Part shown: piece after piece, positions 1-64,000 of the stretch
Layout: the number at the start of each line of letters is the position of its first letter
Position numbering within the stretch: position 1 is the stretch's first letter
Assembly: GCA_016415585.1 (NCBI GenBank)
Contig: CP066552.1
Span: forward strand, 2,418,001 to 2,482,000
Direction: 5' to 3'
Length of the DNA: 64,000 nt
Source: Pectobacterium carotovorum
Lineage (GTDB): Bacteria > Pseudomonadota > Gammaproteobacteria > Enterobacterales > Enterobacteriaceae
The notes under the pieces: model-generated
What the model saw: the letters and a program-made list of their open reading frames with translations, nothing else
Databases searched by the model: none
What the model was told of the DNA's origin: nothing
Program-made: the position numbers and the translations under genes

Positions 1-228
1 TTCGGTTGCAGTCAGGAACCTGCGCTTATCATATCTAAAGATAGAGATAATAATTTTTTATATTACAAAGGGAACACCGTAGATAACAAAGACATTAATG
101 GTAAAAAAATCTCTTACTTACGATTAAATAAAGACGATTTTGCATATCAAATTAAAAAAGATTTTAATTTACCTCCGTTTGATATTCGGAAAATATTAAC
201 TATTGAGATAAGCGACTACAAATATTGA
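1..228 (+). CDS. Partial CDS, paralogue of the 2668-3336 protein, C-terminally short
   Basis: Frame 1 is open from the window edge to a TGA at 226-228, so the 5' end lies outside. The 75 visible residues match the middle of the protein encoded at 2668-3336: both have SQEPA/RQEPA, then YYKGNTV and IKKDF in the same order and spacing. In the longer protein a SCYSGG motif follows about 20 residues after IKKDF. Here the reading frame instead ends in ILTIEISDYKY, so the putative active-site cysteine is lost. I read it as a truncated or decayed copy of a small family of AT-rich accessory proteins. Function unknown; it could also be a naturally shorter member. Confidence 0.6.
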   Translation, partial: FGCSQEPALIISKDRDNNFLYYKGNTVDNKDINGKKISYLRLNKDDFAYQIKKDFNLPPFDIRKILTIEISDYKY

Positions 229-321
229 TTTTTTTATGTTGACGGTAAAGTAGAGGGCGCTATGTAAGCGAGTTTATGAGGGTCATAGGCCATGAGAGCG
301 TAAAAGATAAAGAGAGTAGCG

Positions 322-351
322 CGGAGTTTACCTGAATGTAGGTAAACTCCG
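322..351. terminator. Hairpin between the partial gene and ynfM
   Basis: A 12-bp perfect stem (CGGAGTTTACCT paired with AGGTAAACTCCG) around a 6-base loop sits 13 bases past the ynfM stop. No long T tract follows on either strand. It probably ends ynfM transcription, possibly in both directions. Confidence 0.55.
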
Positions 352-364
352 GTAAGAAGGGCGT

Positions 365-1633
365 TTAAAGGCGTTTTTTAAGCATCAGACTCACTCCCAG
401 CGCGAGCAGTAAGAGTGCGCTCAAAAAGACGGTGATACCCATCCACCCAAACGCGTGCCAGAAGAATCCCCCCAGCGTGCCGGCCAGACTTGAACCCAGA
501 TAGTAAGAAAAGAGATACATTGATGACGCCTGACCTTTTGCGCGCCGCGCCCGTTGGCCAATCCAACTGCTGGCTACCGAGTGAGCGGCGAAGAAGCCGG
601 CGGTAAAGAGCATCATCCCGCCAAAGATCGAGAATAGCGGGCTCAGTGCCGTCATTCCCAGTCCTGCTAGCATCAAAAGGATCGCAATACTCAGCACCGG
701 GCCGCGTCCGTAGCGAGCCGTTAATGCACCGGCTTTTGGCGAACTATAACTCCCTGTGAGATAGACAATGGAAAGTAAGCCAACCACTGCTTGACTGAGT
801 AAATAAGGCGAAGCCAGCAACCGATACCCAATGTAGTTAAACAGGGTAACGAACGCGCCCATCAGTAAAAATCCCTCAAGGAACAGCAGCGGTAAACCTG
901 AATCGCGCCAGTGCAGTTTGCTATTCAGCAGCAGTGTTTTCGGGCGCAGTGAACCGGGACGAAAATGCCGTGATTCGGGTAGAATACGCCAGAACGTGAT
1001 CGCCGCAATGAGCGCCAGTACGCCGATCGTGCCGATAGCAACCCGCCACGGGAAATAATCCGTTAAAACGCCACTAACCAGACGTCCGCTCATGCCGCCA
1101 ATCGAGTTTCCGCTGATATATAACCCCATCGAAAACGCCAGCACGCTGGGGTGAATTTCTTCACTCAGGTAGCTCATGGCGACGGCCGCAACACCGCTTA
1201 ACGACAGGCCCATCATCGCTCGCATAATCAACACGCCGTTCCAACTGGTCATAAATGCGCAAATGATGGTGCAAATTGCAGCCAGCATTAAGGACACAAC
1301 CATCACATTCTTACGACCGATCGTGTCGGAGAGTGGGCCAGTGAACAGTAGCCCAAACGCCAGCATCACGGTCGATACGGAAAGCGACAGGCTGCTGGTC
1401 GCTGGCGAAATACCGAAATCCTGAGATAGCACCGGCAGCAGCGGCTGAACACAATACAGCAGGGCAAACGTCGCTAAACCAGCAGAAAACAGCGCCAGCG
1501 TGACGCGCATAAATTGCGGCGTACCACGCGTGATATAAGGCGTTTTACCAGAAGACTTAGGGGCAATATCATCCGCATCGTCGGCTGTAGAAATAGGCCA
1601 GCCATTTGGTGCAGAAGATGGCAGATTACTCAC
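365..1633 (-). CDS. ynfM: MFS transporter YnfM
   Basis: A 422-residue, 12-segment major facilitator of the inner membrane. From the GTPQFMRVTLALFSAG motif onward it follows my recollection of E. coli YnfM closely, including LSEEIHPSVLAFSMGLYISG and LPESRHFRPGSLRPKTL. The loop between segments 2 and 3 carries the MFS signature GPLSDTIGRK. The start is GTG at 1633, preceded by AAGGA. YnfM belongs to a drug/metabolite proton-antiporter group and its substrate is not settled; arabinose export has been proposed in E. coli. It is divergent from the LysR gene ynfL, as in E. coli, so YnfL is the likely regulator. Confidence 0.9.
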   Translation of the reverse strand: MSNLPSSAPNGWPISTADDADDIAPKSSGKTPYITRGTPQFMRVTLALFSAGLATFALLYCVQPLLPVLSQDFGISPATSSLSLSVSTVMLAFGLLFTGPLSDTIGRKNVMVVSLMLAAICTIICAFMTSWNGVLIMRAMMGLSLSGVAAVAMSYLSEEIHPSVLAFSMGLYISGNSIGGMSGRLVSGVLTDYFPWRVAIGTIGVLALIAAITFWRILPESRHFRPGSLRPKTLLLNSKLHWRDSGLPLLFLEGFLLMGAFVTLFNYIGYRLLASPYLLSQAVVGLLSIVYLTGSYSSPKAGALTARYGRGPVLSIAILLMLAGLGMTALSPLFSIFGGMMLFTAGFFAAHSVASSWIGQRARRAKGQASSMYLFSYYLGSSLAGTLGGFFWHAFGWMGITVFLSALLLLALGVSLMLKKRL

Positions 1634-1747
1634 AATAATTCCTTACCAGAAAAGGTAAATCAGGCGTAAAACAACAATGGAGCGATCATAGAAGAGTGAT
1701 ATTGTTTTGTATAATATATTAATAATCATGATTGATACGTTTAAAAT
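1634..1747. promoter_or_regulatory. Divergent ynfM/ynfL control region
   Basis: A 114-bp AT-rich spacer between divergent genes. It contains a TATAAT-like run near 1710-1716 and a 10-bp palindrome AATCATGATT at 1724-1733, just before ynfL. LysR proteins usually bind such shared spacers and repress their own gene. The exact site is not assigned. Confidence 0.4.
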
Positions 1748-2644
1748 ATGAATATTGAATTACGCCACCTTCGCTATTTTATTGCGGTCGCTGAAGAGCT
1801 GCATTTTGGCCGAGCCGCAGAAAGATTACGCATTTCCCAGCCGCCACTGAGCCAGCAGATTCAAATTTTGGAGGAGCAGGTGGGGGCAAAGCTTCTGGCA
1901 CGTAACAACCGTAATGTCCAGCTAACACCAGCTGGCAAGATGTTCCTGAAAGAAGCCTGGTCAATTATCAGCCAAGTTGATCAAGCGGCCGAACGCGCAT
2001 CTCGCATTCAACGCGGCGAAATTGGGGAATTAACGATTGGTTTTACGTCGTCCGCGCCGTTTATCAAAAAGATCTCCAGCAGCCTGCTGCGTTTTCGCCA
2101 AATCTACCCGGAAGTGCATATTCAGATGATGGAGCTTAATACCAAACAGCAAATTGAACCGCTGCTGAACGGTAAGCTTGATATCGGCATTATGCGCAAC
2201 AACCCGTTGCCAGACGCATTGGATCATCAGTTGCTGCTGAGTGAACCGCTGATTGCCGTCGTGCAGGAGTCCCATCCGTTAGCGCAGCAGGACGCAGGGC
2301 GTGCCATCAGCATTACACAGCTGGCGAATGAACCGTTTGTTTTCTTCTCCCGTGCGGTTGGAACCGCGCTGTATGATGATACGCTGACGCTGCTGAAACG
2401 CTATGGCATCAGCCCCTATATTACGCAAGAAGTGGGCGAGGCGATGACCATCGTTGGGTTGGTATCCGCGGGATTAGGCGTGTCCATCTTGCCTGCGTCG
2501 TTTTTGCGTATTCGGGTCGATGGCGTGAAATATTTGCTGCTGGAAGAAGAGGACGCCACAACGGAAGTTTGGTTGGTGACGGCACGACATCAGCCGCAAA
2601 GTGCTGCTGCGAAAGTACTGATGTCGCTGATGCTGGAAAAGTAA
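1748..2644 (+). CDS. ynfL: LysR-family regulator YnfL
   Basis: A 298-residue LysR-type transcriptional regulator, normal family length. The N-terminal winged helix-turn-helix is at about residues 1-60 (MNIELRHLRYFIAVAEELHF, then RISQPPLSQQIQILE). The rest is the periplasmic-binding-like effector domain (GELTIGFTSSAPF near residue 92). It is divergent from ynfM, the E. coli arrangement, so it probably controls that exporter. The inducer cannot be read from the sequence. Its stop is 24 bp from the stop of the convergent gene at 2668-3336. Confidence 0.85.
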   Translation: MNIELRHLRYFIAVAEELHFGRAAERLRISQPPLSQQIQILEEQVGAKLLARNNRNVQLTPAGKMFLKEAWSIISQVDQAAERASRIQRGEIGELTIGFTSSAPFIKKISSSLLRFRQIYPEVHIQMMELNTKQQIEPLLNGKLDIGIMRNNPLPDALDHQLLLSEPLIAVVQESHPLAQQDAGRAISITQLANEPFVFFSRAVGTALYDDTLTLLKRYGISPYITQEVGEAMTIVGLVSAGLGVSILPASFLRIRVDGVKYLLLEEEDATTEVWLVTARHQPQSAAAKVLMSLMLEK

Positions 2645-2667
2645 CAACTAAAACCGTCTTTCCTACG

Positions 2668-3336
2668 TTATTTTCTCATACTCCCTATCATGTTGTATGG
2701 AGTATGACGAACTTCAGGTAATGCTTTCTTTGAATATTCACCATGTATATAGACATCTTCATCCATGTTATTCTTTAAACCATTACGCATAAAAACGGGC
2801 TCTTTGTTTCCATAGCATATTATTTGTCTATTTGTTGCAATTGACATTGCAGCTGCTAATGTATCTCGGCTTACTCCACCCGAATAGCAGGAAATTAAAT
2901 GCAATGGTTTCGCATTTCTATCTCCATTACTGTGTAAGTCTAAGCCAAAATCTTTTTTAATGCGAGCGACAAATTCAGTTGCGTTTAAACTAATATAAGG
3001 GTCATTCCCTTCGATGTCTTTATGGTTTACCGTATTTCCTTTGTAGTATGCAAATTTACCCTCTGAAGAACCATGTATAAAGATAGCCGGTTCTTGCCTA
3101 GGACCAAAATGACTTACATATCCCGTTTGTTGTATGCAGCGATGCTCTGAGTTGTGATTGTTTGAAAAAACTTTTGCAACTTTTGCAGGTTGTTTATTGA
3201 CATTGACATTGACATTGACATTTTTCGCCCTGCTAAAATGGGATAAAAACCCAAATAATGTTTTTTTCACTCCATTATCAGGTGTGGATTTGTTGACATT
3301 CATGATAGTTGGTATTTTTGTGTAACTGATCTTCAT
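2668..3336 (-). CDS. Accessory protein with caspase-like HG/SCYSGG pattern
   Basis: A 222-residue AT-rich protein with no name I recognise. After a basic, polar N-terminus (about residues 1-60, with an alternating Asn-Val stretch coded by four ATTGAC hexamers) there is a hydrophobic strand then HG (AIFIHGSSEG, about residue 90). About 65 residues later a second strand ends in HLISCYSGG. Strand-His-Gly followed by strand-Ser-Cys is the layout of clan CD cysteine proteases (caspases, CHAT, the RTX cysteine protease domain), so a protease-like or toxin-processing fold is possible. That is inference. There is no signal peptide or clear ribosome site, and an alternative start is Met12. A truncated paralogue lies at 1-228, beyond ynfML. 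Confidence 0.6.
   Translation of the reverse strand: MKISYTKIPTIMNVNKSTPDNGVKKTLFGFLSHFSRAKNVNVNVNVNKQPAKVAKVFSNNHNSEHRCIQQTGYVSHFGPRQEPAIFIHGSSEGKFAYYKGNTVNHKDIEGNDPYISLNATEFVARIKKDFGLDLHSNGDRNAKPLHLISCYSGGVSRDTLAAAMSIATNRQIICYGNKEPVFMRNGLKNNMDEDVYIHGEYSKKALPEVRHTPYNMIGSMRK
3196..3219. repeat. Four tandem ATTGAC hexamers inside a coding region
   Basis: Four exact copies of ATTGAC encode alternating Val and Asn on the minus strand. Copy-number change by slippage would keep the frame and only alter the length of this linker. Confidence 0.85.
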
Positions 3337-3505
3337 AATAATATTTTAAATTTTCGGCTATTCTGGATTGGGGAAATTATTAAAAATCAATGGTAACCAT
3401 TGGCTTTTAATGTATCTATTATAATTCGCTCTTCATTGAAGAGTATTCGCAACGCGCCAAGTGGCTATAGGGTGACTACTACGAAGTAGGGCATAGACGG
3501 CAATG

Positions 3506-3546
3506 TCTCACGGATATTGAGAAGAGAATATTTTCAATATGTGAGA
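3506..3546. repeat. Inverted repeat upstream of the 2668-3336 gene
   Basis: TCTCAC..ATATTGA pairs with TCAATAT..GTGAGA around a short AT-rich centre, giving a 41-bp hairpin-forming sequence about 170 bp upstream of the minus-strand gene. It may be a regulator site, transcript hairpin or element relic. Confidence 0.5.
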
Positions 3547-3680
3547 GATGTCACATAACGAATCAAATATTTGACGGCTTTAGTGAAAAGCCCCACCATA
3601 CCCGCAGTTTTTTTATTTTGCAGCGTGAAAAATAGTCATGCAGCGGTAGTAAAGATGAATTTTTCAACAGCAGTGCCCAT

Positions 3681-4026
<346 letters not shown>

Positions 4027-4044
4027 TGAGTAGGAGCTAGGTTT

Positions 4045-5262
4045 GTGATAGCCGACGGTCAACCAGGACACATCGATCAAATCAAACAAATGAATGCCGG
4101 AGCGGCGTATCGGCTGATCGATAAGTACGGCCCGATATCACGTATCGAACTGTCTAAACGCACTCAGCTCGCGCCTGCCAGTATTACCAAAATCGTCCGC
4201 GAACTGCTGGAAGCCCATCTGGTACAGGAAACTGAATATCAGGATGTGGGCAGCAGGGGGCGTCCCGCTATCGGCCTGATTCTGGATACAGAAGCCTGGC
4301 ACTATCTTTCTGCACGCATCAGCCACAATACCCTGTTATTGGCGCTGCGCGATCTCAGCAGTAAACTGGTTGTAGAAGAAGACATCCCACTTCCCGCAGA
4401 AGCGCCGCAGCCGCTGCTTGATCGTATTTTGAATGAGATCGACCTATTTTTTATTCGTCATCAAAAACGGTTGGAGCGACTAACCGCCATCGCGATCACC
4501 GCACCGGGGATGATTGATGCCAGCAAAGGTATTATTCACCGGATGCCGTTTTACGACGTTGAGGAAATGGCGATTGGCTCGGCACTGGAACAGCGTACGG
4601 GGTTGCCGGTGTATTTGCAGCATGATATCTGCGCATGGACGATGGCCGAAGCGCTATACGGCGCATCACGCGATTGCCAAAATGTAATTCAGGTGGTGAT
4701 CGATCATAACGTCGGTGCAGGCGTGATTACCGGCGGACGCATTCTGCATGCAGGAAGCCGGAATCTGGTCGAAATCGGGCACACACAGGTCGATCCTTAT
4801 GGAAAACGTTGCTATTGCGGCAATCACGGCTGTCTGGAAAACGTCGCCAGCACGGAAAACATGCTGGAGCTGGCACAGCAACGTATGAATACTTCAATGA
4901 GTTCGCTTCTGCACGGCTCACCGCTTAGCGTTGAGAGCCTGTGTGACGCCGCGCTCAAGGGCGATCAGTTAGCCAAAGATATCATTAATGATGTCGGTCA
5001 TAACGTAGGCCGCATTGTCGCCATCATGGTGAACCTCTTCAACCCCGATAAAATTCTGGTGGGATCCCCTCTGAATAAAGCTGCCAGCATTCTACACCCC
5101 GCCATTTTAGGCTGTATTCAACAGCAATCATTTCCACCCTATAGCCACAACATTCAGGTGGAAGCAACCCAGTTCTACAATCAGGGCACGATGCCTGGTG
5201 CCGCACTGGTAAAAGACGCGCTTTATAACGGATCGCTGCTGGTTAAACTGCTACAGGGGTAA
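4045..5262 (+). CDS. mlc: ROK-family global repressor Mlc
   Basis: A 405-residue transcriptional repressor of glucose-uptake genes (ptsG, manXYZ, malT in E. coli). It is relieved when membrane-bound unphosphorylated PtsG sequesters it. The N-terminal helix-turn-helix is at about 20-70 (ISRIELSKRTQLAPASITKIVRE). The ROK domain follows, with VQVVIDHNVGAGVI and the zinc motif GHTQVDPYGKRCYCGNHGC. The C-terminus ALVKDALYNGSLL matches my recollection of E. coli Mlc. The GTG start at 4045 follows TAGGAG with an 8-base gap. The immediate upstream DNA is a mosaic repeat, so the native promoter may be altered. bioD2 follows, as in E. coli. Confidence 0.93.
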   Translation: MIADGQPGHIDQIKQMNAGAAYRLIDKYGPISRIELSKRTQLAPASITKIVRELLEAHLVQETEYQDVGSRGRPAIGLILDTEAWHYLSARISHNTLLLALRDLSSKLVVEEDIPLPAEAPQPLLDRILNEIDLFFIRHQKRLERLTAIAITAPGMIDASKGIIHRMPFYDVEEMAIGSALEQRTGLPVYLQHDICAWTMAEALYGASRDCQNVIQVVIDHNVGAGVITGGRILHAGSRNLVEIGHTQVDPYGKRCYCGNHGCLENVASTENMLELAQQRMNTSMSSLLHGSPLSVESLCDAALKGDQLAKDIINDVGHNVGRIVAIMVNLFNPDKILVGSPLNKAASILHPAILGCIQQQSFPPYSHNIQVEATQFYNQGTMPGAALVKDALYNGSLLVKLLQG

Positions 5263-5396
5263 CCATAAAGACGTAGAGCACCAAAACATTGCGCTAACGC
5301 AAACTGCCTGGATGAGGCATAGCCTAGACTTTCATGCTTGGAAAGCATTTTGGCTGTGCTTGTTTTTTTGGTATTCAGGTGGTCTGGAGTTATCCC

Positions 5397-6062
5397 ATGT
5401 TGAAACGTATTTTTGTCACTGGTACTGATACCGCCGTTGGCAAAACAGTGGTATCCAAGGCGCTACTGCAAAAACTGGCGCTGGCAGGCAAATCGGTTGC
5501 GGGCTACAAACCGATAGCAAAAGGGTGCGAAGAGACGGAAGCGGGGCTGCGTAATAAAGATGCACTGCTGCTACAAGCCGCCTCCACGCTAGAATTGCCC
5601 TATAACATGGTTAACCCCATCGCACTCCGAGAAGATGAAATCAGCGCCAGTGAAGGAACCATTGATTACTGCACGATGACGCAAGGCCTGCGTCACATGG
5701 GCGAAACCGCTGATATTGTAGTCGTTGAAGGCACGGGCGGATGGCGGACTGTCATGAATGATCTGCGTCCGTATTCCGAATGGGTGGTGCAGGAACAGCT
5801 GCCTGTTGTGCTGGTTGTTGGCATCAAACTGGGTTGTATCAGCCATGCGCTGCTGACGGCACAGGCGATCATCAATGATGGTTTACCGCTGGTTGGTTGG
5901 GTCGCTAACCGTATTAACCCCGGGCTGGCTAATTACGCAGAAATCATTCACGTTCTGCGGAAAAAAATTCCGGCACCACAACTGGGCGAACTGCCTTACT
6001 TGCCACGCGCTGAGCAGCGGGATCTCTCGTCTTATATCGATCTTTCTGCCGTCAGCTACTAA
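5397..6062 (+). CDS. bioD2: Dethiobiotin synthetase paralogue BioD2
   Basis: A 221-residue P-loop ATPase of the BioD family, which carboxylates diaminopelargonic acid to dethiobiotin. The Walker A-like loop GTDTAVGKT is at residues 8-16, with VVVEGTGGW near 108 and ANRINPG near 172. It matches the mlc-linked E. coli paralogue YnfK/BioD2 (LPYLPRAEQR near the C-terminus) rather than the bioABFCD copy. The ATG at 5397 is chosen because TGGAG precedes it and because the extra upstream 21 codons have no counterpart in the family. Its role is probably redundant with BioD. Confidence 0.9.
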   Translation: MLKRIFVTGTDTAVGKTVVSKALLQKLALAGKSVAGYKPIAKGCEETEAGLRNKDALLLQAASTLELPYNMVNPIALREDEISASEGTIDYCTMTQGLRHMGETADIVVVEGTGGWRTVMNDLRPYSEWVVQEQLPVVLVVGIKLGCISHALLTAQAIINDGLPLVGWVANRINPGLANYAEIIHVLRKKIPAPQLGELPYLPRAEQRDLSSYIDLSAVSY

Positions 6063-6076
6063 TTTCTTTCATCTTC

Positions 6077-6106
6077 TATTCCCGCTTCTCTGCGGGAATA
6101 AATTTT
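6077..6106 (+). terminator. Rho-independent terminator after bioD2
   Basis: A perfect 9-bp stem TATTCCCGC/GCGGGAATA with loop TTCTCT, followed by AATTTT, lies 15 bases past the bioD2 stop. Confidence 0.8.
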
Positions 6107-6164
6107 CTCCGGCACGCCACCTGTTATACTCACTGGCAGTTTTTCTTCTTATCCTGAAAATATA

Positions 6165-7652
6165 ATGAAAACAGAGAATAACCAGAAACAAATACCTGTC
6201 CCGCATCGCCATTGGATTTTAATTGCCTGTATGTTGGCCATGTTCACGGCTGCGATTGAAGTGACGATTGTCGCCACCGCGCTACCCACCATCATCGCAG
6301 ATTTAGGCGGGTTTTCCCTATTGGGCTGGGTCTTTGCGGGTTATTTGCTGACGCAGTCGATCAGTATTCCAATTTATGGCCGATTGGCCGATCTGTATGG
6401 CCGCAAAAAGATATTCTTCTTCGGCATGATCGTGTTCCTGCTGGGGTCGATTCTGTGCGGATTTTCGACGCAGATGGGCTGGCTGATTGTCTTCCGCACC
6501 TTGCAAGGACTGGGGGCGGGCGCGATTACTCCGATTGCCTTCACTATTGTTGCTGATGTTTACAGCTCAACCGAACGCCCCAAAATACAGGGCTATTTGT
6601 CCAGCGTGTGGGGCTTTTCCGCGATTATCGGCCCGCTGTTGGGGGCGTTTATCGTGCAACACTTCAACTGGGCTTTGGTCTTCTGGGTTAACGTGCCGAT
6701 TGGGCTGTTCTCCATCTTCCTGCTGGCTCGTTATCTGCCAACGATGAATACCGTGCGCCAGCATCAGTTGGACTGGATGGGGGCGTTTTATCTGATCGTA
6801 TCCGTCGCCAGTTTACTGATGGCGCTGCTACAGGCTGAGGTGTTTGGCTACTGGGTGATCCCGCTGCTTGCGATTTCCGCCGTGGGCAGCATTCTGCTGG
6901 TTCGACAGGAAAAGCGTACGCCGGAGCCGCTGTTTCCGCTGGCGCTGTGGCGCAATCGGGTCATTATCGCCGGTAACCTCGGCGGGTTAGTCGTCGGGGC
7001 AGCCATGATGGGCGTGAGCGCCTTTTTGCCGACGTTTATTCAGGGCGTAATGGGTAAAACACCGCTGGAAGCAGGCAGTATACTGGCGATGATGTCGATT
7101 GGCTGGCCGCTGGCCAGCACGCTAAGCGGGCGGTTAATGCTGTGGACGTCTTACCGGTTTACGGCAATGCTCGGCGGTATTGTGCTACTTATCGGCAGCC
7201 TGACGCTTCTGACCGTTCAGCCGGACAGTAATCTCATGTGGGCACGGCTCGCAGCATTTTTGATCGGCTCAGGAATGGGGCTGAGTAGCACCACGTTTTT
7301 GGTATCGATACAAAACTCGGTGGACTACTCCATTCGCGGCATCGCAACGGCCTCTGCCATGTTTACCCGTATGCTGGGTTCCGCGTTGGGAACGGCAATC
7401 CTTGGTGCCACGCTGAACATCAGTCTGCACTGGCGATTGCCGGAAGTAAGCGATCCACTCCAGACGCTCATGGATCCGGCTAAGCGCATCCTGCTGAGCG
7501 TAAACCAGCTCGATACGCTGGCATCGCAAGTCGCCTCGTCAATCCACGGGGTATTTATCGTTTCGGCACTCATCGCGGCCATCACGCTGCTTTCCGCCAG
7601 AATGATCCCAGCAAGCCAGCGGCCGGGGCAGGCTGAAACCAGACAAAAATAA
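6165..7652 (+). CDS. DHA2-family (14-segment) drug efflux transporter
   Basis: A 495-residue inner-membrane major facilitator of the EmrB/QacA (DHA2) class, predicted 14 transmembrane segments. Motif D1 (IEVTIVATALPTI, residues 27-39) and motif A (GRLADLYGRKK, about 76-86) are clear, with GIATASAMFTRMLGSALG near the end. Such proteins export hydrophobic or cationic compounds using the proton gradient. No membrane-fusion partner (EmrA-like) is adjacent, so it may act alone. It starts after the bioD2 terminator with only a weak Shine-Dalgarno. The substrate is unknown. Confidence 0.8.
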   Translation: MKTENNQKQIPVPHRHWILIACMLAMFTAAIEVTIVATALPTIIADLGGFSLLGWVFAGYLLTQSISIPIYGRLADLYGRKKIFFFGMIVFLLGSILCGFSTQMGWLIVFRTLQGLGAGAITPIAFTIVADVYSSTERPKIQGYLSSVWGFSAIIGPLLGAFIVQHFNWALVFWVNVPIGLFSIFLLARYLPTMNTVRQHQLDWMGAFYLIVSVASLLMALLQAEVFGYWVIPLLAISAVGSILLVRQEKRTPEPLFPLALWRNRVIIAGNLGGLVVGAAMMGVSAFLPTFIQGVMGKTPLEAGSILAMMSIGWPLASTLSGRLMLWTSYRFTAMLGGIVLLIGSLTLLTVQPDSNLMWARLAAFLIGSGMGLSSTTFLVSIQNSVDYSIRGIATASAMFTRMLGSALGTAILGATLNISLHWRLPEVSDPLQTLMDPAKRILLSVNQLDTLASQVASSIHGVFIVSALIAAITLLSARMIPASQRPGQAETRQK

Positions 7653-7660
7653 GGCAAAAG

Positions 7661-7682
7661 AAAAGGCGCGAAAGCGCCTTTT
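7661..7682. terminator. Bidirectional terminator between the DHA2 exporter and the DUF1161 gene
   Basis: A stem of GGCGC/GCGCC extended by AAAA/TTTT arms lies between convergent genes. The U-tract exists on both strands, so it can serve both genes. Confidence 0.85.
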
Positions 7683-7714
7683 GAACATCTATGCTAGAAC
7701 ATCTAGAGGAAGGG

Positions 7715-8014
7715 CTACGGCGTGGTCGTCGGCTGGCCTTCTGTTGGCACTGGCGCACTTTCCGTATTGACGTCGCCCTCAGCATGGCGGGTGTAAACAA
7801 TCTTGTGAGAATCACTCTCGCAGTGACCAACCACCTGACCACCGGCCTGATTCACCTGATCGTTCGGGACGATATCCAGCGTAAAACCAGATTCTGGTAC
7901 GCCATTGGCGATGATTTTCTGGGTAATATCCGCTTTCACGCTTTCGCAAGATGCCTGTGCAGCCAACGGAGCAACCAAGAATAACGCGGCACCAAAAATA
8001 ACGGTTTTTTTCAT
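7715..8014 (-). CDS. ynfD: Small exported DUF1161-type protein, YnfD-like
   Basis: A 99-residue periplasmic protein. The Sec signal peptide (MKKTVIFGAALFLVAPLAAQA) is cut before SCESVK. The core has KADITQKIIANGVPESGF and GGQVVGHCESDSHKIVYTR, which I associate with DUF1161 and E. coli YnfD. Two cysteines (about residues 23 and 64) could form a disulphide. AAGGAT precedes the ATG. The tail is Thr/Pro-rich. No function is established for the family. Confidence 0.7.
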   Translation of the reverse strand: MKKTVIFGAALFLVAPLAAQASCESVKADITQKIIANGVPESGFTLDIVPNDQVNQAGGQVVGHCESDSHKIVYTRHAEGDVNTESAPVPTEGQPTTTP

Positions 8015-8116
8015 CTTTTGATCCTTTTCTCTGAAAAAGTCTCTTTGAGTATATCAAACGATGACGATAACGCGAAAAAGCCGCGAAACCCGGCCATTGC
8101 TGATGGCCGGAGAAAG

Positions 8117-8737
8117 CTAAACGCAGGGCCCAGTGGCGCAGCCATACATCATAAATAGTGGGAAAAGGATAACTGCCGGAACCATGAGAGGAGCAAGTAG
8201 CACCTCTTTGTCGGAGTTATCGCTGTTATTGATCACAACGGGGATGGGCTGCGGCAAGTGTCCATTTTCTGTCGGGCTGACCAGTGACCCTTTTTTCTTA
8301 CTGAACGTGCCTTGCGCGCTAAACGTCACTTCGCCTTTTCCCATCGTCGTGGGAATCTGTGCCGCGTAGAGCTCACGTAAATCGATTTTCTGCTCTTTGG
8401 TCAATCGGCGAGTATCAATCATGTTTTTATAGCTTGCATAGACTTGACCATTATTACGGAGAGAAAAGTCGACCCTCACACCCGTGATGATGTCTTTATA
8501 ATCGCGATAAAACGCATAATAGTCCCGATACTCCTTTTGCGTTCTTGCGTCGGAGAATTTGTAAACGTAGGTATTGGACTCAGCGATAAGTGTCCCGTTG
8601 TTATTGGCGATATGCGTGATGTTGTCCGTTTCTGGATACGTGCTTGCGCATGAACTGACCAACAAGCACATCATGAGCAGGCCCCACAGTTTTATGTGAA
8701 AAGGACGTGAAAATAATCGAGCTAAATCCATATTCAT
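8117..8737 (-). CDS. Putative lipoprotein of unknown function
   Basis: A 206-residue protein with a lipoprotein signal: a hydrophobic run then VSSC at about residues 23-26, so lipidation at Cys26 is expected. After the signal comes a Tyr/Arg-rich segment (YRDYYAFYRDYKD). A hydrophobic stretch near the C-terminus (LLAPLMVPAVILFPLFMMYG) could re-enter the membrane. The start at 8737 is preferred because GGAG lies 9 bases upstream; an in-frame ATG at 8752 has no such site. I do not recognise the family. It lies between the DUF1161 gene and ynfB on the same strand. Confidence 0.65.
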   Translation of the reverse strand: MNMDLARLFSRPFHIKLWGLLMMCLLVSSCASTYPETDNITHIANNNGTLIAESNTYVYKFSDARTQKEYRDYYAFYRDYKDIITGVRVDFSLRNNGQVYASYKNMIDTRRLTKEQKIDLRELYAAQIPTTMGKGEVTFSAQGTFSKKKGSLVSPTENGHLPQPIPVVINNSDNSDKEVLLAPLMVPAVILFPLFMMYGCATGPCV

Positions 8738-8889
8738 CCTGATGCACTCCATTTTGGATAAAAATGTGTGTTGCTACGATATAGCGATAATCGTTGAGTG
8801 TAACGGTGATGTCACCTTCGGATACAGGCTAATTTGCTGCACTACAAAGAAAAAAGGGGAAACCCACGCCTTCCGGCATGGGTAAAGTA

Positions 8890-9240
8890 TCAGGGGGCAA
8901 CCGGGCGACCAGTACGACGATCGAGGCAGCGATCGGTGGTGTTTTCCCAGTAAGCATTGACGTTGTAGCTGGCGTTGCATTTTTCACGCCCATCAATGGC
9001 TTTTTCAGTTTTATCGAATTCTTTCTCAACGCGGTTGTTCACTTTATTACGCAGTGAACGCGTTGAATCCCATTGCTCCTTGCTTTGACGCGCCGTTTCT
9101 TTTGATAACGCGCTGTCGCCGGAATCGACAATGATATGGCGCGTATCAGCCAGTGCGGTAGGCTGCCAGGCCGCGGAAACGATAACCAGAGAAAGCGGGA
9201 TGAAGGCCCGAATCAAAGAGGAAAAAGAGTAGTGGTTCAT
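8890..9240 (-). CDS. ynfB: Exported DUF1283 protein YnfB
   Basis: A 116-residue protein with an N-terminal signal peptide ending near ALA/DTRH (residues 1-31). The mature part has [34 protein letters not shown] and the C-terminal [20 protein letters not shown], matching my recollection of E. coli YnfB. Two cysteines (in REKCN and DRCLD) are probably disulphide-linked. It is periplasmic or secreted, with no known function. The spacer to the next gene downstream (8737) is 152 bp, so the two may be separately transcribed. Confidence 0.85.
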
Positions 9241-9558
9241 GTTTCACCTTGACAGAACGAATGATAAAAACAAACGCCGATGCTGCAGAACGATAAAGCG
9301 CACGGCAAGCGATAGACAACAAAAAGCGACCGCTGTTCCCTGTAACCTTCATGCTTCGTGCAAAACCAAAGGTTGCCTATTAGAGAGAAGTATACATCCT
9401 TCGCTTCAATGGTACTATAATCGGCCGATCCGTTGGTTACCCCATAGCTGTTGCATAGTAAAAACATGGTATTAGCTAAAACCAAGACAACGCTGTCAGT
9501 ATCAGAAGACCACATTTCTGCTATTAAGTACTCAAGAGCTCAATAGATTGTTGCGTAT
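9241..9558. other. Intergenic region, no gene seen
   Basis: 318 bp between ynfB and the kinase-like gene. A minus-strand open frame runs through it but has no ribosome site and unlikely composition. It should contain the ynfB promoter; no clear motif was assigned. Confidence 0.5.
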
Positions 9559-11907
9559 TCATTTCTCTAATCTATCCAGTTCTCGTAGTCGGTTCCTTAT
9601 ATCCCTTTCCGTATCTTTGAAGACAGATAAAAATTTATTTTTCATCATATCTGCATGCGATTGGCTAGTCTTTTCACCCTCTGGGTAAATGTGTGCGGAA
9701 TCAAAATCTATGACAGAAAAACCCTGATCAAGGTTATATATAATATTACCTTTATTAATATCATGATGAACAATTCCTTTGTCCCTTAGGTAATTGGAAA
9801 GGGTTTCGTGTGGATTTTTTTTTATGCTTATCGACATGGCATTTAGTATTTCTTTATCTGAAACCACGCTAACTTCGCTTAATGGAACCCCTTCAATTTT
9901 TATTAATTTTGTTGCAACTGATGATTTTTCATTTGCATGCTGAGTAATCATTATGGTGGCAGAGTTAGGCCCATAGTACCGATTGAAACCTTTTACATTA
10001 TTTTTCGCGGATTGGATTCTTGAACGGTTATTTTTATCGAAATAACCTTTATATTTTTTTACAATATATCCATTTCCTATGTCATACACTGTGCCAATGC
10101 TTCCTTTAGCAATTATATTTAGAGTGTTAATATCATCAAAATCTATATTATTACTGGAGGAATCATATGGCGAGCAAAACTTACCCAAATTAGCCCCTCT
10201 TTTTTTTCTAATACAACCTGTTTCTTCAATCATTTCATTCTCTCTTTCCTCTTTTGGCCTTTGTAAAGATTTATTTTTCTGAACTGGCAAGATTTCAAGA
10301 TTATTTTCTTCATTACGATAAAATTTCTTGCCCCAAAAAAAACCGGCATCAATATTTATTTGAGCCAGTATTTCTCGTCCTTTTACCTTTCTGACAACAG
10401 CAACGTTAAGATTCTTATCATATTCAGGGCAATAAAGGGATTCAACCTTAATTGTCTTTTTGAGAGGAGCCTTCAGATGCCATTCATTTTCGGCTAGTAC
10501 AACTTCATAAGTATCACTATGAGTCTTTGAAGCATCGTAGATAAATGATTTGCCTGTTGCAGAGTCATGCCGATATGGAACCAGATGACCATACACTTCG
10601 ATGACTCTCAATTTTTTAGGATAGGAAGAAAATTTATTATTAGCTCTATATATCTTTGTTTTATCCGTTATACCAGAAGAGCAGCGATAACGCGTTCCAA
10701 TGGAAAACTTTTGTGCAACCTGTCGTTCCTGCTTACTGAAACGGTTAAATTTACCATTTCCTGTCGTCTCCCATTTGTTTGCAAAATGGTTAAAGTAAAC
10801 TTGATACTTCTGTACATCACCTTCTGCCACTCCAGGAACTAGAGCAAAAAAACGTCTATTGTGCTCTTTGATAGGGGTGCTTAAAACTTTCCCCTTGATT
10901 TCCACATCAATATGATTAACACCATTTTTGATATGAAATATAGGTAAACCAATTTTTTTTCCTGCTGTCGGTTCCATACTAAGACTCATTTTTTCCGTAC
11001 GGCTGACTTCCATAATGCTGAATTTAGCCTGCTGCATAATTTTCTGTATTATAGAACTTATTTCCTCAGGAGGAGTTTCCTTCCCCTCTAAATCATTAGC
11101 AGCGAGTTCAAGAAGCGGCCCTACAATATTTTGTGCAATGGCGAAATGTTTCCCCCCGGGAATAAGAACAACTAGAAGTGATATAGCTTCATCAATTTTT
11201 TCGACAATGTATTTTATTTCTTTAAATTCATTTGGTAATACACAGCCTGATTTTTCAATACCAGTTATTTTATTAATTAAATCAGTGAGTTCTTCGGTTG
11301 GTTTTCTGAGGGTTTTACCAATATGGCGTACTACCTGTGGGAAAGTTAAATTTTGCAGGAAAGATAAAACCTGCGGGAAAGATAAACTACGTAGGTCGTT
11401 TATACAGGAAAAATTTAAAATTTTTGAAAGTTCCCTGATTCTAAGAGGAAAAGGATGTTTCATGTTTTTAGGGGCGATTATGGCATGGCGTGGTAGTCGT
11501 ATCAACGCTGTATCGTTGCTAATATTTCCCCCGCCGCCTATAGTAGGTATAGTATTTGTAACTGATGATAGGCTAACGTTATTTTTAGCTATTTTTTGCA
11601 GCATGTTATCAGGGGGAAATATTCGCTCTTTAACTGTCAAATCACCTTCTTTTCTGAAGGGGGATGAAGGCGTTACCGTGCTGTTTTGCACGGAACTAAG
11701 AATAGAAAATAATTGTAATGCAGCGTGTGTAGTGTCCTGTCTGTTTCTATTATCGGCATGGCGCCCTGGCTGCATAGCCATTTTTTTAACGAGTGAATGT
11801 AGTGTTTGGTTATCCCCATATTTTCTTTCCAGCCAGTTTGCATGATTTCCTATAGCTTGTCGTTGTTGATTATAATTTGGTAATATTTTTGGCATATTTA
11901 TCCACAT
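9559..11907 (-). CDS. Large AT-rich protein with C-terminal minimal kinase domain (effector-like)
   Basis: A 782-residue protein, AT-rich compared with its neighbours, without a Sec signal. About 560 N-terminal residues match nothing I know: polar N-terminus, helical middle, then a beta-rich stretch around 350-540. The last ~190 residues form a kinase: glycine loop GSIGTVYDIG (about 595), lysine in YIVKKY, catalytic loop HHDINKGN (about 711, HxDxxxxN) and Mg-binding DFD (about 734). Only about 47 residues follow DFD, so the activation loop and lower C-lobe are missing, as in the type III effector kinases OspG and NleH. I infer an injected effector or toxin. No chaperone or secretion gene is adjacent. 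Met5 is an alternative start. Confidence 0.7.
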   Translation of the reverse strand: MWINMPKILPNYNQQRQAIGNHANWLERKYGDNQTLHSLVKKMAMQPGRHADNRNRQDTTHAALQLFSILSSVQNSTVTPSSPFRKEGDLTVKERIFPPDNMLQKIAKNNVSLSSVTNTIPTIGGGGNISNDTALIRLPRHAIIAPKNMKHPFPLRIRELSKILNFSCINDLRSLSFPQVLSFLQNLTFPQVVRHIGKTLRKPTEELTDLINKITGIEKSGCVLPNEFKEIKYIVEKIDEAISLLVVLIPGGKHFAIAQNIVGPLLELAANDLEGKETPPEEISSIIQKIMQQAKFSIMEVSRTEKMSLSMEPTAGKKIGLPIFHIKNGVNHIDVEIKGKVLSTPIKEHNRRFFALVPGVAEGDVQKYQVYFNHFANKWETTGNGKFNRFSKQERQVAQKFSIGTRYRCSSGITDKTKIYRANNKFSSYPKKLRVIEVYGHLVPYRHDSATGKSFIYDASKTHSDTYEVVLAENEWHLKAPLKKTIKVESLYCPEYDKNLNVAVVRKVKGREILAQINIDAGFFWGKKFYRNEENNLEILPVQKNKSLQRPKEERENEMIEETGCIRKKRGANLGKFCSPYDSSSNNIDFDDINTLNIIAKGSIGTVYDIGNGYIVKKYKGYFDKNNRSRIQSAKNNVKGFNRYYGPNSATIMITQHANEKSSVATKLIKIEGVPLSEVSVVSDKEILNAMSISIKKNPHETLSNYLRDKGIVHHDINKGNIIYNLDQGFSVIDFDSAHIYPEGEKTSQSHADMMKNKFLSVFKDTERDIRNRLRELDRLEK

Positions 11908-12218
11908 CTAATGTTTTAGTTACACATGTAAGTTACAATTTTTTGTTTCTAACTTCATGAGGGATTCTTGCTTATTAAAAATAGTATTTCTTCTATAAAA
12001 AAATCTTTCTTACTGGGAACGTTATGAGGTTCAAAATAAAAAATGAAACTTGATATTTTTTCCAGTGATTAAGCGCACTAAACCCGCACAGGCAGAGATG
12101 TCAGTTTCTGCAGGCTGTAGCAATTATGCGAAGCTATTAGATTAGGCTAAGAATGATAAACCGACAGAGAAAGGCATGAAACCGCGTTCATGCCCTTAAT
12201 TCTCGTATCTGGTGGTTA
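11908..12218. other. AT-rich intergenic region
   Basis: 311 bp upstream of the effector-like gene. It is AT-rich, presumably with that gene's promoter, and contains the ydfG terminator at its right end. No hrp-box or other named motif could be assigned with confidence. Confidence 0.4.
12173..12194 (-). terminator. Terminator after ydfG
   Basis: A perfect 8-bp stem GGCATGAA/TTCATGCC with a 6-base loop. On the minus strand it is followed by TTTCTCTGT. It sits 25 bp past the ydfG stop. Confidence 0.65.
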
Positions 12219-12968
12219 TCAACTTTCGCGATGTACGCTTAGCCCAGCAAAAGATTGGCTGACTGGCATCATTTCCAGCGTGTTGATGTTGACGTGTGCT
12301 GGCAACGTGGCAACCCAGAAAACAGCTTCAGACACATCTTCAGCCGTCAGCGGCGTTGTGTTGTCATAGGTTTTACTGACTTTGTCGTCATTACCTTTGA
12401 AACGCACGGCCGAGAACTCGGTTCCACCGACCAGACCCGGTTCGATATTCGTTACGCGGATTTGGGTGCCAGACAGATCGGCACGTAATCCCAGGCTAAA
12501 CTGCTGTACGAACGCCTTGCTGGCACCGTACACGTTACCGCCCGCATAAGGCCAGTTTCCTGCGGTAGAACCGATGTTGATGACATGACCGATATTACGC
12601 TCCACCATGGCTGGCAGCAGCGCGCGCGTCATGAACACCAGCCCTTTGTTGTTGGTATCGATCATATTTTCCCAATCATCTACCGATGCTTTATGCGCAG
12701 GCTCAAGACCCAGCGCCAGTCCGGCGTTGTTCACCAGCACATCAATCGTCCGCCATTCGGCAGGCAGGGTGGCAACGGCCTGTTCAATCGCCTGACGGTC
12801 GCGCACATCCAGTTTTAACGGATACAGCGCATCGCCCAGTTCCGCCTTCAGCGCATCCAGACGTTCCTGGCGGCGACCCGTCGCGATCACTTTATGGCCT
12901 GCGCTAATAAATTTACGCGTAATTGACTCACCAAACCCAGCGGTTGCACCGGTAACAAAAATAATCAT
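12219..12968 (-). CDS. ydfG: NADP-dependent 3-hydroxy acid / malonic semialdehyde reductase YdfG
   Basis: A 249-residue short-chain dehydrogenase. The cofactor loop TGATAGFG is at residues 6-13 and the NADP-selecting TGRRQER at 31-37. NNAG is near 81, and the catalytic Ser-Tyr-Lys is in INIGSTAGNWPYAGGNVYGASK. The C-terminus (VNINTLEMMPVSQSFAGLSVHR) is nearly that of E. coli YdfG. The enzyme reduces malonic semialdehyde (a toxic product of uracil breakdown) and oxidises serine and related 3-hydroxy acids. It is cytosolic, tetrameric and monocistronic here. GGAGAAAG precedes the ATG. Confidence 0.93.
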   Translation of the reverse strand: MIIFVTGATAGFGESITRKFISAGHKVIATGRRQERLDALKAELGDALYPLKLDVRDRQAIEQAVATLPAEWRTIDVLVNNAGLALGLEPAHKASVDDWENMIDTNNKGLVFMTRALLPAMVERNIGHVINIGSTAGNWPYAGGNVYGASKAFVQQFSLGLRADLSGTQIRVTNIEPGLVGGTEFSAVRFKGNDDKVSKTYDNTTPLTAEDVSEAVFWVATLPAHVNINTLEMMPVSQSFAGLSVHRES

Positions 12969-13107
12969 GCTCTTTCTCCCTGACCGTTTTCATATTCTGC
13001 TTGTGCCTGATATCAATATAAATAATGAAAGGCATGCGATCATTTAGCCGTGCAATTCCCCGTGGGTCAAGCGTTACTCCAGTTTCAACAATGCAGTTTG
13101 GAAGTAT

Positions 13108-13128
13108 CGCCCCTCTGATCAAGGGGCG
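13108..13128 (-). terminator. Possible terminator after the aminotransferase
   Basis: A 7-bp stem CGCCCCT/AGGGGCG, 45 bp past the stop. No clear T-run follows, so this is weak. Confidence 0.35.
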
Positions 13129-13172
13129 GATGTCGCACTAACGCGGTGTGACAAGAGCGGAATGACGGAGAA

Positions 13173-14348
13173 TTAAATACAGTTTTTGTTACGGAATTCG
13201 CGCATGATGTCCGCAACCCACTGCATTTCCTGCGGTGTACCCAGTGAAATACGACACCAGTTATCCGCAGGCGGAAATGCACGACCGATCAGTACGCTCG
13301 CATCTGCCATATGCTTTTGGTAATCCTTGAGCGGCACGACCAATTGGTGGAAAACAAAATTTCCCTCCGACGATAAGTAAGGCAATTTCAGGTCATCCAA
13401 TGCCTTCAACAGGATTTGGTGCGACACATCATTACTCTTCTTGCTGTAGGTAATAAATGCCGAATCGTTCATCGACGCCAATGCAGCATCCACGCCGCTA
13501 AAGTTGATTTTTTCGCCCGCCACATATTTTCCCATCAACGCAATCACAGTTGGATGCGCGACGGCATACCCAACGCGCATACCATGTATTTTTGAGAAGG
13601 TTTTGAGCAGAATAATGTTCTCTGCACCCTGAGTAATCATCGGCGAAATAGAGCGAAAACGCGGGTCATTGACGAACTCGGCGTAGGCCTCATCGACAAT
13701 AAACATCGTATTGGCAGGCTTGCTGGCAATCCACGGTTCGATTAAGTCCGCAGGTATAATTGTACCCGTTGGGTTGTTGGGGTTGACCAGATAAACGATG
13801 GAAGGGCCGCTGTAACTGGCAACGGCCGCTTTTAGCCCTTCAATATCGAACGCCCAGTTATCGAGCATTTTGACTTTCGTGACTTTAATTCCGGCAATTT
13901 TGGCAAAATGCTCGCCGTCACCGTAGGTTAACTCCGGAATGACCAGCTGTGCATCTAGCGACGCATAGGCTTCGATTGCTGCCCGGATGCCTTCGGATGA
14001 ACCAGCCGTCAGCAAAATAGAAGGTGCGCCAACCTGATGATGTGCCGCCAGTTTGTTGCCAAGCATCAAAATCTCATTCTTTGCGTAGCGATTAGCTTTC
14101 ACGACGGCATCGCGTGCAGCAGCCTGCGCCTTGGGTGACATACCCAGTGGGTTTTCATTGAAATTAATGCGGATTGGGTTATCGGCCGATGGTGCGGTAA
14201 AGGCTGCGCGCTCAGGCTGTGTCTCGGCAAAAACTCGCGAGCTTAACCCTGTTGTTACCGCCGCCATCCCCAGCAGGACGCCAGAAAGTTTTAATAATGC
14301 TCTGCGTTTCGGGTTTAAAACGTCGCTTTCATTGATTAAAAAATTCAT
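13173..14348 (-). CDS. Tat-exported HisC-like PLP aminotransferase
   Basis: A 391-residue class I/II aminotransferase resembling histidinol-phosphate aminotransferases, but with a twin-arginine signal: PKRRALLKLSG then a hydrophobic run ending in RVFA (residues 13-40). The PLP enzyme core is intact: YLVNPNNPTGT, MFIVDEAYAEF, and the Schiff-base lysine in TFSKIHGMRVGY. The start at 14348 follows a perfect AAGGAG; the longer frame to 14405 lacks one. A periplasmic folded aminotransferase is unusual because PLP must be inserted before Tat export. Its substrate is unknown, and it stands alone just left of a transposon. Confidence 0.8.
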   Translation of the reverse strand: MNFLINESDVLNPKRRALLKLSGVLLGMAAVTTGLSSRVFAETQPERAAFTAPSADNPIRINFNENPLGMSPKAQAAARDAVVKANRYAKNEILMLGNKLAAHHQVGAPSILLTAGSSEGIRAAIEAYASLDAQLVIPELTYGDGEHFAKIAGIKVTKVKMLDNWAFDIEGLKAAVASYSGPSIVYLVNPNNPTGTIIPADLIEPWIASKPANTMFIVDEAYAEFVNDPRFRSISPMITQGAENIILLKTFSKIHGMRVGYAVAHPTVIALMGKYVAGEKINFSGVDAALASMNDSAFITYSKKSNDVSHQILLKALDDLKLPYLSSEGNFVFHQLVVPLKDYQKHMADASVLIGRAFPPADNWCRISLGTPQEMQWVADIMREFRNKNCI

Positions 14349-14597
14349 CAAAACACTCTCCTTAGTTGCATAATGGCAAGAGAGCTGAAGCATAAAGTAC
14401 GCCAATTTATCGCATTGAGTAGCTTCTAATCCCCTGTCAAAGGGGTCGACAAGTATGCCCGTATGACGGGAAATTTCGCCTTTTCTGACGCACTGATCAA
14501 AGGTAAAAAATTGATTTATTCACTGGGTGATTAAATCGAGAGATATGAATTAGTTATGCACATGATGCATGGAATGATGCATTTGCCCTCGATGAGA

Positions 14598-14602
14598 GAG
14601 TA
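14598..14602. repeat. Left 5-bp target duplication (GAGTA) of the Tn3-family element
   Basis: GAGTA directly precedes the left inverted repeat and is repeated exactly after the right one at 21837-21841. Five-bp duplications are typical of Tn3-family transposition. Confidence 0.9.
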
Positions 14603-14651
14603 GGGGTCAGTTTGGATATCGAACATTATTGTACGTTAAGGTTGTTTTTTG
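14603..14651 (+). repeat. Left terminal inverted repeat of the Tn3-family element
   Basis: 49 bp beginning GGGGTCAGTTTGGATATCGA. It matches the complement of 21788-21836 at 48 of 49 positions. Confidence 0.93.
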
Positions 14652-14985
14652 ACCTTTCTACTTTAGCTGGCCTCAGCCGACGAAACTTACCGGAAGACAG
14701 TATCCGGTTGCTTTTCCAGATATAATCGCCTGTCAGATTGATGTGCTCCCAGCCTAACGGCGACAAATGCGACAGTAGTTGCTCGTTGATCTTCAGCCCT
14801 TTACGCTTCAGGGCATCGACCGCTCTTTCCATATAGACGGTATTCCACAGCGAGATCGCTGCCGTCAGCAACGTCAGTCCACTGGCGCGATAGCTCTGAT
14901 TTTCCGGTTTTCGATCCCTGATTTCACCCAGCCGGTGCAGGAATACCGCACGCGCCAGCGCGTTACGCGCTTCTCCTCTTTTCAT
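14626..14985 (-). pseudogene. tnpA: C-terminal remnant of Tn3-family transposase TnpA
   Basis: 119 residues corresponding to the extreme C-terminus of a ~1000-residue Tn3-family DDE transposase. Diagnostic strings are [42 protein letters not shown] and [15 protein letters not shown]. All catalytic Asp/Glu residues lie upstream and are gone, so it cannot transpose. A fortuitous ATG with a purine-rich leader starts the open frame. The cargo gene for the outer-membrane factor ends 51 bp away, so the deletion junction lies within 14986-15035. Confidence 0.9.
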
Positions 14986-15035
14986 CTGTCCCCCGGTTAT
15001 CAGTCAGCAATTAGAATGTGAATCTTCGCTGCAGC

Positions 15036-16493
15036 TTACGGTGCCCTGGTGTTTGTTTCTGTTGGCTGCCAGCCTCCGCCTAGCGCCCTGAACGTAGCAA
15101 CAGCCGCGCGCGCAGATTCTGTCTGCGCCTGCGCCCTGGCGTCGGAAGCCTGTAACAGGGTTTCATCGTTGTGCAGGACGTCCATCAGGCTTGCCGTTCC
15201 CTGCCGGTAAGCGATAAAAGATGACTGGCGGGCGCTGGCCAGGGCGGTTTCACCGCGGGTCAGCGTGGCGGCCTGTGTTTCACGATTGACCAGGGCGGAG
15301 AAAGCATTTTCGACGTCTTCGGTGGCGCGTAATACCGACAGGCGATAGGCCGCGAGCGCTTCGGCTTCCTGACCTTTCGCCTGATCTATCTGGGCGTTGA
15401 TGCGACCAAAATCGAAGAGCCGCCAGCGCAGTCCCAGCACGGCTGCCGACTGGCTGGCACCGCCGGAGAACAGGTTGTCGCCCGACACAGCCGTCGCGCT
15501 GCCGAGCAGGGCACTGAGTGAAAACTTCGGATAATACTCACTGACCGCCACGCCGATACGTGCACTCGACGCCGCGAGATGGCGCTCCGCCACGATAATA
15601 TCGGGTCTGCGGCGCAACAGGTCGGCAGGTGTGCCCGTTGAGGTTATCTGCGGAGCCTGCGGTATGGCACCCGGCAACGCTAACTGACTGCGATGGGTGC
15701 CGGGAGGCGTGCCGAGCATGACATCTAATGCATTCATCGCCGCATCAAGCCCGGTACGGAGAACCGGTACGGTTGCCTGAACCTGCGCCAGTTCCCCTTC
15801 GGTCTGGCGAACCTGATACGCCGGAGCCAGTCCTTTAGCGTTCAGGAGTTGTACCTTTTCCAGCAGCTCCTGCTGCGTACTGACCTGTTTCTCCGCGATG
15901 GACAGCCGGGTTTGTAATCCGCGCAGGGTGATATAGGTATCGGCAGTCTGAGCCGCGACGGCAAGACGGGTTGCGGCGACGCCCGCTTCGGAAGCCTGAT
16001 AGTCAGCCAGTGCAGCCTGACGCCCGCGTCGCAGCCCCCCAAATACGTCAATCTCCCAGCTTGCGTTGAGATCGGTTTCATAGCTATTGCCGTAGCGATT
16101 ATAATCCGGCGTTGCGCTGAGAACCTGACCCAGCGGGGTTTCGGCCGACTGATACGCGCGTGCCGCTTGCCCGCTGACGTTCCCTGAAGGTAACAGCGCT
16201 GCTGTGGCCGCGCCCAGTCCGGCGCGTGACTGGGCCATGCGGGCGGTGGCCTGTGCGAGATCGAGATTCTGCGCGAGGGCGTCGGTAACGTACTGACTTA
16301 ACAGGGGATCGCCGAAGCCGTCCCACCAGACGGCAAAACTGGCGGGTCTGGAGGCGCTTCTCTGCTGGACGGCAGACTGTGCCTGATAGCGTTCAGGAAG
16401 GGGGGCATCCGGGCGATGATAATCCGGCCCGACGGCGCAACCCGCCAGTAAGGCGCTGCTCACCACCAGTGCAAGAGTACGGAGGGGGAACAT
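15036..16493 (-). CDS. Outer-membrane efflux lipoprotein (OprM/NodT family)
   Basis: 485 residues, a TolC-like outer-membrane channel of the RND lipoprotein subfamily. The lipobox LLAGC (Cys19) is followed by VGPDYHRPDAPLP, the family's standard opening. Two OEP repeats make up the rest, with LRRRPDIIVAERHLAASSARIGVA marking the second. It would form the exit duct for the adaptor and pump encoded across the regulator gene. It is transcribed divergently from the TetR gene, and a predicted operator (16521-16544) overlaps its promoter (TTGACA, 16-bp spacer, TAATGT). It is GC-rich and lies inside the transposon. Confidence 0.9.
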   Translation of the reverse strand: MFPLRTLALVVSSALLAGCAVGPDYHRPDAPLPERYQAQSAVQQRSASRPASFAVWWDGFGDPLLSQYVTDALAQNLDLAQATARMAQSRAGLGAATAALLPSGNVSGQAARAYQSAETPLGQVLSATPDYNRYGNSYETDLNASWEIDVFGGLRRGRQAALADYQASEAGVAATRLAVAAQTADTYITLRGLQTRLSIAEKQVSTQQELLEKVQLLNAKGLAPAYQVRQTEGELAQVQATVPVLRTGLDAAMNALDVMLGTPPGTHRSQLALPGAIPQAPQITSTGTPADLLRRRPDIIVAERHLAASSARIGVAVSEYYPKFSLSALLGSATAVSGDNLFSGGASQSAAVLGLRWRLFDFGRINAQIDQAKGQEAEALAAYRLSVLRATEDVENAFSALVNRETQAATLTRGETALASARQSSFIAYRQGTASLMDVLHNDETLLQASDARAQAQTESARAAVATFRALGGGWQPTETNTRAP

Positions 16494-16520
16494 TGATATT
16501 CCTTGAGTCAGTTTTGAAGT

Positions 16521-16544
16521 GTGACTACATTACCAAATGGTCAC
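16521..16544. promoter_or_regulatory. Predicted TetR operator 1 (outer-membrane factor/regulator promoter)
   Basis: A 24-bp site with half-sites GTGAC and GTCAC 14 bases apart and CATTA in between. It lies between the -35 and -10 of the minus-strand promoter. The same arrangement recurs at 17201-17224. Confidence 0.7.
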
Positions 16545-16582
16545 TCGTTGTCAATCAGGGCTCATTGAGCTAAGCTGGAAAA

Positions 16583-17197
16583 ATGACTAAACACATAAAT
16601 GTACATCCCCCAAGGGGGCCATCAGATCACAGTGTGCGTGATCAGGTCGTTGACGCTGCCACAGAGCATTTCGGGCATTTTGGTTACGAGAAAACCACAG
16701 TGTCAGAACTGGCTAAATCAATAGGGTTTTCAAAATCCTACATCTATAAATTTTTCGATTCCAAGCAGGCGATCGGCGAGGTGATCTGCACTAACCGGCT
16801 GGCGATGATCATGGCGATTGTCAATTCAGCGATTGCAGATGCCCCGTCGGCCTCCGAAAAGTTGCGGCGTTTATTCAGGGCACTGACTGAAGCCGGCAGT
16901 GATTTGTTTTTTCACGATCGCAAGCTTTATGACATTGCTGCCGTGGCGGCGCGGGATAAGTGGCCGTCGGCAGAGGCTCATGAAGAGCGTCTGAGAACAC
17001 TGATTGAACAAATCATTGTTGAAGGGCGGCAGGCGGGCGAGTTTGAACGAAAAACGCCGCTGGATGAGGCGGCGCACGCGATATATCTGGTCATGCGGCC
17101 TTACATCAGTCCGGTACAGTTGCAATACAATCTGGAAACGGCACCGGCGGCTGCGGCGCTCCTGTCCTCACTGATACTGAGAAGTCTGTCACCCTGA
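16583..17197 (+). CDS. TetR-family regulator of the transposon-borne efflux pump
   Basis: A 204-residue TetR/AcrR-type repressor. The N-terminal helix-turn-helix spans about residues 17-65 (VVDAATEHFGHFGYEKTTVSELAKS, then KSYIYKFFDSKQAI). The remainder is a helical ligand-binding domain. It sits between the divergent outer-membrane factor gene and the adaptor-pump operon. Near-identical predicted operators lie in both flanking spacers, so it most likely represses both units and itself. The inducer is unknown, probably a pump substrate. Confidence 0.85.
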   Translation: MTKHINVHPPRGPSDHSVRDQVVDAATEHFGHFGYEKTTVSELAKSIGFSKSYIYKFFDSKQAIGEVICTNRLAMIMAIVNSAIADAPSASEKLRRLFRALTEAGSDLFFHDRKLYDIAAVAARDKWPSAEAHEERLRTLIEQIIVEGRQAGEFERKTPLDEAAHAIYLVMRPYISPVQLQYNLETAPAAAALLSSLILRSLSP

Positions 17198-17200
17198 ATA

Positions 17201-17224
17201 GTGACTATTGACATTATTGGTCAC
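17201..17224. promoter_or_regulatory. Predicted TetR operator 2 (adaptor-pump promoter)
   Basis: 24 bp with GTGAC...GTCAC half-sites 14 bases apart, the same layout as 16521-16544. A TTGACA at 17208-17213 with a GAGAAT -10 candidate 17 bp downstream lies across it, so binding would block the promoter of the 17273 operon. Confidence 0.7.
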
Positions 17225-17272
17225 TAGTCTGAGAATGCGGTTACTGTCCTGCTAATTCAATTAAGGGAACCC

Positions 17273-18382
17273 ATGCTCAGGCTTAATCCTGCCACCTTTG
17301 CTGTTTGCCTGTTGCCGCTTGCCCTTGTGGCCTGCGGCGACTCTTCCGGCACCGACGATCCCCGTACTCAGCCTCCTCTGGTCAGGTCTGCGACCGTGGT
17401 GAGTGCTGCCGATGCCTCCCGCGCATTTACCGGCGTTGTTGTCGCCCGGATTCAAAGCGACCTCGGTTTCAGAGTGCAGGGCAAAATCCTTGAACGCCTG
17501 GTCGATACCGGCCAGACCGTTAAACGCGGTCAGCCATTGATGCGTCTGGATCCGGTTGACCTGAGTCTGCAGGCACAGGCTCAGCAACAGACCGTCGCGG
17601 CGGCACGGGCCCGTGCAAGACAAGCGACTGATGACGAGGTGCGCTATCGCGGTCTGGTCGCTGCAGGCGCAGTGTCGGCATCGGCCTACGATCAGATAAA
17701 GGCCGCCGCCGATACGGCCAAAGCGGAACTCAGTGCGGCTCAGGCCCAGGCCAATGTGGCGCAAAACGCCACGGGCTACGCCGTGCTGCTGGCTGACGCC
17801 GACGGCGTGGTCATGGATACGCTGGCTGAACCCGGTCAGGTTGTCAGTGCCGGGCAGCCGGTGGTCCGGCTGGCCAGAGCAGGGCAGCGCGAGGCCATCG
17901 TGCAGTTGCCTGAGACGTTACGCCCGGCAGCCGGAAGCGAGGGCGAAGCAACGTTGTACGGTACCGGTAAACAGACTGTCTCTGCGAAACTGCGGCTCCT
18001 GTCCGATGCAGCAGATCCGCTAACCCGCACCTTCGAGGCGAGATATGTGCTAGAGGGAGTACTGGCGAATGCTCCGCTGGGATCCACCGTTACGCTGCAT
18101 ATTTCAGACGATAAATTACCGGGCCAGGTGATGCAGGTACCTTTAGCGGCCATCTATGATCCTGGCAAAGGGCCGGGTGTCTGGGTGATTTCTGGTAAAC
18201 CCGCCAAAGTGTCATGGCGGCCCGTGCAGGTGCAGGGATTGGGTGACGATTCGGCGATGGTGACAGGTTCTCTTAAGCCGGGAGAGCAGGTGGTCGCCCT
18301 GGGGGCGCATCTGCTGCATGACGGTGAGGCCGTACGCATGGTCGCACTAAGCGATGCCAGCGTCGCCGGGAGCCAGCCATGA
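17273..18382 (+). CDS. RND efflux periplasmic adaptor (HlyD/AcrA family) lipoprotein
   Basis: A 369-residue membrane-fusion protein. The signal ends in ALVAC (Cys21), so it is probably lipid-anchored in the inner membrane. Order of domains: lipoyl half (VVARIQSDLGFRVQGKILERLVDTGQTVKRGQPLMRLD, about 60-100), a helical hairpin, second lipoyl half (DGVVMDTLAEPGQVVSAGQPV), beta-barrel and membrane-proximal domain (GEQVVALGAHLLHDGEAV). It links the pump to the outer-membrane channel. AAGGGA precedes the start, and its last codons overlap the pump gene by 4 bp. Confidence 0.9.
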   Translation: MLRLNPATFAVCLLPLALVACGDSSGTDDPRTQPPLVRSATVVSAADASRAFTGVVVARIQSDLGFRVQGKILERLVDTGQTVKRGQPLMRLDPVDLSLQAQAQQQTVAAARARARQATDDEVRYRGLVAAGAVSASAYDQIKAAADTAKAELSAAQAQANVAQNATGYAVLLADADGVVMDTLAEPGQVVSAGQPVVRLARAGQREAIVQLPETLRPAAGSEGEATLYGTGKQTVSAKLRLLSDAADPLTRTFEARYVLEGVLANAPLGSTVTLHISDDKLPGQVMQVPLAAIYDPGKGPGVWVISGKPAKVSWRPVQVQGLGDDSAMVTGSLKPGEQVVALGAHLLHDGEAVRMVALSDASVAGSQP

Positions 18383-21300
18383 GCGGGGGGCGATTCAATC
18401 TTTCAGCCCTCGCCGTGCGTGAGCGCTCAATCACACTGTTCCTTATTATCCTGATTACGGTTGCGGGCATTCTCTCGTTTTTTGAACTGGGACGGGCTGA
18501 AGACCCACCGTTTACGGTCAAGCAGATGACGATTATTTCTGCCTGGCCGGGCGCTACCGCGCAGGAGATGCAGGATCAGGTTGCCGAACCGCTTGAAAAG
18601 CGTATGCAGGAGCTCAAGTGGTATGACCGTAGTGAAACCTACACCCGTCCCGGTCTGGCTTTTACCATGCTGTCGCTGCAGGACAGCACGCCGCCCTCAC
18701 AGGTGCAGGAAGAGTTCTATCAGGCGCGTAAAAAGCTGGGCGATGAGGTCAAAAACCTGCCAGCAGGCGTCATCGGGCCGATGGTCAATGATGAATTCTC
18801 TGATGTGACCTTTGCACTTTTTGCGCTGAAGGCGAAAGGAGAGCCACAGCGGCTGCTGGTACGCGATGCGGAATCGTTACGCCAACGTCTTTTACATGTG
18901 CCAGGGGTCAAGAAGGTCAATATCATCGGCGAGCAGGCTGAACGTATCTATGTCTCGTTCTCGCATGACCGACTGGCCACGCTGGGCATTTCCCCTCAGG
19001 ATATTTTCTCAGCCCTCAACAACCAGAACGTACTGACGCCCGCCGGTTCGATTGACACCAAAGGACCGCAGGTCTTTATCCGCCTGGACGGTGCCTTTGA
19101 CAAACTGGAGAAAATCCGCGAAACCCCTATCGTGGTACAGGGCAGAAATTTGCAGCTTTCTGACGTGGCAACCGTTGAACGAGGCTACGAAGATCCTGCT
19201 ACCCTCCTGATCCGCAATCAGGGTGAACCGGCGCTGCTGCTGGGCATCGTTATGCGGGACGGCTGGAATGGTCTGGATTTGGGTAAGGCGCTGGATGCGG
19301 AAACGGCCAACATCAATGAGGGCATGCCCCTGGGCATGATCCTGACCAAAGTCACCGATCAGTCAGTCAACATCAGCTCCGCCGTTGACGAGTTCATGAT
19401 CAAATTCTTTGTCGCGCTGCTGGTAGTGATGGTGGTGTGCTTCGTCAGTATGGGATGGCGTGTGGGCGTGGTGGTTGCGGCAGCGGTGCCACTGACGCTG
19501 GCGATTGTCTTTGTAGTGATGGAGGCTTCCGGCAAAAACTTTGACCGTATTACCCTGGGCTCGTTGATCCTGGCGCTCGGGTTGCTGGTCGATGATGCCA
19601 TCATCGCCATTGAAATGATGGTGGTGAAAATGGAAGAAGGCTACGACCGCATCAAAGCCTCGGCCTATGCCTGGAGCCATACGGCGGCCCCGATGCTGGC
19701 AGGCACGCTGGTCACCGCCGTCGGATTCATGCCCAACGGTTTTGCCCAGTCCACAGCCGGCGAATACACCAGCAACATGTTCTGGATTGTCGGTATAGCC
19801 CTGATTGCTTCCTGGATTGTGGCGGTGGTCTTTACGCCTTATCTGGGCGTAAAAATGCTGCCGAAAATAAAAACTGTGGAGGGCGGGCATGCGGCTATTT
19901 ACAACACCCGTCATTACAACCGTTTTCGCTGGGTACTGACCCGCGTCATTGCGCGCAAGTGGATAGTTGCCGGTACCGTTATTGCCGTCTTTACGATCAC
20001 TATACTCGGCATGGGGCTGGTGAAAAAACAATTTTTCCCTACCTCCGACCGCCCGGAGGTACTGGTTGAAGTGCAGATGCCTTATGGCACTTCTATTGAG
20101 CAGACCAGTGTCACCACGGAGAAAATCGAAGCCTGGCTGAGAAAGCAGAAAGAGGCAAAAATCATTACGTCCTATATCGGGCAGGGGTCGCCGCGCTTCT
20201 ATCTGGCCATGGCACCTGAGCTGCCCGATCCGTCGTTTGCGAAAATTGTCGTGCTGACGGACAGCGAGGAATCGCGCGAGGCGCTCAAGTTCAGACTGCG
20301 TGAAGCGGCGGCCAGCGGCCTGGCACCTGAGGCGCGCTTGCGTGTAACCCAACTGGTGTTTGGTCCGTATTCACCCTATCCGGTGGCTTACCGGGTCATG
20401 GGGCCGGATCCCACCATACTGCGCGAAATCGCAGACAAGGTCGAAAAGGTGATGCAGGCCAGCCCGATGATGAGAACCGTCAACACCGACTGGGGGCCGC
20501 GGGTGCCAGCGTTGCATTTCACCCTCAATCAGGACCGTCTACAGGCGGTGGGGTTGACATCGAATGCGGTCGCGCAGCAGCTTCAGTTCCTGCTTTCAGG
20601 CGTTCCTATCACCGCAGTGCGTGAAGATATTCGTTCGGTACAGGTCATGGGGCGCGCGGCGGGGGATATCCGTCTCGATCCGGCAAAAATAGCGGGCTTT
20701 ACCTTAGGGGGGGCTTCTGGCCAGCGCATTCCGCTGTCGCAGATAGGGGAGGTTGAGATTCAAATGGAAGATCCTGTCCTGCGCCGTCGCGATCGTACGC
20801 CGACCATTACCGTGCGGGGAGACATTGCCGAAAATCTGCAACCACCGGACGTGTCCACGGCAGTTATGAAAGAGCTACAGCCTGTAATTGATACACTTCC
20901 GGCAGGATACCGCATTGAGCAGGCCGGGCCGATTGAAGAATCAGCGAAAGCGACCAAAGCAATGGCACCGCTGTTCCCTGTCATGATCGCCATGACGCTG
21001 TTGATTATTATCCTGCAGGTGCGGTCGATGTCGGCGATGGTTATGGTATTCCTCACTGCCCCGCTGGGGCTTATTGGGGTAGTGCCAACGCTGCTTGTGT
21101 TTAACCAGCCGTTTGGCATTAATGCTCTGGTAGGACTGATTGCGCTGTCGGGCATCCTGATGCGTAACACCTTGATCCTGATAGGGCAGATCCATCACAA
21201 CGAACAGGCAGGGCTGGCACAATTCGATGCGGTGGTGGAGGCGACGGTGCAACGAGCGCGGCCTGTGTTGCTGACGGCGATGGCCGCCATTCTGGCGTTT

Positions 21301-21468
21301 ATCCCGCTCACGCACTCGGTGTTCTGGGGAACGCTGGCCTATACCCTGATTGGCGGGACCTTTGGTGGCACTATCATCACGCTGGTGTTCCTGCCTGCTA
21401 TGTATGCCATCTGGTTCAAGATACGTCCTGCTAGTACACAGCAGAATGAAAAGCTGTCATTAACGTAA
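18379..21468 (+). CDS. RND-family efflux pump (inner-membrane permease)
   Basis: 1029 residues, full length for an RND drug transporter of the AcrB superfamily. The N-terminus has VRERSITLFLIILITVAGILSF. The proton-relay aspartates are in LILALGLLVDDAIIAIEMM (about residues 393-411), followed by a second half of matching topology (PLGLIGVVPTLL near the end). The overall sequence is nearer the divergent multidrug RND branch (VexF/MexW-like) than AcrB itself; substrates are not predictable. ATGA overlap with the adaptor gene indicates translational coupling. It is the largest gene of the transposon cargo. Confidence 0.92.
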   Translation: MSGGRFNLSALAVRERSITLFLIILITVAGILSFFELGRAEDPPFTVKQMTIISAWPGATAQEMQDQVAEPLEKRMQELKWYDRSETYTRPGLAFTMLSLQDSTPPSQVQEEFYQARKKLGDEVKNLPAGVIGPMVNDEFSDVTFALFALKAKGEPQRLLVRDAESLRQRLLHVPGVKKVNIIGEQAERIYVSFSHDRLATLGISPQDIFSALNNQNVLTPAGSIDTKGPQVFIRLDGAFDKLEKIRETPIVVQGRNLQLSDVATVERGYEDPATLLIRNQGEPALLLGIVMRDGWNGLDLGKALDAETANINEGMPLGMILTKVTDQSVNISSAVDEFMIKFFVALLVVMVVCFVSMGWRVGVVVAAAVPLTLAIVFVVMEASGKNFDRITLGSLILALGLLVDDAIIAIEMMVVKMEEGYDRIKASAYAWSHTAAPMLAGTLVTAVGFMPNGFAQSTAGEYTSNMFWIVGIALIASWIVAVVFTPYLGVKMLPKIKTVEGGHAAIYNTRHYNRFRWVLTRVIARKWIVAGTVIAVFTITILGMGLVKKQFFPTSDRPEVLVEVQMPYGTSIEQTSVTTEKIEAWLRKQKEAKIITSYIGQGSPRFYLAMAPELPDPSFAKIVVLTDSEESREALKFRLREAAASGLAPEARLRVTQLVFGPYSPYPVAYRVMGPDPTILREIADKVEKVMQASPMMRTVNTDWGPRVPALHFTLNQDRLQAVGLTSNAVAQQLQFLLSGVPITAVREDIRSVQVMGRAAGDIRLDPAKIAGFTLGGASGQRIPLSQIGEVEIQMEDPVLRRRDRTPTITVRGDIAENLQPPDVSTAVMKELQPVIDTLPAGYRIEQAGPIEESAKATKAMAPLFPVMIAMTLLIIILQVRSMSAMVMVFLTAPLGLIGVVPTLLVFNQPFGINALVGLIALSGILMRNTLILIGQIHHNEQAGLAQFDAVVEATVQRARPVLLTAMAAILAFIPLTHSVFWGTLAYTLIGGTFGGTIITLVFLPAMYAIWFKIRPASTQQNEKLSLT

Positions 21469-21787
21469 GCCGACCCGGAGTCATTGGCTGAAGCGTATAA
21501 TTTCCGTTTAGTCCCACCTCAGATCATTGTCACAGGGCGATGGTCTGTGGTTTTCCTGTATCCGCCACAGTTCTGGCTCTTGCCATCGCGCACGATTTGT
21601 TCGAGGGTGAAACACTTACGGGTGCGCTATCCGTGACCATGAGCGCAACGGTGACCTGCTCCCATTTTATTAATAAACGGCGAAGTAGTGATACTCCCAT
21701 CTGGCTGTAAGAAAACTGCGAACTTCCGCTCATCGCTCAAAGCTGCCTGTCAACGTGGTCAATCTTACTGACCGCAGCCCAGGAGTA
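21469..21787. other. Right interior of the transposon, no gene seen
   Basis: 319 bp between the pump gene and the right inverted repeat. Short open frames exist but lack ribosome sites or recognisable products. A resolution site would be expected here in an intact Tn3 element, but I could not identify one. Confidence 0.4.
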
Positions 21788-21836
21788 CAAAAAACAACCT
21801 TAACGTACAATAATTTTCGATATCCAAACTGACCCC
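21788..21836 (-). repeat. Right terminal inverted repeat of the Tn3-family element
   Basis: 49 bp, complementary to 14603-14651 with one mismatch, ending in CTGACCCC directly before the second GAGTA. Confidence 0.93.
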
Positions 21837-21841
21837 GAGTA
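21837..21841. repeat. Right 5-bp target duplication (GAGTA)
   Basis: An exact copy of 14598-14602. Removing 14603-21841 restores a continuous intergenic sequence, so the element did not visibly interrupt a gene. Confidence 0.9.
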
Positions 21842-22209
21842 GGGACATCACGTTTCCTGATTGTCGGCTTCTACCGCAGCGTACAATCGTTCAAAGATAT
21901 CGGGAAAAGCAGACTGCACACGGCTCTAACTCGGTACAAAGGGTTTATCGCCAGGGCTATCGCTGTAGGCATGGCCAGAAAGCGGAGATAGTCTGAATTG
22001 CCGTAGGCCTTTTGCGGCGATTTCAGTAACGGATCGGTCGCCAACAGTGGCCTGAATGACACACTTCGATGAATTTAGGCCAATTTATCTCAAGCGGATT
22101 GTTTATCATCAGGCGAACTATCCTATTGCCGTCTTCATGAACACTGGTTATCTTGACTAACTAGCTATCTTAACCAACGTGCTGTTTCATCACTGAAAAG
22201 GACAATTTC
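21842..22209. other. Intergenic region right of the transposon
   Basis: 368 bp with a 63-codon minus-strand frame (21871-22062) that I do not recognise and for which I see no ribosome site. The pptA promoter should be in the last 100 bp. Confidence 0.35.
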
Positions 22210-22440
22210 ATGCCTCATATTGATGTCAAACACTTCCCAAGAAACCTGTCTGAAGAAGAGAAGAAAGTTGTCGCGGAAGATCTTGCTACGGTTCTGAAGA
22301 AGCACTTCGGTTCTTCCGACGACTCGCTTTCTGTGGCGTTTAACGAAATTCAGCCAGAGCGCTGGAAAGATGACGTTTACGATCCATTCATCAAACCGCA
22401 GTTGGATACGTTGGCGAAAAAACCGGGATACTCGTATTAA
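22210..22440 (+). CDS. pptA: Tautomerase PptA (4-oxalocrotonate tautomerase family)
   Basis: A 76-residue member of the tautomerase superfamily, whose catalytic base is the N-terminal proline exposed after Met removal (MPHIDVKHFPRNLSEEEK). The body (SLSVAFNEIQPERW and the C-terminal KKPGYSY) agrees with E. coli PptA/YdcE, a dimeric enol-keto tautomerase tested mainly on phenylpyruvate-type compounds. The physiological substrate is unknown. AAGGAC lies before the ATG. Confidence 0.85.
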   Translation: MPHIDVKHFPRNLSEEEKKVVAEDLATVLKKHFGSSDDSLSVAFNEIQPERWKDDVYDPFIKPQLDTLAKKPGYSY

Positions 22441-22529
22441 TTCGCCCGCATCCTGATGGATTAATTTGCCTGCTCCGAAACGTTTTCCACTGTAGCGGAG
22501 CGGGTTGACCACCACGGGTTATAAGCAAT

Positions 22530-22566
22530 AAAAAGCCGATAACCTGTTAAGTGTTATCGGCTTTTT
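22530..22566. terminator. Bidirectional rho-independent terminator between pptA and ddc
   Basis: A 13-bp stem AAAAGCCGATAAC/GTTATCGGCTTTT with a U-tract on both strands, between convergent genes. Confidence 0.9.
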
Positions 22567-22588
22567 ACCATGCGGTAAAGCAGGGGGA

Positions 22589-24100
22589 TTACGCGGTCAG
22601 CAGAGGCTGTGCCGTGCTTTCAACCAGATCCAGCAGGACTTTGACATCGTCCAGGCTGACCGTTGGGTTCAGCAACGTCAGTTTCAGGCAGGTAACACCG
22701 TTAAATTCGGTGACGCCTACGTTGGCACGACCTGATTCCAGCAGTGCATCGCCAATGCGTTGGTTCAGCAAAGCGATAGTCGCATCATCCACTGTCGCCA
22801 GCTGTTGCGGACGGAAACGGAACAGTACGCTTGCCAGCTGTGGCTGCATCACCAATTCCAGTGAGGCATGTTCATCCACATACTGGGCAACCTGTTGCGC
22901 CAGCGTGACGCCGTGATCGATGATCGCGGCGTACTGCTGTTGGCCTAATGCTTCCAGACCCATCCACAGTTTCAGCGCATCAAAACGGCGCGTCGTCTGC
23001 AATGATTTCGACACCAGATTAGGGACGCCCTGTGCTTCATCGAACTCAGAGTTCAGGTAAGCCGCTTGATAGCGCATCAGTTCATAGTGACGAGCTTCTT
23101 TCAGCAAGAAAGCGCCGCAGCTGATGGTCTGGAAGAATTGTTTGTGGAAATCCAACGTGATGGAATCCACCAACTCAATGCCGTCCAGATAATCGCGATA
23201 CTTCTCGGACAACAGCAGTGCACCGCCCCAAGCTGCATCAACGTGTACCCAAATCTGATGTTCTGCCGCCAGTGTTGCAATCGCCCGCAGAGGATCGATC
23301 GCACCGGCATCAGTGGTACCTGCCGTCGCCACAATCGCCAGAATCTGCTCGCCGTTAGCCTTGGCCAGCGCCATTTTCTCCGCTAAATCATTCAGATCCA
23401 TCCGCGCGAAGCGATCGGTTTTCACCAGCGTAACGCATTGATAACCCAGACCCAGTAAAGCCATGTTCTTTTGCACCGAGAAATGGGCATTTTCAGAACA
23501 GAACACTTTAATTTTCTTCAGGTTACCAACCAATCCATCTTGCTGGATCGAATGTCCCTGACGGGCAAAGAAGGCATCACGCGCCAGCATCAAACCCATC
23601 AGGTTACTCTGGGTGCCACCACTGGTGAACACGCCAGCGTCACCAGACTGGTAGCCTACCTGAGTGCGCAGCCACTCAATCAGCTTCATCTCGATGATGG
23701 TCGCAGACGGGCTTTGATCCCAAGAGTCCATGCTCTGGTTCGTGGCATTAATCAAGACTTCCGCTGCCTGACTGACCACCAAACTCGGGCAGTGCAGGTG
23801 AGCGACGCACTGCGGATGATGCACCGACAGGCTGTCTTTCAAAAAGTACTCAATCGCACGCTCAATAGCGGCCTGGTTACCCAGGCCCTGAGGATTAAAA
23901 TCCAGCGTGATGCGCTCACGCAGTTCAGCAACAGTTTTCCCCTGATACATCTCAGGCTGTTGCAGCCACTGCATGACGGCTTGGCTACTTTGCGTAATCG
24001 CATCCTGATAGGCCTCAATGCTTTGTGCCGAGGAGGCCAGAATCGGGTTGATTTTTGTTTCCACTGCTTCTGTTTCCACTAATTGGGACATCGTGGTCAT
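22589..24100 (-). CDS. ddc: L-2,4-diaminobutyrate decarboxylase
   Basis: About 503 residues, a group II PLP decarboxylase. PLP-binding features: HVDAAWGGALLL (the Asp that holds the pyridine nitrogen) and the Schiff-base lysine in SITLDFHKQFFQTISCGAFLL. FTSGGTQSNLMGL is also family-typical. It decarboxylates 2,4-diaminobutyrate to 1,3-diaminopropane. It lies directly after dat on the same strand, the pathway pair known from Acinetobacter and Vibrio. The start is uncertain: an in-frame GTG at 24109 abuts the dat stop, ATG at 24100 has GGAG only 3 bases upstream, and ATG at 24091 has it 12 bases upstream. Confidence 0.88.
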   Translation of the reverse strand: MTTMSQLVETEAVETKINPILASSAQSIEAYQDAITQSSQAVMQWLQQPEMYQGKTVAELRERITLDFNPQGLGNQAAIERAIEYFLKDSLSVHHPQCVAHLHCPSLVVSQAAEVLINATNQSMDSWDQSPSATIIEMKLIEWLRTQVGYQSGDAGVFTSGGTQSNLMGLMLARDAFFARQGHSIQQDGLVGNLKKIKVFCSENAHFSVQKNMALLGLGYQCVTLVKTDRFARMDLNDLAEKMALAKANGEQILAIVATAGTTDAGAIDPLRAIATLAAEHQIWVHVDAAWGGALLLSEKYRDYLDGIELVDSITLDFHKQFFQTISCGAFLLKEARHYELMRYQAAYLNSEFDEAQGVPNLVSKSLQTTRRFDALKLWMGLEALGQQQYAAIIDHGVTLAQQVAQYVDEHASLELVMQPQLASVLFRFRPQQLATVDDATIALLNQRIGDALLESGRANVGVTEFNGVTCLKLTLLNPTVSLDDVKVLLDLVESTAQPLLTA

Positions 24101-24109
24101 TCGCTCCAC

Positions 24110-25495
24110 TCAGACTGGCTTCACGCCAGCAGACAGCAGGGCGTTTTCAAATTTATCCAGGAAGATTTCCAATTCAGCATTGCTGATCAACAGGGAAGGC
24201 AGCAGACGCAGAACGCAACCATGACGGCCACCACGCTCCAAAATCAGGCCCGTTTCAAAGCATTTTTTCTGCAACAGGGCAGACAGCTCGCCGTCAGCCG
24301 GGTAGCAACCCATGTGATCCTGCGCTTCATTAGGCTTAACAATCTCAATCCCGATCATTAATCCCAGACCGCGAATGTGGCCGATCACCGGATAACGTTT
24401 TTGCAGCTCAGCCAGTTTGGCTTTCAGCCATTCACCTTGCTCAGCGACTTTATTGGCTACCTGATTGTCTTTGAGGTGCTTCAGCGTCGTCAGGCCAGTT
24501 GCCATTGCCAGTTGGTTACCGCGGAAGGTACCGGTATGGTGACCCGGAGCCCAGGCATCGAACTGCTTTTTGATACCCAGAACGGCTAATGGCAAGCCGC
24601 CCCCCACTGCTTTAGACATCACGATGATATCTGGCTCAATGCCAGCGTGTTCAAAGGCGAAGAATTTACCAGTACGAGCAAAGCCCGCCTGCACTTCGTC
24701 GATGATCAGCAGGATGCCGTGTTCCTGCGTCACTTTACGGATGCGTTGCAACCACTCGACGGGTGCCGGGTTAACGCCGCCTTCACCCTGAACCGCTTCC
24801 AGAATGACCGCTGCTGGTTTGCGCACGCCACTCTCAACGTCATTGATCAGGTTTTCAAAGTAGTAGGTTAATGCTTTCACACCCGCTTCACCGCCAATGC
24901 CCAGCGGGCAGCGGTACTCATGCGGATAAGGCATAAACTGGACTTCAGGCATCATACCGTCGACCGCTTCTTTCGGTGACAGGTTACCCGTTACCGACAG
25001 CGCGCCATGCGTCATGCCGTGGTAGCCACCGGAGAAACTGATCACACCAGCACGACCGGTGTATTTTTTTGCCAGTTTCAGCGCAGCTTCGACCGCATCG
25101 GCGCCAGAAGGGCCGGTAAATTGGAGGCAGTACTCTTTGCCCTGACCAGGCAATAAGGAAAGCAGATATTCGGAGAACTGATCTTTCAACGGCGTTGTCA
25201 GATCAAGTGTATGTAACGGCAAGCCGCTAGTAATGACACGTTGGATGCTTTGCAGCACGTCAGGATGGTTATGTCCAAGCGCCAGCGTTCCCGCCCCGGC
25301 CAGACAATCAAGATATTGATTATTCTCAACATCGGTGATCCACACGCCTTCGGCTTTCGCCATTGCCAGAGGCAATTTGCGTGGATAACTCCTCACGTTC
25401 GATTCAAATTCAGCTTGTCTTGCCAAATAGGTTTCATTGTTTCCGTTTAATGAATTCGCACCTAAACTGTCAATACGGACTTTATCCGTCATCAT
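24110..25495 (-). CDS. dat: Diaminobutyrate--2-oxoglutarate aminotransferase
   Basis: 461 residues, a class III PLP aminotransferase. It converts aspartate semialdehyde with glutamate to 2,4-diaminobutyrate. Motifs: [20 protein letters not shown] near the N-terminus, [39 protein letters not shown], and the PLP lysine in [17 protein letters not shown]. The ATG at 25495 is preferred because TAGGAGAG lies just upstream; the longer frame to 25555 does not have one. It is in an operon with ddc, together making 1,3-diaminopropane, a polyamine that also feeds some siderophores. Confidence 0.9.
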
Positions 25496-25867
25496 ATCTC
25501 TCCTACAACCGTGGAGGTTATTGGGACACCACAGTTGAATAAATGAATTAAGCATGCAACTGCTATAAGAAAAACGCGGTCAATATAGGGTTTTTCAGTC
25601 ACCGACTCAATGATTTATTTCGTTTCGAAACTTTTATTTTTTCACATAAAAATCAATTAGTTGAATGATTGATTACTCATCATGATGCCACGACCATCTT
25701 ACATGCTTATTAAATAAGCAAAAAAAATCCTCATCTGACAGAATTTTTACGCTGAAAAGGTGGTAACGAGCGGAGTAAATAGCACTTTTAGCTAGGGTTA
25801 CATTTACCCAATAAATAGTAGGCAAAAAATAGAGAAAGGCGTAGACGTAGTGCGGGTTAGCGCCCGG
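25496..25867. other. dat promoter region / intergenic
   Basis: 372 bp, AT-rich, between two minus-strand genes. It should hold the dat-ddc promoter. No terminator hairpin for digH or named operator could be identified. Confidence 0.4.
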
Positions 25868-27163
25868 TTAAATCGGGTTCCAGCGATTTCTGAGATAATT
25901 AACCGCTTCCTGAGTCTGTGGCTGATTGAGATAGTTCTCTCTGAACAGAATCGTACCGTTAATTTGCGGCATAGAATCGTTCAAATCGAGCTGCTTTTTC
26001 AGCTCTGGCACGCCGCCATTTATTGTCCAGTCCGGCTCATTCTTTGAAGGTTCACCCACTTTATATAGCGCAACGCCAATATAAAGGCGCGTTTTTGTCG
26101 GCTTCACCACATCTGCCCACCATTTTGCCAATACATCGTAGCGAGCCGCATCGCGCGCGAAAGGCCAGTATATTTGTGGAGCGATGTAATCCAGCATCCC
26201 TTGTTGCACCCATTGCCGAGTATCGGCATAAGCCTCATCATAGGCCGCAGCGCCTCGCGTGTCGGAGCCTGCCGCATCGTGTGACCGGTTGCGCCACACG
26301 CCTGCGGGACTTACACCGAATTCAACCTCGGGTTTCAGCTGCTTGATAGTGCGCGACACCTGCTCAATCAATAACTGCGTATTGTGCCGCCTCCAGTCCG
26401 CCTTTGAGCCAAATCCCTGACCATATTTCTTAAAAGTCTCACCATCGTTAAGCATCGAGCCGGATGATTCGGCATAGAAGTAATCATCGAACTGCACACC
26501 ATCAATAGGGTAATGCGCCACGACTTCGGCCACGATACTGGTGATCCAGCTTCGCGCTTCTGGGATACCTGGGTCGAGCACAAAGCGATCGCCTGCCGTG
26601 CGAATCCAGTCACGATGCAACACAAATACGCTGGCAGGATTTTGCGACAGGGTGCGATTGAGTTCCGTCACGGTTGCAGATTTAGTGTTAACGGAGACGC
26701 GATAGGGATTAAACCAGGCATGGACTTTCATACCGCGTTTGTGCGCTTCATCCAGCATGAACTGTAGCGGATCGTAGCCCGGCTCCTCACCAATATTGCC
26801 CGTTAACGTATCTGACCAGGGCAATATTTTAGAGGGCCAGAGCGCGGTACCATCAGGCTTAACCTGGAAAAATACGGTATTGATACCAAGATTTTTCAAT
26901 TTATCCAGCTTGCCTTTCAGCGCGTCTTGCTGTTGAGTTATGCGGCTAGCAGGGCTGCTGGCATTGACGGATGCCATCGGCGGCCAATCCAAGCGGGAGA
27001 CTGTCGCCAGCCAAACACCGCGCATGGGTTCCTTATTCTGCTGAGATTTCGCCGGAAGCGGCTGTGTAGCAGGAGGAAGCGGGGTGACAAGCGAACTCGG
27101 TGGTTTAGACGCGCAACCGACAAGTAGAAGCGCAGCAGTAATAAGTACGACCGGCTTTTTCAC
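25868..27163 (-). CDS. digH: Glycosyl hydrolase-like lipoprotein DigH (YddW)
   Basis: 431 residues. The lipobox LLLVGC ends at about Cys17, followed by a Pro/Gln-rich linker and the GHL10 family barrel (PMRGVWLATVSRLDWPP, then NTVFFQVKPDGTALWPSKILPWSD and DGVQFDDYFY). Sequence and length agree with E. coli YddW, renamed DigH, which cleaves denuded (peptide-free) glycan strands of peptidoglycan during septal wall splitting. It acts in the periplasm, anchored to the outer membrane. The start is GTG at 27163, and the VF530-type gene ends 5 bp upstream, so they are probably cotranscribed. Confidence 0.92.
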   Translation of the reverse strand: MKKPVVLITAALLLVGCASKPPSSLVTPLPPATQPLPAKSQQNKEPMRGVWLATVSRLDWPPMASVNASSPASRITQQQDALKGKLDKLKNLGINTVFFQVKPDGTALWPSKILPWSDTLTGNIGEEPGYDPLQFMLDEAHKRGMKVHAWFNPYRVSVNTKSATVTELNRTLSQNPASVFVLHRDWIRTAGDRFVLDPGIPEARSWITSIVAEVVAHYPIDGVQFDDYFYAESSGSMLNDGETFKKYGQGFGSKADWRRHNTQLLIEQVSRTIKQLKPEVEFGVSPAGVWRNRSHDAAGSDTRGAAAYDEAYADTRQWVQQGMLDYIAPQIYWPFARDAARYDVLAKWWADVVKPTKTRLYIGVALYKVGEPSKNEPDWTINGGVPELKKQLDLNDSMPQINGTILFRENYLNQPQTQEAVNYLRNRWNPI

Positions 27164-27168
27164 GTTGG

Positions 27169-27456
27169 TTAGCTCTTATTTCTGCGGCTATTAGCCCAAG
27201 GATCAACGGCGCTATCATCTGGTTTTACGGGAGCGGAACCGTCCAGAGAATCAAGGTACAGTGCTTCAACTTCGGTACGCGCCCAGGGTGTCCGACGCAG
27301 AAACTTTAAACTGGATTTAACGCTTGGATCGCTTTTAAAGCAATTGATGTTGATCCGTTTACCCAACTCAACCCAGCCAAAACGGGCAACCAGCGCATTG
27401 ACTTGCATTTCAAGTGTTACGCCATGCAAAGGATCTTTAGAAGTATGAGCTGTCAT
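27169..27456 (-). CDS. VF530-family (DUF2132) small protein
   Basis: 95 residues. The family block runs [28 protein letters not shown] then [23 protein letters not shown], matching the VF530/DUF2132 fold, described as a DNA-binding-like helical domain. The C-terminal tail is polar. Its function is unknown. It is the first gene of a two-gene unit with digH. Confidence 0.8.
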
Positions 27457-27700
27457 GTAACGTCCGGGTAGTTTTAGATATTTATTCAGATTGAGCCTGT
27501 AACAGGGGGAAGGTTACAAGAAAGTAGGTCGGCCAGCAATGATTCAAGCCGCGACACGATCGCATTGGAAATGAACCAGCATGCATTTCTTGGCACATGG
27601 CCTTATGACTTGTCAGCGATCCCGATCAACGTACATGATTTTCAGTGGTGAGGACTGGTTCGTGAAGTAATTGTGCATTAAACAATATTTAACATAATAT

Positions 27701-27745
27701 ACATTATGCGCACCAATGGAAGGAATGGCAGGAACTGGCCGTTCT
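27701..27745 (+). repeat. Direct repeat, copy 1
   Basis: ACATTATGCGCACCAATGG followed by a looser match ending GTTCT. A similar copy lies at 29663-29706, so the two flank the PqaA-like gene and the resolvase remnant. Confidence 0.6.
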
Positions 27746-27807
27746 ACTGAGTAAATCTTCTCCCCGCATCCGCAAAACTCTTTTTTGCCTATAATGCACT
27801 AAACTAA

Positions 27808-27930
27808 GCGACGAGTTTAAACCATGACAACTGCAGTCTTAACGCAGGGGTAAGCATCGGTGCCGTTGCAAGGGAATTCGGCACATCACGACAAACTGTT
27901 ATTCGTTTGCGGGATAAGGCCGAAGGTTAA
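27808..27930 (+). pseudogene. Remnant of a serine resolvase/invertase C-terminus
   Basis: An open frame of 40 codons from just after a stop at 27805 to TAA at 27928. It encodes AGVSIGAVAREFGTSRQTV, the helix-turn-helix at the C-terminal end of Tn3-type serine resolvases and invertases. The catalytic N-terminus is absent and there is no start codon in frame. Confidence 0.7.
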
Positions 27931-28011
27931 CATGCAGTAATAAAGCTGATGACCATGATGGTTAGTGGCCTATGATGAATGCGTTTTTTACCTTCTAAAA
28001 GGAGTTTCTTG

Positions 28012-29496
28012 ATGAAAGTTAGAACATTATATATGGCGATGCTGTTTATCTCGCCTAGTTGTTTGGCGTTGTCTGCGGGTGAAAACAATAAAAATATCAA
28101 TCTGACGCATGTCATTTCTGATTACCGGATATCACTTGCGTCACTTCCTCTCGATTATTCTCTCCTGGAAAAACAACAACTCCCCGGGGTTATACTGCAG
28201 AAATATAACCTGAATTCACAGGTGTGGTCTCCACAAGGCGTCGTTTCCCCGGAACGCTGGCAGAACGAGGTGCATATCTATATTCCTGATTCAGCCAGAG
28301 AGAAAAATGCGCTTGTTGTTATCAATAACGGCAGCAACAATAATGACTCAGGCAGCCCTGTGGTGCCCACAAACTTCAGTGAGGAAGAACTTTCACGTAT
28401 TGCGGTTGCCACACGAACTGTTGTTATATCCGTCAGTAACGTTCCTAATCAGGTGCTAAGTTATCAGGGAGTTACAACACCTCTGGGTGAAGATGACAGC
28501 GTGGCATATTCCTGGAAACTGTTTATCGGTGATACTCGGAAATACCAGAACGCGTCCCTTCATATCCCTATGGCGGCGTCGGTATCGCAGGCCTTCAGGC
28601 TGGCGAAGAAAGAACTGGCACAACAGAATATTACTAAATTTATTGTCACCGGAGCCTCCAAACGCGGCTGGGCCGCGTGGCTGACAGCGCTGTCGGACCC
28701 AGACGTCGATGCCGTTGTTCCTTTCGTTGTGGATCTGCTGGATACTAAAAAGTCTCTTGAACACATGTATCAGTCATACGGAAAAAACTGGCCAGTAGCC
28801 TTTTATCCGTATTATAAACAGGGCGTTGACCAGCAGATTGGTACGGATGAATTTGCAAGCCTGATGACGCTTGAAGATCCTCTGACTTATCTGAATACCG
28901 ATATGGGTGACCGCCTGAAAATTGATAAATATATTATTAATGCCAGCGGTGATGATTTCTATGTACCTGACAACAGTCATTTTTATTATGACCTGTTACC
29001 CGGCTCAAAGTCCCTGCGGGTTGTACCTAACTCCACACATAACGGAATTTTGTCTGTTGCGGAGCAGTCGCTGATCACTTTTGTTAACCGTTTTCAGGGG
29101 AAGCAAAAGCTGCCTGAAATTACAGAAAAAGTACAGGGCAGCGGAAATGGGGGAAAAGAACTGATGGTCAGTTTTTCAGAGAAGCCTGCAACAGTTTTAC
29201 AGTGGACAGCAAAGAACCCAGCGGCAAGGGATTTTCGCTATGCGTGCGATGTTAAATACAGTTCAGCTCCCGTCAGTCCGGCAGGCGGCGAGATACTCAG
29301 TATTCCGCTGACAACCCCGGACGGCGGATGGCAGGCGACCTACGTTGAAGCAACCTTCAGCGACGGGTATGTTGCCACAACACAGGTGTACATCACGCCG
29401 GACGAAAAATATCCGGAAACAGCGCCGCCGTCGACAGGGGCTGTCTGTCAGACTCTTCCTGGCCGGGGACTGAATCCCGCATCAGTGAAGCAGTAA
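28012..29496 (+). CDS. PhoPQ-activated pathogenicity-related protein, PqaA-like
   Basis: 494 residues with a Sec signal peptide (MKVRTLYMAMLFISPSCLALSA). It belongs to the PhoPQ-related family typified by Salmonella PqaA, an alpha/beta-hydrolase-like fold. The nucleophile-elbow region is TGASKRGWAAWLTAL, followed by VVPFVVDLLDTKKSLEHMYQSYG, INASGDDFYVPDNS (acid) and VVPNSTHNGI (histidine). It is probably periplasmic or secreted. The start at 28012 follows AAAAGGAG. Direct repeats and a resolvase relic flank it, suggesting horizontal acquisition. Substrate unknown. Confidence 0.82.
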   Translation: MKVRTLYMAMLFISPSCLALSAGENNKNINLTHVISDYRISLASLPLDYSLLEKQQLPGVILQKYNLNSQVWSPQGVVSPERWQNEVHIYIPDSAREKNALVVINNGSNNNDSGSPVVPTNFSEEELSRIAVATRTVVISVSNVPNQVLSYQGVTTPLGEDDSVAYSWKLFIGDTRKYQNASLHIPMAASVSQAFRLAKKELAQQNITKFIVTGASKRGWAAWLTALSDPDVDAVVPFVVDLLDTKKSLEHMYQSYGKNWPVAFYPYYKQGVDQQIGTDEFASLMTLEDPLTYLNTDMGDRLKIDKYIINASGDDFYVPDNSHFYYDLLPGSKSLRVVPNSTHNGILSVAEQSLITFVNRFQGKQKLPEITEKVQGSGNGGKELMVSFSEKPATVLQWTAKNPAARDFRYACDVKYSSAPVSPAGGEILSIPLTTPDGGWQATYVEATFSDGYVATTQVYITPDEKYPETAPPSTGAVCQTLPGRGLNPASVKQ

Positions 29497-29520
29497 TGTC
29501 ACAGCCACAATTCACGTCTG

Positions 29521-29550
29521 TAAACCCGGCGGCAATAGCTGCCGGGTTTA
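29521..29550 (+). terminator. Terminator after the PqaA-like gene
   Basis: A 10-bp stem TAAACCCGGC/GCCGGGTTTA, 24 bases past the stop. Confidence 0.75.
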
Positions 29551-29975
29551 CATGTTGTCATGTTGACGCTTCGCTCACGTTAAGTCTAAAAGGACAGATA
29601 TATTCATGGGAATTTCTACACACAAGCTTTCTGACGGCATCGTTTTCAACATAACGAGTCGTACATTATGCGAACCAATGGGCAAGGAGACTGAATCTGG
29701 CGTTCTGGCCAGCGTGATTGGCTTCATCCGTTATCGCTGATACGTTCTCTTGTCTTCGACCATCAGCCGCTTAAATCGTTGAACAAGGTTTCAAAGAAAT
29801 CATGCGGATCAGGTTTACATAAAAATTCCTCAAGCACAGAACAGACAGAAAAAATGTTTTCCGCTGCGGAGCCACCTAACAAAACCATTAAACACCCGCC
29901 CCTACTCCTTCGCATACAAATACACCGAACGGATTTTCGCAGTATGCGCGATTGCCTTTCCGCGTTGATAACCCG
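29551..29975. other. Intergenic region, repeat copy only
   Basis: 425 bp. The only recognisable item is direct-repeat copy 2 at 29663-29706. A 66-codon open frame at 29779-29979 has no ribosome site and no recognisable product. Confidence 0.45.
29663..29706 (+). repeat. Direct repeat, copy 2
   Basis: ACATTATGCGAACCAATGG, one mismatch to copy 1 over 19 bases, then a looser match ending GTTCT. Confidence 0.6.
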
Positions 29976-30503
29976 CTAAGTACGCCCAGAATGATTATCC
30001 AACCCTCGCAACAGTATCGCAAGATTAGCGTCAAGCGCAGCCAGAACCTCGGCAGGCAGCACCGATAACACCTGACGCTCATTCTCAATGTGTGCTTCAA
30101 CCGCGCAATTAATCAGTTCAAGCCCCGTGCTAGTGAGTTGCACGAGCATACTGCGTGCATCCTGTTCATTCTGCACGCGTTCGATAAATCCGCGGGTTTC
30201 AAGACGTTTGAGTCGGTGAGTCATGGTGCCTGACGTCACCATCAGCGCAGAGAACAGCTCCGTCGGACTAAGGCAATGTGGTGCACCAGCACGCCGCAGC
30301 GTGGCAAGCATATCAAACTCCCAACCGCTCAGCTCGAATCTGGAGAAACAGGATTCCAGATGCTGATCCATGAGTACAGCACATCGTCTGAGGCGTCCAA
30401 TCGGTCCCATGGGGCTGGCATCCAGATCGGGCCGTTCGCGCCGCCACTGTTCAAGGATGGCATCTACCGCATCGTATTCGCGTTCGCTGGTTTGATTTTT
30501 CAT
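29976..30503 (-). CDS. MarR-family regulator
   Basis: 175 residues. The winged helix is at about 85-140 (LSPTELFSALMVTSGTMTHRLKRLETRGFIERVQNEQDARSMLVQLT). Divergent from the EamA exporter 62 bp away, with two copies of the same 18-bp palindrome between them, so it is probably an autorepressor that also controls the exporter. The ATG lies one base from the first palindrome. The inducer is unknown. Confidence 0.85.
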   Translation of the reverse strand: MKNQTSEREYDAVDAILEQWRRERPDLDASPMGPIGRLRRCAVLMDQHLESCFSRFELSGWEFDMLATLRRAGAPHCLSPTELFSALMVTSGTMTHRLKRLETRGFIERVQNEQDARSMLVQLTSTGLELINCAVEAHIENERQVLSVLPAEVLAALDANLAILLRGLDNHSGRT

Positions 30504-30504
30504 T

Positions 30505-30522
30505 TATCTTGACTTCAAGGTA
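30505..30522. promoter_or_regulatory. Predicted MarR operator 1
   Basis: The near-palindrome TATCTTGACTTCAAGGTA directly upstream of the MarR start codon. Confidence 0.7.
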
Positions 30523-30542
30523 ATTAATCAACACTATCATGA

Positions 30543-30560
30543 TATCTTGAATTGAAGGTA
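30543..30560. promoter_or_regulatory. Predicted MarR operator 2, overlapping the exporter ribosome site
   Basis: TATCTTGAATTGAAGGTA, 16 of 18 bases as in operator 1. Its right half includes GAAGG, the Shine-Dalgarno of the EamA gene. Confidence 0.7.
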
Positions 30561-30565
30561 AAGTC

Positions 30566-31438
30566 ATGAACACTACATCCTCACCACACTATTGGCGTGA
30601 CGTCATACTCACGGCGCTGGCTCCCGCGATTTGGGGATCTACCTACATTGTGACATCAGAAATTCTGCCACCGGATCGTCCCTTTACGGCGGCGCTTATC
30701 CGCGTGCTGCCTGCGGGTCTGCTACTGCTCTTATTCACTCGCCGTTTTCCCGCCCGGCAAGACTGGTGGCGAGTGGTCGTACTCAGCGCCCTGAATATCG
30801 GCGTTTTTCAGGCTCTGCTGTTCGTCGCCGCTTACCGTTTACCTGGCGGGCTGGCTGCGGTACTTGGCGCGATCCAGCCGCTGTTGGTCATGGTGTTAGT
30901 CTGGGTAGTGGATCATCGTGCGCCCAGACTGGCTACGCTGTGGTCAGCGATCATCGGTGTGGGCGGCATGGCTATTTTACTGCTGTCGCCGCAGACGACA
31001 TTTGAGCCCGTGGGCGTCGCGGCCGCTCTGCTGGGTGCGGTCTGTATGGCGACGGGAGTCTGGTTAACGCGTCGCTGGCAACTTGATTTGCCCGTACTGC
31101 CGCTGACCGGCTGGCAACTCTTTATCGGTGGGTTGATGCTGGCCCCCGTCGCGTGGGTAGTCGATGCGCCTCTACCTGCGTTAACGCTGTCGCAATACGC
31201 CGCCTATATCTATCTCTGCTTGGCTGGTGCTGTGATCTCTTATGGGCTGTGGTTTCGTGGCATAACCCGTCTGCCGACAATTGCCGTTGCGTCATTGGGA
31301 TTATTGAGTCCGTTAACTGCCGTCGTGCTGGGCTGGGCGTTACTTTCACAGTCGATGACCGGTACGGCGTTTCTGGGTTTGGCGATCGTCTTAGCCAGCG
31401 TCTTCGCCGTGCAATGGACGACGGCGCGAAGCAAGTAA
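30566..31438 (+). CDS. EamA/DMT-family exporter
   Basis: 290 residues with ten predicted transmembrane segments in two EamA repeats (APAIWGSTYIVTSEILPPDRP at the start, then a second repeat from about 150). Drug/metabolite transporters of this class export amino acids or metabolites. AAGG lies 6-9 bases before the ATG. It is divergent from its likely MarR regulator. The substrate is not predictable. Confidence 0.85.
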   Translation: MNTTSSPHYWRDVILTALAPAIWGSTYIVTSEILPPDRPFTAALIRVLPAGLLLLLFTRRFPARQDWWRVVVLSALNIGVFQALLFVAAYRLPGGLAAVLGAIQPLLVMVLVWVVDHRAPRLATLWSAIIGVGGMAILLLSPQTTFEPVGVAAALLGAVCMATGVWLTRRWQLDLPVLPLTGWQLFIGGLMLAPVAWVVDAPLPALTLSQYAAYIYLCLAGAVISYGLWFRGITRLPTIAVASLGLLSPLTAVVLGWALLSQSMTGTAFLGLAIVLASVFAVQWTTARSK

Positions 31439-31496
31439 TCGACTGAGCTGCCGATGACGATCGTTGTTGGCGGGGAAAGATAAAAAGGAAACGATT

Positions 31497-31529
31497 AAAA
31501 CAGCAGCGTTATCATAACGCCGCTGTTTT
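31497..31529. terminator. Strong terminator between the EamA gene and narI
   Basis: AAAACAGC/GCTGTTTT arms continued by GCGTT/AACGC give a long hairpin with A- and T-rich flanks, usable in both directions. Confidence 0.85.
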
Positions 31530-31706
31530 AAATTGATGACTGATCTATTTGTAAAACGAAAACGGGGTAATGGAATAGAAGAGTAAAGCGTCCGCGCCAG
31601 GGATGGCGCGGCTCGAGCTTACAGGGAGGTACTTGCAGCGTCTTTACGATCTATCCATTATCCCCGCTTCACGTACTTCATCAGCAAGCCTTATTTTCTA
31701 TCATAC

Positions 31707-32411
31707 TTAGCGACGGTTACGCACTAACTGGTAGCGACGCGTCAGATACTCGACCGGTGCGCTCCAGATGTGAACCAGACGGCAGAACGGGAACAGAACG
31801 AACAGCGTCAGACCCAACACGATGTGCAGCTTAAAGATCAGCGCAACACCCGCCAGATGCTCAGATGCTCCACCCTGGAAGAACGCCACGCTCTGCGCCC
31901 AACCGACCAGTTTTAGCATTTCACTGCCGTCCATATGCTGTGCAGAGAACGGGATGGTCAGTAGACCCAAACCCGCCTGAATCACCAGCAGAGACAGAAT
32001 GAGAATGTCGCCAACGCTGGACGTGGCACGAATGCGTGGGTTGGTCAGACGGCGTTTTAACAGCAGCACGCCACCGACAAACGTCAGCAGACCTGCCGCA
32101 CCACCGCCGAACATCGCCATTTTCTGTTTTACATCCATTGGCAGGAAGGCTTCGTACATCCAGTGCGGCGTCAACATACCGAGGAAGTGCCCGGCAAAGA
32201 CGCCCAGAATCCCCAGATGGAACAGGTTAGACGCCAGACGCATCCCTTTCTTATCCAGCATTTGGCTCGAACCTGCGCGCCAGCTGTACTGGCCGTAGTC
32301 ATAACGCAGCCAACTGCCAATCAGGAAAATAGCCATCGCCAAGTAGGGATAGATGTCAAAAAAGAACACATTACTGAAGTTGATAAATGAAGAGTTCGTG
32401 ATTGCACTCAT
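31707..32411 (-). CDS. narI: Respiratory nitrate reductase A gamma subunit NarI
   Basis: 234 residues, cytochrome b subunit anchoring NarGH to the inner membrane and oxidising quinol. Five transmembrane helices. Heme-ligand histidines are visible in [15 protein letters not shown] (about 67-81) and near [18 protein letters not shown]. The C-terminus has [24 protein letters not shown], as in E. coli NarI. The start overlaps the narJ stop by one base (TAATG). Last gene of narGHJI. Confidence 0.95.
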
Positions 32412-33130
32412 TAGCGTTGCCCTCCCGCCGATGTCGCGTCAAGATTCAGATATTGCGGCACCACCGCGCCAGCGAAGCGGCGTTGGTGTTGCGTTTGTTG
32501 GGCCGATGCGCAGCCTTCTTCGCCGAGGAACTTAACCTGTTCCTCTTCCCACACGGCATCCAGCGCCTGCGGCGTGTCGTCACGCGCTTCGTCAGCCACC
32601 TGATGTGTGACATCGTCACTTTTCAGGTCGCTACCGGACAACGCCAACAGCAGATCGAACAGCGTGGCATAGCTGCTGTCACGCTGCTGTAAACGCGCGC
32701 CAATCAACGCCAGAATCGGCGCGATGTCGAGTAAACCCGTGCGACTCTGCGCGGGCTCCAGACGAGACAGGTACTCAAGATACAGCGGCAGGTAGTCCGG
32801 CAGCTCACGGCAATCCAGCGCCAGACCGGCATCCTGATATTGCTGCATGAGATCGACCATCGCCTGACCACGATCGCGAGACTCACCGTGAACGTGTTCG
32901 AACAGCAGCAGCGAGGTCGCCCGACCGCGGTCAAACAGGCCGCTATACTCCGCCTGTTTGTCCAACAGATCCTGCGCGCACAGCGTGTTGATGAACTGCA
33001 TGAGCTGATGACTCTCACGCAGCGGTAAAGCATCAGCCTGCTCTACCGCTTCGATCAACTCAGCCCGGTTTTCCCACAGCTCGCTATCGGGATAGTCCAG
33101 CAGGCGGGCAATAATCCGCAGGCTAATCAT
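32411..33130 (-). CDS. narJ: Nitrate reductase assembly chaperone NarJ
   Basis: 239 residues, a cytosolic chaperone that binds the NarG N-terminus and controls molybdenum cofactor insertion and membrane attachment. All-helical; conserved [17 protein letters not shown] at the start, [19 protein letters not shown] and [11 protein letters not shown] in the middle. It overlaps narH by 8 bp and narI by 1 bp, consistent with coupled translation. Confidence 0.94.
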
Positions 33131-34703
33131 GGTTCGTCTCCCGCATGATTTTGCTGTTCATGTCACGCGTTTTGCTGCTGACATCGATGGCATCAATACG
33201 TTTGCTGTTGAACAGATTGAATTTGGTATCGCTACCGTGGCAACCATCGCCAAAGCTGAAGCCGCAGCCTTTGCTTTCTGGGAATGCTTCACGCGCCAGC
33301 TCACGATGGCTTGATGGAATCACGAAACGGTCTTCGTAGTTCGCAATCGCCAGATAGCGGTACATTTCCTGCGCCTGCGCTTCAGTCAGCCCAACCTGCT
33401 CCAGCGCGCTGGCATCAATTTTGCCTTCTACGGTTTCTGCACGTTTGTAGTGACGCATCGCCAGCATACGTTTCAGCGCCAGCAATACGGGCTCGGTATC
33501 GCCTGCGGTCAGCAGGTTCGCCAGATATTGCACCGGGATACGCAGGCTTTCGACGTCCGGCAATACGCCAGTGTGCGCCAATTGACCCGCATCCGCGGCA
33601 GACTGAATCGGTGACAACGGCGGCACGTACCACACCATCGGCAGCGTGCGGTATTCTGGGTGCAGCGGCAGCGCCAGCTTCCAGTCCATCGCCATTTTGT
33701 ACACCGGCGACTGTTGTGCCGCTTCAATGACGCTGTTTGGAATGCCATCTTTCAGCGCTTGTTCAATGACTTTCGGGTCGTGCGGGTCAAGGAACACATT
33801 CAGTTGGCTCTGGTACAGATCTTTCTCGTTTTCCACAGAAGCCGCTTGCTCGATGCGGTCTGCATCATAGAGCAATACGCCCAGATAGCGGATACGTCCG
33901 ACGCAGGTTTCTGAACAGAGTGTCGGTTGACCGCTTTCGATACGCGGGTAGCAGAAAATACATTTTTCTGATTTGCCGCTCTTCCAGTTGAAGTAGATCT
34001 TCTTGTACGGGCAACCGGTCAAACACATACGCCAGCCGCGACACTTGTCCTGATCGATCAGGACGATGCCGTCTTCGCCGCGTTTGTAGATCGCGCCGCT
34101 CGGACAGGTCGCCACACACGCTGGGTTCAGGCAGTGCTCGCACAGACGCGGCAAATACATCATGAACGTGTTTTCGAACTGGCCGTACATCTCTTTCTGC
34201 ATTTCGTTGAAATGGACAGGATCGAAGTTCTTATCCTTGGAGCGTTTGCTGAATTCACCACCCAGATCGTCTTCCCAGTTCGGGCCGTTCTCGATTTTCT
34301 TCATCCGCTGACCGGTAATCAGCGAGCGCGGACGGGCGACAGGCTGATGCTTGCCTTCCGGCGCTTTACGCAGATTCTGGTAGTCGTAGTCGAACGGCTC
34401 ATAGTAGTCGTCGATTTCCGGTACATCTGGGTTAGCAAAGATTTTGGACAACACGCTGATGCGGTTACCCATACGCGGTTCGAGCTTGCCGCTGATTTTA
34501 CGGATCCAGCCGCCCTTCCATTTTTCCTGATCTTCCCAGGCATGGGGATAACCCACGCCCGGTTTGGTTTCGACGTTGTTGAACCAGGCGTATTCCATCC
34601 CTTCACGGCTGGTCCAGACGTTTTTACAGCTAACGGAGCAGGTGTGACAGCCGATGCATTTGTCCAGATTCAGCACCATGCCCACTTGTGAACGAATTTT
34701 CAT
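33123..34703 (-). CDS. narH: Nitrate reductase A beta subunit NarH
   Basis: 526 residues, the iron-sulphur electron-transfer subunit. Four Cys clusters are visible: CIGCHTCSVSC near the N-terminus, CEHCLNPACVATCPSG, CRGWRMCLTGCPYKK (where Trp replaces one Cys, giving the [3Fe-4S] cluster, as in E. coli) and CIFCYPRIESGQPTLCSETC. It passes electrons from NarI to NarG on the cytoplasmic face. The start overlaps the narG stop (TGATG). Confidence 0.96.
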   Translation of the reverse strand: MKIRSQVGMVLNLDKCIGCHTCSVSCKNVWTSREGMEYAWFNNVETKPGVGYPHAWEDQEKWKGGWIRKISGKLEPRMGNRISVLSKIFANPDVPEIDDYYEPFDYDYQNLRKAPEGKHQPVARPRSLITGQRMKKIENGPNWEDDLGGEFSKRSKDKNFDPVHFNEMQKEMYGQFENTFMMYLPRLCEHCLNPACVATCPSGAIYKRGEDGIVLIDQDKCRGWRMCLTGCPYKKIYFNWKSGKSEKCIFCYPRIESGQPTLCSETCVGRIRYLGVLLYDADRIEQAASVENEKDLYQSQLNVFLDPHDPKVIEQALKDGIPNSVIEAAQQSPVYKMAMDWKLALPLHPEYRTLPMVWYVPPLSPIQSAADAGQLAHTGVLPDVESLRIPVQYLANLLTAGDTEPVLLALKRMLAMRHYKRAETVEGKIDASALEQVGLTEAQAQEMYRYLAIANYEDRFVIPSSHRELAREAFPESKGCGFSFGDGCHGSDTKFNLFNSKRIDAIDVSSKTRDMNSKIMRETNHD

Positions 34704-37700
34704 CAGGCTTTCTCCTGCTGTACCGCTTTCTGTACATAGTCCTGGCCTTCATCATCCAGCCAGTCGATGCGTTTCATTTTACGAACCACGACGAACTCAT
34801 CACGGTTTGACCCGACGGTGCCGTAGTAGTTAAAGCCATAAGCCAATTGGGCATAGCCGCCGATCATATGGGTCGGTTTCGGCGTGATACGGGTTACCGA
34901 GTTGTGAATACCGCCGCGCTGCTGGGTAATTTCCGATCCCGGCAGGTTAATAATGCGTTCCTGCGCGTGGTACATCATGGTCATTCCCGCTGGCACACGC
35001 TGGCTGATAACCGCACGCGCCGTCAGCGCACCGTTGGCGTTAAACGCTTCTACCCAGTCGTTATCCGCAATACCCAAATCGCTGGCATCGTCTTCGCTCA
35101 GCCAGATAATCGGACCACCGCGACCCAGCGTCAGCATCAACAGGTTGTCGCTATACGTGGAGTGAATGCCCCATTTCTGGTGCGGCGTCAGGAAGTTCAG
35201 TGGTTTTTCCGGGTTGCCGTTAGGCTTCTTATTCATCACCGGCTCAGCCGCACGGGTATCAACCGGCGGACGGTATACCAACAGGCTTTCACCGAAGGCA
35301 CGCATCCACTCATGGTCTTGATACAGCTGTTGGCGGCCAGACAGCGTACGCCACGGAATCAGCTCATGAACGTTGGTATAACAGGCGTTATAGGAAACGT
35401 GTTCGTCTTCCAAACCAGACCAGGTCGGGCTGGAGATGATCTTGCGCGGCTGCGCCTGAATATCGCGGAAGCGAATTTTCTCGTCTTCTTTATTCAGTGC
35501 CAGATGCGTGTGGTCACGACCGGTGAATTTGCTCAGCGCTTCCCACGCCTTCACGGCCACCTGACCATTGGTTTCCGGGGCCAGAGACAGAATCACTTCT
35601 GCCGCATCGATCGCCGTTTCAATCTTCGGACGACCTGCCGCCGCACCGTCAGCCTTGGTGTAGTTCAGTTTTTTCAGGAAATCGACTTCGGTCTGTGTGT
35701 TCCAACCGATGCCTTTACCGCCGTTGCCCAGCTTGTCCATCAACGGACCAAGCGAGGTGAAACGCTCGTACAGGTTCGGGTAATCGCGCTCCACCATCAT
35801 CAGGTGGGGTGCAGTTTTGCCCGGAATCAAATCGCATTCGCCTTTTTTCCAGTCATCCACGCCGAACGGCTGCGCCATTTCTGCTGGGGAATCGTGTTGG
35901 ATTGGCAAGGTAACCAGATCGGTTTCCTGACCAAGGTGTCCCTGACAGACGCGGGAGAAGGTTTTCGCGATACCTTTGTAGATTTCCCAGTCGCTTTTGG
36001 AATCCCACGCCGGATCGACAGCCGCAGACAACGGGTGAATAAACGGATGCATATCCGAGGTATTCATGTCGTCTTTTTCGTACCAGGTTGCCGTTGGCAG
36101 GACGATGTCGGAATACAGGCAGGTGCTGGACATACGGAAATCAAGCGTCACCACCAGATCCAGTTTGCCTTCAACGCCTTGATCGCGCCATTCCACTTCT
36201 TCCGGCTTCACGCTGCCCGCCGTGCCCAAATCTTGCCCTTGAATACCGTGCTCCGTACCCAGAAGGTACTTCAGCATGTATTCGTGGCCTTTACCGGAGG
36301 AACCCAGCAGGTTAGAACGCCAGATGAACAGGTTGCGCGGGTAGTTTTGCGGGCTATCTGGCTGTTCAGCGGCAAATTTGATTTCGCCTGATTTCAACGC
36401 GGCAACGGTATATTCCTGCGGCGTGACACCGGCGGCACGCGCTTTTTCTGCGATATCCAGCGGGTTAACGTTCAACTGCGGTGCAGATGGCAGCCAGCCC
36501 ATACGTTCGGCACGCACGTTGAAGTCAATCATGCTGCCAGTAAAGCGGGATTTATCCGCCAGCGGTGACAGCAATTCCTGCGGCGCGACGGTTTCATAAC
36601 GCCACTGGCTGGAATGGTTATAGAAGAACGACGTACTGTTCATGTGACGAGGCGGACGCTGCCAGTCCAGGCCAAACGCCAACGGCGTCCAACCGGTTTG
36701 CGGACGCAGTTTTTCTTGTCCGACGTAGTGCGCCCAACCGCCACCGCTCTGACCGACACAGCCGCAGAAGACCAGCATGTTGATGATGCCGCGGTAGTTC
36801 ATGTCCATGTGATACCAGTGGTTGATACCGGCACCGACGATGATCATGGAACGACCGTGCGTTTTATCGGCGTTATCCGCAAATTCACGCGCAATGCGGA
36901 TGATGTTCTGACGAGAAACGCCCGTAATTTTCTCAGCCCAGGCTGGGCTGTACGCTTTCACATCGTCGTAATCGCGCGCGCAGTTGTCGTCGCCCAGACC
37001 ACGATCCAGGCCGTAGTTCGCCATTGTCAGGTCATACACGCAGGCAACCAGCGCTTCGCTACCGTCAGCCAGCGTCAGGCGCTTAACCGGCAGTTTGTGC
37101 AGCAGGATTTCTTCTAGCGCAACGTTGTTGAAATGTTCGCTGACCGCGCCGCCAAAATACGGGAAGCCGACATCAACCACATCGTCGTGCGACCCCAACA
37201 GGCTCAAGCGCAGCTTCACTTCTTCTCCGCTCACGCCGTCGCGTTGTTCCAGGTTCCATTTGCCCTGATCGCCCCAACGGTAGCCGATCGACCCTTGCGG
37301 AGCCGTCAGGTTGCCGCTTTCATCGTCAATCGCGATGGTTTTCCACTGCGGGTTGTTGTCTTGGCCGAGGTTGTCCACCAGATCGGAGGCACGCAGCATA
37401 CGACCCGCCGCGTAGTAGCCATCTTCACGCGGCTCCAGCAGCACCAGCATCGGTAAGTCCGTGTATTGACGAACGTACTCGCTGAAATACTGGCTCGGTT
37501 TGTCGAGGTGGAACTCTTTCAGAATAACGTGGCCCATTGCCAGCGCCATGGCGCTGTCGGTACCTTGTTTCGGGTTCAGCCAGTGGTCGCACAGCTTGGC
37601 GATTTCAGCGTAGTCCGGCGTGACCGCAACGGTTTTGGTGCCTTTGTAGCGAACTTCCGTAAAGAAGTGGGCATCTGGCGTACGGGTTTGCGGAACGTTA

Positions 37701-38464
37701 GAGCCCCAGGCAATGATGTAAGAGGAGTTATACCAGTCTGCCGATTCCGGTACGTCAGTCTGCTCACCCCAGGTCATGGGTGACGCCGGTGGTAAGTCAC
37801 AGTACCAGTCGTAGAAGCTCAGACACACGCCGCCGAGCAGAGAAAGGTAACGCGCACCCGCCGCGTAGGACACCATCGACATTGCAGGAATCGGTGAGAA
37901 ACCGATCACGCGGTCTGGGCCATAGGTTTTGGCGGTGTAAACGTTAGAGGCAGCAATCAGCTCGTTAACTTCGTTCCAGTCAGAACGAACGAAACCACCA
38001 CGGCCGCGAATTTGTTTGTAGTATTGGGTTTTTTCGGGGTCATTGACGATGGACGCCCAGGCATCAACCGGATCGCTGTGCGTCAGTTTCGCTTCACGCC
38101 ACAGTTTCATCAGGCGCTTACGCATCATCGGGTATTTCAGGCGGTTAGCGCTGTAGAGATACCAGGAATAGCTGGCACCGCGCGGGCAGCCGCGAGGTTC
38201 ATGGTTAGGCAGGTCCGGGCGGGTACGCGGGTAGTCAGTCTGCTGCGTTTCCCACGTTACCAGACCGTTTTTCACATAAATCTTCCAACTGCATGAACCG
38301 GTACAGTTTACCCCGTGGGTAGAACGTACGATTTTGTCATGCTGCCAGCGACTGCGATAGCCGTCTTCCCAGTCACGATTGGTATTGAGGGTCTGGCCAT
38401 GACCATCAGAAAACGGTTCGGCCAGTTGTTTGAAGTAACGTAACCGGTCAAGGAATTTGCTCAT
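34703..38464 (-). CDS. narG: Nitrate reductase A alpha subunit NarG
   Basis: 1253 residues, the bis-MGD molybdoenzyme that reduces nitrate to nitrite. The N-terminal HGVNCTGSCSWKIYVKNG holds the FS0 [4Fe-4S] ligands, including His. SFYDWYCDLPPASPMTWGEQTD carries the molybdenum-ligating Asp. The C-terminal DEFVVVRKMKRIDWLD agrees with E. coli NarG. First gene of narGHJI; a perfect FNR site lies 128 bp upstream and a NarL heptamer about 290 bp upstream. Confidence 0.97.
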   Translation of the reverse strand: MSKFLDRLRYFKQLAEPFSDGHGQTLNTNRDWEDGYRSRWQHDKIVRSTHGVNCTGSCSWKIYVKNGLVTWETQQTDYPRTRPDLPNHEPRGCPRGASYSWYLYSANRLKYPMMRKRLMKLWREAKLTHSDPVDAWASIVNDPEKTQYYKQIRGRGGFVRSDWNEVNELIAASNVYTAKTYGPDRVIGFSPIPAMSMVSYAAGARYLSLLGGVCLSFYDWYCDLPPASPMTWGEQTDVPESADWYNSSYIIAWGSNVPQTRTPDAHFFTEVRYKGTKTVAVTPDYAEIAKLCDHWLNPKQGTDSAMALAMGHVILKEFHLDKPSQYFSEYVRQYTDLPMLVLLEPREDGYYAAGRMLRASDLVDNLGQDNNPQWKTIAIDDESGNLTAPQGSIGYRWGDQGKWNLEQRDGVSGEEVKLRLSLLGSHDDVVDVGFPYFGGAVSEHFNNVALEEILLHKLPVKRLTLADGSEALVACVYDLTMANYGLDRGLGDDNCARDYDDVKAYSPAWAEKITGVSRQNIIRIAREFADNADKTHGRSMIIVGAGINHWYHMDMNYRGIINMLVFCGCVGQSGGGWAHYVGQEKLRPQTGWTPLAFGLDWQRPPRHMNSTSFFYNHSSQWRYETVAPQELLSPLADKSRFTGSMIDFNVRAERMGWLPSAPQLNVNPLDIAEKARAAGVTPQEYTVAALKSGEIKFAAEQPDSPQNYPRNLFIWRSNLLGSSGKGHEYMLKYLLGTEHGIQGQDLGTAGSVKPEEVEWRDQGVEGKLDLVVTLDFRMSSTCLYSDIVLPTATWYEKDDMNTSDMHPFIHPLSAAVDPAWDSKSDWEIYKGIAKTFSRVCQGHLGQETDLVTLPIQHDSPAEMAQPFGVDDWKKGECDLIPGKTAPHLMMVERDYPNLYERFTSLGPLMDKLGNGGKGIGWNTQTEVDFLKKLNYTKADGAAAGRPKIETAIDAAEVILSLAPETNGQVAVKAWEALSKFTGRDHTHLALNKEDEKIRFRDIQAQPRKIISSPTWSGLEDEHVSYNACYTNVHELIPWRTLSGRQQLYQDHEWMRAFGESLLVYRPPVDTRAAEPVMNKKPNGNPEKPLNFLTPHQKWGIHSTYSDNLLMLTLGRGGPIIWLSEDDASDLGIADNDWVEAFNANGALTARAVISQRVPAGMTMMYHAQERIINLPGSEITQQRGGIHNSVTRITPKPTHMIGGYAQLAYGFNYYGTVGSNRDEFVVVRKMKRIDWLDDEGQDYVQKAVQQEKA

Positions 38465-38591
38465 CCGGACTCTCCTGCTGCGAAGCCTGCTGGCCCCTGT
38501 CGTTATGAAATGCTCGTAGCAGACATCTGTTTTTGCTTACGACACATCGCTCAAGTTGGCGCTAGGGTATCCAGCAACCGCGTTGCCAAAC

Positions 38592-38605
38592 TTGATAACG
38601 ATCAA
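38592..38605. promoter_or_regulatory. FNR site of the narG promoter
   Basis: TTGATAACGATCAA is a perfect FNR consensus. If centred at -41.5 for minus-strand transcription, the start is near 38557 and the -10 hexamer at 38564-38569 reads TACCCT, as expected for a class II FNR promoter. Confidence 0.88.
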
Positions 38606-38750
38606 GAGTGTCACCCTGTGAAAAACGGAGTACACCGCCAACTACCACCAAAGAATTATTATGAAAAAATTACGTAATTAAATGATTTTAAAAGATAAAA
38701 ATAAAACCATTCGTTTTGTGCTTATACTGAATTCATACACACGACTATTT

Positions 38751-38757
38751 AGAGGTA
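38751..38757 (-). promoter_or_regulatory. NarL heptamer upstream of narG
   Basis: TACCTCT on the minus strand fits the NarL consensus TACYNMT. It lies about 197 bp upstream of the inferred start, matching the remote -200 NarL region of the E. coli narG promoter. Confidence 0.55.
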
Positions 38758-38865
38758 GTAGTCGGGAGGCGACGAAAAATTGCTCGAACAAGAGAGATGA
38801 CATATGGACGTTTTAGTATGGGGATAAGCCCCAAGATCACAGAATGTTCTGTCCTTATTTTTTCC

Positions 38866-39011
38866 GGCGTAAGAATTGTGCTGAGGTGAGCGTGACTGCC
38901 GGGTGAGCCGCATGGAAGCGGCGAAAATCCGTGCCACGTCGGGAACGCGTCACGGGTGGCCCGAATAGCAGTCACGAACGCCGAAGGTATCGCGTAGCGA
39001 CACAATTAGCG
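38866..39011. ncRNA. Highly structured ~146-bp element, possible RNA or repeat
   Basis: Nested inverted repeats: GGCG..CGCC outermost, AATTGTG/CACAATT, GTGACTGC/GCAGTCAC, and inner hairpins GCCGC/GCGGC and CCGTG/CACGG, giving a cloverleaf-like fold. It lies between narG and narK, downstream of no gene. I know no name for it. It could be a small RNA, a folded mobile repeat or part of the narG upstream control region. Confidence 0.45.
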
Positions 39012-39180
39012 CCAACAAGCCAGAGGTCAAGGAGCGCGGCAATTGAGCGCTCTTTGTCGGGCGCACGCTATGGAGTAGCATGAAAATAACAGTGTTAATA
39101 GCGCACGAAACCGCCTCTTAGCCGGCATAAAAATGTAGCTAGGAGGCAGTTGGGAGGAATGAAGCAAGTCAACTCAACGC

Positions 39181-40569
39181 TTAGCGTTGCTTTCTGGCAT
39201 AGAACAGCCAAGTCACCAATACGCACACGACGTAGCACACCACAAACACCTTCATCGCACCGGTGGGTGAACCCGTTAACTCAAGCGACATTCCGAAGGC
39301 CTGAGGAATGAAGAAGCCGCCGATAGCACCAATGGCTGAGATAAAGCCCAGCGCTGCTGCGGTATCCGTGGCGGCCGCACGCTGCGCATCCGCATCACTT
39401 CCACCCTGTGTTTTCACGCGATCTGCCGTTAATTTACGGAAAATCACGGCGATCATTTGGAACGTGGACCCGCTACCCAGACCGGCCGTCAGGAACAGCA
39501 TCATGAAAATGCCAAAGAACATTCCGAATGAACCCGCAGAGTTCGCACTCGGCAGAGACAGGAACAACAGCACCGAGAACATCGTCATCAGGATGAAGTT
39601 AATCAGCGTAACTTTTACACCGCCAAAGCGGTCAGACAGCATTCCGCCAACCGGACGCGCCAACGCCCCCAGCAGCGGCCCAAAGAACGCATAGTACAGA
39701 ATCACGATGTCTGGGAACTGCGTTCTGGACAGCATGCCGAAGCCTGCCGAAAAACCGATAAATGAGCCAAATGTGGACAGATACAGGAAGCTGAGTACCC
39801 ACAGGTGCATTTGCTTCAAAACCGGCAACTGCTTGCGTATCGACGCATTGGCCGTCGACAGATCGTTCATACCAAACCAGGCAGCGGTTGCAGCAATAAC
39901 CAAAAATGGTACCCACATCCAGGCGGCATGATGCAGCCAAATCTGGTTGCCATCAGGTTGCACAACGCCATTGCCAGAGAATCCCAGAATCGGCAGGAAA
40001 ATCACCACTGGCACCAGCAACTGCATCACGCTCACGCCGAGGTTGCCCAGTCCGCCGTTAATGCCTAACGCACTGCCCTGACGTGATTTTGGGAAGAAGA
40101 AGCTGATGTTCGCCATGCTGGACGCGAAATTAGCGCCCGCGAAGCCACACATCAGAGAAATTGTGACGAAAACGCTGTAAGGCGTCTGCGGATTTTGTAC
40201 GGCAAACCCGAGCCAGATACACGGGATAACCAGAATGATGGTACTTAACGTCGTCCAACGGCGACCGCCAACCATGGGGATAACGAAGGAGTAAGGGACG
40301 CGCAACAGCGCGCCGGAGACGGAAGGCAGCGCAGTAAGCAAAAATAACTGGTCTGTGGTAAAACTAAATCCGACCTTGTTTAGGTTAACGGCTACGGTAC
40401 TGAAAATCATCCAGACACAAAACGACAACAGCAGGCAGGGTACAGAGATCCAAAGATTACGCTGTGCTATCCGTTGTCCGCCAGATTGCCAGAATTTTGT
40501 ATCTTCAGGATTCCATTCCCTTATCAGCGTGCTTTGCGATACTTTTTCGGGTGATGAAGGCTGCGTCAT
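39181..40569 (-). CDS. narK: Nitrate/nitrite transporter NarK
   Basis: 462 residues, 12-segment major facilitator of the nitrate/nitrite porter family. The two nitrate signature stretches are visible: GFAGANFASSMANISFFFPKSRQGSALGINGGLGNLG and, in the second half, FIGFSAGFGMLS. It takes up nitrate and exports nitrite. The N-terminus has LIREWNPEDTKFWQSGGQ, as in E. coli. ATG at 40569 follows GAGG; the longer frame to 40614 lacks a site. A perfect FNR site is centred about 75 bp upstream. Confidence 0.94.
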   Translation of the reverse strand: MTQPSSPEKVSQSTLIREWNPEDTKFWQSGGQRIAQRNLWISVPCLLLSFCVWMIFSTVAVNLNKVGFSFTTDQLFLLTALPSVSGALLRVPYSFVIPMVGGRRWTTLSTIILVIPCIWLGFAVQNPQTPYSVFVTISLMCGFAGANFASSMANISFFFPKSRQGSALGINGGLGNLGVSVMQLLVPVVIFLPILGFSGNGVVQPDGNQIWLHHAAWMWVPFLVIAATAAWFGMNDLSTANASIRKQLPVLKQMHLWVLSFLYLSTFGSFIGFSAGFGMLSRTQFPDIVILYYAFFGPLLGALARPVGGMLSDRFGGVKVTLINFILMTMFSVLLFLSLPSANSAGSFGMFFGIFMMLFLTAGLGSGSTFQMIAVIFRKLTADRVKTQGGSDADAQRAAATDTAAALGFISAIGAIGGFFIPQAFGMSLELTGSPTGAMKVFVVCYVVCVLVTWLFYARKQR

Positions 40570-40637
40570 AAAAACCTCGATAAATAAAAACGCGGTAGAA
40601 TTAAGGCGCAACATTAGGGATTACACCGCAGGTAAAG

Positions 40638-40651
40638 TTGATGCAAATCAA
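40638..40651. promoter_or_regulatory. FNR site of the narK promoter
   Basis: TTGATGCAAATCAA is a perfect FNR consensus. A TAATGT -10 candidate (minus strand, 40611-40616) sits at about the spacing needed for class II activation. Confidence 0.85.
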
Positions 40652-40799
40652 CGCACTGTCAGGTAAAAAAACCGAATAAAAATAACCACACTCCTTAATG
40701 AGTAATAAAAATAGAAAAATAAGCAACGATAATTCAAGCTGTTATATCTCTATTTTTTCTTACTGTCATATCCCCTTTCATGGCATGGATATTCGGTGG

Positions 40800-40815
40800 T
40801 ACTCACTAGTGGGTA
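40800..40815. promoter_or_regulatory. NarL/NarP-type 7-2-7 inverted site upstream of narX
   Basis: TACTCAC-TA-GTGGGTA: two heptamers, each 6 of 7 to TACYNMT, in the head-to-head two-base-spaced arrangement bound tightly by NarL and NarP. It lies 90 bp before narX. Confidence 0.6.
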
Positions 40816-40905
40816 TGGGGTTATCATGTAGGATCGGGAAAAATGCCAAAAGGGTTATCCTTCTCGGTACTGGTTTTCTACTCCTCCAGCAGAGGTCGCT
40901 TTATT

Positions 40906-42714
40906 ATGTTGAAACGTTTCCTGCTGCCGCTGTCGCTCGTCAATCAGGTTGCCTTATTGATGCTGCTACTCGGTTTGCTGGGTATTGCAGGTATGTCGGT
41001 TTCCAGTTGGATGTCTCAAAGCATCCAAGGGAACGCGCACGCCATTAATAAAGCGGGTTCGCTGCGTATGCAGAGTTACCGCCTGCTCTCGATGGTGCCG
41101 CTCTCTGTCGAGAATGAAATTTACCTGCGAGAACTGGAAGAAGACGAAATCAGCAGTGACCTACAGCAGGCAGTACGACGGGAAGGGCTCAGCGAACAAT
41201 TCACTGAACTGCGCGTTTTCTGGCTGGAAAACCTGCAACCGCATTTGCGGCAGGCAACGCACTCCGCGGATGCCTCAGCGGATGTCGCCCGCTTCGTGAA
41301 ACAGCTCGACGATCTGGTTTCCGCCATCGATCATAAAACCGAACAGCGGTTGAGGATGGTCACGCTGGTGCAGCGCATCTTCATCGGTATCATGTTTATT
41401 CTGCTGGTCACGACGTTCTTTTACCTGCGTCGCCGCCTGTTGGGGCCGTGGCGACGTCTGGTTGCAATGGGACAAGCTATCGGGCAAGGCGATTTCACCC
41501 AGCGCGTTGCCATCAACGGCCATGATGAAATGAGCACGCTGGGACAGGTGCTGAACAGCATGTCGGATGAACTTTCCGCCATGTACCACAGCCTGGAACT
41601 GCGCGTCGCCGAGAAAACAGCCGACCTGCAACAGAAAAACGATCTGCTTTCTTTCCTTTATCGCGCCAGTCGACGCCTGCATACCGGGGCACCGCTGTGT
41701 AGCCGACTGATGCCGATCCTGAACGAACTGCCGTCTCTGACCCCGCTGCGCAATATTCAACTGCGGCTGTATGAAGATAATAATCAGGAACAATTTCACC
41801 AGTTTAGCGATAGTAGCCAGTCGCAGCCGGATCACTGCCCGGATAACAGCTGTCAGAGCTGCGGTATGCAGGCAAAGCGAGAAGAACTGCCGGGCGAGTC
41901 TCACTGCTGGGATCTGCACGATAAACACGGGCAATATGGCGTCGTGTTAGCCACACTGCCGGGCAACACCGTGCTGAGCCGCGATCAGAATCAGTTACTG
42001 AATACCTTACTGGAGCAGTTGACCAGCACGCTGGCGCTGGAGCGTCAATCGAACCATCAGCAGCAGTTGATGCTCATGGAAGAACGCGCCACGATTGCCC
42101 GCGAACTGCACGACTCTATCGCCCAGTCCCTCTCCTGCCTGAAAATTCAGGTAAGCTGCCTGCAAATGCAGGGCGGCGATTTGCCACCCGCGTCGCAGCA
42201 GTTGCTGACGGAAATGCGGGAAGAGTTGAATACTGCCTATCGCCAACTACGTGAGCTGCTGACGACGTTCCGGCTGAAACTGTCGGAATCCGGTTTACTT
42301 GCCGCGCTGCAGGCGTCGGTCGATGAATTCAGCAAGCGGCTTGGGTACCCTATCGAATTACATTACCGCCTGCCGCCGCAGTCGGTCTCCGCTCATCAAG
42401 GCATTCACGTCCTGCAAATTGTGCGTGAAGCGCTGAGCAATATTTATAAACACGCGCAGGCCACACAGGTCGATATCACGCTGCAACTGCGTCAGGGCTA
42501 CATCGAACTCAGCGTAGCCGACAATGGCATCGGTATCCCTGATGATGCCAGTCGCGCCAACCACTATGGACTTATTATCATGCGCGACCGTGCACGGGGT
42601 TTGCACGGCGAATGCATTGTTCGACGCCGGCCGTCGGGGGGCACTGAAGTCAATGTCAACTTCCTCTCCGAATACCGTCACTGGCTGCCATTAACAGGAG
42701 AAACTCATGATTAA
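40906..42714 (+). CDS. narX: Nitrate/nitrite sensor kinase NarX
   Basis: 602 residues. Two transmembrane helices bracket the periplasmic sensor, which has the nitrate-binding P-box [21 protein letters not shown] follows (about 180-230), then a central region with Cys motif [12 protein letters not shown], then a HisKA_3 kinase with the phospho-accepting His in [19 protein letters not shown] and an HATPase ([22 protein letters not shown]). The start at 40906 fits the E. coli N-terminus ([18 protein letters not shown]) and follows AGAGG. It phosphorylates NarL; the narL start lies within its last codons. Confidence 0.95.
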
Positions 42715-43357
42715 CGAAGATGCCGCCACCCTACTGCTGATTGACGACCATCCCATGTTGCGGAATGGTGTTAAGCAACTCATCAGCATGGACCCAGAAT
42801 TACAGGTGGCCGGTGAAGCCAGTCACGGCGAACAGGGCGTCGAGCTAGCGGAACAGCTGGACCCGGATTTGATTCTGCTCGATTTGAACATGCCCGGCAT
42901 GAATGGCTTGGAAACCTTGAATCGTCTGCGGGAAAAATCGCTGTCTGGCCGCATTGTCGTCTTTAGCGTATCCAACCATGAAGACGATGTGGTCAATGCC
43001 TTGAAAAATGGTGCCGATGGTTACCTGCTGAAAGATATGGAGCCGGAAGATTTACTGGCTGCGCTTCATCAGGCTGCGTCAGGGAAAATGGTGCTGAGTG
43101 AAACATTGACGCCAATTCTGGCCGCCAGCCTGCGCGAAAGCCGCCACAGCAGTGACCGAGACATTCAACTGCTCACGCCGCGCGAACGCGATATTCTGAA
43201 GCTGCTAGCCCAGGGGTTGTCCAATAAAGTGATCGCCCGCAAGCTCACGATTACCGAAAGTACCGTTAAGGTTCACGTCAAACACTTGTTGAAAAAAATG
43301 AAGTTAAAATCACGGGTTGAAGCGGCTGTCTGGGTATTACAAGAAAAAGTGATTTAA
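42707..43357 (+). CDS. narL: Nitrate response regulator NarL
   Basis: 216 residues. The receiver domain shows the acidic pair in LLIDDHPML, the phospho-Asp in [15 protein letters not shown] and Lys in GYLLKDM. The C-terminal LuxR-type helix-turn-helix is [25 protein letters not shown]...[14 protein letters not shown]. It activates narG and narK and represses other anaerobic respiration genes in nitrate. AGGAG precedes the ATG inside the end of narX (8-bp overlap). Confidence 0.96.
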
Positions 43358-43648
43358 TTACATCGTCACAAGATACCGCGATTGTCAGCGGTACGGGTAA
43401 GGTGCTCTGGCGCCCTTCTGTCCAAGATTATCCTCGCGTGAGCGAGGATGCCGCCGTAGTTAATGAAAACAGCGCTGATGAAAATAATTGTTGTAAATAC
43501 CACCAAACACCCCGCCAAATCTAAACGATTGCTAAACAACACCAGCATTTATAGCCATTATCCTAATTAATGTGACGTTGCTCTCGTCTAAACTAGACCG
43601 TAATCGCATTTTTCGGCTTTTACACCGAGTTTAACGTTGAGGAACAAC

Positions 43649-44923
43649 ATGAAAAAGGTCAGTAAGGAGCGGTTTATCGGTCTGGAATGGTTACGATTTT
43701 TGCTCGGCTGCTACGTGATGATTTATCACACAGTCCACGTATACCCACAGCGTGAACGCATTCCGTTCTTGAGCGAACTCACCAGCATGGGGTTCTTCGC
43801 GACCAGCACGTTCTTTGTCCTGTCTGGCTTTTTGCTCGCGCATGTCTATATCAAAGACGGACGTCTGCGTGAACCTGTTCGCCAGTTCTGGGCCAAACGC
43901 TTCTTTAATCTTTATCCCATCCATATCATTGCTCTGCTGTCGTCGATTGCCGTTGTCACGCTGATGCAGTGGCTGGCCGTGCCGCCGGAAGGACAAGTTG
44001 CCAGCGCGCGTTTCGTCATTTATGACACCAACGATCCCGCAACTGACCCCGAAACGCTGCGACATTACATGACGAATGCACAACTGGCGTTCAACGGGTT
44101 ATTGCAGGTACTGATGTTGCAGGCATGGAACCCCTACTTCCTGACGTTCAATGCCCCGTTATGGTCGCTTTCTACACTGTTCTTTTTCTATCTGGCATTC
44201 CCACTGCTGGCTCCACGTCTGTTGAATAGTCGTCATCCGTGGTTGTGGATGGGGATAGTCTGCTTGCTATATCTCCTGCCGCCGATTTGGGTGATCTGGC
44301 AACAGCAGTTCGGTATGCCGTACACCGGGCTGTTGCAGCGTGGGCCGATCTTCCGCCTGCCGGAATTCCTGGCCGGGATATTGGGCTATGCGCTGTTCCG
44401 CCATTATCGTCAGAAAGAACGCTCACCGCTGACCAAAGGCCAGCGCTACGCACTCGCCCTCTTTATCGGTGTGAATTTCCTTGTCGCTACCTGGCTGTTC
44501 ACAAAAGGCGAAGCCTATTGGTACTTCTTGCTGCACAACGGCTTGCTTCTGCCGGCTCAGGTCGGTCTGGTTTGTCTCAGTGCGCTGGCACGTGAGCCTA
44601 ACAGTGAATGGCTGCGGCACTGGTCGCCCCGACTGGGAGCAGCCTCGCTGTCTATCTTTGCGCTACACGTTCCGCTCTTTAATCTGTTCCGTACGCTGGA
44701 ACAGTTGGTGCGCGGTAATCCGATGGCTTGCTTCAGCGATTGGGATCAGTGCATTACCGCAGCAGGTCAGGTGCAGCTGTCCATAACGGGCTATGTCATT
44801 TTCCTGCTCAGCACCGTGACGCTTTGTGTTCTCTTCCAGGAACGGATCGTGTTCCGCGTAAGGACGTTCCTGACCGCGCGTTTCCTGAGCAACAACACTT
44901 CCCGCACGCAGCGCACCGCATAG
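43649..44923 (+). CDS. Acyltransferase family 3 membrane protein
   Basis: 424 residues with about ten transmembrane helices, of the OafA/OpgC-like acyltransferase 3 family. N-terminal GLEWLRFLLGCYVMIYHT holds the family His (catalytic H in the first helix). FFATSTFFVLSGFLLAHVY and WAKRFFNLYPIHI (RxxR-like region) follow, and SLSIFALHVPLFNLFR is near the end. Such enzymes transfer acetyl or succinyl groups onto extracytoplasmic glycans. The substrate is unknown. ATG at 43649 is chosen because GAGGA precedes it. It stands alone between narL and a DUF481 gene. Confidence 0.8.
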   Translation: MKKVSKERFIGLEWLRFLLGCYVMIYHTVHVYPQRERIPFLSELTSMGFFATSTFFVLSGFLLAHVYIKDGRLREPVRQFWAKRFFNLYPIHIIALLSSIAVVTLMQWLAVPPEGQVASARFVIYDTNDPATDPETLRHYMTNAQLAFNGLLQVLMLQAWNPYFLTFNAPLWSLSTLFFFYLAFPLLAPRLLNSRHPWLWMGIVCLLYLLPPIWVIWQQQFGMPYTGLLQRGPIFRLPEFLAGILGYALFRHYRQKERSPLTKGQRYALALFIGVNFLVATWLFTKGEAYWYFLLHNGLLLPAQVGLVCLSALAREPNSEWLRHWSPRLGAASLSIFALHVPLFNLFRTLEQLVRGNPMACFSDWDQCITAAGQVQLSITGYVIFLLSTVTLCVLFQERIVFRVRTFLTARFLSNNTSRTQRTA

Positions 44924-45225
44924 CGTCATCTATCGCTCACGCTCTCTGACCTGAAACAAGCAGGGTCAGAGAGCCTCATACCCGCACGACTCATCCCCTT
45001 TCCGCTAGCCAAAAATGTGACAGATATCGCGTTATAGCTGTTAATCATCAATAGCCACTTTTATAACTATTTACATTCTAATCAATTTTCGTTTTCGGGT
45101 AGAGCATCACTACGATTCCTGTTAATGTTTGCCGTTCCGGACTAAACCGGTTCGTTATCATCGGCTGTACGTCTTTGTCTTTGACGGACATCTCAATACC
45201 TGTCACTACGGTTTACTTGGCAATA
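44924..45225. other. Intergenic region with terminator
   Basis: 302 bp. The terminator at 44941-44974 ends the acyltransferase gene, and the rest presumably carries the promoter of the DUF481 gene; no operator recognised. Confidence 0.5.
44941..44974 (+). terminator. Hairpin after the acyltransferase gene
   Basis: A perfect 11-bp stem GCTCTCTGACC/GGTCAGAGAGC with a 12-base loop; no strong U tract. Confidence 0.65.
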
Positions 45226-46266
45226 ATGACACTATCCAAACATGCAATCTCTTCCCTCAGCTTGGTTGTCGCCCTCTCTGCTGGCATTACACAGAGCCGC
45301 GCTGACACCATTTGGCTGACCAACGGCGACCAGCTCACAGGGAAAATCACGCTGCTTGACGGCGGTAAACTCTTTATCAACACCGATTATGCTGGCTCTA
45401 TTTCTGTAGCCTGGGATAAGGTGAAAACCTTTGAATCCGACCATGGTCTGGTGATTCAAGGCGAACGCTACGAAAAAGGCGTGCTGTATCCGACGATCAA
45501 AGCGGGCGAAAACCGCGCCATCGTCGCGAATCCATCGCTGGCTAACGAAGCCGCTGGCCCACAAACCTTGCCACTTTCCGAAATCACGTCCATCGTCGCG
45601 CAGAAGCCACTGGTGACCGATTTAGCCTGGAAAGGCAACATTGACGCTGGCATGTCGCACAAGAAAAGTTCGACAGAAACCGACAACTACGATGTGACGC
45701 TGAATACCAAAGCGCGTCACGATACGTGGCGACACAATCTTGATGCCAGTTACCATTTGGCGAAAGAGGATAAAGTCGAGAGTACCAAGAATGCGGCTGG
45801 CGAATATGCGCTGGATAAATTCGTGGATGAGAACTGGTTCTGGCAGGGTCGTTATCAGTACAAACGCGACTGGATTGAAAGCATTAAAATCAACCGTTCC
45901 TTCGGTCTCGGTCCCGGTTATCAGTTCTGGGATAACGACTTAGGCGCGTTCTCTCTGACTTCACTCGTCAACTCCCAAACTTTCGTGTACCGCGATCAGG
46001 GTGATGATGACTTCTACTCTGGCGGCATAAAGTGGGCGTACAACCGCTATATGTTCAGCAAATCGGTTGAAGCATTCACCAACGGTGAATTGGGGCGCTC
46101 ATTTGACGGCACTGCACCAATCTACCTGAGGGCGGATGCAGGCCTGCGCTTCAAGCTGACCGACTGGTCTTCTATGACGATGAAAGTGTCACGTACCCGT
46201 ATCGAAAATAATCAGGGGAATGTTGACGACACGCTGTACACCATGGGTGTTGGCGTCGGCTGGTAA
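45226..46266 (+). CDS. DUF481 outer-membrane beta-barrel protein
   Basis: 346 residues. Signal peptide to about residue 27 (SAGITQSRA/DTIW). An N-terminal small beta domain (TIWLTNGDQLTGKITLLDGG, SISVAWDKVKTF) is followed by a DUF481 (YdiY-like) barrel of alternating strands: LDASYHLAKEDKVESTKN, NWFWQGRYQYKRDW, FGLGPGYQFWDN. It ends in an aromatic residue (GVGVGW), typical of outer-membrane barrels. E. coli YdiY is shorter and lacks the N-terminal domain. Function unknown. The start is uncertain; ATG at 45226 gives a clean signal peptide but the ribosome site is weak. Confidence 0.75.
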   Translation: MTLSKHAISSLSLVVALSAGITQSRADTIWLTNGDQLTGKITLLDGGKLFINTDYAGSISVAWDKVKTFESDHGLVIQGERYEKGVLYPTIKAGENRAIVANPSLANEAAGPQTLPLSEITSIVAQKPLVTDLAWKGNIDAGMSHKKSSTETDNYDVTLNTKARHDTWRHNLDASYHLAKEDKVESTKNAAGEYALDKFVDENWFWQGRYQYKRDWIESIKINRSFGLGPGYQFWDNDLGAFSLTSLVNSQTFVYRDQGDDDFYSGGIKWAYNRYMFSKSVEAFTNGELGRSFDGTAPIYLRADAGLRFKLTDWSSMTMKVSRTRIENNQGNVDDTLYTMGVGVGW

Positions 46267-46342
46267 TTCGGTCGCTTCATACGTCTCAGGGTGAACGGCG
46301 ACCCGTCGTTCACCTCAACGCTCACGCTCGTCGGGCGCGCCG

Positions 46343-47029
46343 TTATTGCCCGTTCCCTGCCGCCGCAGAACACGACTGTTGCAGGATACGCACCCGCTGC
46401 GCCAGTTCGCTCACGCTTTCGTCTTCCGTTCCGTGATTCTTCAGCTCTTGCTCGAGTGCAAACAGATATTGCGCATTGGTGCCGAGTGGACCGCTCGCGC
46501 GCGCAATCAGCGGGGCAACGCTCTGAATGCAGGTATCATTTTCGTTGAGGGGATGTTCCGGTTCGGAAACAAACACCAGCGCTGTCAGCGGTGCACCGTT
46601 CTTGCGATGCAGTTCGCACCAGAGCGGACGATAGCATCCCGTCAGCATTTCACGCTTCCACAACAGCTCCAGATCTTCACGCAATGAGGTTTCCGGCAGT
46701 CGGAAAGCCAACCCCGTCGTTTGCCCACCGGGCTTCAGCGCCAGCATCCGCCCCGGCTGCGTTACCGTGCCGCGACCGATGGTCAGGCGCAGACAAAAGG
46801 CACGCTGCCACCCTGCCAACGTGGCCAGACAGGTTTCTTCGGCGTCAAAAACCGGATTCCACATAAGCGAACCGTAGCCAAATACCCAGACAGGACAGCT
46901 ATTTGGCCGGAGCGCCAGCGTCCTGTCCAACGAGTCAGCCCGCTGTTGCGGGGTGAGCAGTAAGGTTTCTTCAATACAACCAAAAGACGTTCTACAATCT
47001 GCTTTCTGCAAAAAATCGCGTGTTAACAC
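46343..47029 (-). CDS. chaC: Glutathione-specific gamma-glutamylcyclotransferase ChaC
   Basis: 228 residues. ChaC-family signature VWVFGYGSLMWNP at about 46-58, then LAGWQRAFCLRL and the catalytic Glu in ETSLREDLELLWKREMLTGCY. It splits glutathione into 5-oxoproline and Cys-Gly in the cytosol. N-terminal TRDFLQKADC agrees with E. coli ChaC. In E. coli chaC is in the chaBC locus next to chaA; here chaA is 1.6 kb away on the opposite strand with a siderophore gene between them. Confidence 0.92.
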   Translation of the reverse strand: MLTRDFLQKADCRTSFGCIEETLLLTPQQRADSLDRTLALRPNSCPVWVFGYGSLMWNPVFDAEETCLATLAGWQRAFCLRLTIGRGTVTQPGRMLALKPGGQTTGLAFRLPETSLREDLELLWKREMLTGCYRPLWCELHRKNGAPLTALVFVSEPEHPLNENDTCIQSVAPLIARASGPLGTNAQYLFALEQELKNHGTEDESVSELAQRVRILQQSCSAAAGNGQ

Positions 47030-47469
47030 TACTGACTACCCCCAACCTTACTCTTTTGCTGCTCGTCAGATCGGCTCTCGCCCTGCGTGTAAAAACCTAA
47101 CTGCTTCATCTGCTTAATTTTACAACACTATCAACCCTGAGGTTATTCATTTATGGCTTTGCGATCAAGTTTGATACTAGTCACAAAAACTGAAAAAGTT
47201 CGTGATAATGTTTCAGTCACACAAGATTCAGCTTTTATATCAACTAATCGGCAACTCGCCGTCAGACTTGACGTATTCCTGATACAAACCTCATTTTTGT
47301 GACGTCAGGAACCTGACGAAAGCCGTATGCTTGACGTGAAAGCTCTCGACTTCAATAAAAAGTATCCACTACGACAAGAATAATAACGGGCAGACATCAA
47401 ATGATAATAATTATCATCTCGTGTTATTATCATCCTTAATTTGGAATCGACTATCCACGGAGACACTGA
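47030..47469. other. Intergenic region, Fur-regulated promoter
   Basis: 440 bp between divergent chaC and the siderophore reductase gene. Only the Fur box is recognisable. Confidence 0.6.
47401..47417. promoter_or_regulatory. Fur box
   Basis: ATGATAAT-A-ATTATCAT is a perfect 8-1-8 palindrome fitting the Fur consensus, 53 bp before the siderophore reductase start. A second partial match (ATTATCATCC) follows at about 47426. Confidence 0.85.
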
Positions 47470-48273
47470 ATGGCAACGCCGCGTCAGCCTGTTTTAGTTC
47501 AGGTTAAACACATCCACGATATTTCCCCTCATTTACGCTGCATTACGTTCCATCACGACGCGTTGCGCGATTATCCGACCGAGCGATACGGTGCACACAT
47601 CAAGCTCTTTTTGCCTCAGGCAGGACAGCAAAAACCGGCTCTGCCCGCAATTGGCGAACGCGGCCCGATCTGGCCAGAAGGCGAAGCCCGCCCCATCGTT
47701 CGCACCTATAGCGTCCGTGCCCTGCGCCCGGAAGAGGCGGAACTGGATATGGTTTTCGCGCTGCATGAACACGCCGGGCCTGCCGTCACCTTTGCCCGTC
47801 AGGCAAAGCCCGGCGACTGGGTCGGTATTTCACAACCCGGCGGCCCACTTCCGATGCTGCCGCCAGCGGCCGCTTATTATCTGGCCGCTGATCCGTCATC
47901 GTTCCCTGCGCTCATGGCGCTGCTGGAGAACCTGCCTGATGACGCCACGGGACATGCGGTAATCCGTGTCGACAGCGAGGCTGATAAACTTGATATCGCT
48001 AAACCAGCACAGCTTCAGCTACATTGGATTATCGGCGGAACGGACGTGACCGATGTATTTTTGCAGCAGTTTCAGTCACTTCCGTCGGCTGAAAATGCGT
48101 TTTACTGGTTAGCGGGTGAGGATCGTATCGTAGTTCAGCTTCGTCGCCACGTGCGTCGCGAACGCGGGTGTGAACGAAATCAGATGTATGCCGTGCCTTA
48201 TTGGCGAGAAGGGTTAAATGAAGAGGATTATCATCATAAACGTCACGATATCATGGATAATCCTGACGAATAA
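47470..48273 (+). CDS. Siderophore-interacting ferric reductase (ViuB/YqjH family)
   Basis: 267 residues, FAD-binding siderophore-interacting family. N-terminal barrel with FLP and RTYSVRALRPEEAELDMVFALHEHAGPA (the flavin-binding RxYS and HxxxGPA motifs), then a C-terminal SIP domain (FYWLAGEDRIVVQLRRHVRRERG, YWREG). It reduces Fe(III)-siderophores in the cytosol to release iron. A Fur box sits in its promoter, so it is expected to be iron-repressed. CGGAGA precedes the ATG. The last residues are His/Asp-rich. Confidence 0.88.
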   Translation: MATPRQPVLVQVKHIHDISPHLRCITFHHDALRDYPTERYGAHIKLFLPQAGQQKPALPAIGERGPIWPEGEARPIVRTYSVRALRPEEAELDMVFALHEHAGPAVTFARQAKPGDWVGISQPGGPLPMLPPAAAYYLAADPSSFPALMALLENLPDDATGHAVIRVDSEADKLDIAKPAQLQLHWIIGGTDVTDVFLQQFQSLPSAENAFYWLAGEDRIVVQLRRHVRRERGCERNQMYAVPYWREGLNEEDYHHKRHDIMDNPDE

Positions 48274-48602
48274 CCACAAAAAATACATTTGATATTATCA
48301 TGATAGGGAGAAGACACGCAGATTCTCCCCTTTTCATGTGAATTTAAGCGCAAAGCGTAAAAATCCGTAAAACATCCCGCACCAACATGACAATCTGTTA
48401 TCATATTGTTCGTTTTATTACGTTATAACTACTTTTTAGTAACCTTTTGCTGTTTATTGTTGTTCTACGTCTTTAATAAAGGGGTTTGCGACCTCAATAA
48501 ATTGCTTTATGCCCTAAATAGTTTGAGCTGCCAGTAGGCGGGCTTGAAATATGACGGGGATATTTTGCCGTATCATTCCTCTGGATAAGGAGAACTCCCG
48601 CA
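48274..48602. other. Intergenic region before chaA
   Basis: 329 bp. After the terminator it is AT-rich; near 48543-48567 GGCTTGAAATATGACGGGGATA resembles the right end of the mosaic repeat at 3681-4023. The chaA promoter should lie here. Confidence 0.5.
48306..48334 (+). terminator. Terminator after the siderophore reductase
   Basis: A 7-bp stem GGGAGAA/TTCTCCC followed by CTTTT. Confidence 0.75.
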
Positions 48603-49703
48603 ATGAAGTCTCATGCTGAGGTGGTCAAAACTCGCCATCACGAATACTCACTCATTTTTCCGGTTATTGCGCTGGCCGTGCTCTACATGTGGGGCACTTC
48701 ACAAAATTTTGTCGCCATTCTTGGCATCAACGCCATCGCGCTAGCCGGGATACTGTTCAGCGCCTTCAGCGTAGTACGCCACGCCGACGTACTCGCACAC
48801 CGTCTGGGTGAACCCTACGGTTCATTGATCCTCAGCCTGTCCGTCGTCATTCTGGAAGTCAGCCTGATTTCTGCGCTGATGGCAACCGGTGACGCGGGTC
48901 CGGATCTGATGCGTGACACCCTCTATTCCATTATCGTGATTGTCACTGGCGGTCTGGTCGGTTTCGCTCTCTTACTCGGCGGCCGTAAATTCGCCACACA
49001 GTACGTCAACCTCAGCGGCATCAAGCAGTACCTGATGGCGATCTTCCCATTGGCCGTGATTGTGCTGGTTTTCCCCAGCGCCTTGCCCGGTGGTAATTTT
49101 AGCGTAGCGCAATCGCTCATTGTTGCCGCTATTTCTGCGGCGATGTACGGCGTGTTCCTGTTGATTCAAACGCGCACGCACCAAAGCCTGTTTGTGTATG
49201 AGCATGAAGACGAAGGGGACGGTGACGATCCACACCACGGTAAACCGTCCGCGCACAGTTCACTGTGGCACACTGCCTGGCTGCTGGTTCACCTGGTTGC
49301 TGTTATCGCGGTCACCAAGACGAACTCCATGCCGCTGGAAACGCTGCTGACAGAAATGAACGCGCCGACGCAGTTTACGGGCTTCCTGGTCGCGTTATTA
49401 ATCCTCTCTCCTGAAGGGCTGGGAGCGATTCGCGCCGTTCTGAAAAATCAGGTGCAGCGCGCCATGAACCTGTTTTTCGGTTCCGTGCTGGCAACCATTT
49501 CACTGACGGTCCCTACCGTTACGATCATCGCCATGTTGACCGGTCGCACGCTGAATTTCGGTTTGGATATGCCACACATTGTGGTGATGCTGTCGGTACT
49601 GGTGCTGTGCCACATTACGTTCTCTACCGGTAGAACCAATGTGTTGAGCGGCAGCGCGCATCTGGCGCTCTTTGCCGCCTATCTGATCACCATCACGCTA
49701 TAA
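48603..49703 (+). CDS. chaA: Sodium-potassium/proton antiporter ChaA
   Basis: 366 residues, a CaCA-family cation/proton antiporter of the inner membrane exporting Na+, K+ and Ca2+ at alkaline pH. The two alpha repeats are visible: GEPYGSLILSLSVVILEVSLI (about 71-91) and FLVALLILSPEGLGAIRAV (about 258-277). An acidic cytosolic loop YEHEDEGDGDDPHHGK lies between. The match to E. coli ChaA is close throughout. AAGGAG precedes the ATG. Confidence 0.94.
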   Translation: MKSHAEVVKTRHHEYSLIFPVIALAVLYMWGTSQNFVAILGINAIALAGILFSAFSVVRHADVLAHRLGEPYGSLILSLSVVILEVSLISALMATGDAGPDLMRDTLYSIIVIVTGGLVGFALLLGGRKFATQYVNLSGIKQYLMAIFPLAVIVLVFPSALPGGNFSVAQSLIVAAISAAMYGVFLLIQTRTHQSLFVYEHEDEGDGDDPHHGKPSAHSSLWHTAWLLVHLVAVIAVTKTNSMPLETLLTEMNAPTQFTGFLVALLILSPEGLGAIRAVLKNQVQRAMNLFFGSVLATISLTVPTVTIIAMLTGRTLNFGLDMPHIVVMLSVLVLCHITFSTGRTNVLSGSAHLALFAAYLITITL

Positions 49704-49710
49704 TTCCCCT

Positions 49711-49736
49711 GCCGACGCGGTTTTCGCCGCGTCGGC
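49711..49736. terminator. Hairpin after chaA
   Basis: A perfect 10-bp GC-rich stem GCCGACGCGG/CCGCGTCGGC, 7 bases past the stop, without a U tract. Confidence 0.6.
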
Positions 49737-49866
49737 CTCACCAAAACTCACTTCTCTTGATGTATATCTGGATCTTCTGAGCGCGTCCGGCGTATCGTAA
49801 GGCTGTCGTCGACGGACCGGCAGGCCCGCCATATTGATTTACTTCCTTACTTTGGTTTCTGCTTAG

Positions 49867-51576
49867 ATGAAAACGCACGGAATTAACGGCGTCAGGCCGT
49901 TCAGCGCGCTGATCGATGCGTGCTGGCGCGAAAAATATACGCTGCAACGTTTTACCCATGACATTATCGCTGGCGTGACCGTCGGCATTATCGCCATACC
50001 ACTGGCGATGGCACTGGCCATTGCCAGTGGCGTTCCTCCGCAGTACGGACTGTATACGTCAGCCATTGCCGGGATTGTCATCGCCGTCAGCGGCGGCTCA
50101 CGCTACAGCATCTCAGGCCCGACGGCCGCCTTCGTCGTCATTTTGTATCCGGTGTCGCAACAGTTCGGACTATCCGGTCTGCTGGTTGCCACCTTGCTGT
50201 CTGGCGTCTTTCTGCTGCTGATGGGGCTCTGCCGCTTCGGTCGTTTGATTGAATATATTCCGCTTTCGGTGACGCTGGGGTTTACCTCCGGGATCGCTAT
50301 CACCATCGGCACCATGCAAATCAAAGATTTTTTCGGCTTACAAATGGCAGTAGTGCCGGAACATTACGTCGAAAAAGTGGCTGCGTTGGTGCAATCGCTG
50401 CCGACCCTACATCTTGCGGATACATTGATTGGTGCAACGACGCTTCTGGTTCTTATCGTCTGGCCCAGACTCGGTATTCGCCTGCCCGGCCACTTGCCTG
50501 CGCTGCTGGCAGGCGTCGCGGTGATGGGGATCATGTCGCTGCTTGGTGAAAATGTGGCCACCATCGGTTCCCGATTCAGCTATATGCTGGCGGACGGTTC
50601 GCAAGGGCAAGGGATTCCGCCTATCCTGCCGCAGCTCATTCTGCCGTGGGATATTCCGTCACCGGATGGGAAGACGATGACGCTGGATTGGCAAAGCATT
50701 TCTGCTCTGCTGCCTGCGGCGTTCTCGATGGCGATGCTGGGGGCAATTGAGTCGCTGCTGTGCGCCGTTGTGCTGGACGGGATGACGGGCAAAAAACACA
50801 ATTCTAATGCAGAGCTGATGGGTCAGGGCTTCGGTAACATCATCGCACCGTTCTTTGGCGGCATTACCGCGACCGCAGCGATTGCCCGCTCCGCAGCCAA
50901 CGTGCGCGCAGGAGCAAACTCGCCGATCTCCGCGGTGATTCATGCACTGCTGGTGTTACTGGCGTTGCTGATACTGGCGCCGTGGCTGTCTTATCTGCCG
51001 CTGGCGGCAATGGCGTCGCTGTTGTTGATTGTCGCCTGGAACATGAGTGAAGCGCACAAAGTAGTGGATTTGCTGCGCCACGGACCGAAAGACGACATTA
51101 TCGTGATGCTGCTCTGTATGTCGCTGACCGTGCTGTTCGATATGGTGATCGCGATTACCGTCGGTATCGTGCTGGCATCCCTGCTCTTCATGCGTCGCAT
51201 CGCGCAGATGACCCGGCTGAGCGAACTGCCGGACACCAAAATCCCGGATCATCTGGTGCTGCGCGTTAACGGCCCGCTGTTTTTTGCCGCGGCGGAGCGC
51301 ATCTTCAACGAACTGACCGTGCGCAGCGAAGGCTATCAAAATATCATCTTACAGTGGGATGCGGTGCCGGTACTGGATGCAGGCGGACTCAATGCGTTCC
51401 TGCGCTTTAGCGAAACGCTGCCTGAAGGTAAACAGCTCATCATCACCGACATTCCGTTCCAGCCGCTAAAAACGCTGGCGCGGGCGAAGGTTCATCCGAT
51501 TGAAGGACGGCTCAGCTTCTACGGTTCATTAGCGCAGGCGATTGAGGCGACGACGGCACAACGCAGCATGAAATAA
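49867..51576 (+). CDS. dauA: C4-dicarboxylic acid transporter DauA (SulP family)
   Basis: 569 residues. SulP permease with a C-terminal STAS domain (about 440-560; [17 protein letters not shown] marks the strand-helix of STAS). The N-terminal membrane core has [25 protein letters not shown] and [18 protein letters not shown], close to E. coli YchM/DauA, an aerobic succinate carrier active at acidic pH. Inner membrane with cytosolic STAS. Ribosome site weak; start chosen by agreement with the family N-terminus. Confidence 0.92.
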
Positions 51577-51648
51577 ATCCAAATGATGTCATGGGCAGAA
51601 CGACATTTGCTCATGACAATCCAGAGTAACCCATGGCCGGGATGGAGA

Positions 51649-52359
51649 TTACCCCGTGACGGAGTAGAGCGAGGGAGCACGTGCAGATAGCTCTAAGGGG
51701 CGTTCGGCAATCAGTTGTTCAAAGAACACGGGGAGTGGCCGATTTTTCACGGTAAACCGAAAATCCAGACTCACTCGGGTAACATCACTATCATTTTTTA
51801 CCGTGCCGTGGTTTAGACAGCTTCCATCAAAAATTAACGCTTCACCATAGCGAACAAGAATCGGCCGAAAATCTTTGCGACCATAATCGGTTTCAACCCA
51901 CAGGCAGCAGCTTTCATTGGTATCAACAAACGGCATCCAAACGTTAACCTGATCATAGCGACCTGTGACCTGTGCATCCGTATGCCATGCGCTACAGGCC
52001 GGTAATCCAGCCAGATGGACACGCATTTCTGGATGCTCGGTATAGATAATTTTCCCGCCGAAATGATAAGCAATAAGGCTTTTTATAAAACGATGATATA
52101 ACAAATAGAATAGCCCATTCTCAGGAACGGCACGCATCCGATTACGTAAATAGGTCATATCCTCCGTAGAAAGGCGCGCAGCACGCCCTTTTTTTTCATG
52201 GGATCGAATGCAATGTTCATGCAGCCGCGAAAGCGACAAGCCAAAAAATGCTTCCTTCCTGAAGGCCCACGCAAACGGAAATGCTCGCGTGTCGTAACGA
52301 AGGATCATCAACTTTTTATCACCCTGGTAGCCTTGCGAGTCAAGCACACCATTCATCAT
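51649..52359 (-). CDS. 2-oxoglutarate/Fe(II) dioxygenase-like protein of the borosin-type cluster
   Basis: 236 residues. The facial triad of a phytanoyl-CoA-type 2-oxoglutarate oxygenase is visible: His126 and Asp128 in AWHTDAQ, and His184 in CLNHGT. An arginine for 2-oxoglutarate follows in RVSLDFR. The region between has VNVWMPFVDTNESCCLWVE, normal for the double-stranded beta-helix. The start is 4 bp after the stop of the methyltransferase gene, and its Shine-Dalgarno (AAGGAG) is formed by the end of that gene, so translation is coupled. I infer that it hydroxylates the peptide or protein modified by the methyltransferase. Other substrates are possible. Confidence 0.8.
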   Translation of the reverse strand: MMNGVLDSQGYQGDKKLMILRYDTRAFPFAWAFRKEAFFGLSLSRLHEHCIRSHEKKGRAARLSTEDMTYLRNRMRAVPENGLFYLLYHRFIKSLIAYHFGGKIIYTEHPEMRVHLAGLPACSAWHTDAQVTGRYDQVNVWMPFVDTNESCCLWVETDYGRKDFRPILVRYGEALIFDGSCLNHGTVKNDSDVTRVSLDFRFTVKNRPLPVFFEQLIAERPLELSARAPSLYSVTG

Positions 52360-52363
52360 GGCC

Positions 52364-54550
52364 TCACTCCTTTTCTAACAACGTGACCAGCTTTACGATT
52401 GCCAGATTACTCTGCACAATTTTCTGCCAATTTGCCCAGAACAGAATGCCACCGCTCTCCTCCCCAAGACGTGCAAACTGAGTAATGTAGCGAGCCTCTG
52501 CATCAGGTACACCTAACTCAAACCAAGGCACTGGCCGCAATACAACACCATCAGCCAACTTTTTCATTCCGATGAGTCTACTGCCATTTTCATCAACACC
52601 AAAGCAATGGTGCGTTCCTGATAAGGGATCAAAAACAAATGTTAATCGCCCGATAGTGTTCTTACCCTGCCATATAATACTGTTTCCCTCACGACGACTA
52701 AGCAGCATAGGCTTATCATCCAAAAGCAGTGTACCCTCTTCTACACGGGCTTCCAGGATTTGGCTCGTTCCGTATTGTTTTCTTCTTAAGGAATATGCAC
52801 CAATGAACGTGTCAGCCATTTGCTCAATCATGATAGCCTCTCGCTCAACAAGCGTTGCTGTCGATGCCGTAAATGGCATCAGAGCGACAGCGTCAATCCG
52901 CCCTCCTGCATACCCTGCTCTTCCGTTTGCGGAAATACTGCCGACAGCGACAGTACGATGCCGAGCGGTTCGCGCAAAACGAAACATCCCCTCCGTCTGG
53001 TTGCCCCCACCAGCTTTCCAACTCAAACAACCATTATGGAAATCAGCACGATGTACCACGTCCCCATTAATATACAAAGCAATCTTGTTATGACCAGAAA
53101 ACGGCGCCAGCATACATATCACCGTTCGGGTATTCGCATCGTAATAGATCCCACTCCAAACATATGCCGTTCGCTGCCCAGCACGTGCCGCATCATGAGG
53201 TAATTCGTTATAAGACACGCCATAGTGTTCAAATAAATCATGGAGTTGAGAAATTTTTTTTGTTTTTATAATACGACGCGCAATGCGTGGGTGACGGACA
53301 ATATCGTCCAGTAGCGCTCTGTTCCCTGCCGAACGTTTATGGAGACCTTTTGCTGCAATCTGCACCATGCCAGGGTCTTTGCTCGCCATCAACTTCATTT
53401 CTCGCTCCCCCATTCCTTGAAAAGGGGGGGTGCTGAGCGCATCAAATGAGTTTGCCTCATAACGCTTGAGCAAATCGGGGTTTTGCAACAATTCAACAAT
53501 AAAGCGCGCCGCTAAGGTATCTTCCTGCCATTTGTAACCTGCAGGGACTTTGAAATCGACAAGTGCGTCAAGTGCACGTTTCTCTTTTTTAGAATATTCG
53601 GCAATTTTGCGCAGCGGGCTGGAAGGATTGAGCGGCTTATGACCTGGTTTCAGAAGGCCCAGCTGGATAGCACGTTCAGGATTAATCGGACGAATATCTT
53701 TTGGCGGCAGGTAAAAGGTCGAAATGCCGGTGACTTTCTGTTGAATACTTGGGTCGTACAAATCACGAATACAGTATTGTTCAATCGTTGGTGGAATCCC
53801 GGGGTAGCGCGATGCTACGTAATTAATGAGGGTATGATCTTCACCATAAAACGCTTTCAGATAGTCAACGAGTAGAATGAAGTTGTTGTTGAGATAGCCA
53901 AGCCGCCGATAGCCAAGTTCACCGATCAACCCCACCTGCCACAACACAACATGTGCTGCGGTATCAGGTTGTTTATCTCGGATCATCATGTCACTCGCTT
54001 CATAGGTCTGTAAGCCAGGTGAACTGGGATCAACCCCCAGATCGGCACACAGACAGTCAAGCGCACTGATACCCGGGCGCATGAAAGCGGTATGACCCTC
54101 TTTGCGTGCAATTTGTATAGCTCGGTGCGTAGACAAAACAAAAATGCCAGGGTGTCCGTAATAAATACCAACAACATGCTTACCACGGCGAACGTGATGC
54201 AACATGGCCTCGGTCATTTGCATGTAAGTGGCATAGCGGGGCTTACTGTCATCGTAGAAGACATAAAGATCAAACGCATCAGGCCGCTGTTCTTTAATCC
54301 AAACCACGGTGGCAGGATCGGCGACGCAATAAAAAACATAGTCCGCCGTGTTAATAAAGTTCTCATCCTGACGACTAAAACTCACTGCCTCGATCCCAGA
54401 ACCAATGATAGTCAGCTTTCCAGGGGCTCCTCCCGCCACCACGCCACCATTATGCACATTTGCTTTAGCGATATCCTGAGCTAGATCTTCCCATGCCTGT
54501 GTCCGTTCTTCTTTTTGGGGATAACGTTTTGATTGATGAATATCGAGCAT
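52364..54550 (-). CDS. Borosin-type peptide backbone N-methyltransferase with C-terminal extension
   Basis: 728 residues. Residues about 45-290 are a tetrapyrrole-methylase-fold SAM enzyme closely resembling the fungal borosin enzyme OphMA: TIIGSGIEAV, ADYVFYCVADPAT, YYGHPGIFVLSTHRA, ALDCLCADLGVDPSSPG, YEASDMMIRD, GISTFYLPPKD. The OphMA active-site set Tyr63, Tyr66, Arg72, Tyr76 aligns with Tyr96, Tyr99, Arg105, Tyr109 at identical spacing. A helical region (about 342-403) resembles the borosin binding/clasp part. About 320 more residues follow, beta-rich and unknown, ending in a hydrophobic tail (NLAIVKLVTLL). ATG 54550 has GAGG 9 bases upstream; 54556 is an alternative. Confidence 0.85.
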   Translation of the reverse strand: MLDIHQSKRYPQKEERTQAWEDLAQDIAKANVHNGGVVAGGAPGKLTIIGSGIEAVSFSRQDENFINTADYVFYCVADPATVVWIKEQRPDAFDLYVFYDDSKPRYATYMQMTEAMLHHVRRGKHVVGIYYGHPGIFVLSTHRAIQIARKEGHTAFMRPGISALDCLCADLGVDPSSPGLQTYEASDMMIRDKQPDTAAHVVLWQVGLIGELGYRRLGYLNNNFILLVDYLKAFYGEDHTLINYVASRYPGIPPTIEQYCIRDLYDPSIQQKVTGISTFYLPPKDIRPINPERAIQLGLLKPGHKPLNPSSPLRKIAEYSKKEKRALDALVDFKVPAGYKWQEDTLAARFIVELLQNPDLLKRYEANSFDALSTPPFQGMGEREMKLMASKDPGMVQIAAKGLHKRSAGNRALLDDIVRHPRIARRIIKTKKISQLHDLFEHYGVSYNELPHDAARAGQRTAYVWSGIYYDANTRTVICMLAPFSGHNKIALYINGDVVHRADFHNGCLSWKAGGGNQTEGMFRFARTARHRTVAVGSISANGRAGYAGGRIDAVALMPFTASTATLVEREAIMIEQMADTFIGAYSLRRKQYGTSQILEARVEEGTLLLDDKPMLLSRREGNSIIWQGKNTIGRLTFVFDPLSGTHHCFGVDENGSRLIGMKKLADGVVLRPVPWFELGVPDAEARYITQFARLGEESGGILFWANWQKIVQSNLAIVKLVTLLEKE

Positions 54551-54561
54551 AGACATGTTCC

Positions 54562-56397
54562 TCAGGAAATTTTTTTCAAATAACGAATGACGACACCACA
54601 TGCGACCTTGATAGGCAGGCATTGATCGTCATATGTCGCTTTAGATAATAGGATGTAACCCTGATATTGGTCGCTCCCCGAACCCGCATTGACCATTTGG
54701 TTGACGACATCATCGATGCTGGATTCCGGCCATGTCCAATTTTTGAGTGCTGAATCTTCCGCAGCGTTCTTCGTCATTAGAATGTTAGCGACGAGCATAT
54801 TTTGCTCATCTACCGTTGGATTCCCTTGCTGAACCCAATCTGCAAATGTTTTCCAGCGTGTTTCTACTGAGTTGTTGCCATTGAACATATAGTTAACCAA
54901 CATGCCCGTTGATGAGGCTTGTTGGGGCGCCTGGTTATAGAGGCTTTCTTCACCTGCTTTACGCCAAACACCAAGTAACTTACTTGCACTCTGAAAAGCG
55001 AACATAATGGCCAGATTTTTTGCCAGAGCTTGGAAACCTTTATTGATTATCCAATTGCCAATTTTGGTAAGCGAAGAATCGACAGTACCGGAAGGCACAT
55101 CAACATCGGTATCAACGCTGGTATCCGTATCAACATCAATATTCGTATCCTGATCGGTATCCACATCCACATCCACGTCAACATCCGCATCTATATCGAC
55201 ATCTATATCGACATCGACAAATACCACATCAACATCAATATCCACATCGATATCCACGTCAATATCCGTGTCCTGCACCACATCAATATCCGTATCCACG
55301 TCAATGTCCGTGTCAACATCGATATCGATATCGACATCAACATTAATCGGGTCGATATCTTCTGCGTCATCCGGCTCAAAACTGGCGGATTCATTACTGG
55401 TTTGAAACCGATTGGCAATTTTGTTGTAGAGAGACTGAGACTGATTCACCAGAGATTTCATACCGCCGGGTATCGCTTTCATAATAGTGACAGCCATATC
55501 AACCATCATATAAACCTGAAAGCCAAGATAGGCGGTATAGGTTAGATCATAGGAGATAACCCACCAGGGAATAGTTGGACCGGTATAAGTTTGAGCGATA
55601 ATTTTATTGCCATTATTCGTGCCCAGCCAGTACATACCAAATGTATCAGGCTTTCCTTCCCACGCCATTTCACGATAAATACCTCTGAGATCAATGCCAG
55701 AAGTTTTCGTCGCACCGCTCGTTGTTAAGTTACCATTTACATAGGATAGTACTTGTTCAGATGAGCCATTCGCCGGTTGGTACATTGCCTGACCATCAGC
55801 AATAACAACCGTCGCACTAAGCTCATCAGGGAACACAAATCCATAATCATTATTGCTTTGATAAAGGTAATATTTACCTGGCCAAGCATAAAGAGAATTT
55901 AATGCCCAGAAAGTCACTATCGAAAAAGCATTATAGGTACAGCCTTTATATTGTGTGTTATCGAAAAAATTTTCTATTTGTGTATTAAGCGTCAGAATAT
56001 TATCTGGATTAAGCAGAATTTCATTAAATTGCAACGCAGTTGGAGAGTAAGGTTGCGCGGTATATTGCTGATAAAAAGCAAAAGCCTGATTAGAAGCATT
56101 CTGCATATCCGTTGTGACGGTAAATGTCTGCGTTCCACTAGGCGCAAGGATATCAGGCACCCACAGGGCAACGGGGAACTGGTCTTCTTCTCTGACAATG
56201 ACCAAGCGAGCAACTAAAGCCTCGATATTAATATTGGCAGAACCATTCCCAGGAACCGTGCCAGTTTTAGTATAAATCTGATCTAAATCCTCAGGAGAAA
56301 GATTATCTGAGCTAGATGGCTTCGCATCCATTGTTGAATAAACAATAATATTTGATGGAAGCATGTTTTTTATATTGACAAAGTTATTAGATGACAT
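54562..56397 (-). CDS. Unknown membrane-associated protein with Val/Ile-Asp repeat (cluster protein B)
   Basis: 611 residues, no signal peptide, family not recognised. Residues about 1-270 share a pattern with the next gene upstream (56499-58133): AFYQQYTAQPYSPTALQF aligns with KFYQYIQAYPTSNTATNF, and FFDNTQYKGCT...YYLYQS with FFQGTKQFKNCT...FYMYQS. Hydrophobic stretches lie near 153-179, 275-311 and 459-480. Residues about 350-437 are an alternating Val/Ile-Asp repeat. The start follows AGGGGG. Its stop is 12 bp from the methyltransferase start, so they form one operon. It may be the methyltransferase substrate, a carrier or a pore-like partner; none is proven. Confidence 0.7.
   Translation of the reverse strand: MSSNNFVNIKNMLPSNIIVYSTMDAKPSSSDNLSPEDLDQIYTKTGTVPGNGSANINIEALVARLVIVREEDQFPVALWVPDILAPSGTQTFTVTTDMQNASNQAFAFYQQYTAQPYSPTALQFNEILLNPDNILTLNTQIENFFDNTQYKGCTYNAFSIVTFWALNSLYAWPGKYYLYQSNNDYGFVFPDELSATVVIADGQAMYQPANGSSEQVLSYVNGNLTTSGATKTSGIDLRGIYREMAWEGKPDTFGMYWLGTNNGNKIIAQTYTGPTIPWWVISYDLTYTAYLGFQVYMMVDMAVTIMKAIPGGMKSLVNQSQSLYNKIANRFQTSNESASFEPDDAEDIDPINVDVDIDIDVDTDIDVDTDIDVVQDTDIDVDIDVDIDVDVVFVDVDIDVDIDADVDVDVDVDTDQDTNIDVDTDTSVDTDVDVPSGTVDSSLTKIGNWIINKGFQALAKNLAIMFAFQSASKLLGVWRKAGEESLYNQAPQQASSTGMLVNYMFNGNNSVETRWKTFADWVQQGNPTVDEQNMLVANILMTKNAAEDSALKNWTWPESSIDDVVNQMVNAGSGSDQYQGYILLSKATYDDQCLPIKVACGVVIRYLKKIS
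55081..55350. repeat. Degenerate GAT-ATC/GTC hexamer tract coding Val/Ile-Asp alternation
   Basis: About 270 bp of imperfect 6-bp units on the minus strand (Asp alternating with Val or Ile, with occasional Thr or Gln). Codon choice varies along the tract, so it is not a fresh slippage product. Runs of alternating Asp could bind divalent cations or form a beta-strand. Confidence 0.85.
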
Positions 56398-56498
56398 CGC
56401 ACCCCCTGTTTTATGGCCACCTTAAATATATAATAAAAACACCGACAAAATAAAAAAGGAGAAAAGGAAAGAGAAAAACATTTCTCTTTCCAATAGAA

Positions 56499-58133
56499 TC
56501 ACATTACACTCATATCGAAATCTGGTCCTTCAGGAGAATCACCGCTCTCTTCATCAGCTTGTCTCTCGTTCATGGCTTCTTGCTGTTCTTTCAAATCATT
56601 CAGATTTTCATTGGAGGCATTTATTTCATCTATTGTTTCCGAACTAATATCATCACCTAAATTCTGAACGATGGACTTCAGGCTCGAATCTATTTCATTG
56701 AAAGTAATTTCAAGGCTTGAGCTTACTTCTTTTATTTCAGGAAGCGTTGAAGCATTAGCTAACTCTTCTGATGCAGAACGTAATTTCTGAGCCACGTCCT
56801 CTATTTCATCGTTCACACCATATTGAGCAATTTTATCAAGCTGGTTACTATATTCATCGATCTGCCCCTGTAAAACAGTTCGTTGCTGCTGAAATGACAG
56901 CTCATCAGCAGCAGCTTGCATATTTTTGCCAGCAGAATCAAGATCGCTATCAAACTTAATATCTGACTGTGCTCTATCAGCCACATCTTGGTTGTTTTTA
57001 GCGATTTGTTCAGAAATCGAGTCTAACTTATTATTAATCTCTTCATTCTGCTCTTTTGTTAACTCTTTTTCTTGATTTTCTCTTTCTTTAGCCAGCCTGG
57101 CTTTCCGTTTACCCCAAGTAAGTTCATAAACAAAGTGCACCCCCATTAACAAGCCAACACTGTTACTTATGTAATCAAAAATAGTCGAAAAACTAGTTGA
57201 GCTTTTCGTACTAAGATCTTTTTTATCTTTCGTACCACAGGATTGATTTCCATTTATCGTCCCTGACATCATTGGAATTACGCTATCCGGTGAATTATTA
57301 CCATTGTTAATTTGATTGCTTGACACCCAACTTATGACCAAACAAATAGATGGAAAATCTGCATTAACATCAGAAACAAACTGACCTTTATTGTAAGTCA
57401 GACTCGTATTTTTACCACTTGAGTCGGTATAAAAAATACTGTAACCACCATTATTATCAGTCAAATCAAATGGCACTTTTAAATTATTTAAATTAAATAT
57501 AACCTGACCATTGGCCACCACATCATCAGATGTTGATTGATACATATAGAAAGTATAAGAAGGATTAAAGCCTACAGAAGTGCCAGCAAAAGTTCCTATA
57601 TAACTCTGAACACTTGCATAAGTCACTGAAGTACAATTTTTGAATTGCTTTGTTCCCTGAAAGAAAGTATCAATAGCATTCTCTGCCGGAGGCTGGGTCT
57701 GCGTACCATTATTCTGCTGACTTTTCAAAGCACTAATGAAGTTGGTTGCAGTATTGGAAGTAGGGTATGCTTGAATATATTGATAGAATTTATAGGTATT
57801 TTCCATTGCATCGAGTGCATCACTAGCTATGCTATAAGGAGGATAGACATCCGAAGTCGAAGTTAATGGTAGGCTCGCGCTTGTATCCGCCACCGGAAAG
57901 CCATTCGATGGTAGAGAAAACACCACATCATAAATCAGATTGTCGGTATCAAGCATAACATCGGTCGTACTATTTGCTGCAATTTGATTATCACTCCCAG
58001 ACGTCTCCAAATAGCTTAATGATGCTTGATAGATCATTTCCATCGACGGTGAATCACTTGTATCAAAAGAACTAATTGCATTAACCGATTTATTAGTTTC
58101 ATTGGTCACCGACCATTTGCTATTGTTAGCCAT
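56499..58133 (-). CDS. Unknown membrane protein with coiled coil (cluster protein A)
   Basis: 544 residues, no signal peptide. The first ~270 residues align with protein B (54562-56397), so the two are paralogues. One hydrophobic segment (about 318-336, YISNSVGLLMGVHFVYELTW) is followed by a basic stop-transfer (GKRKARLAKE) and a long coiled coil (about 345-520, rich in Glu, Gln, Asn), ending in an acidic tail. Probably inner-membrane anchored with the coiled coil in the cytosol. GAGGA precedes the ATG. 101 bp separate it from protein B. Function unknown; position suggests a structural or substrate role in the borosin-type system. Confidence 0.7.
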   Translation of the reverse strand: MANNSKWSVTNETNKSVNAISSFDTSDSPSMEMIYQASLSYLETSGSDNQIAANSTTDVMLDTDNLIYDVVFSLPSNGFPVADTSASLPLTSTSDVYPPYSIASDALDAMENTYKFYQYIQAYPTSNTATNFISALKSQQNNGTQTQPPAENAIDTFFQGTKQFKNCTSVTYASVQSYIGTFAGTSVGFNPSYTFYMYQSTSDDVVANGQVIFNLNNLKVPFDLTDNNGGYSIFYTDSSGKNTSLTYNKGQFVSDVNADFPSICLVISWVSSNQINNGNNSPDSVIPMMSGTINGNQSCGTKDKKDLSTKSSTSFSTIFDYISNSVGLLMGVHFVYELTWGKRKARLAKERENQEKELTKEQNEEINNKLDSISEQIAKNNQDVADRAQSDIKFDSDLDSAGKNMQAAADELSFQQQRTVLQGQIDEYSNQLDKIAQYGVNDEIEDVAQKLRSASEELANASTLPEIKEVSSSLEITFNEIDSSLKSIVQNLGDDISSETIDEINASNENLNDLKEQQEAMNERQADEESGDSPEGPDFDMSVM

Positions 58134-58205
58134 GTATATTTCCTCACGTTAATTTATGCCAAAATAATCAATTAAAAGCAACACTATCATTATCTACTAC
58201 TGCCG

Positions 58206-58494
58206 CTATAGCGCTATAATACTGGAAAATATCATCAATATTAAGAAAGGCACCAAGATAACCATATACCTATATTTTGGCCACTTCTGAAAACTAAAAG
58301 TTATTCTATAATAATAGTGGGGCTGCTTATTATTATAGAATAACGTCGAATTCTTTGCATTATCACCATCAATATTATCCGCAAACAGAATCAATTCAGA
58401 GAAATGACCTTCCGATTGAGGCATAAACATAACAACCAGCATTGACTACATCTTGAGGAACTGAATTATTTAATACGAAAATATAATCTCTCAT
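58206..58494 (-). pseudogene. Small frameshifted gene at the head of the cluster
   Basis: ATG at 58494, preceded by GGGGGG, opens a 32-codon frame (MRDYIFVLNNSVPQDVVNAG...) that stops at 58396. An overlapping +1/-1 frame continues to 58206 as SEGHFSELILFADNIDGDN... and ends in a transmembrane helix (MVILVPFLILMIFSSIIAL). Together they read as one ~95-residue membrane protein broken by a frameshift. Alternatively they are two small overlapping genes. The N-terminal pattern (YIFVLNNS) recalls the N-terminus of the cluster proteins. Confidence 0.45.
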
Positions 58495-58985
58495 CACAGC
58501 CCCCCTTTTTTATATTTATTGAACTTTAAACCATCATTAATACAGAAGAATATCGTAACCATATACGAATAAAAATCAACGTGATAAATGGCCGACAGCT
58601 AAATATCAAGAGTGCGCTAAACGCCATTAATAGGCAGATACGAATCTATGAAACTGCACAGCGCCGCTAAATAATCCGTGTCGTTCAAACAACATGGCTC
58701 ACATGGAGAGCAGGCTTTTCTATATTTCCTTTTCTCCTCTTCGGTAGTAGTTTGCTGCGCACTATCCTGATGGGTATAAATTAAAGCTTCATTATGGCGG
58801 CAAGGAAGTAAATCTCGATGAGCATACTCAGGTAAGTGCACACTGCTCACAGCGGAGCCAAAGGGGCGAGTCTCACGCGTACACAGCTAATGTACATGCA
58901 ATTTGGAGAATGACGAATAGAGTGGTTAATTCAGGTATATTGTCATGGTTCCCACTTTCGACTAACGTGTTGAGGAGACCTAATT
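58495..58985. other. Intergenic region with repeat relic
   Basis: 491 bp. The left part should carry the promoter of the cluster. A 77-codon minus frame (58617-58850) ends in a Cys-rich tail but begins inside the repeat relic at 58811-58917; I do not count it as a gene. The right end carries the folM ribosome site GAGGAG. Confidence 0.5.
58811..58917. repeat. Diverged copy of the mosaic intergenic repeat
   Basis: GATGAGCATACTCAGGTAAGTG matches GATGAGCTTACTCAGGTAAGTG in the 3681-4023 element except one base. It then continues with the same order of motifs (GGGGC, CACGCG, GTACATGCA, AATGACG), truncated and degraded. Confidence 0.65.
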
Positions 58986-59708
58986 GTGGCAACTTTTTCT
59001 TCCGCTCCCGTGTTAATCACCGGCGGCGCACGGCGTATTGGGCTGGCACTGGCGCGTTCGTTTATGGCTCAGTCGATTCCTGTCATCATCAGCTATCGCA
59101 CGCCTTATCCCGAACTAGAGGCGCTACAGCAAAACGGTGCTATTTGCCTGACCGCCGATTTTTCCACCACGGAAAACCTCTATGCGTTTGCGGAGCAAAT
59201 CCAGTCGCTTACGCCGCAGCTGCGCGCCATCATTCACAATGCCAGCCGCTGGGAGCCAGAAAGCCCCGCGACACCGCCAGAACAAACGCTGGCCGATATG
59301 CTACAAATTCACGTCTATACGCCCTATTTACTCAATCAACTGTTGGAATCTTGCCTGCGTGGGCAAGGTATCGCAGGTGCCGACATTATTCATCTGACGG
59401 ATTACGTAGTAGAAAAAGGTAGCGAGAAACACATCGCCTATGCTGCCAGTAAGGCGGCGCTGGATAACATGACGCGTTCCTTTGCCCGCAAACTGGCACC
59501 GGAAGTAAAGGTAAACGCCATTGCCCCCAGTTTAATCACATTTAAGGAGCAAGATGACGAGGGATATCGTCAACAGGCGCTGGACAAGTCCTTGATGAAA
59601 ATTGCCCCTGGTGAAGAGGAAATTGTCCGACTGGTGGATTATCTGTTCAGCAGTAACTACGTCACTGGAAAAACGTTGGGGGTTGATGGCGGTCGGGCTT
59701 TGCGCTAA
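58986..59708 (+). CDS. folM: Dihydromonapterin reductase FolM
   Basis: 240 residues, a pteridine-type short-chain dehydrogenase. The TGGARRIG cofactor loop (residues 12-19) has the NADP-binding RR, then HNAS and the catalytic Tyr-Lys in HIAYAASKAALDNMTRSFARKLAPEVKVNAIAPS. It reduces dihydromonapterin to tetrahydromonapterin and has weak dihydrofolate reductase activity. The GTG start at 58986 follows GAGGAG. Close to E. coli FolM. Confidence 0.92.
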   Translation: MATFSSAPVLITGGARRIGLALARSFMAQSIPVIISYRTPYPELEALQQNGAICLTADFSTTENLYAFAEQIQSLTPQLRAIIHNASRWEPESPATPPEQTLADMLQIHVYTPYLLNQLLESCLRGQGIAGADIIHLTDYVVEKGSEKHIAYAASKAALDNMTRSFARKLAPEVKVNAIAPSLITFKEQDDEGYRQQALDKSLMKIAPGEEEIVRLVDYLFSSNYVTGKTLGVDGGRALR

Positions 59709-59885
59709 AGCCCCACACCACAGAAATGGCGGGGTACTTACACCATTTCTTTTTCCCCATATATTTAATGAGTGAGCAGATTACGTATAATTTTTTTCTT
59801 TATTCTTGTTGTCCAAATCTTTCATTAACGAACCGTCCCACTGGCATGCACGCCCCCGAAAGCGCATGCAATGAGATGGCGGGAA

Positions 59886-61088
59886 TTATTTCGTCTCTTT
59901 TTTCTTCACTCGCGCCTTACGCTGGTACGCTTTATTGCTAGCGACATACGTCAGGTAGGCTGCACGCGTCAGCCCGCCAGTACGCTGGGCGAAGGCATCG
60001 TAGGTCGTATCAGGTGGAAAACCAAACTCGGCCAATGCCCGTTCCCACGCTTCACGATGTGCCGGTTTGTGCAACGTTTTATCGTAGTCAGGGAAACCGT
60101 TACCGGCAAAGCATTCGGCTGATACGCTGCTATAAGCCCCATTGTTCATATAGCTGCGCCCAGCTTTAAAAGCGGTATCCTGACTGGCTTTCTCGATCGA
60201 ACACGGTCCCCATGACAGGCGATAGCCACTTTTCTGTGCGCTGATGCTTGGGCCATAGCCAACCGGGAACAGAATGTCGTCTTCCGACAACGTTTTCGAT
60301 CCCACATACTCATAGTTACCGCGCAGAAACGAGTGATCCATAACAATCGAGCACTTTTCAGACAAGGGTGATGCCACGATCTCCGACAGAGGGAGATTAC
60401 GCTCGGTTGTGCGAAGCAGATAAGGTCGAACAAACAGCGGCATCGTCATCACATCATTCCAGATGCTGTGTTCAGCAAACAGTTCGTCCTTTTGCATCTG
60501 ACGCAGGTTACCAATCACCAGAACATAGCCATCGGTATGCAAATCTATTTCGACCCGAAAGATATCGCCCGGAACCGTTTTATGCTGCTGGTTTTTCGCA
60601 CTCATCAACCGTTCCAGTTTGTGCGCATAATCCGCCGGCAATCGCTCGCGATAAGATCGCAGCCAGTCGACAATCTCTTCTTTAGTGGTCAAATGACGGC
60701 ATTCTGGCAACGGTAGTCCGATTGAGTTGCGGTAATTGCTGGCGTTGATATAACCGTAGCTTCCCGAGTTCAGCGTTCTGACGCCCGCAGAAAACACAAT
60801 GCCATCGGCCATCACGCTGGAAACGCTGGTGTACGTCAGCTTCTTTTCTTTACCGCGCGCGGTTCTCGGCAAAATAACGTCACGTTCGCGCGTGTGAATA
60901 ATGACGTCTTCTTCCTGATAATTTAACTCGGTGGCGGTAATGCGCTTACGGACCGTGTCGCCATCGAAGCAGATGAAATAGTCGTTACGCACGGTGATAA
61001 TATCCCATTCAGACGACAACGGTTCCAGCCCGAAGTAAGGACGTAAGGCTTCCTGCATCCAGCTGTTTATCTGTTCAATCGGTTTCAT
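59886..61088 (-). CDS. Hypothetical protein with a possible Imm26-like domain
   Basis: 400 residues, no signal peptide. It is not Tus, which might be expected beside rstAB, as none of its motifs are present. Residues 1-130 are mixed with ITATELNYQEEDVIIHTRERDV. About 172-200 has GDIFRVEIDLHTDGYVLVIGNLRQ, a pattern reminiscent of the immunity protein 26 barrel, but no toxin gene is adjacent. The C-terminal half is unknown, ending in a basic tail (KARVKKKETK). Convergent with folM and divergent from rstA. Function unknown. Confidence 0.6.
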   Translation of the reverse strand: MKPIEQINSWMQEALRPYFGLEPLSSEWDIITVRNDYFICFDGDTVRKRITATELNYQEEDVIIHTRERDVILPRTARGKEKKLTYTSVSSVMADGIVFSAGVRTLNSGSYGYINASNYRNSIGLPLPECRHLTTKEEIVDWLRSYRERLPADYAHKLERLMSAKNQQHKTVPGDIFRVEIDLHTDGYVLVIGNLRQMQKDELFAEHSIWNDVMTMPLFVRPYLLRTTERNLPLSEIVASPLSEKCSIVMDHSFLRGNYEYVGSKTLSEDDILFPVGYGPSISAQKSGYRLSWGPCSIEKASQDTAFKAGRSYMNNGAYSSVSAECFAGNGFPDYDKTLHKPAHREAWERALAEFGFPPDTTYDAFAQRTGGLTRAAYLTYVASNKAYQRKARVKKKETK

Positions 61089-61208
61089 CTTCAGCGGTTC
61101 CCTGTGGAATCATCAGTGATATGTCGTCGCCATTTTCGGTAAACAGCGAGAGTCAGGCACAATCTTGCCTAAAAAAGTACGCGTTGCAGCTTATCTAATT
61201 CGGACAGA

Positions 61209-61225
61209 TAAACAAACACTTAACA
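61209..61225 (-). promoter_or_regulatory. Possible PhoP box upstream of rstA (reverse orientation)
   Basis: On the minus strand TGTTAA-GTGTT-TGTTTA fits the PhoP direct repeat (T/G)GTTTA-N5-(T/G)GTTTA except one base. rstA is PhoP-activated in E. coli. The orientation faces away from rstA, so this is tentative. Confidence 0.35.
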
Positions 61226-61305
61226 CCCATTTACGCTTCATCTCTCGTTTATCACCTATCATCAAGCTATGCTATCAGCAACAAGATGGGGATGACGTAG
61301 ATACC

Positions 61306-62043
61306 ATGCATAAGATTGTTTTTATAGAAGATGATACCGAGGTCGGAAAATTGATCGCGGCCTACCTCGGCAAGCATGACATTGATGTTCAGGTTGAGGC
61401 TCGAGGCGATCGGGCATTGGCCTTTATTGAACAACAGCAGCCTGACCTTGTGCTGTTGGACATTATGCTGCCCGGCAAAGACGGCATGACCATCTGTCGG
61501 GAATTGCGGCCACAGTACAGCGGCCCGATAGTGCTGCTGACCTCGCTGGACAGCGATATGAATCATATTCTGGCGCTGGAAATGGGTGCTGATGATTACA
61601 TTCTGAAAACCACGCCGCCCGCCGTTTTGCTCGCCCGTTTGCGCCTGCATTTGCGACAATACACCACAGTCCCCCAAGCCGTGCCAGAAACAGCCGCGCC
61701 CACCGCGTTACAAGTGCATAAATCACTGCACTTCGGCCTGCTCTGCATCGATCCCGTCAATCGGGAAGTGACATTAGGGCAAGAGCACATCGTGTTATCC
61801 ACTGCGGATTTCGATCTACTCTGGCAGTTGGCGACCCATGCAGGCCACATCATGGATCGGGATGCGCTGCTGAAAAACCTGCGCGGGGTAACCTATGACG
61901 GCATGGATCGCAGTATTGACGTCGCGATTTCCCGCCTGCGTAAAAAATTGTACGACAACCCATTGGAACCGTTTCGTATCAAAACGGTGCGCAATAAAGG
62001 CTATCTGTTCGCCCCCAATACCTGGGAGAGTGTCACGCTATGA
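61306..62043 (+). CDS. rstA: Response regulator RstA
   Basis: 245 residues, OmpR-family regulator. The receiver has the acidic cluster VFIEDD (residues 5-10), phospho-Asp in LVLLDIMLPGKDGMTICREL and Lys in YILKTTPP. The winged-helix DNA-binding domain is at about 140-240 (MDRDALLKNLRGVTYDGMDRSIDVAISRLRKKL). The ATG at 61306 is used because the longer frame to 61165 adds residues not in the family. It binds the consensus TACATNTNGTTACA; such a box lies before asr. It overlaps rstB by 4 bp. Confidence 0.94.
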   Translation: MHKIVFIEDDTEVGKLIAAYLGKHDIDVQVEARGDRALAFIEQQQPDLVLLDIMLPGKDGMTICRELRPQYSGPIVLLTSLDSDMNHILALEMGADDYILKTTPPAVLLARLRLHLRQYTTVPQAVPETAAPTALQVHKSLHFGLLCIDPVNREVTLGQEHIVLSTADFDLLWQLATHAGHIMDRDALLKNLRGVTYDGMDRSIDVAISRLRKKLYDNPLEPFRIKTVRNKGYLFAPNTWESVTL

Positions 62044-63353
62044 GAAAGCTGTTCGTCCAGTTTTTTCTATTGCTGTTCGCTTGCTTTGTCGTCATGACGC
62101 TACTGGTCGGGCTGGTCTATAAAGTCACAGCCGAACGCGCCGGGCGTCAGTCCATGGATGATCTGATGAAAAGCTCGCTCTATCTCATTCGTAACGAGCT
62201 ACGCGCGATCCCCCCCCGCGAATGGCATAAGACCATCAGCCAACTCGATTTAAATCTGTCGTTCAAACTGCATATCGAACCCGTGAGCAAATATGCTCTG
62301 AGCCCCAAGAATCGACAGCGTTTGAATCAGGGGGAAATTATCGCACTGGATGATGAATACACGTTTATCCAACGCATTCCCCGCAGCCATTACGTTCTCG
62401 CCGTCGGCCCGATTCCTTATTTGTTCTTCCTACATGAAATGCGGCTGCTGGATTTGCTACTGGTGATGCTCATCGGGCTGTCACTCGCGTTGCCGGTTTT
62501 CTTGTGGATGCGGCCACACTGGCAGGCCATGCTCAAACTGGAGAATGCAGCACAGCGTCTAGGGAATGGTCATCTGGAGGAACGCATCCACTTCGATAGT
62601 ACCTCAAGCCTGTTCCGGCTCGGCGTCGCCTTTAACCGGATGGCGGATAACCTGAATCAGCTCATCAGCAGTAAAAAACAACTGATTGACAATATTGCGC
62701 ACGAACTGCGTACGCCGTTGGTCAGACTGCGCTATCGACTGGCCATGAGCGACAATCTGACGGAAGACGAGCAGCAGGCGTTAAACCGGGATATTGGTCA
62801 ACTTGAAGCGCTGATTGACGAACTGCTGACGTATGCCAGACTCGACCGCCCACAGGTGACATTACATCTTGCCAATATTGATATTCCTTCGTGGCTACAG
62901 GCAAAAGTTGACGATTTCCGTCTGATCCACCCTGATAAGCACATTTCGTTGGAAATCCCCCATTCAGCACAGATTGGCGCGCTCGATTTGCGCCTGATGG
63001 AGCGGGTTCTGAATAACCTGATCGGTAATGGACTACGCTTCTGCCATAACCAACTGCACATCAGCCTGACGTCCGACGCAGAGCACATCGCGTGTCTGCA
63101 AGTCGAAGATGACGGCTCCGGTATTCCACCCGACAGCCGGGAAAGCGTGTTTGAACCGTTTGTCCGTCTGGAAGCGGGTATCGAGAACAGCAGCGGCGGA
63201 TGTGGGCTGGGGCTGGCGATTGTTCATGCTATCGCCCGGGCTTACGACGGCAGCATTACCGTGGATGACAGCCCACTCGGCGGAGCCCGTTTCCGTTTTT
63301 GCTGGCCGGTAAAAACCGCAACAACGCAGGCCGCAATCGTCATTCAGCACTAG
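62040..63353 (+). CDS. rstB: Sensor kinase RstB
   Basis: 437 residues. Two transmembrane helices (about 1-30 and 132-155) flank a periplasmic domain (IPRSHYVLAVGPIPYLF just before the second). A HAMP segment follows, then HisKA with the phospho-His in NIAHELRTPLVRLRYRL and an HATPase (LEVDDGSGIPPDSRE-type N box and GGCGLGLAIVHAIARA). It phosphorylates RstA. It is coupled to rstA through ATGA. The asr gene it controls is 178 bp downstream. Confidence 0.94.
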   Translation: MRKLFVQFFLLLFACFVVMTLLVGLVYKVTAERAGRQSMDDLMKSSLYLIRNELRAIPPREWHKTISQLDLNLSFKLHIEPVSKYALSPKNRQRLNQGEIIALDDEYTFIQRIPRSHYVLAVGPIPYLFFLHEMRLLDLLLVMLIGLSLALPVFLWMRPHWQAMLKLENAAQRLGNGHLEERIHFDSTSSLFRLGVAFNRMADNLNQLISSKKQLIDNIAHELRTPLVRLRYRLAMSDNLTEDEQQALNRDIGQLEALIDELLTYARLDRPQVTLHLANIDIPSWLQAKVDDFRLIHPDKHISLEIPHSAQIGALDLRLMERVLNNLIGNGLRFCHNQLHISLTSDAEHIACLQVEDDGSGIPPDSRESVFEPFVRLEAGIENSSGGCGLGLAIVHAIARAYDGSITVDDSPLGGARFRFCWPVKTATTQAAIVIQH

Positions 63354-63360
63354 CACTGAG

Positions 63361-63379
63361 ACGGCGGTAATTCCGCCGC
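63361..63379 (+). terminator. Hairpin after rstB
   Basis: The stem CGGCGG/CCGCCG around TAATT, followed by CTTCTCC. Confidence 0.5.
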
Positions 63380-63411
63380 TTCTCCCTGTCTTTCCCACTT
63401 TTGCTGGCTTG

Positions 63412-63425
63412 TACATTAGGTTACA
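63412..63425 (+). promoter_or_regulatory. RstA box upstream of asr
   Basis: TACATTAGGTTACA matches the RstA consensus TACATNTNGTTACA at 11 of the 12 fixed positions. It lies about 107 bp before asr, as in the E. coli asr promoter. Confidence 0.8.
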
Positions 63426-63531
63426 CGCCGAAACCAATCACTCACTGAAGCCGCCCTCTGTTTCTCCTATTCTCTCTCTACCAGCCCAACTGAGGGCTAC
63501 GAAACGTGAATGAGACAATGAGGAAATGATG

Positions 63532-63822
63532 ATGAATAAAGTATTAGTTATGATCGCAGGTGCTGCACTGGGTCTGTCCTCTGTAGCGTTTGCCGCGGAT
63601 ACCGTAACCAACGCACCAATGCAACCTTCTGCTCCGGCTAAAGTCGTTCACCATAAAAAATCGGTGAAGAAAGCTAAACCCGCTCCTGCGCAGAAAGCAC
63701 AGGCTGCTAAAAAACACGTGAAGAAAGCTAAACCAGCCCCTGTACAGAAAGCGCAAGCTGCCAAGAAACACGTGAAAAAAGCGAAAACTGCAAAACCAGC
63801 TACCACCACGCCAGCAGCATAA
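63532..63822 (+). CDS. asr: Acid shock protein Asr
   Basis: 96 residues. Signal peptide ([21 protein letters not shown]), then an intrinsically disordered basic repeat domain: two copies of KKAKPAP-(A/V)[10 protein letters not shown]. Asr is a periplasmic, acid-induced, proline- and lysine-rich protein with a chaperone-like role proposed in E. coli. Three consecutive in-frame ATG codons (63526, 63529, 63532) occur; the third is preferred because GAGG lies 8 bases upstream and its N-terminus matches E. coli. Probably activated by RstA. Confidence 0.9.
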
Positions 63823-63834
63823 TCGACAATCGTA

Positions 63835-63860
63835 CACGCCTTCCCCACTGGGAAGGCGTG
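63835..63860 (+). terminator. Hairpin after asr
   Basis: A 10-bp stem CACGCCTTCC/GGAAGGCGTG, 12 bases past the asr stop, followed by ACTT; U tract weak. Confidence 0.6.
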
Positions 63861-63958
63861 ACTTGGAGTAAGCAACGGCGCTAAAGGACTTACCGCGATA
63901 GGACACAACCATCAAACACCCGGCCTACTGGGTATTTATTTCATAGAGGGACAGGAGA

Positions 63959-64000
63959 ATGATACGGCGTTATTCATTTGAGATTATGTTATCTCTTGTT
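63959..64000 (+). CDS. Start of a gene cut by the window edge
   Basis: AGGAGA directly precedes an ATG at 63959. The frame stays open for all 14 visible codons and encodes MIRRYSFEIMLSLV, a plausible beginning of a signal peptide. In E. coli the serine-protease-like ydgD lies near asr, so that is a candidate; 14 residues cannot confirm it. Confidence 0.5.
   Translation, partial: MIRRYSFEIMLSLV

Follow-up and report, generated by a model that had tools for sequence, protein, structure and literature searches.

A putative split-borosin cassette with an alternating aspartate array in Pectobacterium carotovorum

Described borosins and the cassette of P. carotovorum

Borosin-type methyltransferases differ in the location of the core peptide that they modify. 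In OphMA, the omphalotin enzyme, the core is at the C-terminal end of the methyltransferase itself, in a pathway that releases a peptide, and in the fungal types I–III the methylated precursor is cleaved (PMC11285071). The bacterial type III member KchMA, whose modified residues (742–796) are also on the methyltransferase, methylates mainly nonpolar residues; in type III cores, acidic residues alternate with others (PMC11395268). Acidic residues at the tested site of an engineered KchMA were not methylated, though the wild-type enzyme carries some methylation on Asp (PMC11395268). In the split borosins (types IV–X), on the contrary, the core is borne by a protein that is separate from the methyltransferase; types VII and VIII are predominantly bacterial, and type VIII has about 160 residues after the core (PMC11395268). 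The type IV enzyme SonM of Shewanella (263 amino acids) has no clasp, and its precursor SonA (approximately 75 amino acids) has its own binding domain and a core at its end; according to PMC8429565, no type IV pathway had been tied to a final natural product.

Here we describe four genes of P. carotovorum (Table 1), which belong to the known borosin kind. The papers that define types VII and VIII are reportedly those of Imani 2022 and Cho 2022; the likeness of the cassette to these types is one of description rather than of sequence comparison with the named members AinM, PruM and PmoM. The cassette fits a type VIII organization, with methyltransferase and precursor on separate proteins, combined with the alternating acidic cores of type III (PMC11395268): 177 residues follow the array in DV, if this array is indeed the core as we infer, and its acidic alternation is that of type III. 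It differs from KchMA in that the array is on another protein, DV, and from OphMA in that no Asp-alternating core of its own was found on the methyltransferase, which otherwise has the methyltransferase domain, the clasp and the catalytic residues of OphMA and dbOphMA. As in SonM–SonA, enzyme and precursor are separate, but in DV the array is internal, with a folded part on either side, and not at an end. The description of types VII and VIII, in the parts of PMC11395268 consulted, makes no mention of a conserved paralog without an array or of an oxygenase, and listings of open-licence papers showed none that treats the two as components of such a cassette. The first-pass annotation of this DNA had considered the arrangement probably new; this holds in part only, since split borosins, and cores with alternating acidic residues, have been published (PMC11395268).

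Table 1. Features of the cassette, in coordinates of the window (the whole stretch of P. carotovorum CP066552.1 that was analysed, 64,000 nucleotides).
Feature	Position	Strand	Description
OX	51649-52359	-	236 aa; putative Fe(II)/2-oxoglutarate oxygenase
MT	52364-54550	-	728 aa; OphMA-like peptide backbone N-methyltransferase
DV	54562-56397	-	611 aa; putative split-borosin precursor, next gene upstream of MT
(Asp-Val/Ile/Thr)n array in DV	55096-55344	-	83 residues; from sequence and codons
Stem-loop	56466-56491	-	terminator-like, between PA and DV
PA	56499-58133	-	544 aa; array-less paralog of DV

Gene order, methyltransferase and oxygenase

The four ORFs are on the same strand with gaps of 4, 11 and 101 bp, as had been annotated; the ORF of MT is readable from 54622, and positions 58134–58494 hold nothing beyond short ORFs. 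A search of other genomes, which the first-pass annotation had called for, shows that the genes are co-conserved, the lack of which would have contradicted that annotation: 16 of 21 related loci and three of the four plasmid loci examined, in several phyla, have the complete order PA, DV, MT, OX. The hosts include very distant bacteria, and culturable ones such as Pectobacterium, Vibrio, Massilia and Paenibacillus. There are departures from this order: one locus (L011) has no OX within 6,876 bp downstream, two (L009 and L014) have an extra gene between MT and OX, and PA and DV are 465 bp apart in L007 and 1,974 bp apart in L028. All eight relatives that were compared lack the cassette, which is, on this comparison, an insertion. 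When neighbouring genes were clustered (irrespective of domain annotation), any further family beside the four was found in at most 4 of 22 loci, and no immunity gene recurred across these 22 loci. Carriage by phages was rejected on a search of viral contigs, which gave one relative, matching residues 44–303 only. So was a known anti-phage system: PADLOC gave no match at E ≤ 0.01 for OX, MT or DV, and the values obtained for PA (0.0021 to ZorA1 and 0.006 to PbeC) concern its helical part only.

The best 25 PDB matches of MT are chains of OphMA, dbOphMA, MroMA and SonM (E 2.5e-75 to 9.2e-41; 2.5e-75 for dbOphM, 2e-41 for SonM), and the next is a cobalt-precorrin-4 methyltransferase, at 0.16. 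The family profile of MT aligns with OphMA residues 3–377, clasp included (E 7.3e-109); the 91-residue clasp segment, searched by itself, matched no borosin chain. The clasp region extends to about residue 408, and the extra C-terminal region beyond it is similar to the N-terminal portion of (TEV)n precursors (hhalign 71%). The OphMA-like strings and the four active-site residues that had been annotated are present: Y96, Y99, R105 and Y109 have the 3-6-4 spacing of Y70, Y73, R79 and Y83 of KchMA, and Y131 and Q205 map by spacing onto Y105 and Q179, these six KchMA residues being catalytic, SAM- and substrate-site residues (PMC11395268). All six are invariant in 21 of 21 sequences (the P. carotovorum MT and 20 relatives). 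In KchMA, changes at the counterparts of R105 and Y131 reduced the activity (PMC11395268). Judged from its sequence, MT is thus an OphMA-like backbone N-methyltransferase with a clasp region, as was first proposed, and it may be expected to methylate a peptide backbone. That it is instead an ordinary cobalamin/siroheme-type methyltransferase is what its Pfam assignment (TP_methylase, 2.3e-11) and weak NCBIfam matches to the YabN and cobM/cbiF models, far under cut-off, would suggest; the first-pass annotation had named such a placement, without the clasp, as the outcome that would contradict it. Since OphMA and SonM come far ahead of the cobalt-precorrin enzyme and the clasp is aligned, we reject this reading as far as sequence goes, and give it practically no credence.

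The substrate of MT does not appear to be MT itself. No run of at least five x-Asp pairs occurs in the P. carotovorum MT or in the 120 listed of its 369 relatives, a test that is blind to cores of other composition, and self-methylation at an Asp-alternating core was rejected on this ground. By the same test MT does not have the organization of a fused borosin of types I–III: no C-terminal core with alternating Asp was found on it, and its C-terminal end is a region common to its relatives.

An HxD...H facial triad followed by a C-terminal Arg is the mark of Fe(II)/2-oxoglutarate oxygenases. OX has this motif (H126-x-D128...H184...R195), whose residues are shared by at least 90% of 30 OX sequences, which supports its annotation as a putative member of this class; its matches to TIGR04324 (SpoChoClust_2; E 1e-8, 35.1 bits) and to Pfam PhyH (16.8 bits) are below the respective cut-offs of 150 and 22.

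The array of DV and the paralog PA

The first-pass annotation passes over the Asp-Val array, on which the reading of the locus depends. DV consists of a folded N-terminal part (residues 1–345), the array (352–434), in which Asp alternates with Val, Ile or Thr, and a helical C-terminal part (435–611). In the predicted structure, pLDDT is below 50 for residues 352–431, and helices flank the array. The array is regular despite mixed codons (four for Val, three for Ile), and the underlying DNA repeat is mostly degenerate (64–73% matches, with one 28-base stretch at 86%). In 55 array sequences, 96.2% of 1,775 Asp–Asp spacings are even, and the array has a hydrophobic break in 48 of them. Because the score used to choose the segments gives weight to D, V, I and T, their composition is in part built in; this does not apply to the Asp spacing. 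For the count, 44 of the 61 DV relatives found at E ≤ 0.001 were aligned, and sequences from 10 of 21 DV loci. The 17 relatives left out are six stronger ones, set aside because of their length or because they resembled others, and the last eleven, among them fragments and weak matches to the array only. The last six of the 61 (E 4.6e-9 or weaker) may owe their match to the array alone. The mixed codons, the degenerate repeat and the conservation of the array in 55 sequences led us to reject DNA-level slippage as its sole cause.

Arrays of this kind adjoin borosin-type methyltransferases in three different protein settings: in DV, and, without the DV scaffold, in a bare 94-aa ORF between MT and OX (L023) and in a 276-aa protein that adjoins a 272-aa methyltransferase (L079). 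The conservation of the array in relatives and its presence without the scaffold beside two other such methyltransferases suggest that it is very probably the core peptide, the substrate of the enzymes.

PA is related to DV (hhalign probability 99%, E 2.4e-18, over DV residues 1–317), and in 17 of the 21 related loci the array gene has a PA homolog upstream of it. After the N-terminal part that can be aligned to DV, PA has a predicted helical region in place of the array (model pLDDT 75, pTM 0.64). The kinship of the two upstream proteins had been annotated correctly; their association with membranes finds little support, since only one 19-residue stretch of DV reaches a mean hydropathy of 1.37 and no stretch of PA exceeds 1.3. 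Eight nucleotides past the stop of PA is a perfect 11-bp stem-loop with a T-rich tail. It looks like a terminator and might allow PA to be produced in excess. In the 18 gaps between PA and the array gene that were scored, a stem of at least 9 bp is present in seven and a shorter one in 11, and a pattern scan of 7.5 kb gave 10 terminator-like sites, compared with 6.0 in shuffled sequence.

Proposed function and alternatives

We propose that the four genes are probably a horizontally acquired split-borosin cassette in which MT methylates the array of DV, OX hydroxylates and PA acts as a partner. MT would move methyl groups from SAM to backbone amide nitrogens of the array in the separate protein DV, most likely at Val, Ile and Thr, that is, at about every second residue; the exact sites are uncertain, because acidic residues at the tested site of engineered KchMA escape methylation and some Asp of the wild type does not. 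OX may hydroxylate this array or what surrounds it. PA, which has the N-terminal architecture of the precursor but no array, is probably a structural partner of DV, perhaps in excess. As the four genes have no other recurring neighbour family, we lean towards a modified array that stays within DV as a protease-resistant, amphipathic, acidic segment of beta type, in which case the product may be the whole protein. The full form of this idea, a 600-aa scaffold with an 80-residue array that is N-methylated at every second amide and hydroxylated, and that is assembled with more abundant PA, is a tentative and rather unlikely one.

It may also be that the system is a classical RiPP, with the same steps up to methylation, in which a host protease cuts the array from DV and a long N-methylated peptide is released, the folded parts of DV being leader and follower and PA a chaperone or carrier. 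The cleavage of fungal precursors, the bare 94-aa ORF, which resembles a precursor peptide, and two ABC transporter genes approximately 1.2 kb upstream of PA in an Azospirillum plasmid (L104) are in its favor; on the other hand, the neighbourhood holds no recurring additional family, and the C-terminal part of DV is conserved as much as the N-terminal part (median identity to the P. carotovorum DV of 0.36–0.38 and 0.27–0.39, respectively), so that we regard this release as possible but on balance doubtful. A further reading is that the array belongs to a structural protein, as an acidic segment that binds metal or serves adhesion and is not methylated, and that MT has another substrate; the regular Asp spacing would suit a ladder of divalent metals and OX could make hydroxy-Asp, but the three protein settings in which such arrays adjoin borosin-type methyltransferases and the published alternating cores of type III (PMC11395268) make this improbable. 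Quite improbable too is a membrane-active or pore-forming pair of PA and DV, with the array as membrane segment and its modification as maturation or protection. The amphipathic alternation, the flanking helices, a weak match between the PA profile and the hemolysin II C-terminal domain (E 0.013) and the variability of the C-terminal part of PA among Pectobacterium relatives (identity 0.49–0.82) would agree with it, whereas most other profile hits of PA, the best one included, are coiled coils, no Foldseek match was found at E ≤ 0.001, hydropathy is low, no immunity gene recurs, and N-methyl groups would block the hydrogen bonds of a beta-barrel.

No function of a bacterial split borosin is given in the literature passages covered. 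This statement may be outdated, since a later paper, Lee 2024, is said to speak of borosin function in its title. In the split-borosin cassette that we propose, the compact four-gene unit, the obvious and regular substrate and the culturable hosts make the question of function directly testable. The enzymes may be capable of methylating a single chain at tens of alternate positions of its backbone, and backbone N-methylation may here serve a protein instead of a small peptide. If the product is the whole protein, it would serve as a structural or surface protein organized around a long, amphipathic, acidic beta-strand N-methylated along one edge, and what has moved between phyla as a four-gene unit would be such a protein, not a small natural product.

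The cassette and its methyltransferase

The four minus-strand genes described in the first-pass annotation, with gaps of 4, 11 and 101 bp, are borne out by the open reading frames. They encode PA (an array-less paralog), DV (the array protein, a putative split-borosin precursor), MT (an OphMA-like N-methyltransferase) and OX (a putative Fe(II)/2-oxoglutarate oxygenase). DV residues 1–317 are homologous to PA, until just short of the array, and MT is single copy in its own genome. Two short overlapping frames upstream of PA, one with a hydrophobic end, look like remnants of a broken gene. Past a folM-like gene, outside the recurring cassette, a 400-residue protein carries an Imm26 immunity domain (residues 173–286, Pfam E 3.1e-21).

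Features in the window and in numbered (L) loci with MT relatives
Locus	Feature	Position	Strand	Remark
window	PA	56499-58133	-	first in transcription order
window	DV	54562-56397	-	second
window	MT	52364-54550	-	third
window	OX	51649-52359	-	last
window	DV array	55096-55344		83 residues
window	stem-loop	56491-56466		just after PA stop
window	short frames	58206-58494	-	upstream of PA
window	Imm26 protein	59886-61088	-
L009	extra gene	12238-13851		537 aa; between MT and OX
L014	extra gene	12231-13661		476 aa; start like that of L009
L033	(Thr-Glu-Val)n protein	11390-12316		array near protein end
L035	(Thr-Glu-Val)n protein	11218-12210		array near protein end
L037	(Thr-Glu-Val)n protein	11335-12318		array near protein end
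L034	tailed methyltransferase	9440-12442		Erwinia phyllosphaerae
L039	tailed methyltransferase	600-2516		Xenorhabdus

Among solved structures (PDB), MT matches dbOphM best (2.5e-75), with OphMA, MroMA and SonM (2e-41), while a cobalt-precorrin-4 enzyme reaches only E 0.16. A profile of 21 MT sequences aligns with OphMA residues 3–377, clasp covered (E 7.3e-109); the clasp segment alone (91 aa) matched no borosin chain. Y96, Y99, R105, Y109, Y131 and Q205 are invariant in all 21 sequences, and their spacing equals that of the residues mutated in KchMA, a bacterial type III borosin methyltransferase, for which PMC11395268 reports reduced activity of R79A, Y83F, Y105A and Q179A and little effect of Y73F.

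Beyond about residue 408, MT has no convincing solved relative by sequence. Its C-terminal region resembles the N-terminal part of the three (Thr-Glu-Val)n precursor-like proteins (hhalign 71%, E 3.7e-5, an E value for one comparison alone), whose arrays are another acid-aliphatic repeating core. In these loci, the precursor-like protein follows a borosin-type methyltransferase of 434–458 aa and precedes an OX homolog. The Erwinia methyltransferase bears a long terminal (Ala-Glu-Ala)n/(Val-Ala-Glu)n tail, of which the Xenorhabdus protein has a short piece, and three Bacteroidota methyltransferase proteins (L051, L054, L061) contain Asp/Asn-rich stretches, then a CFLTTAVV-type C-terminal part.

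The Asp-Val array as the probable core

The DV array is an alternation of Asp with Val, Ile or Thr, interrupted at a few points. The pattern looks selected at the protein level, since codons are mixed (four for Val, three for Ile) and the DNA repeat is mostly degenerate (64–73% matches, with a single 28-base stretch at 86%). Over 55 arrays (the window, 44 of 61 DV-related proteins and 10 of 21 loci), the composition, partly a product of the segment-picking procedure, is D 43.1%, V 28.8%, I 13.0% and T 9.0%; Asp-Asp spacings are exactly 2 in 1,518 of 1,775 cases and even in 96.2%. The median length is 77 (range 25–93), and 48 of the 55 include a short hydrophobic break (e.g. DFIAVVDVD). The AlphaFold model of DV (pLDDT 79, pTM 0.79) is confident before and after the array, with no confident structure at residues 352–431.

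DV is the next same-strand gene upstream of MT in 21/21 DV-bearing loci, the two frames overlapping or lying at most 228 bp apart. Arrays also occur without the DV scaffold: in a 94-aa frame between MT and OX in Pseudoalteromonas (L023), and C-terminally in a 276-aa protein adjoining a 272-aa methyltransferase (L079). Apart from these, the alternating-acid scan (frames of at least 60 aa, 81 loci) hit two frames antisense to DV genes (in L026 and L029) and two unrelated frames (in L061 and L078). No run of five x-Asp pairs occurs in any of the 120 MT relatives listed out of 369. Because DV adjoins MT, scaffold-free arrays lie beside methyltransferases and the listed MT relatives are without such runs, the array is probably the core peptide. 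Methylation is expected chiefly on Val, Ile and Thr, since acidic residues were unmethylated at the tested site of an engineered KchMA (PMC11395268). We note that L079, which pairs a SonM-size methyltransferase with an Asp-Val/Thr array protein, is titled a Bifidobacterium breve MAG, an organism label that may be wrong.

Conservation and probable horizontal gain

The genome scan gave at least 546 MT relatives, and 21 of the 80 loci kept contain DV. The four-gene neighbourhood does recur: 16 of these 21 have PA-DV-MT-OX in the same order. OX lies downstream in 20, an additional gene separating it from MT in L009 and L014; L011 has no OX within 6,876 bp downstream. PA lies upstream of DV in 17, among them L007 and L028 at distances of 465 bp and 1,974 bp; in three others (L004, L005, L013) the sequence before DV is no longer than 1,993 bp, and L016 has its PA match downstream. 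By record title, the hosts include Paenibacillus, Flavobacteriaceae, Pedobacter, Nannocystis and a Williamsia MAG as well as Gamma-, Beta- and Alphaproteobacteria and cyanobacteria. When 333 neighbouring ORFs from 22 loci were clustered at the ORF level, no additional family was shared by more than four loci.

Among 72,556 plasmid records, 12 MT matches were found. Three of four examined plasmid loci (Mycetohabitans B5 and B3, Azospirillum lipoferum 4B) share the cassette order and have transposase genes nearby; the Azospirillum plasmid has two PA copies, with two ABC transporter genes upstream. The feature table of the fourth, which has a short methyltransferase, lists no cassette partner genes.

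The cassette is an insertion in this strain, probably gained horizontally. MT occurs in 1 of 25 genus genomes (one per species), and the N-terminal part of DV in 1 of 392 genomes of the family sample. Presence varies, since MT is also encoded, at 93% and 88% identity, by strains that bear the names P. parvum and P. brasiliense, respectively. In 8/8 relatives (taken from 24) the cassette is absent and the flanks (48601–51556 and about 58900–59700) are alignable, as is a patch near 58655–58780 in six; L095 has about 3 kb of other DNA at this site. The GC content of the cassette genes is 37–48%, versus 57% and 53% in two neighbouring genes.

Partner proteins and product

The HxD...H...R set of OX is at least 90% conserved across 30 sequences, and OX falls below every curated family cut-off tried. 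Just after the PA stop lies a stem-loop with 11 bp of perfect pairing and a T-rich tail. Of the 18 gaps scored (three gaps unscored), seven (window, L002, L003, L006, L015, L017, L032) have a stem of at least 9 bp starting 4–22 nt past the PA stop, and the other 11 have shorter stems. Shuffles matched those longer stems in 0/200 cases in six gaps and 1/200 in L032; in ten shorter DV-MT gaps, the best stems were 1–6 bp. This hints that PA is produced in excess, as are the major subunits of some structural operons.

By published description the cassette belongs to the split borosins; it comes close to type VIII and has a core like that of type III (as PMC11395268 describes these types), and we claim no new type. 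In the open-licence papers searched, which did not include the defining ones, we found no account of the conservation of the four genes across phyla, of the paralog that lacks an array or of the oxygenase.

In the proposed mechanism, MT would methylate the DV array at its backbone nitrogens, OX would oxidise the array (by hydroxylation, judging only from gene position) and PA would act as a partner of DV. We favour a product that remains a protein, because no other gene family recurs beside the four and DV is conserved in its C-terminal part. An alternately N-methylated beta-strand can pair via one edge only and is protease-resistant, properties that would fit a strand that is long, soluble, acidic and amphipathic.
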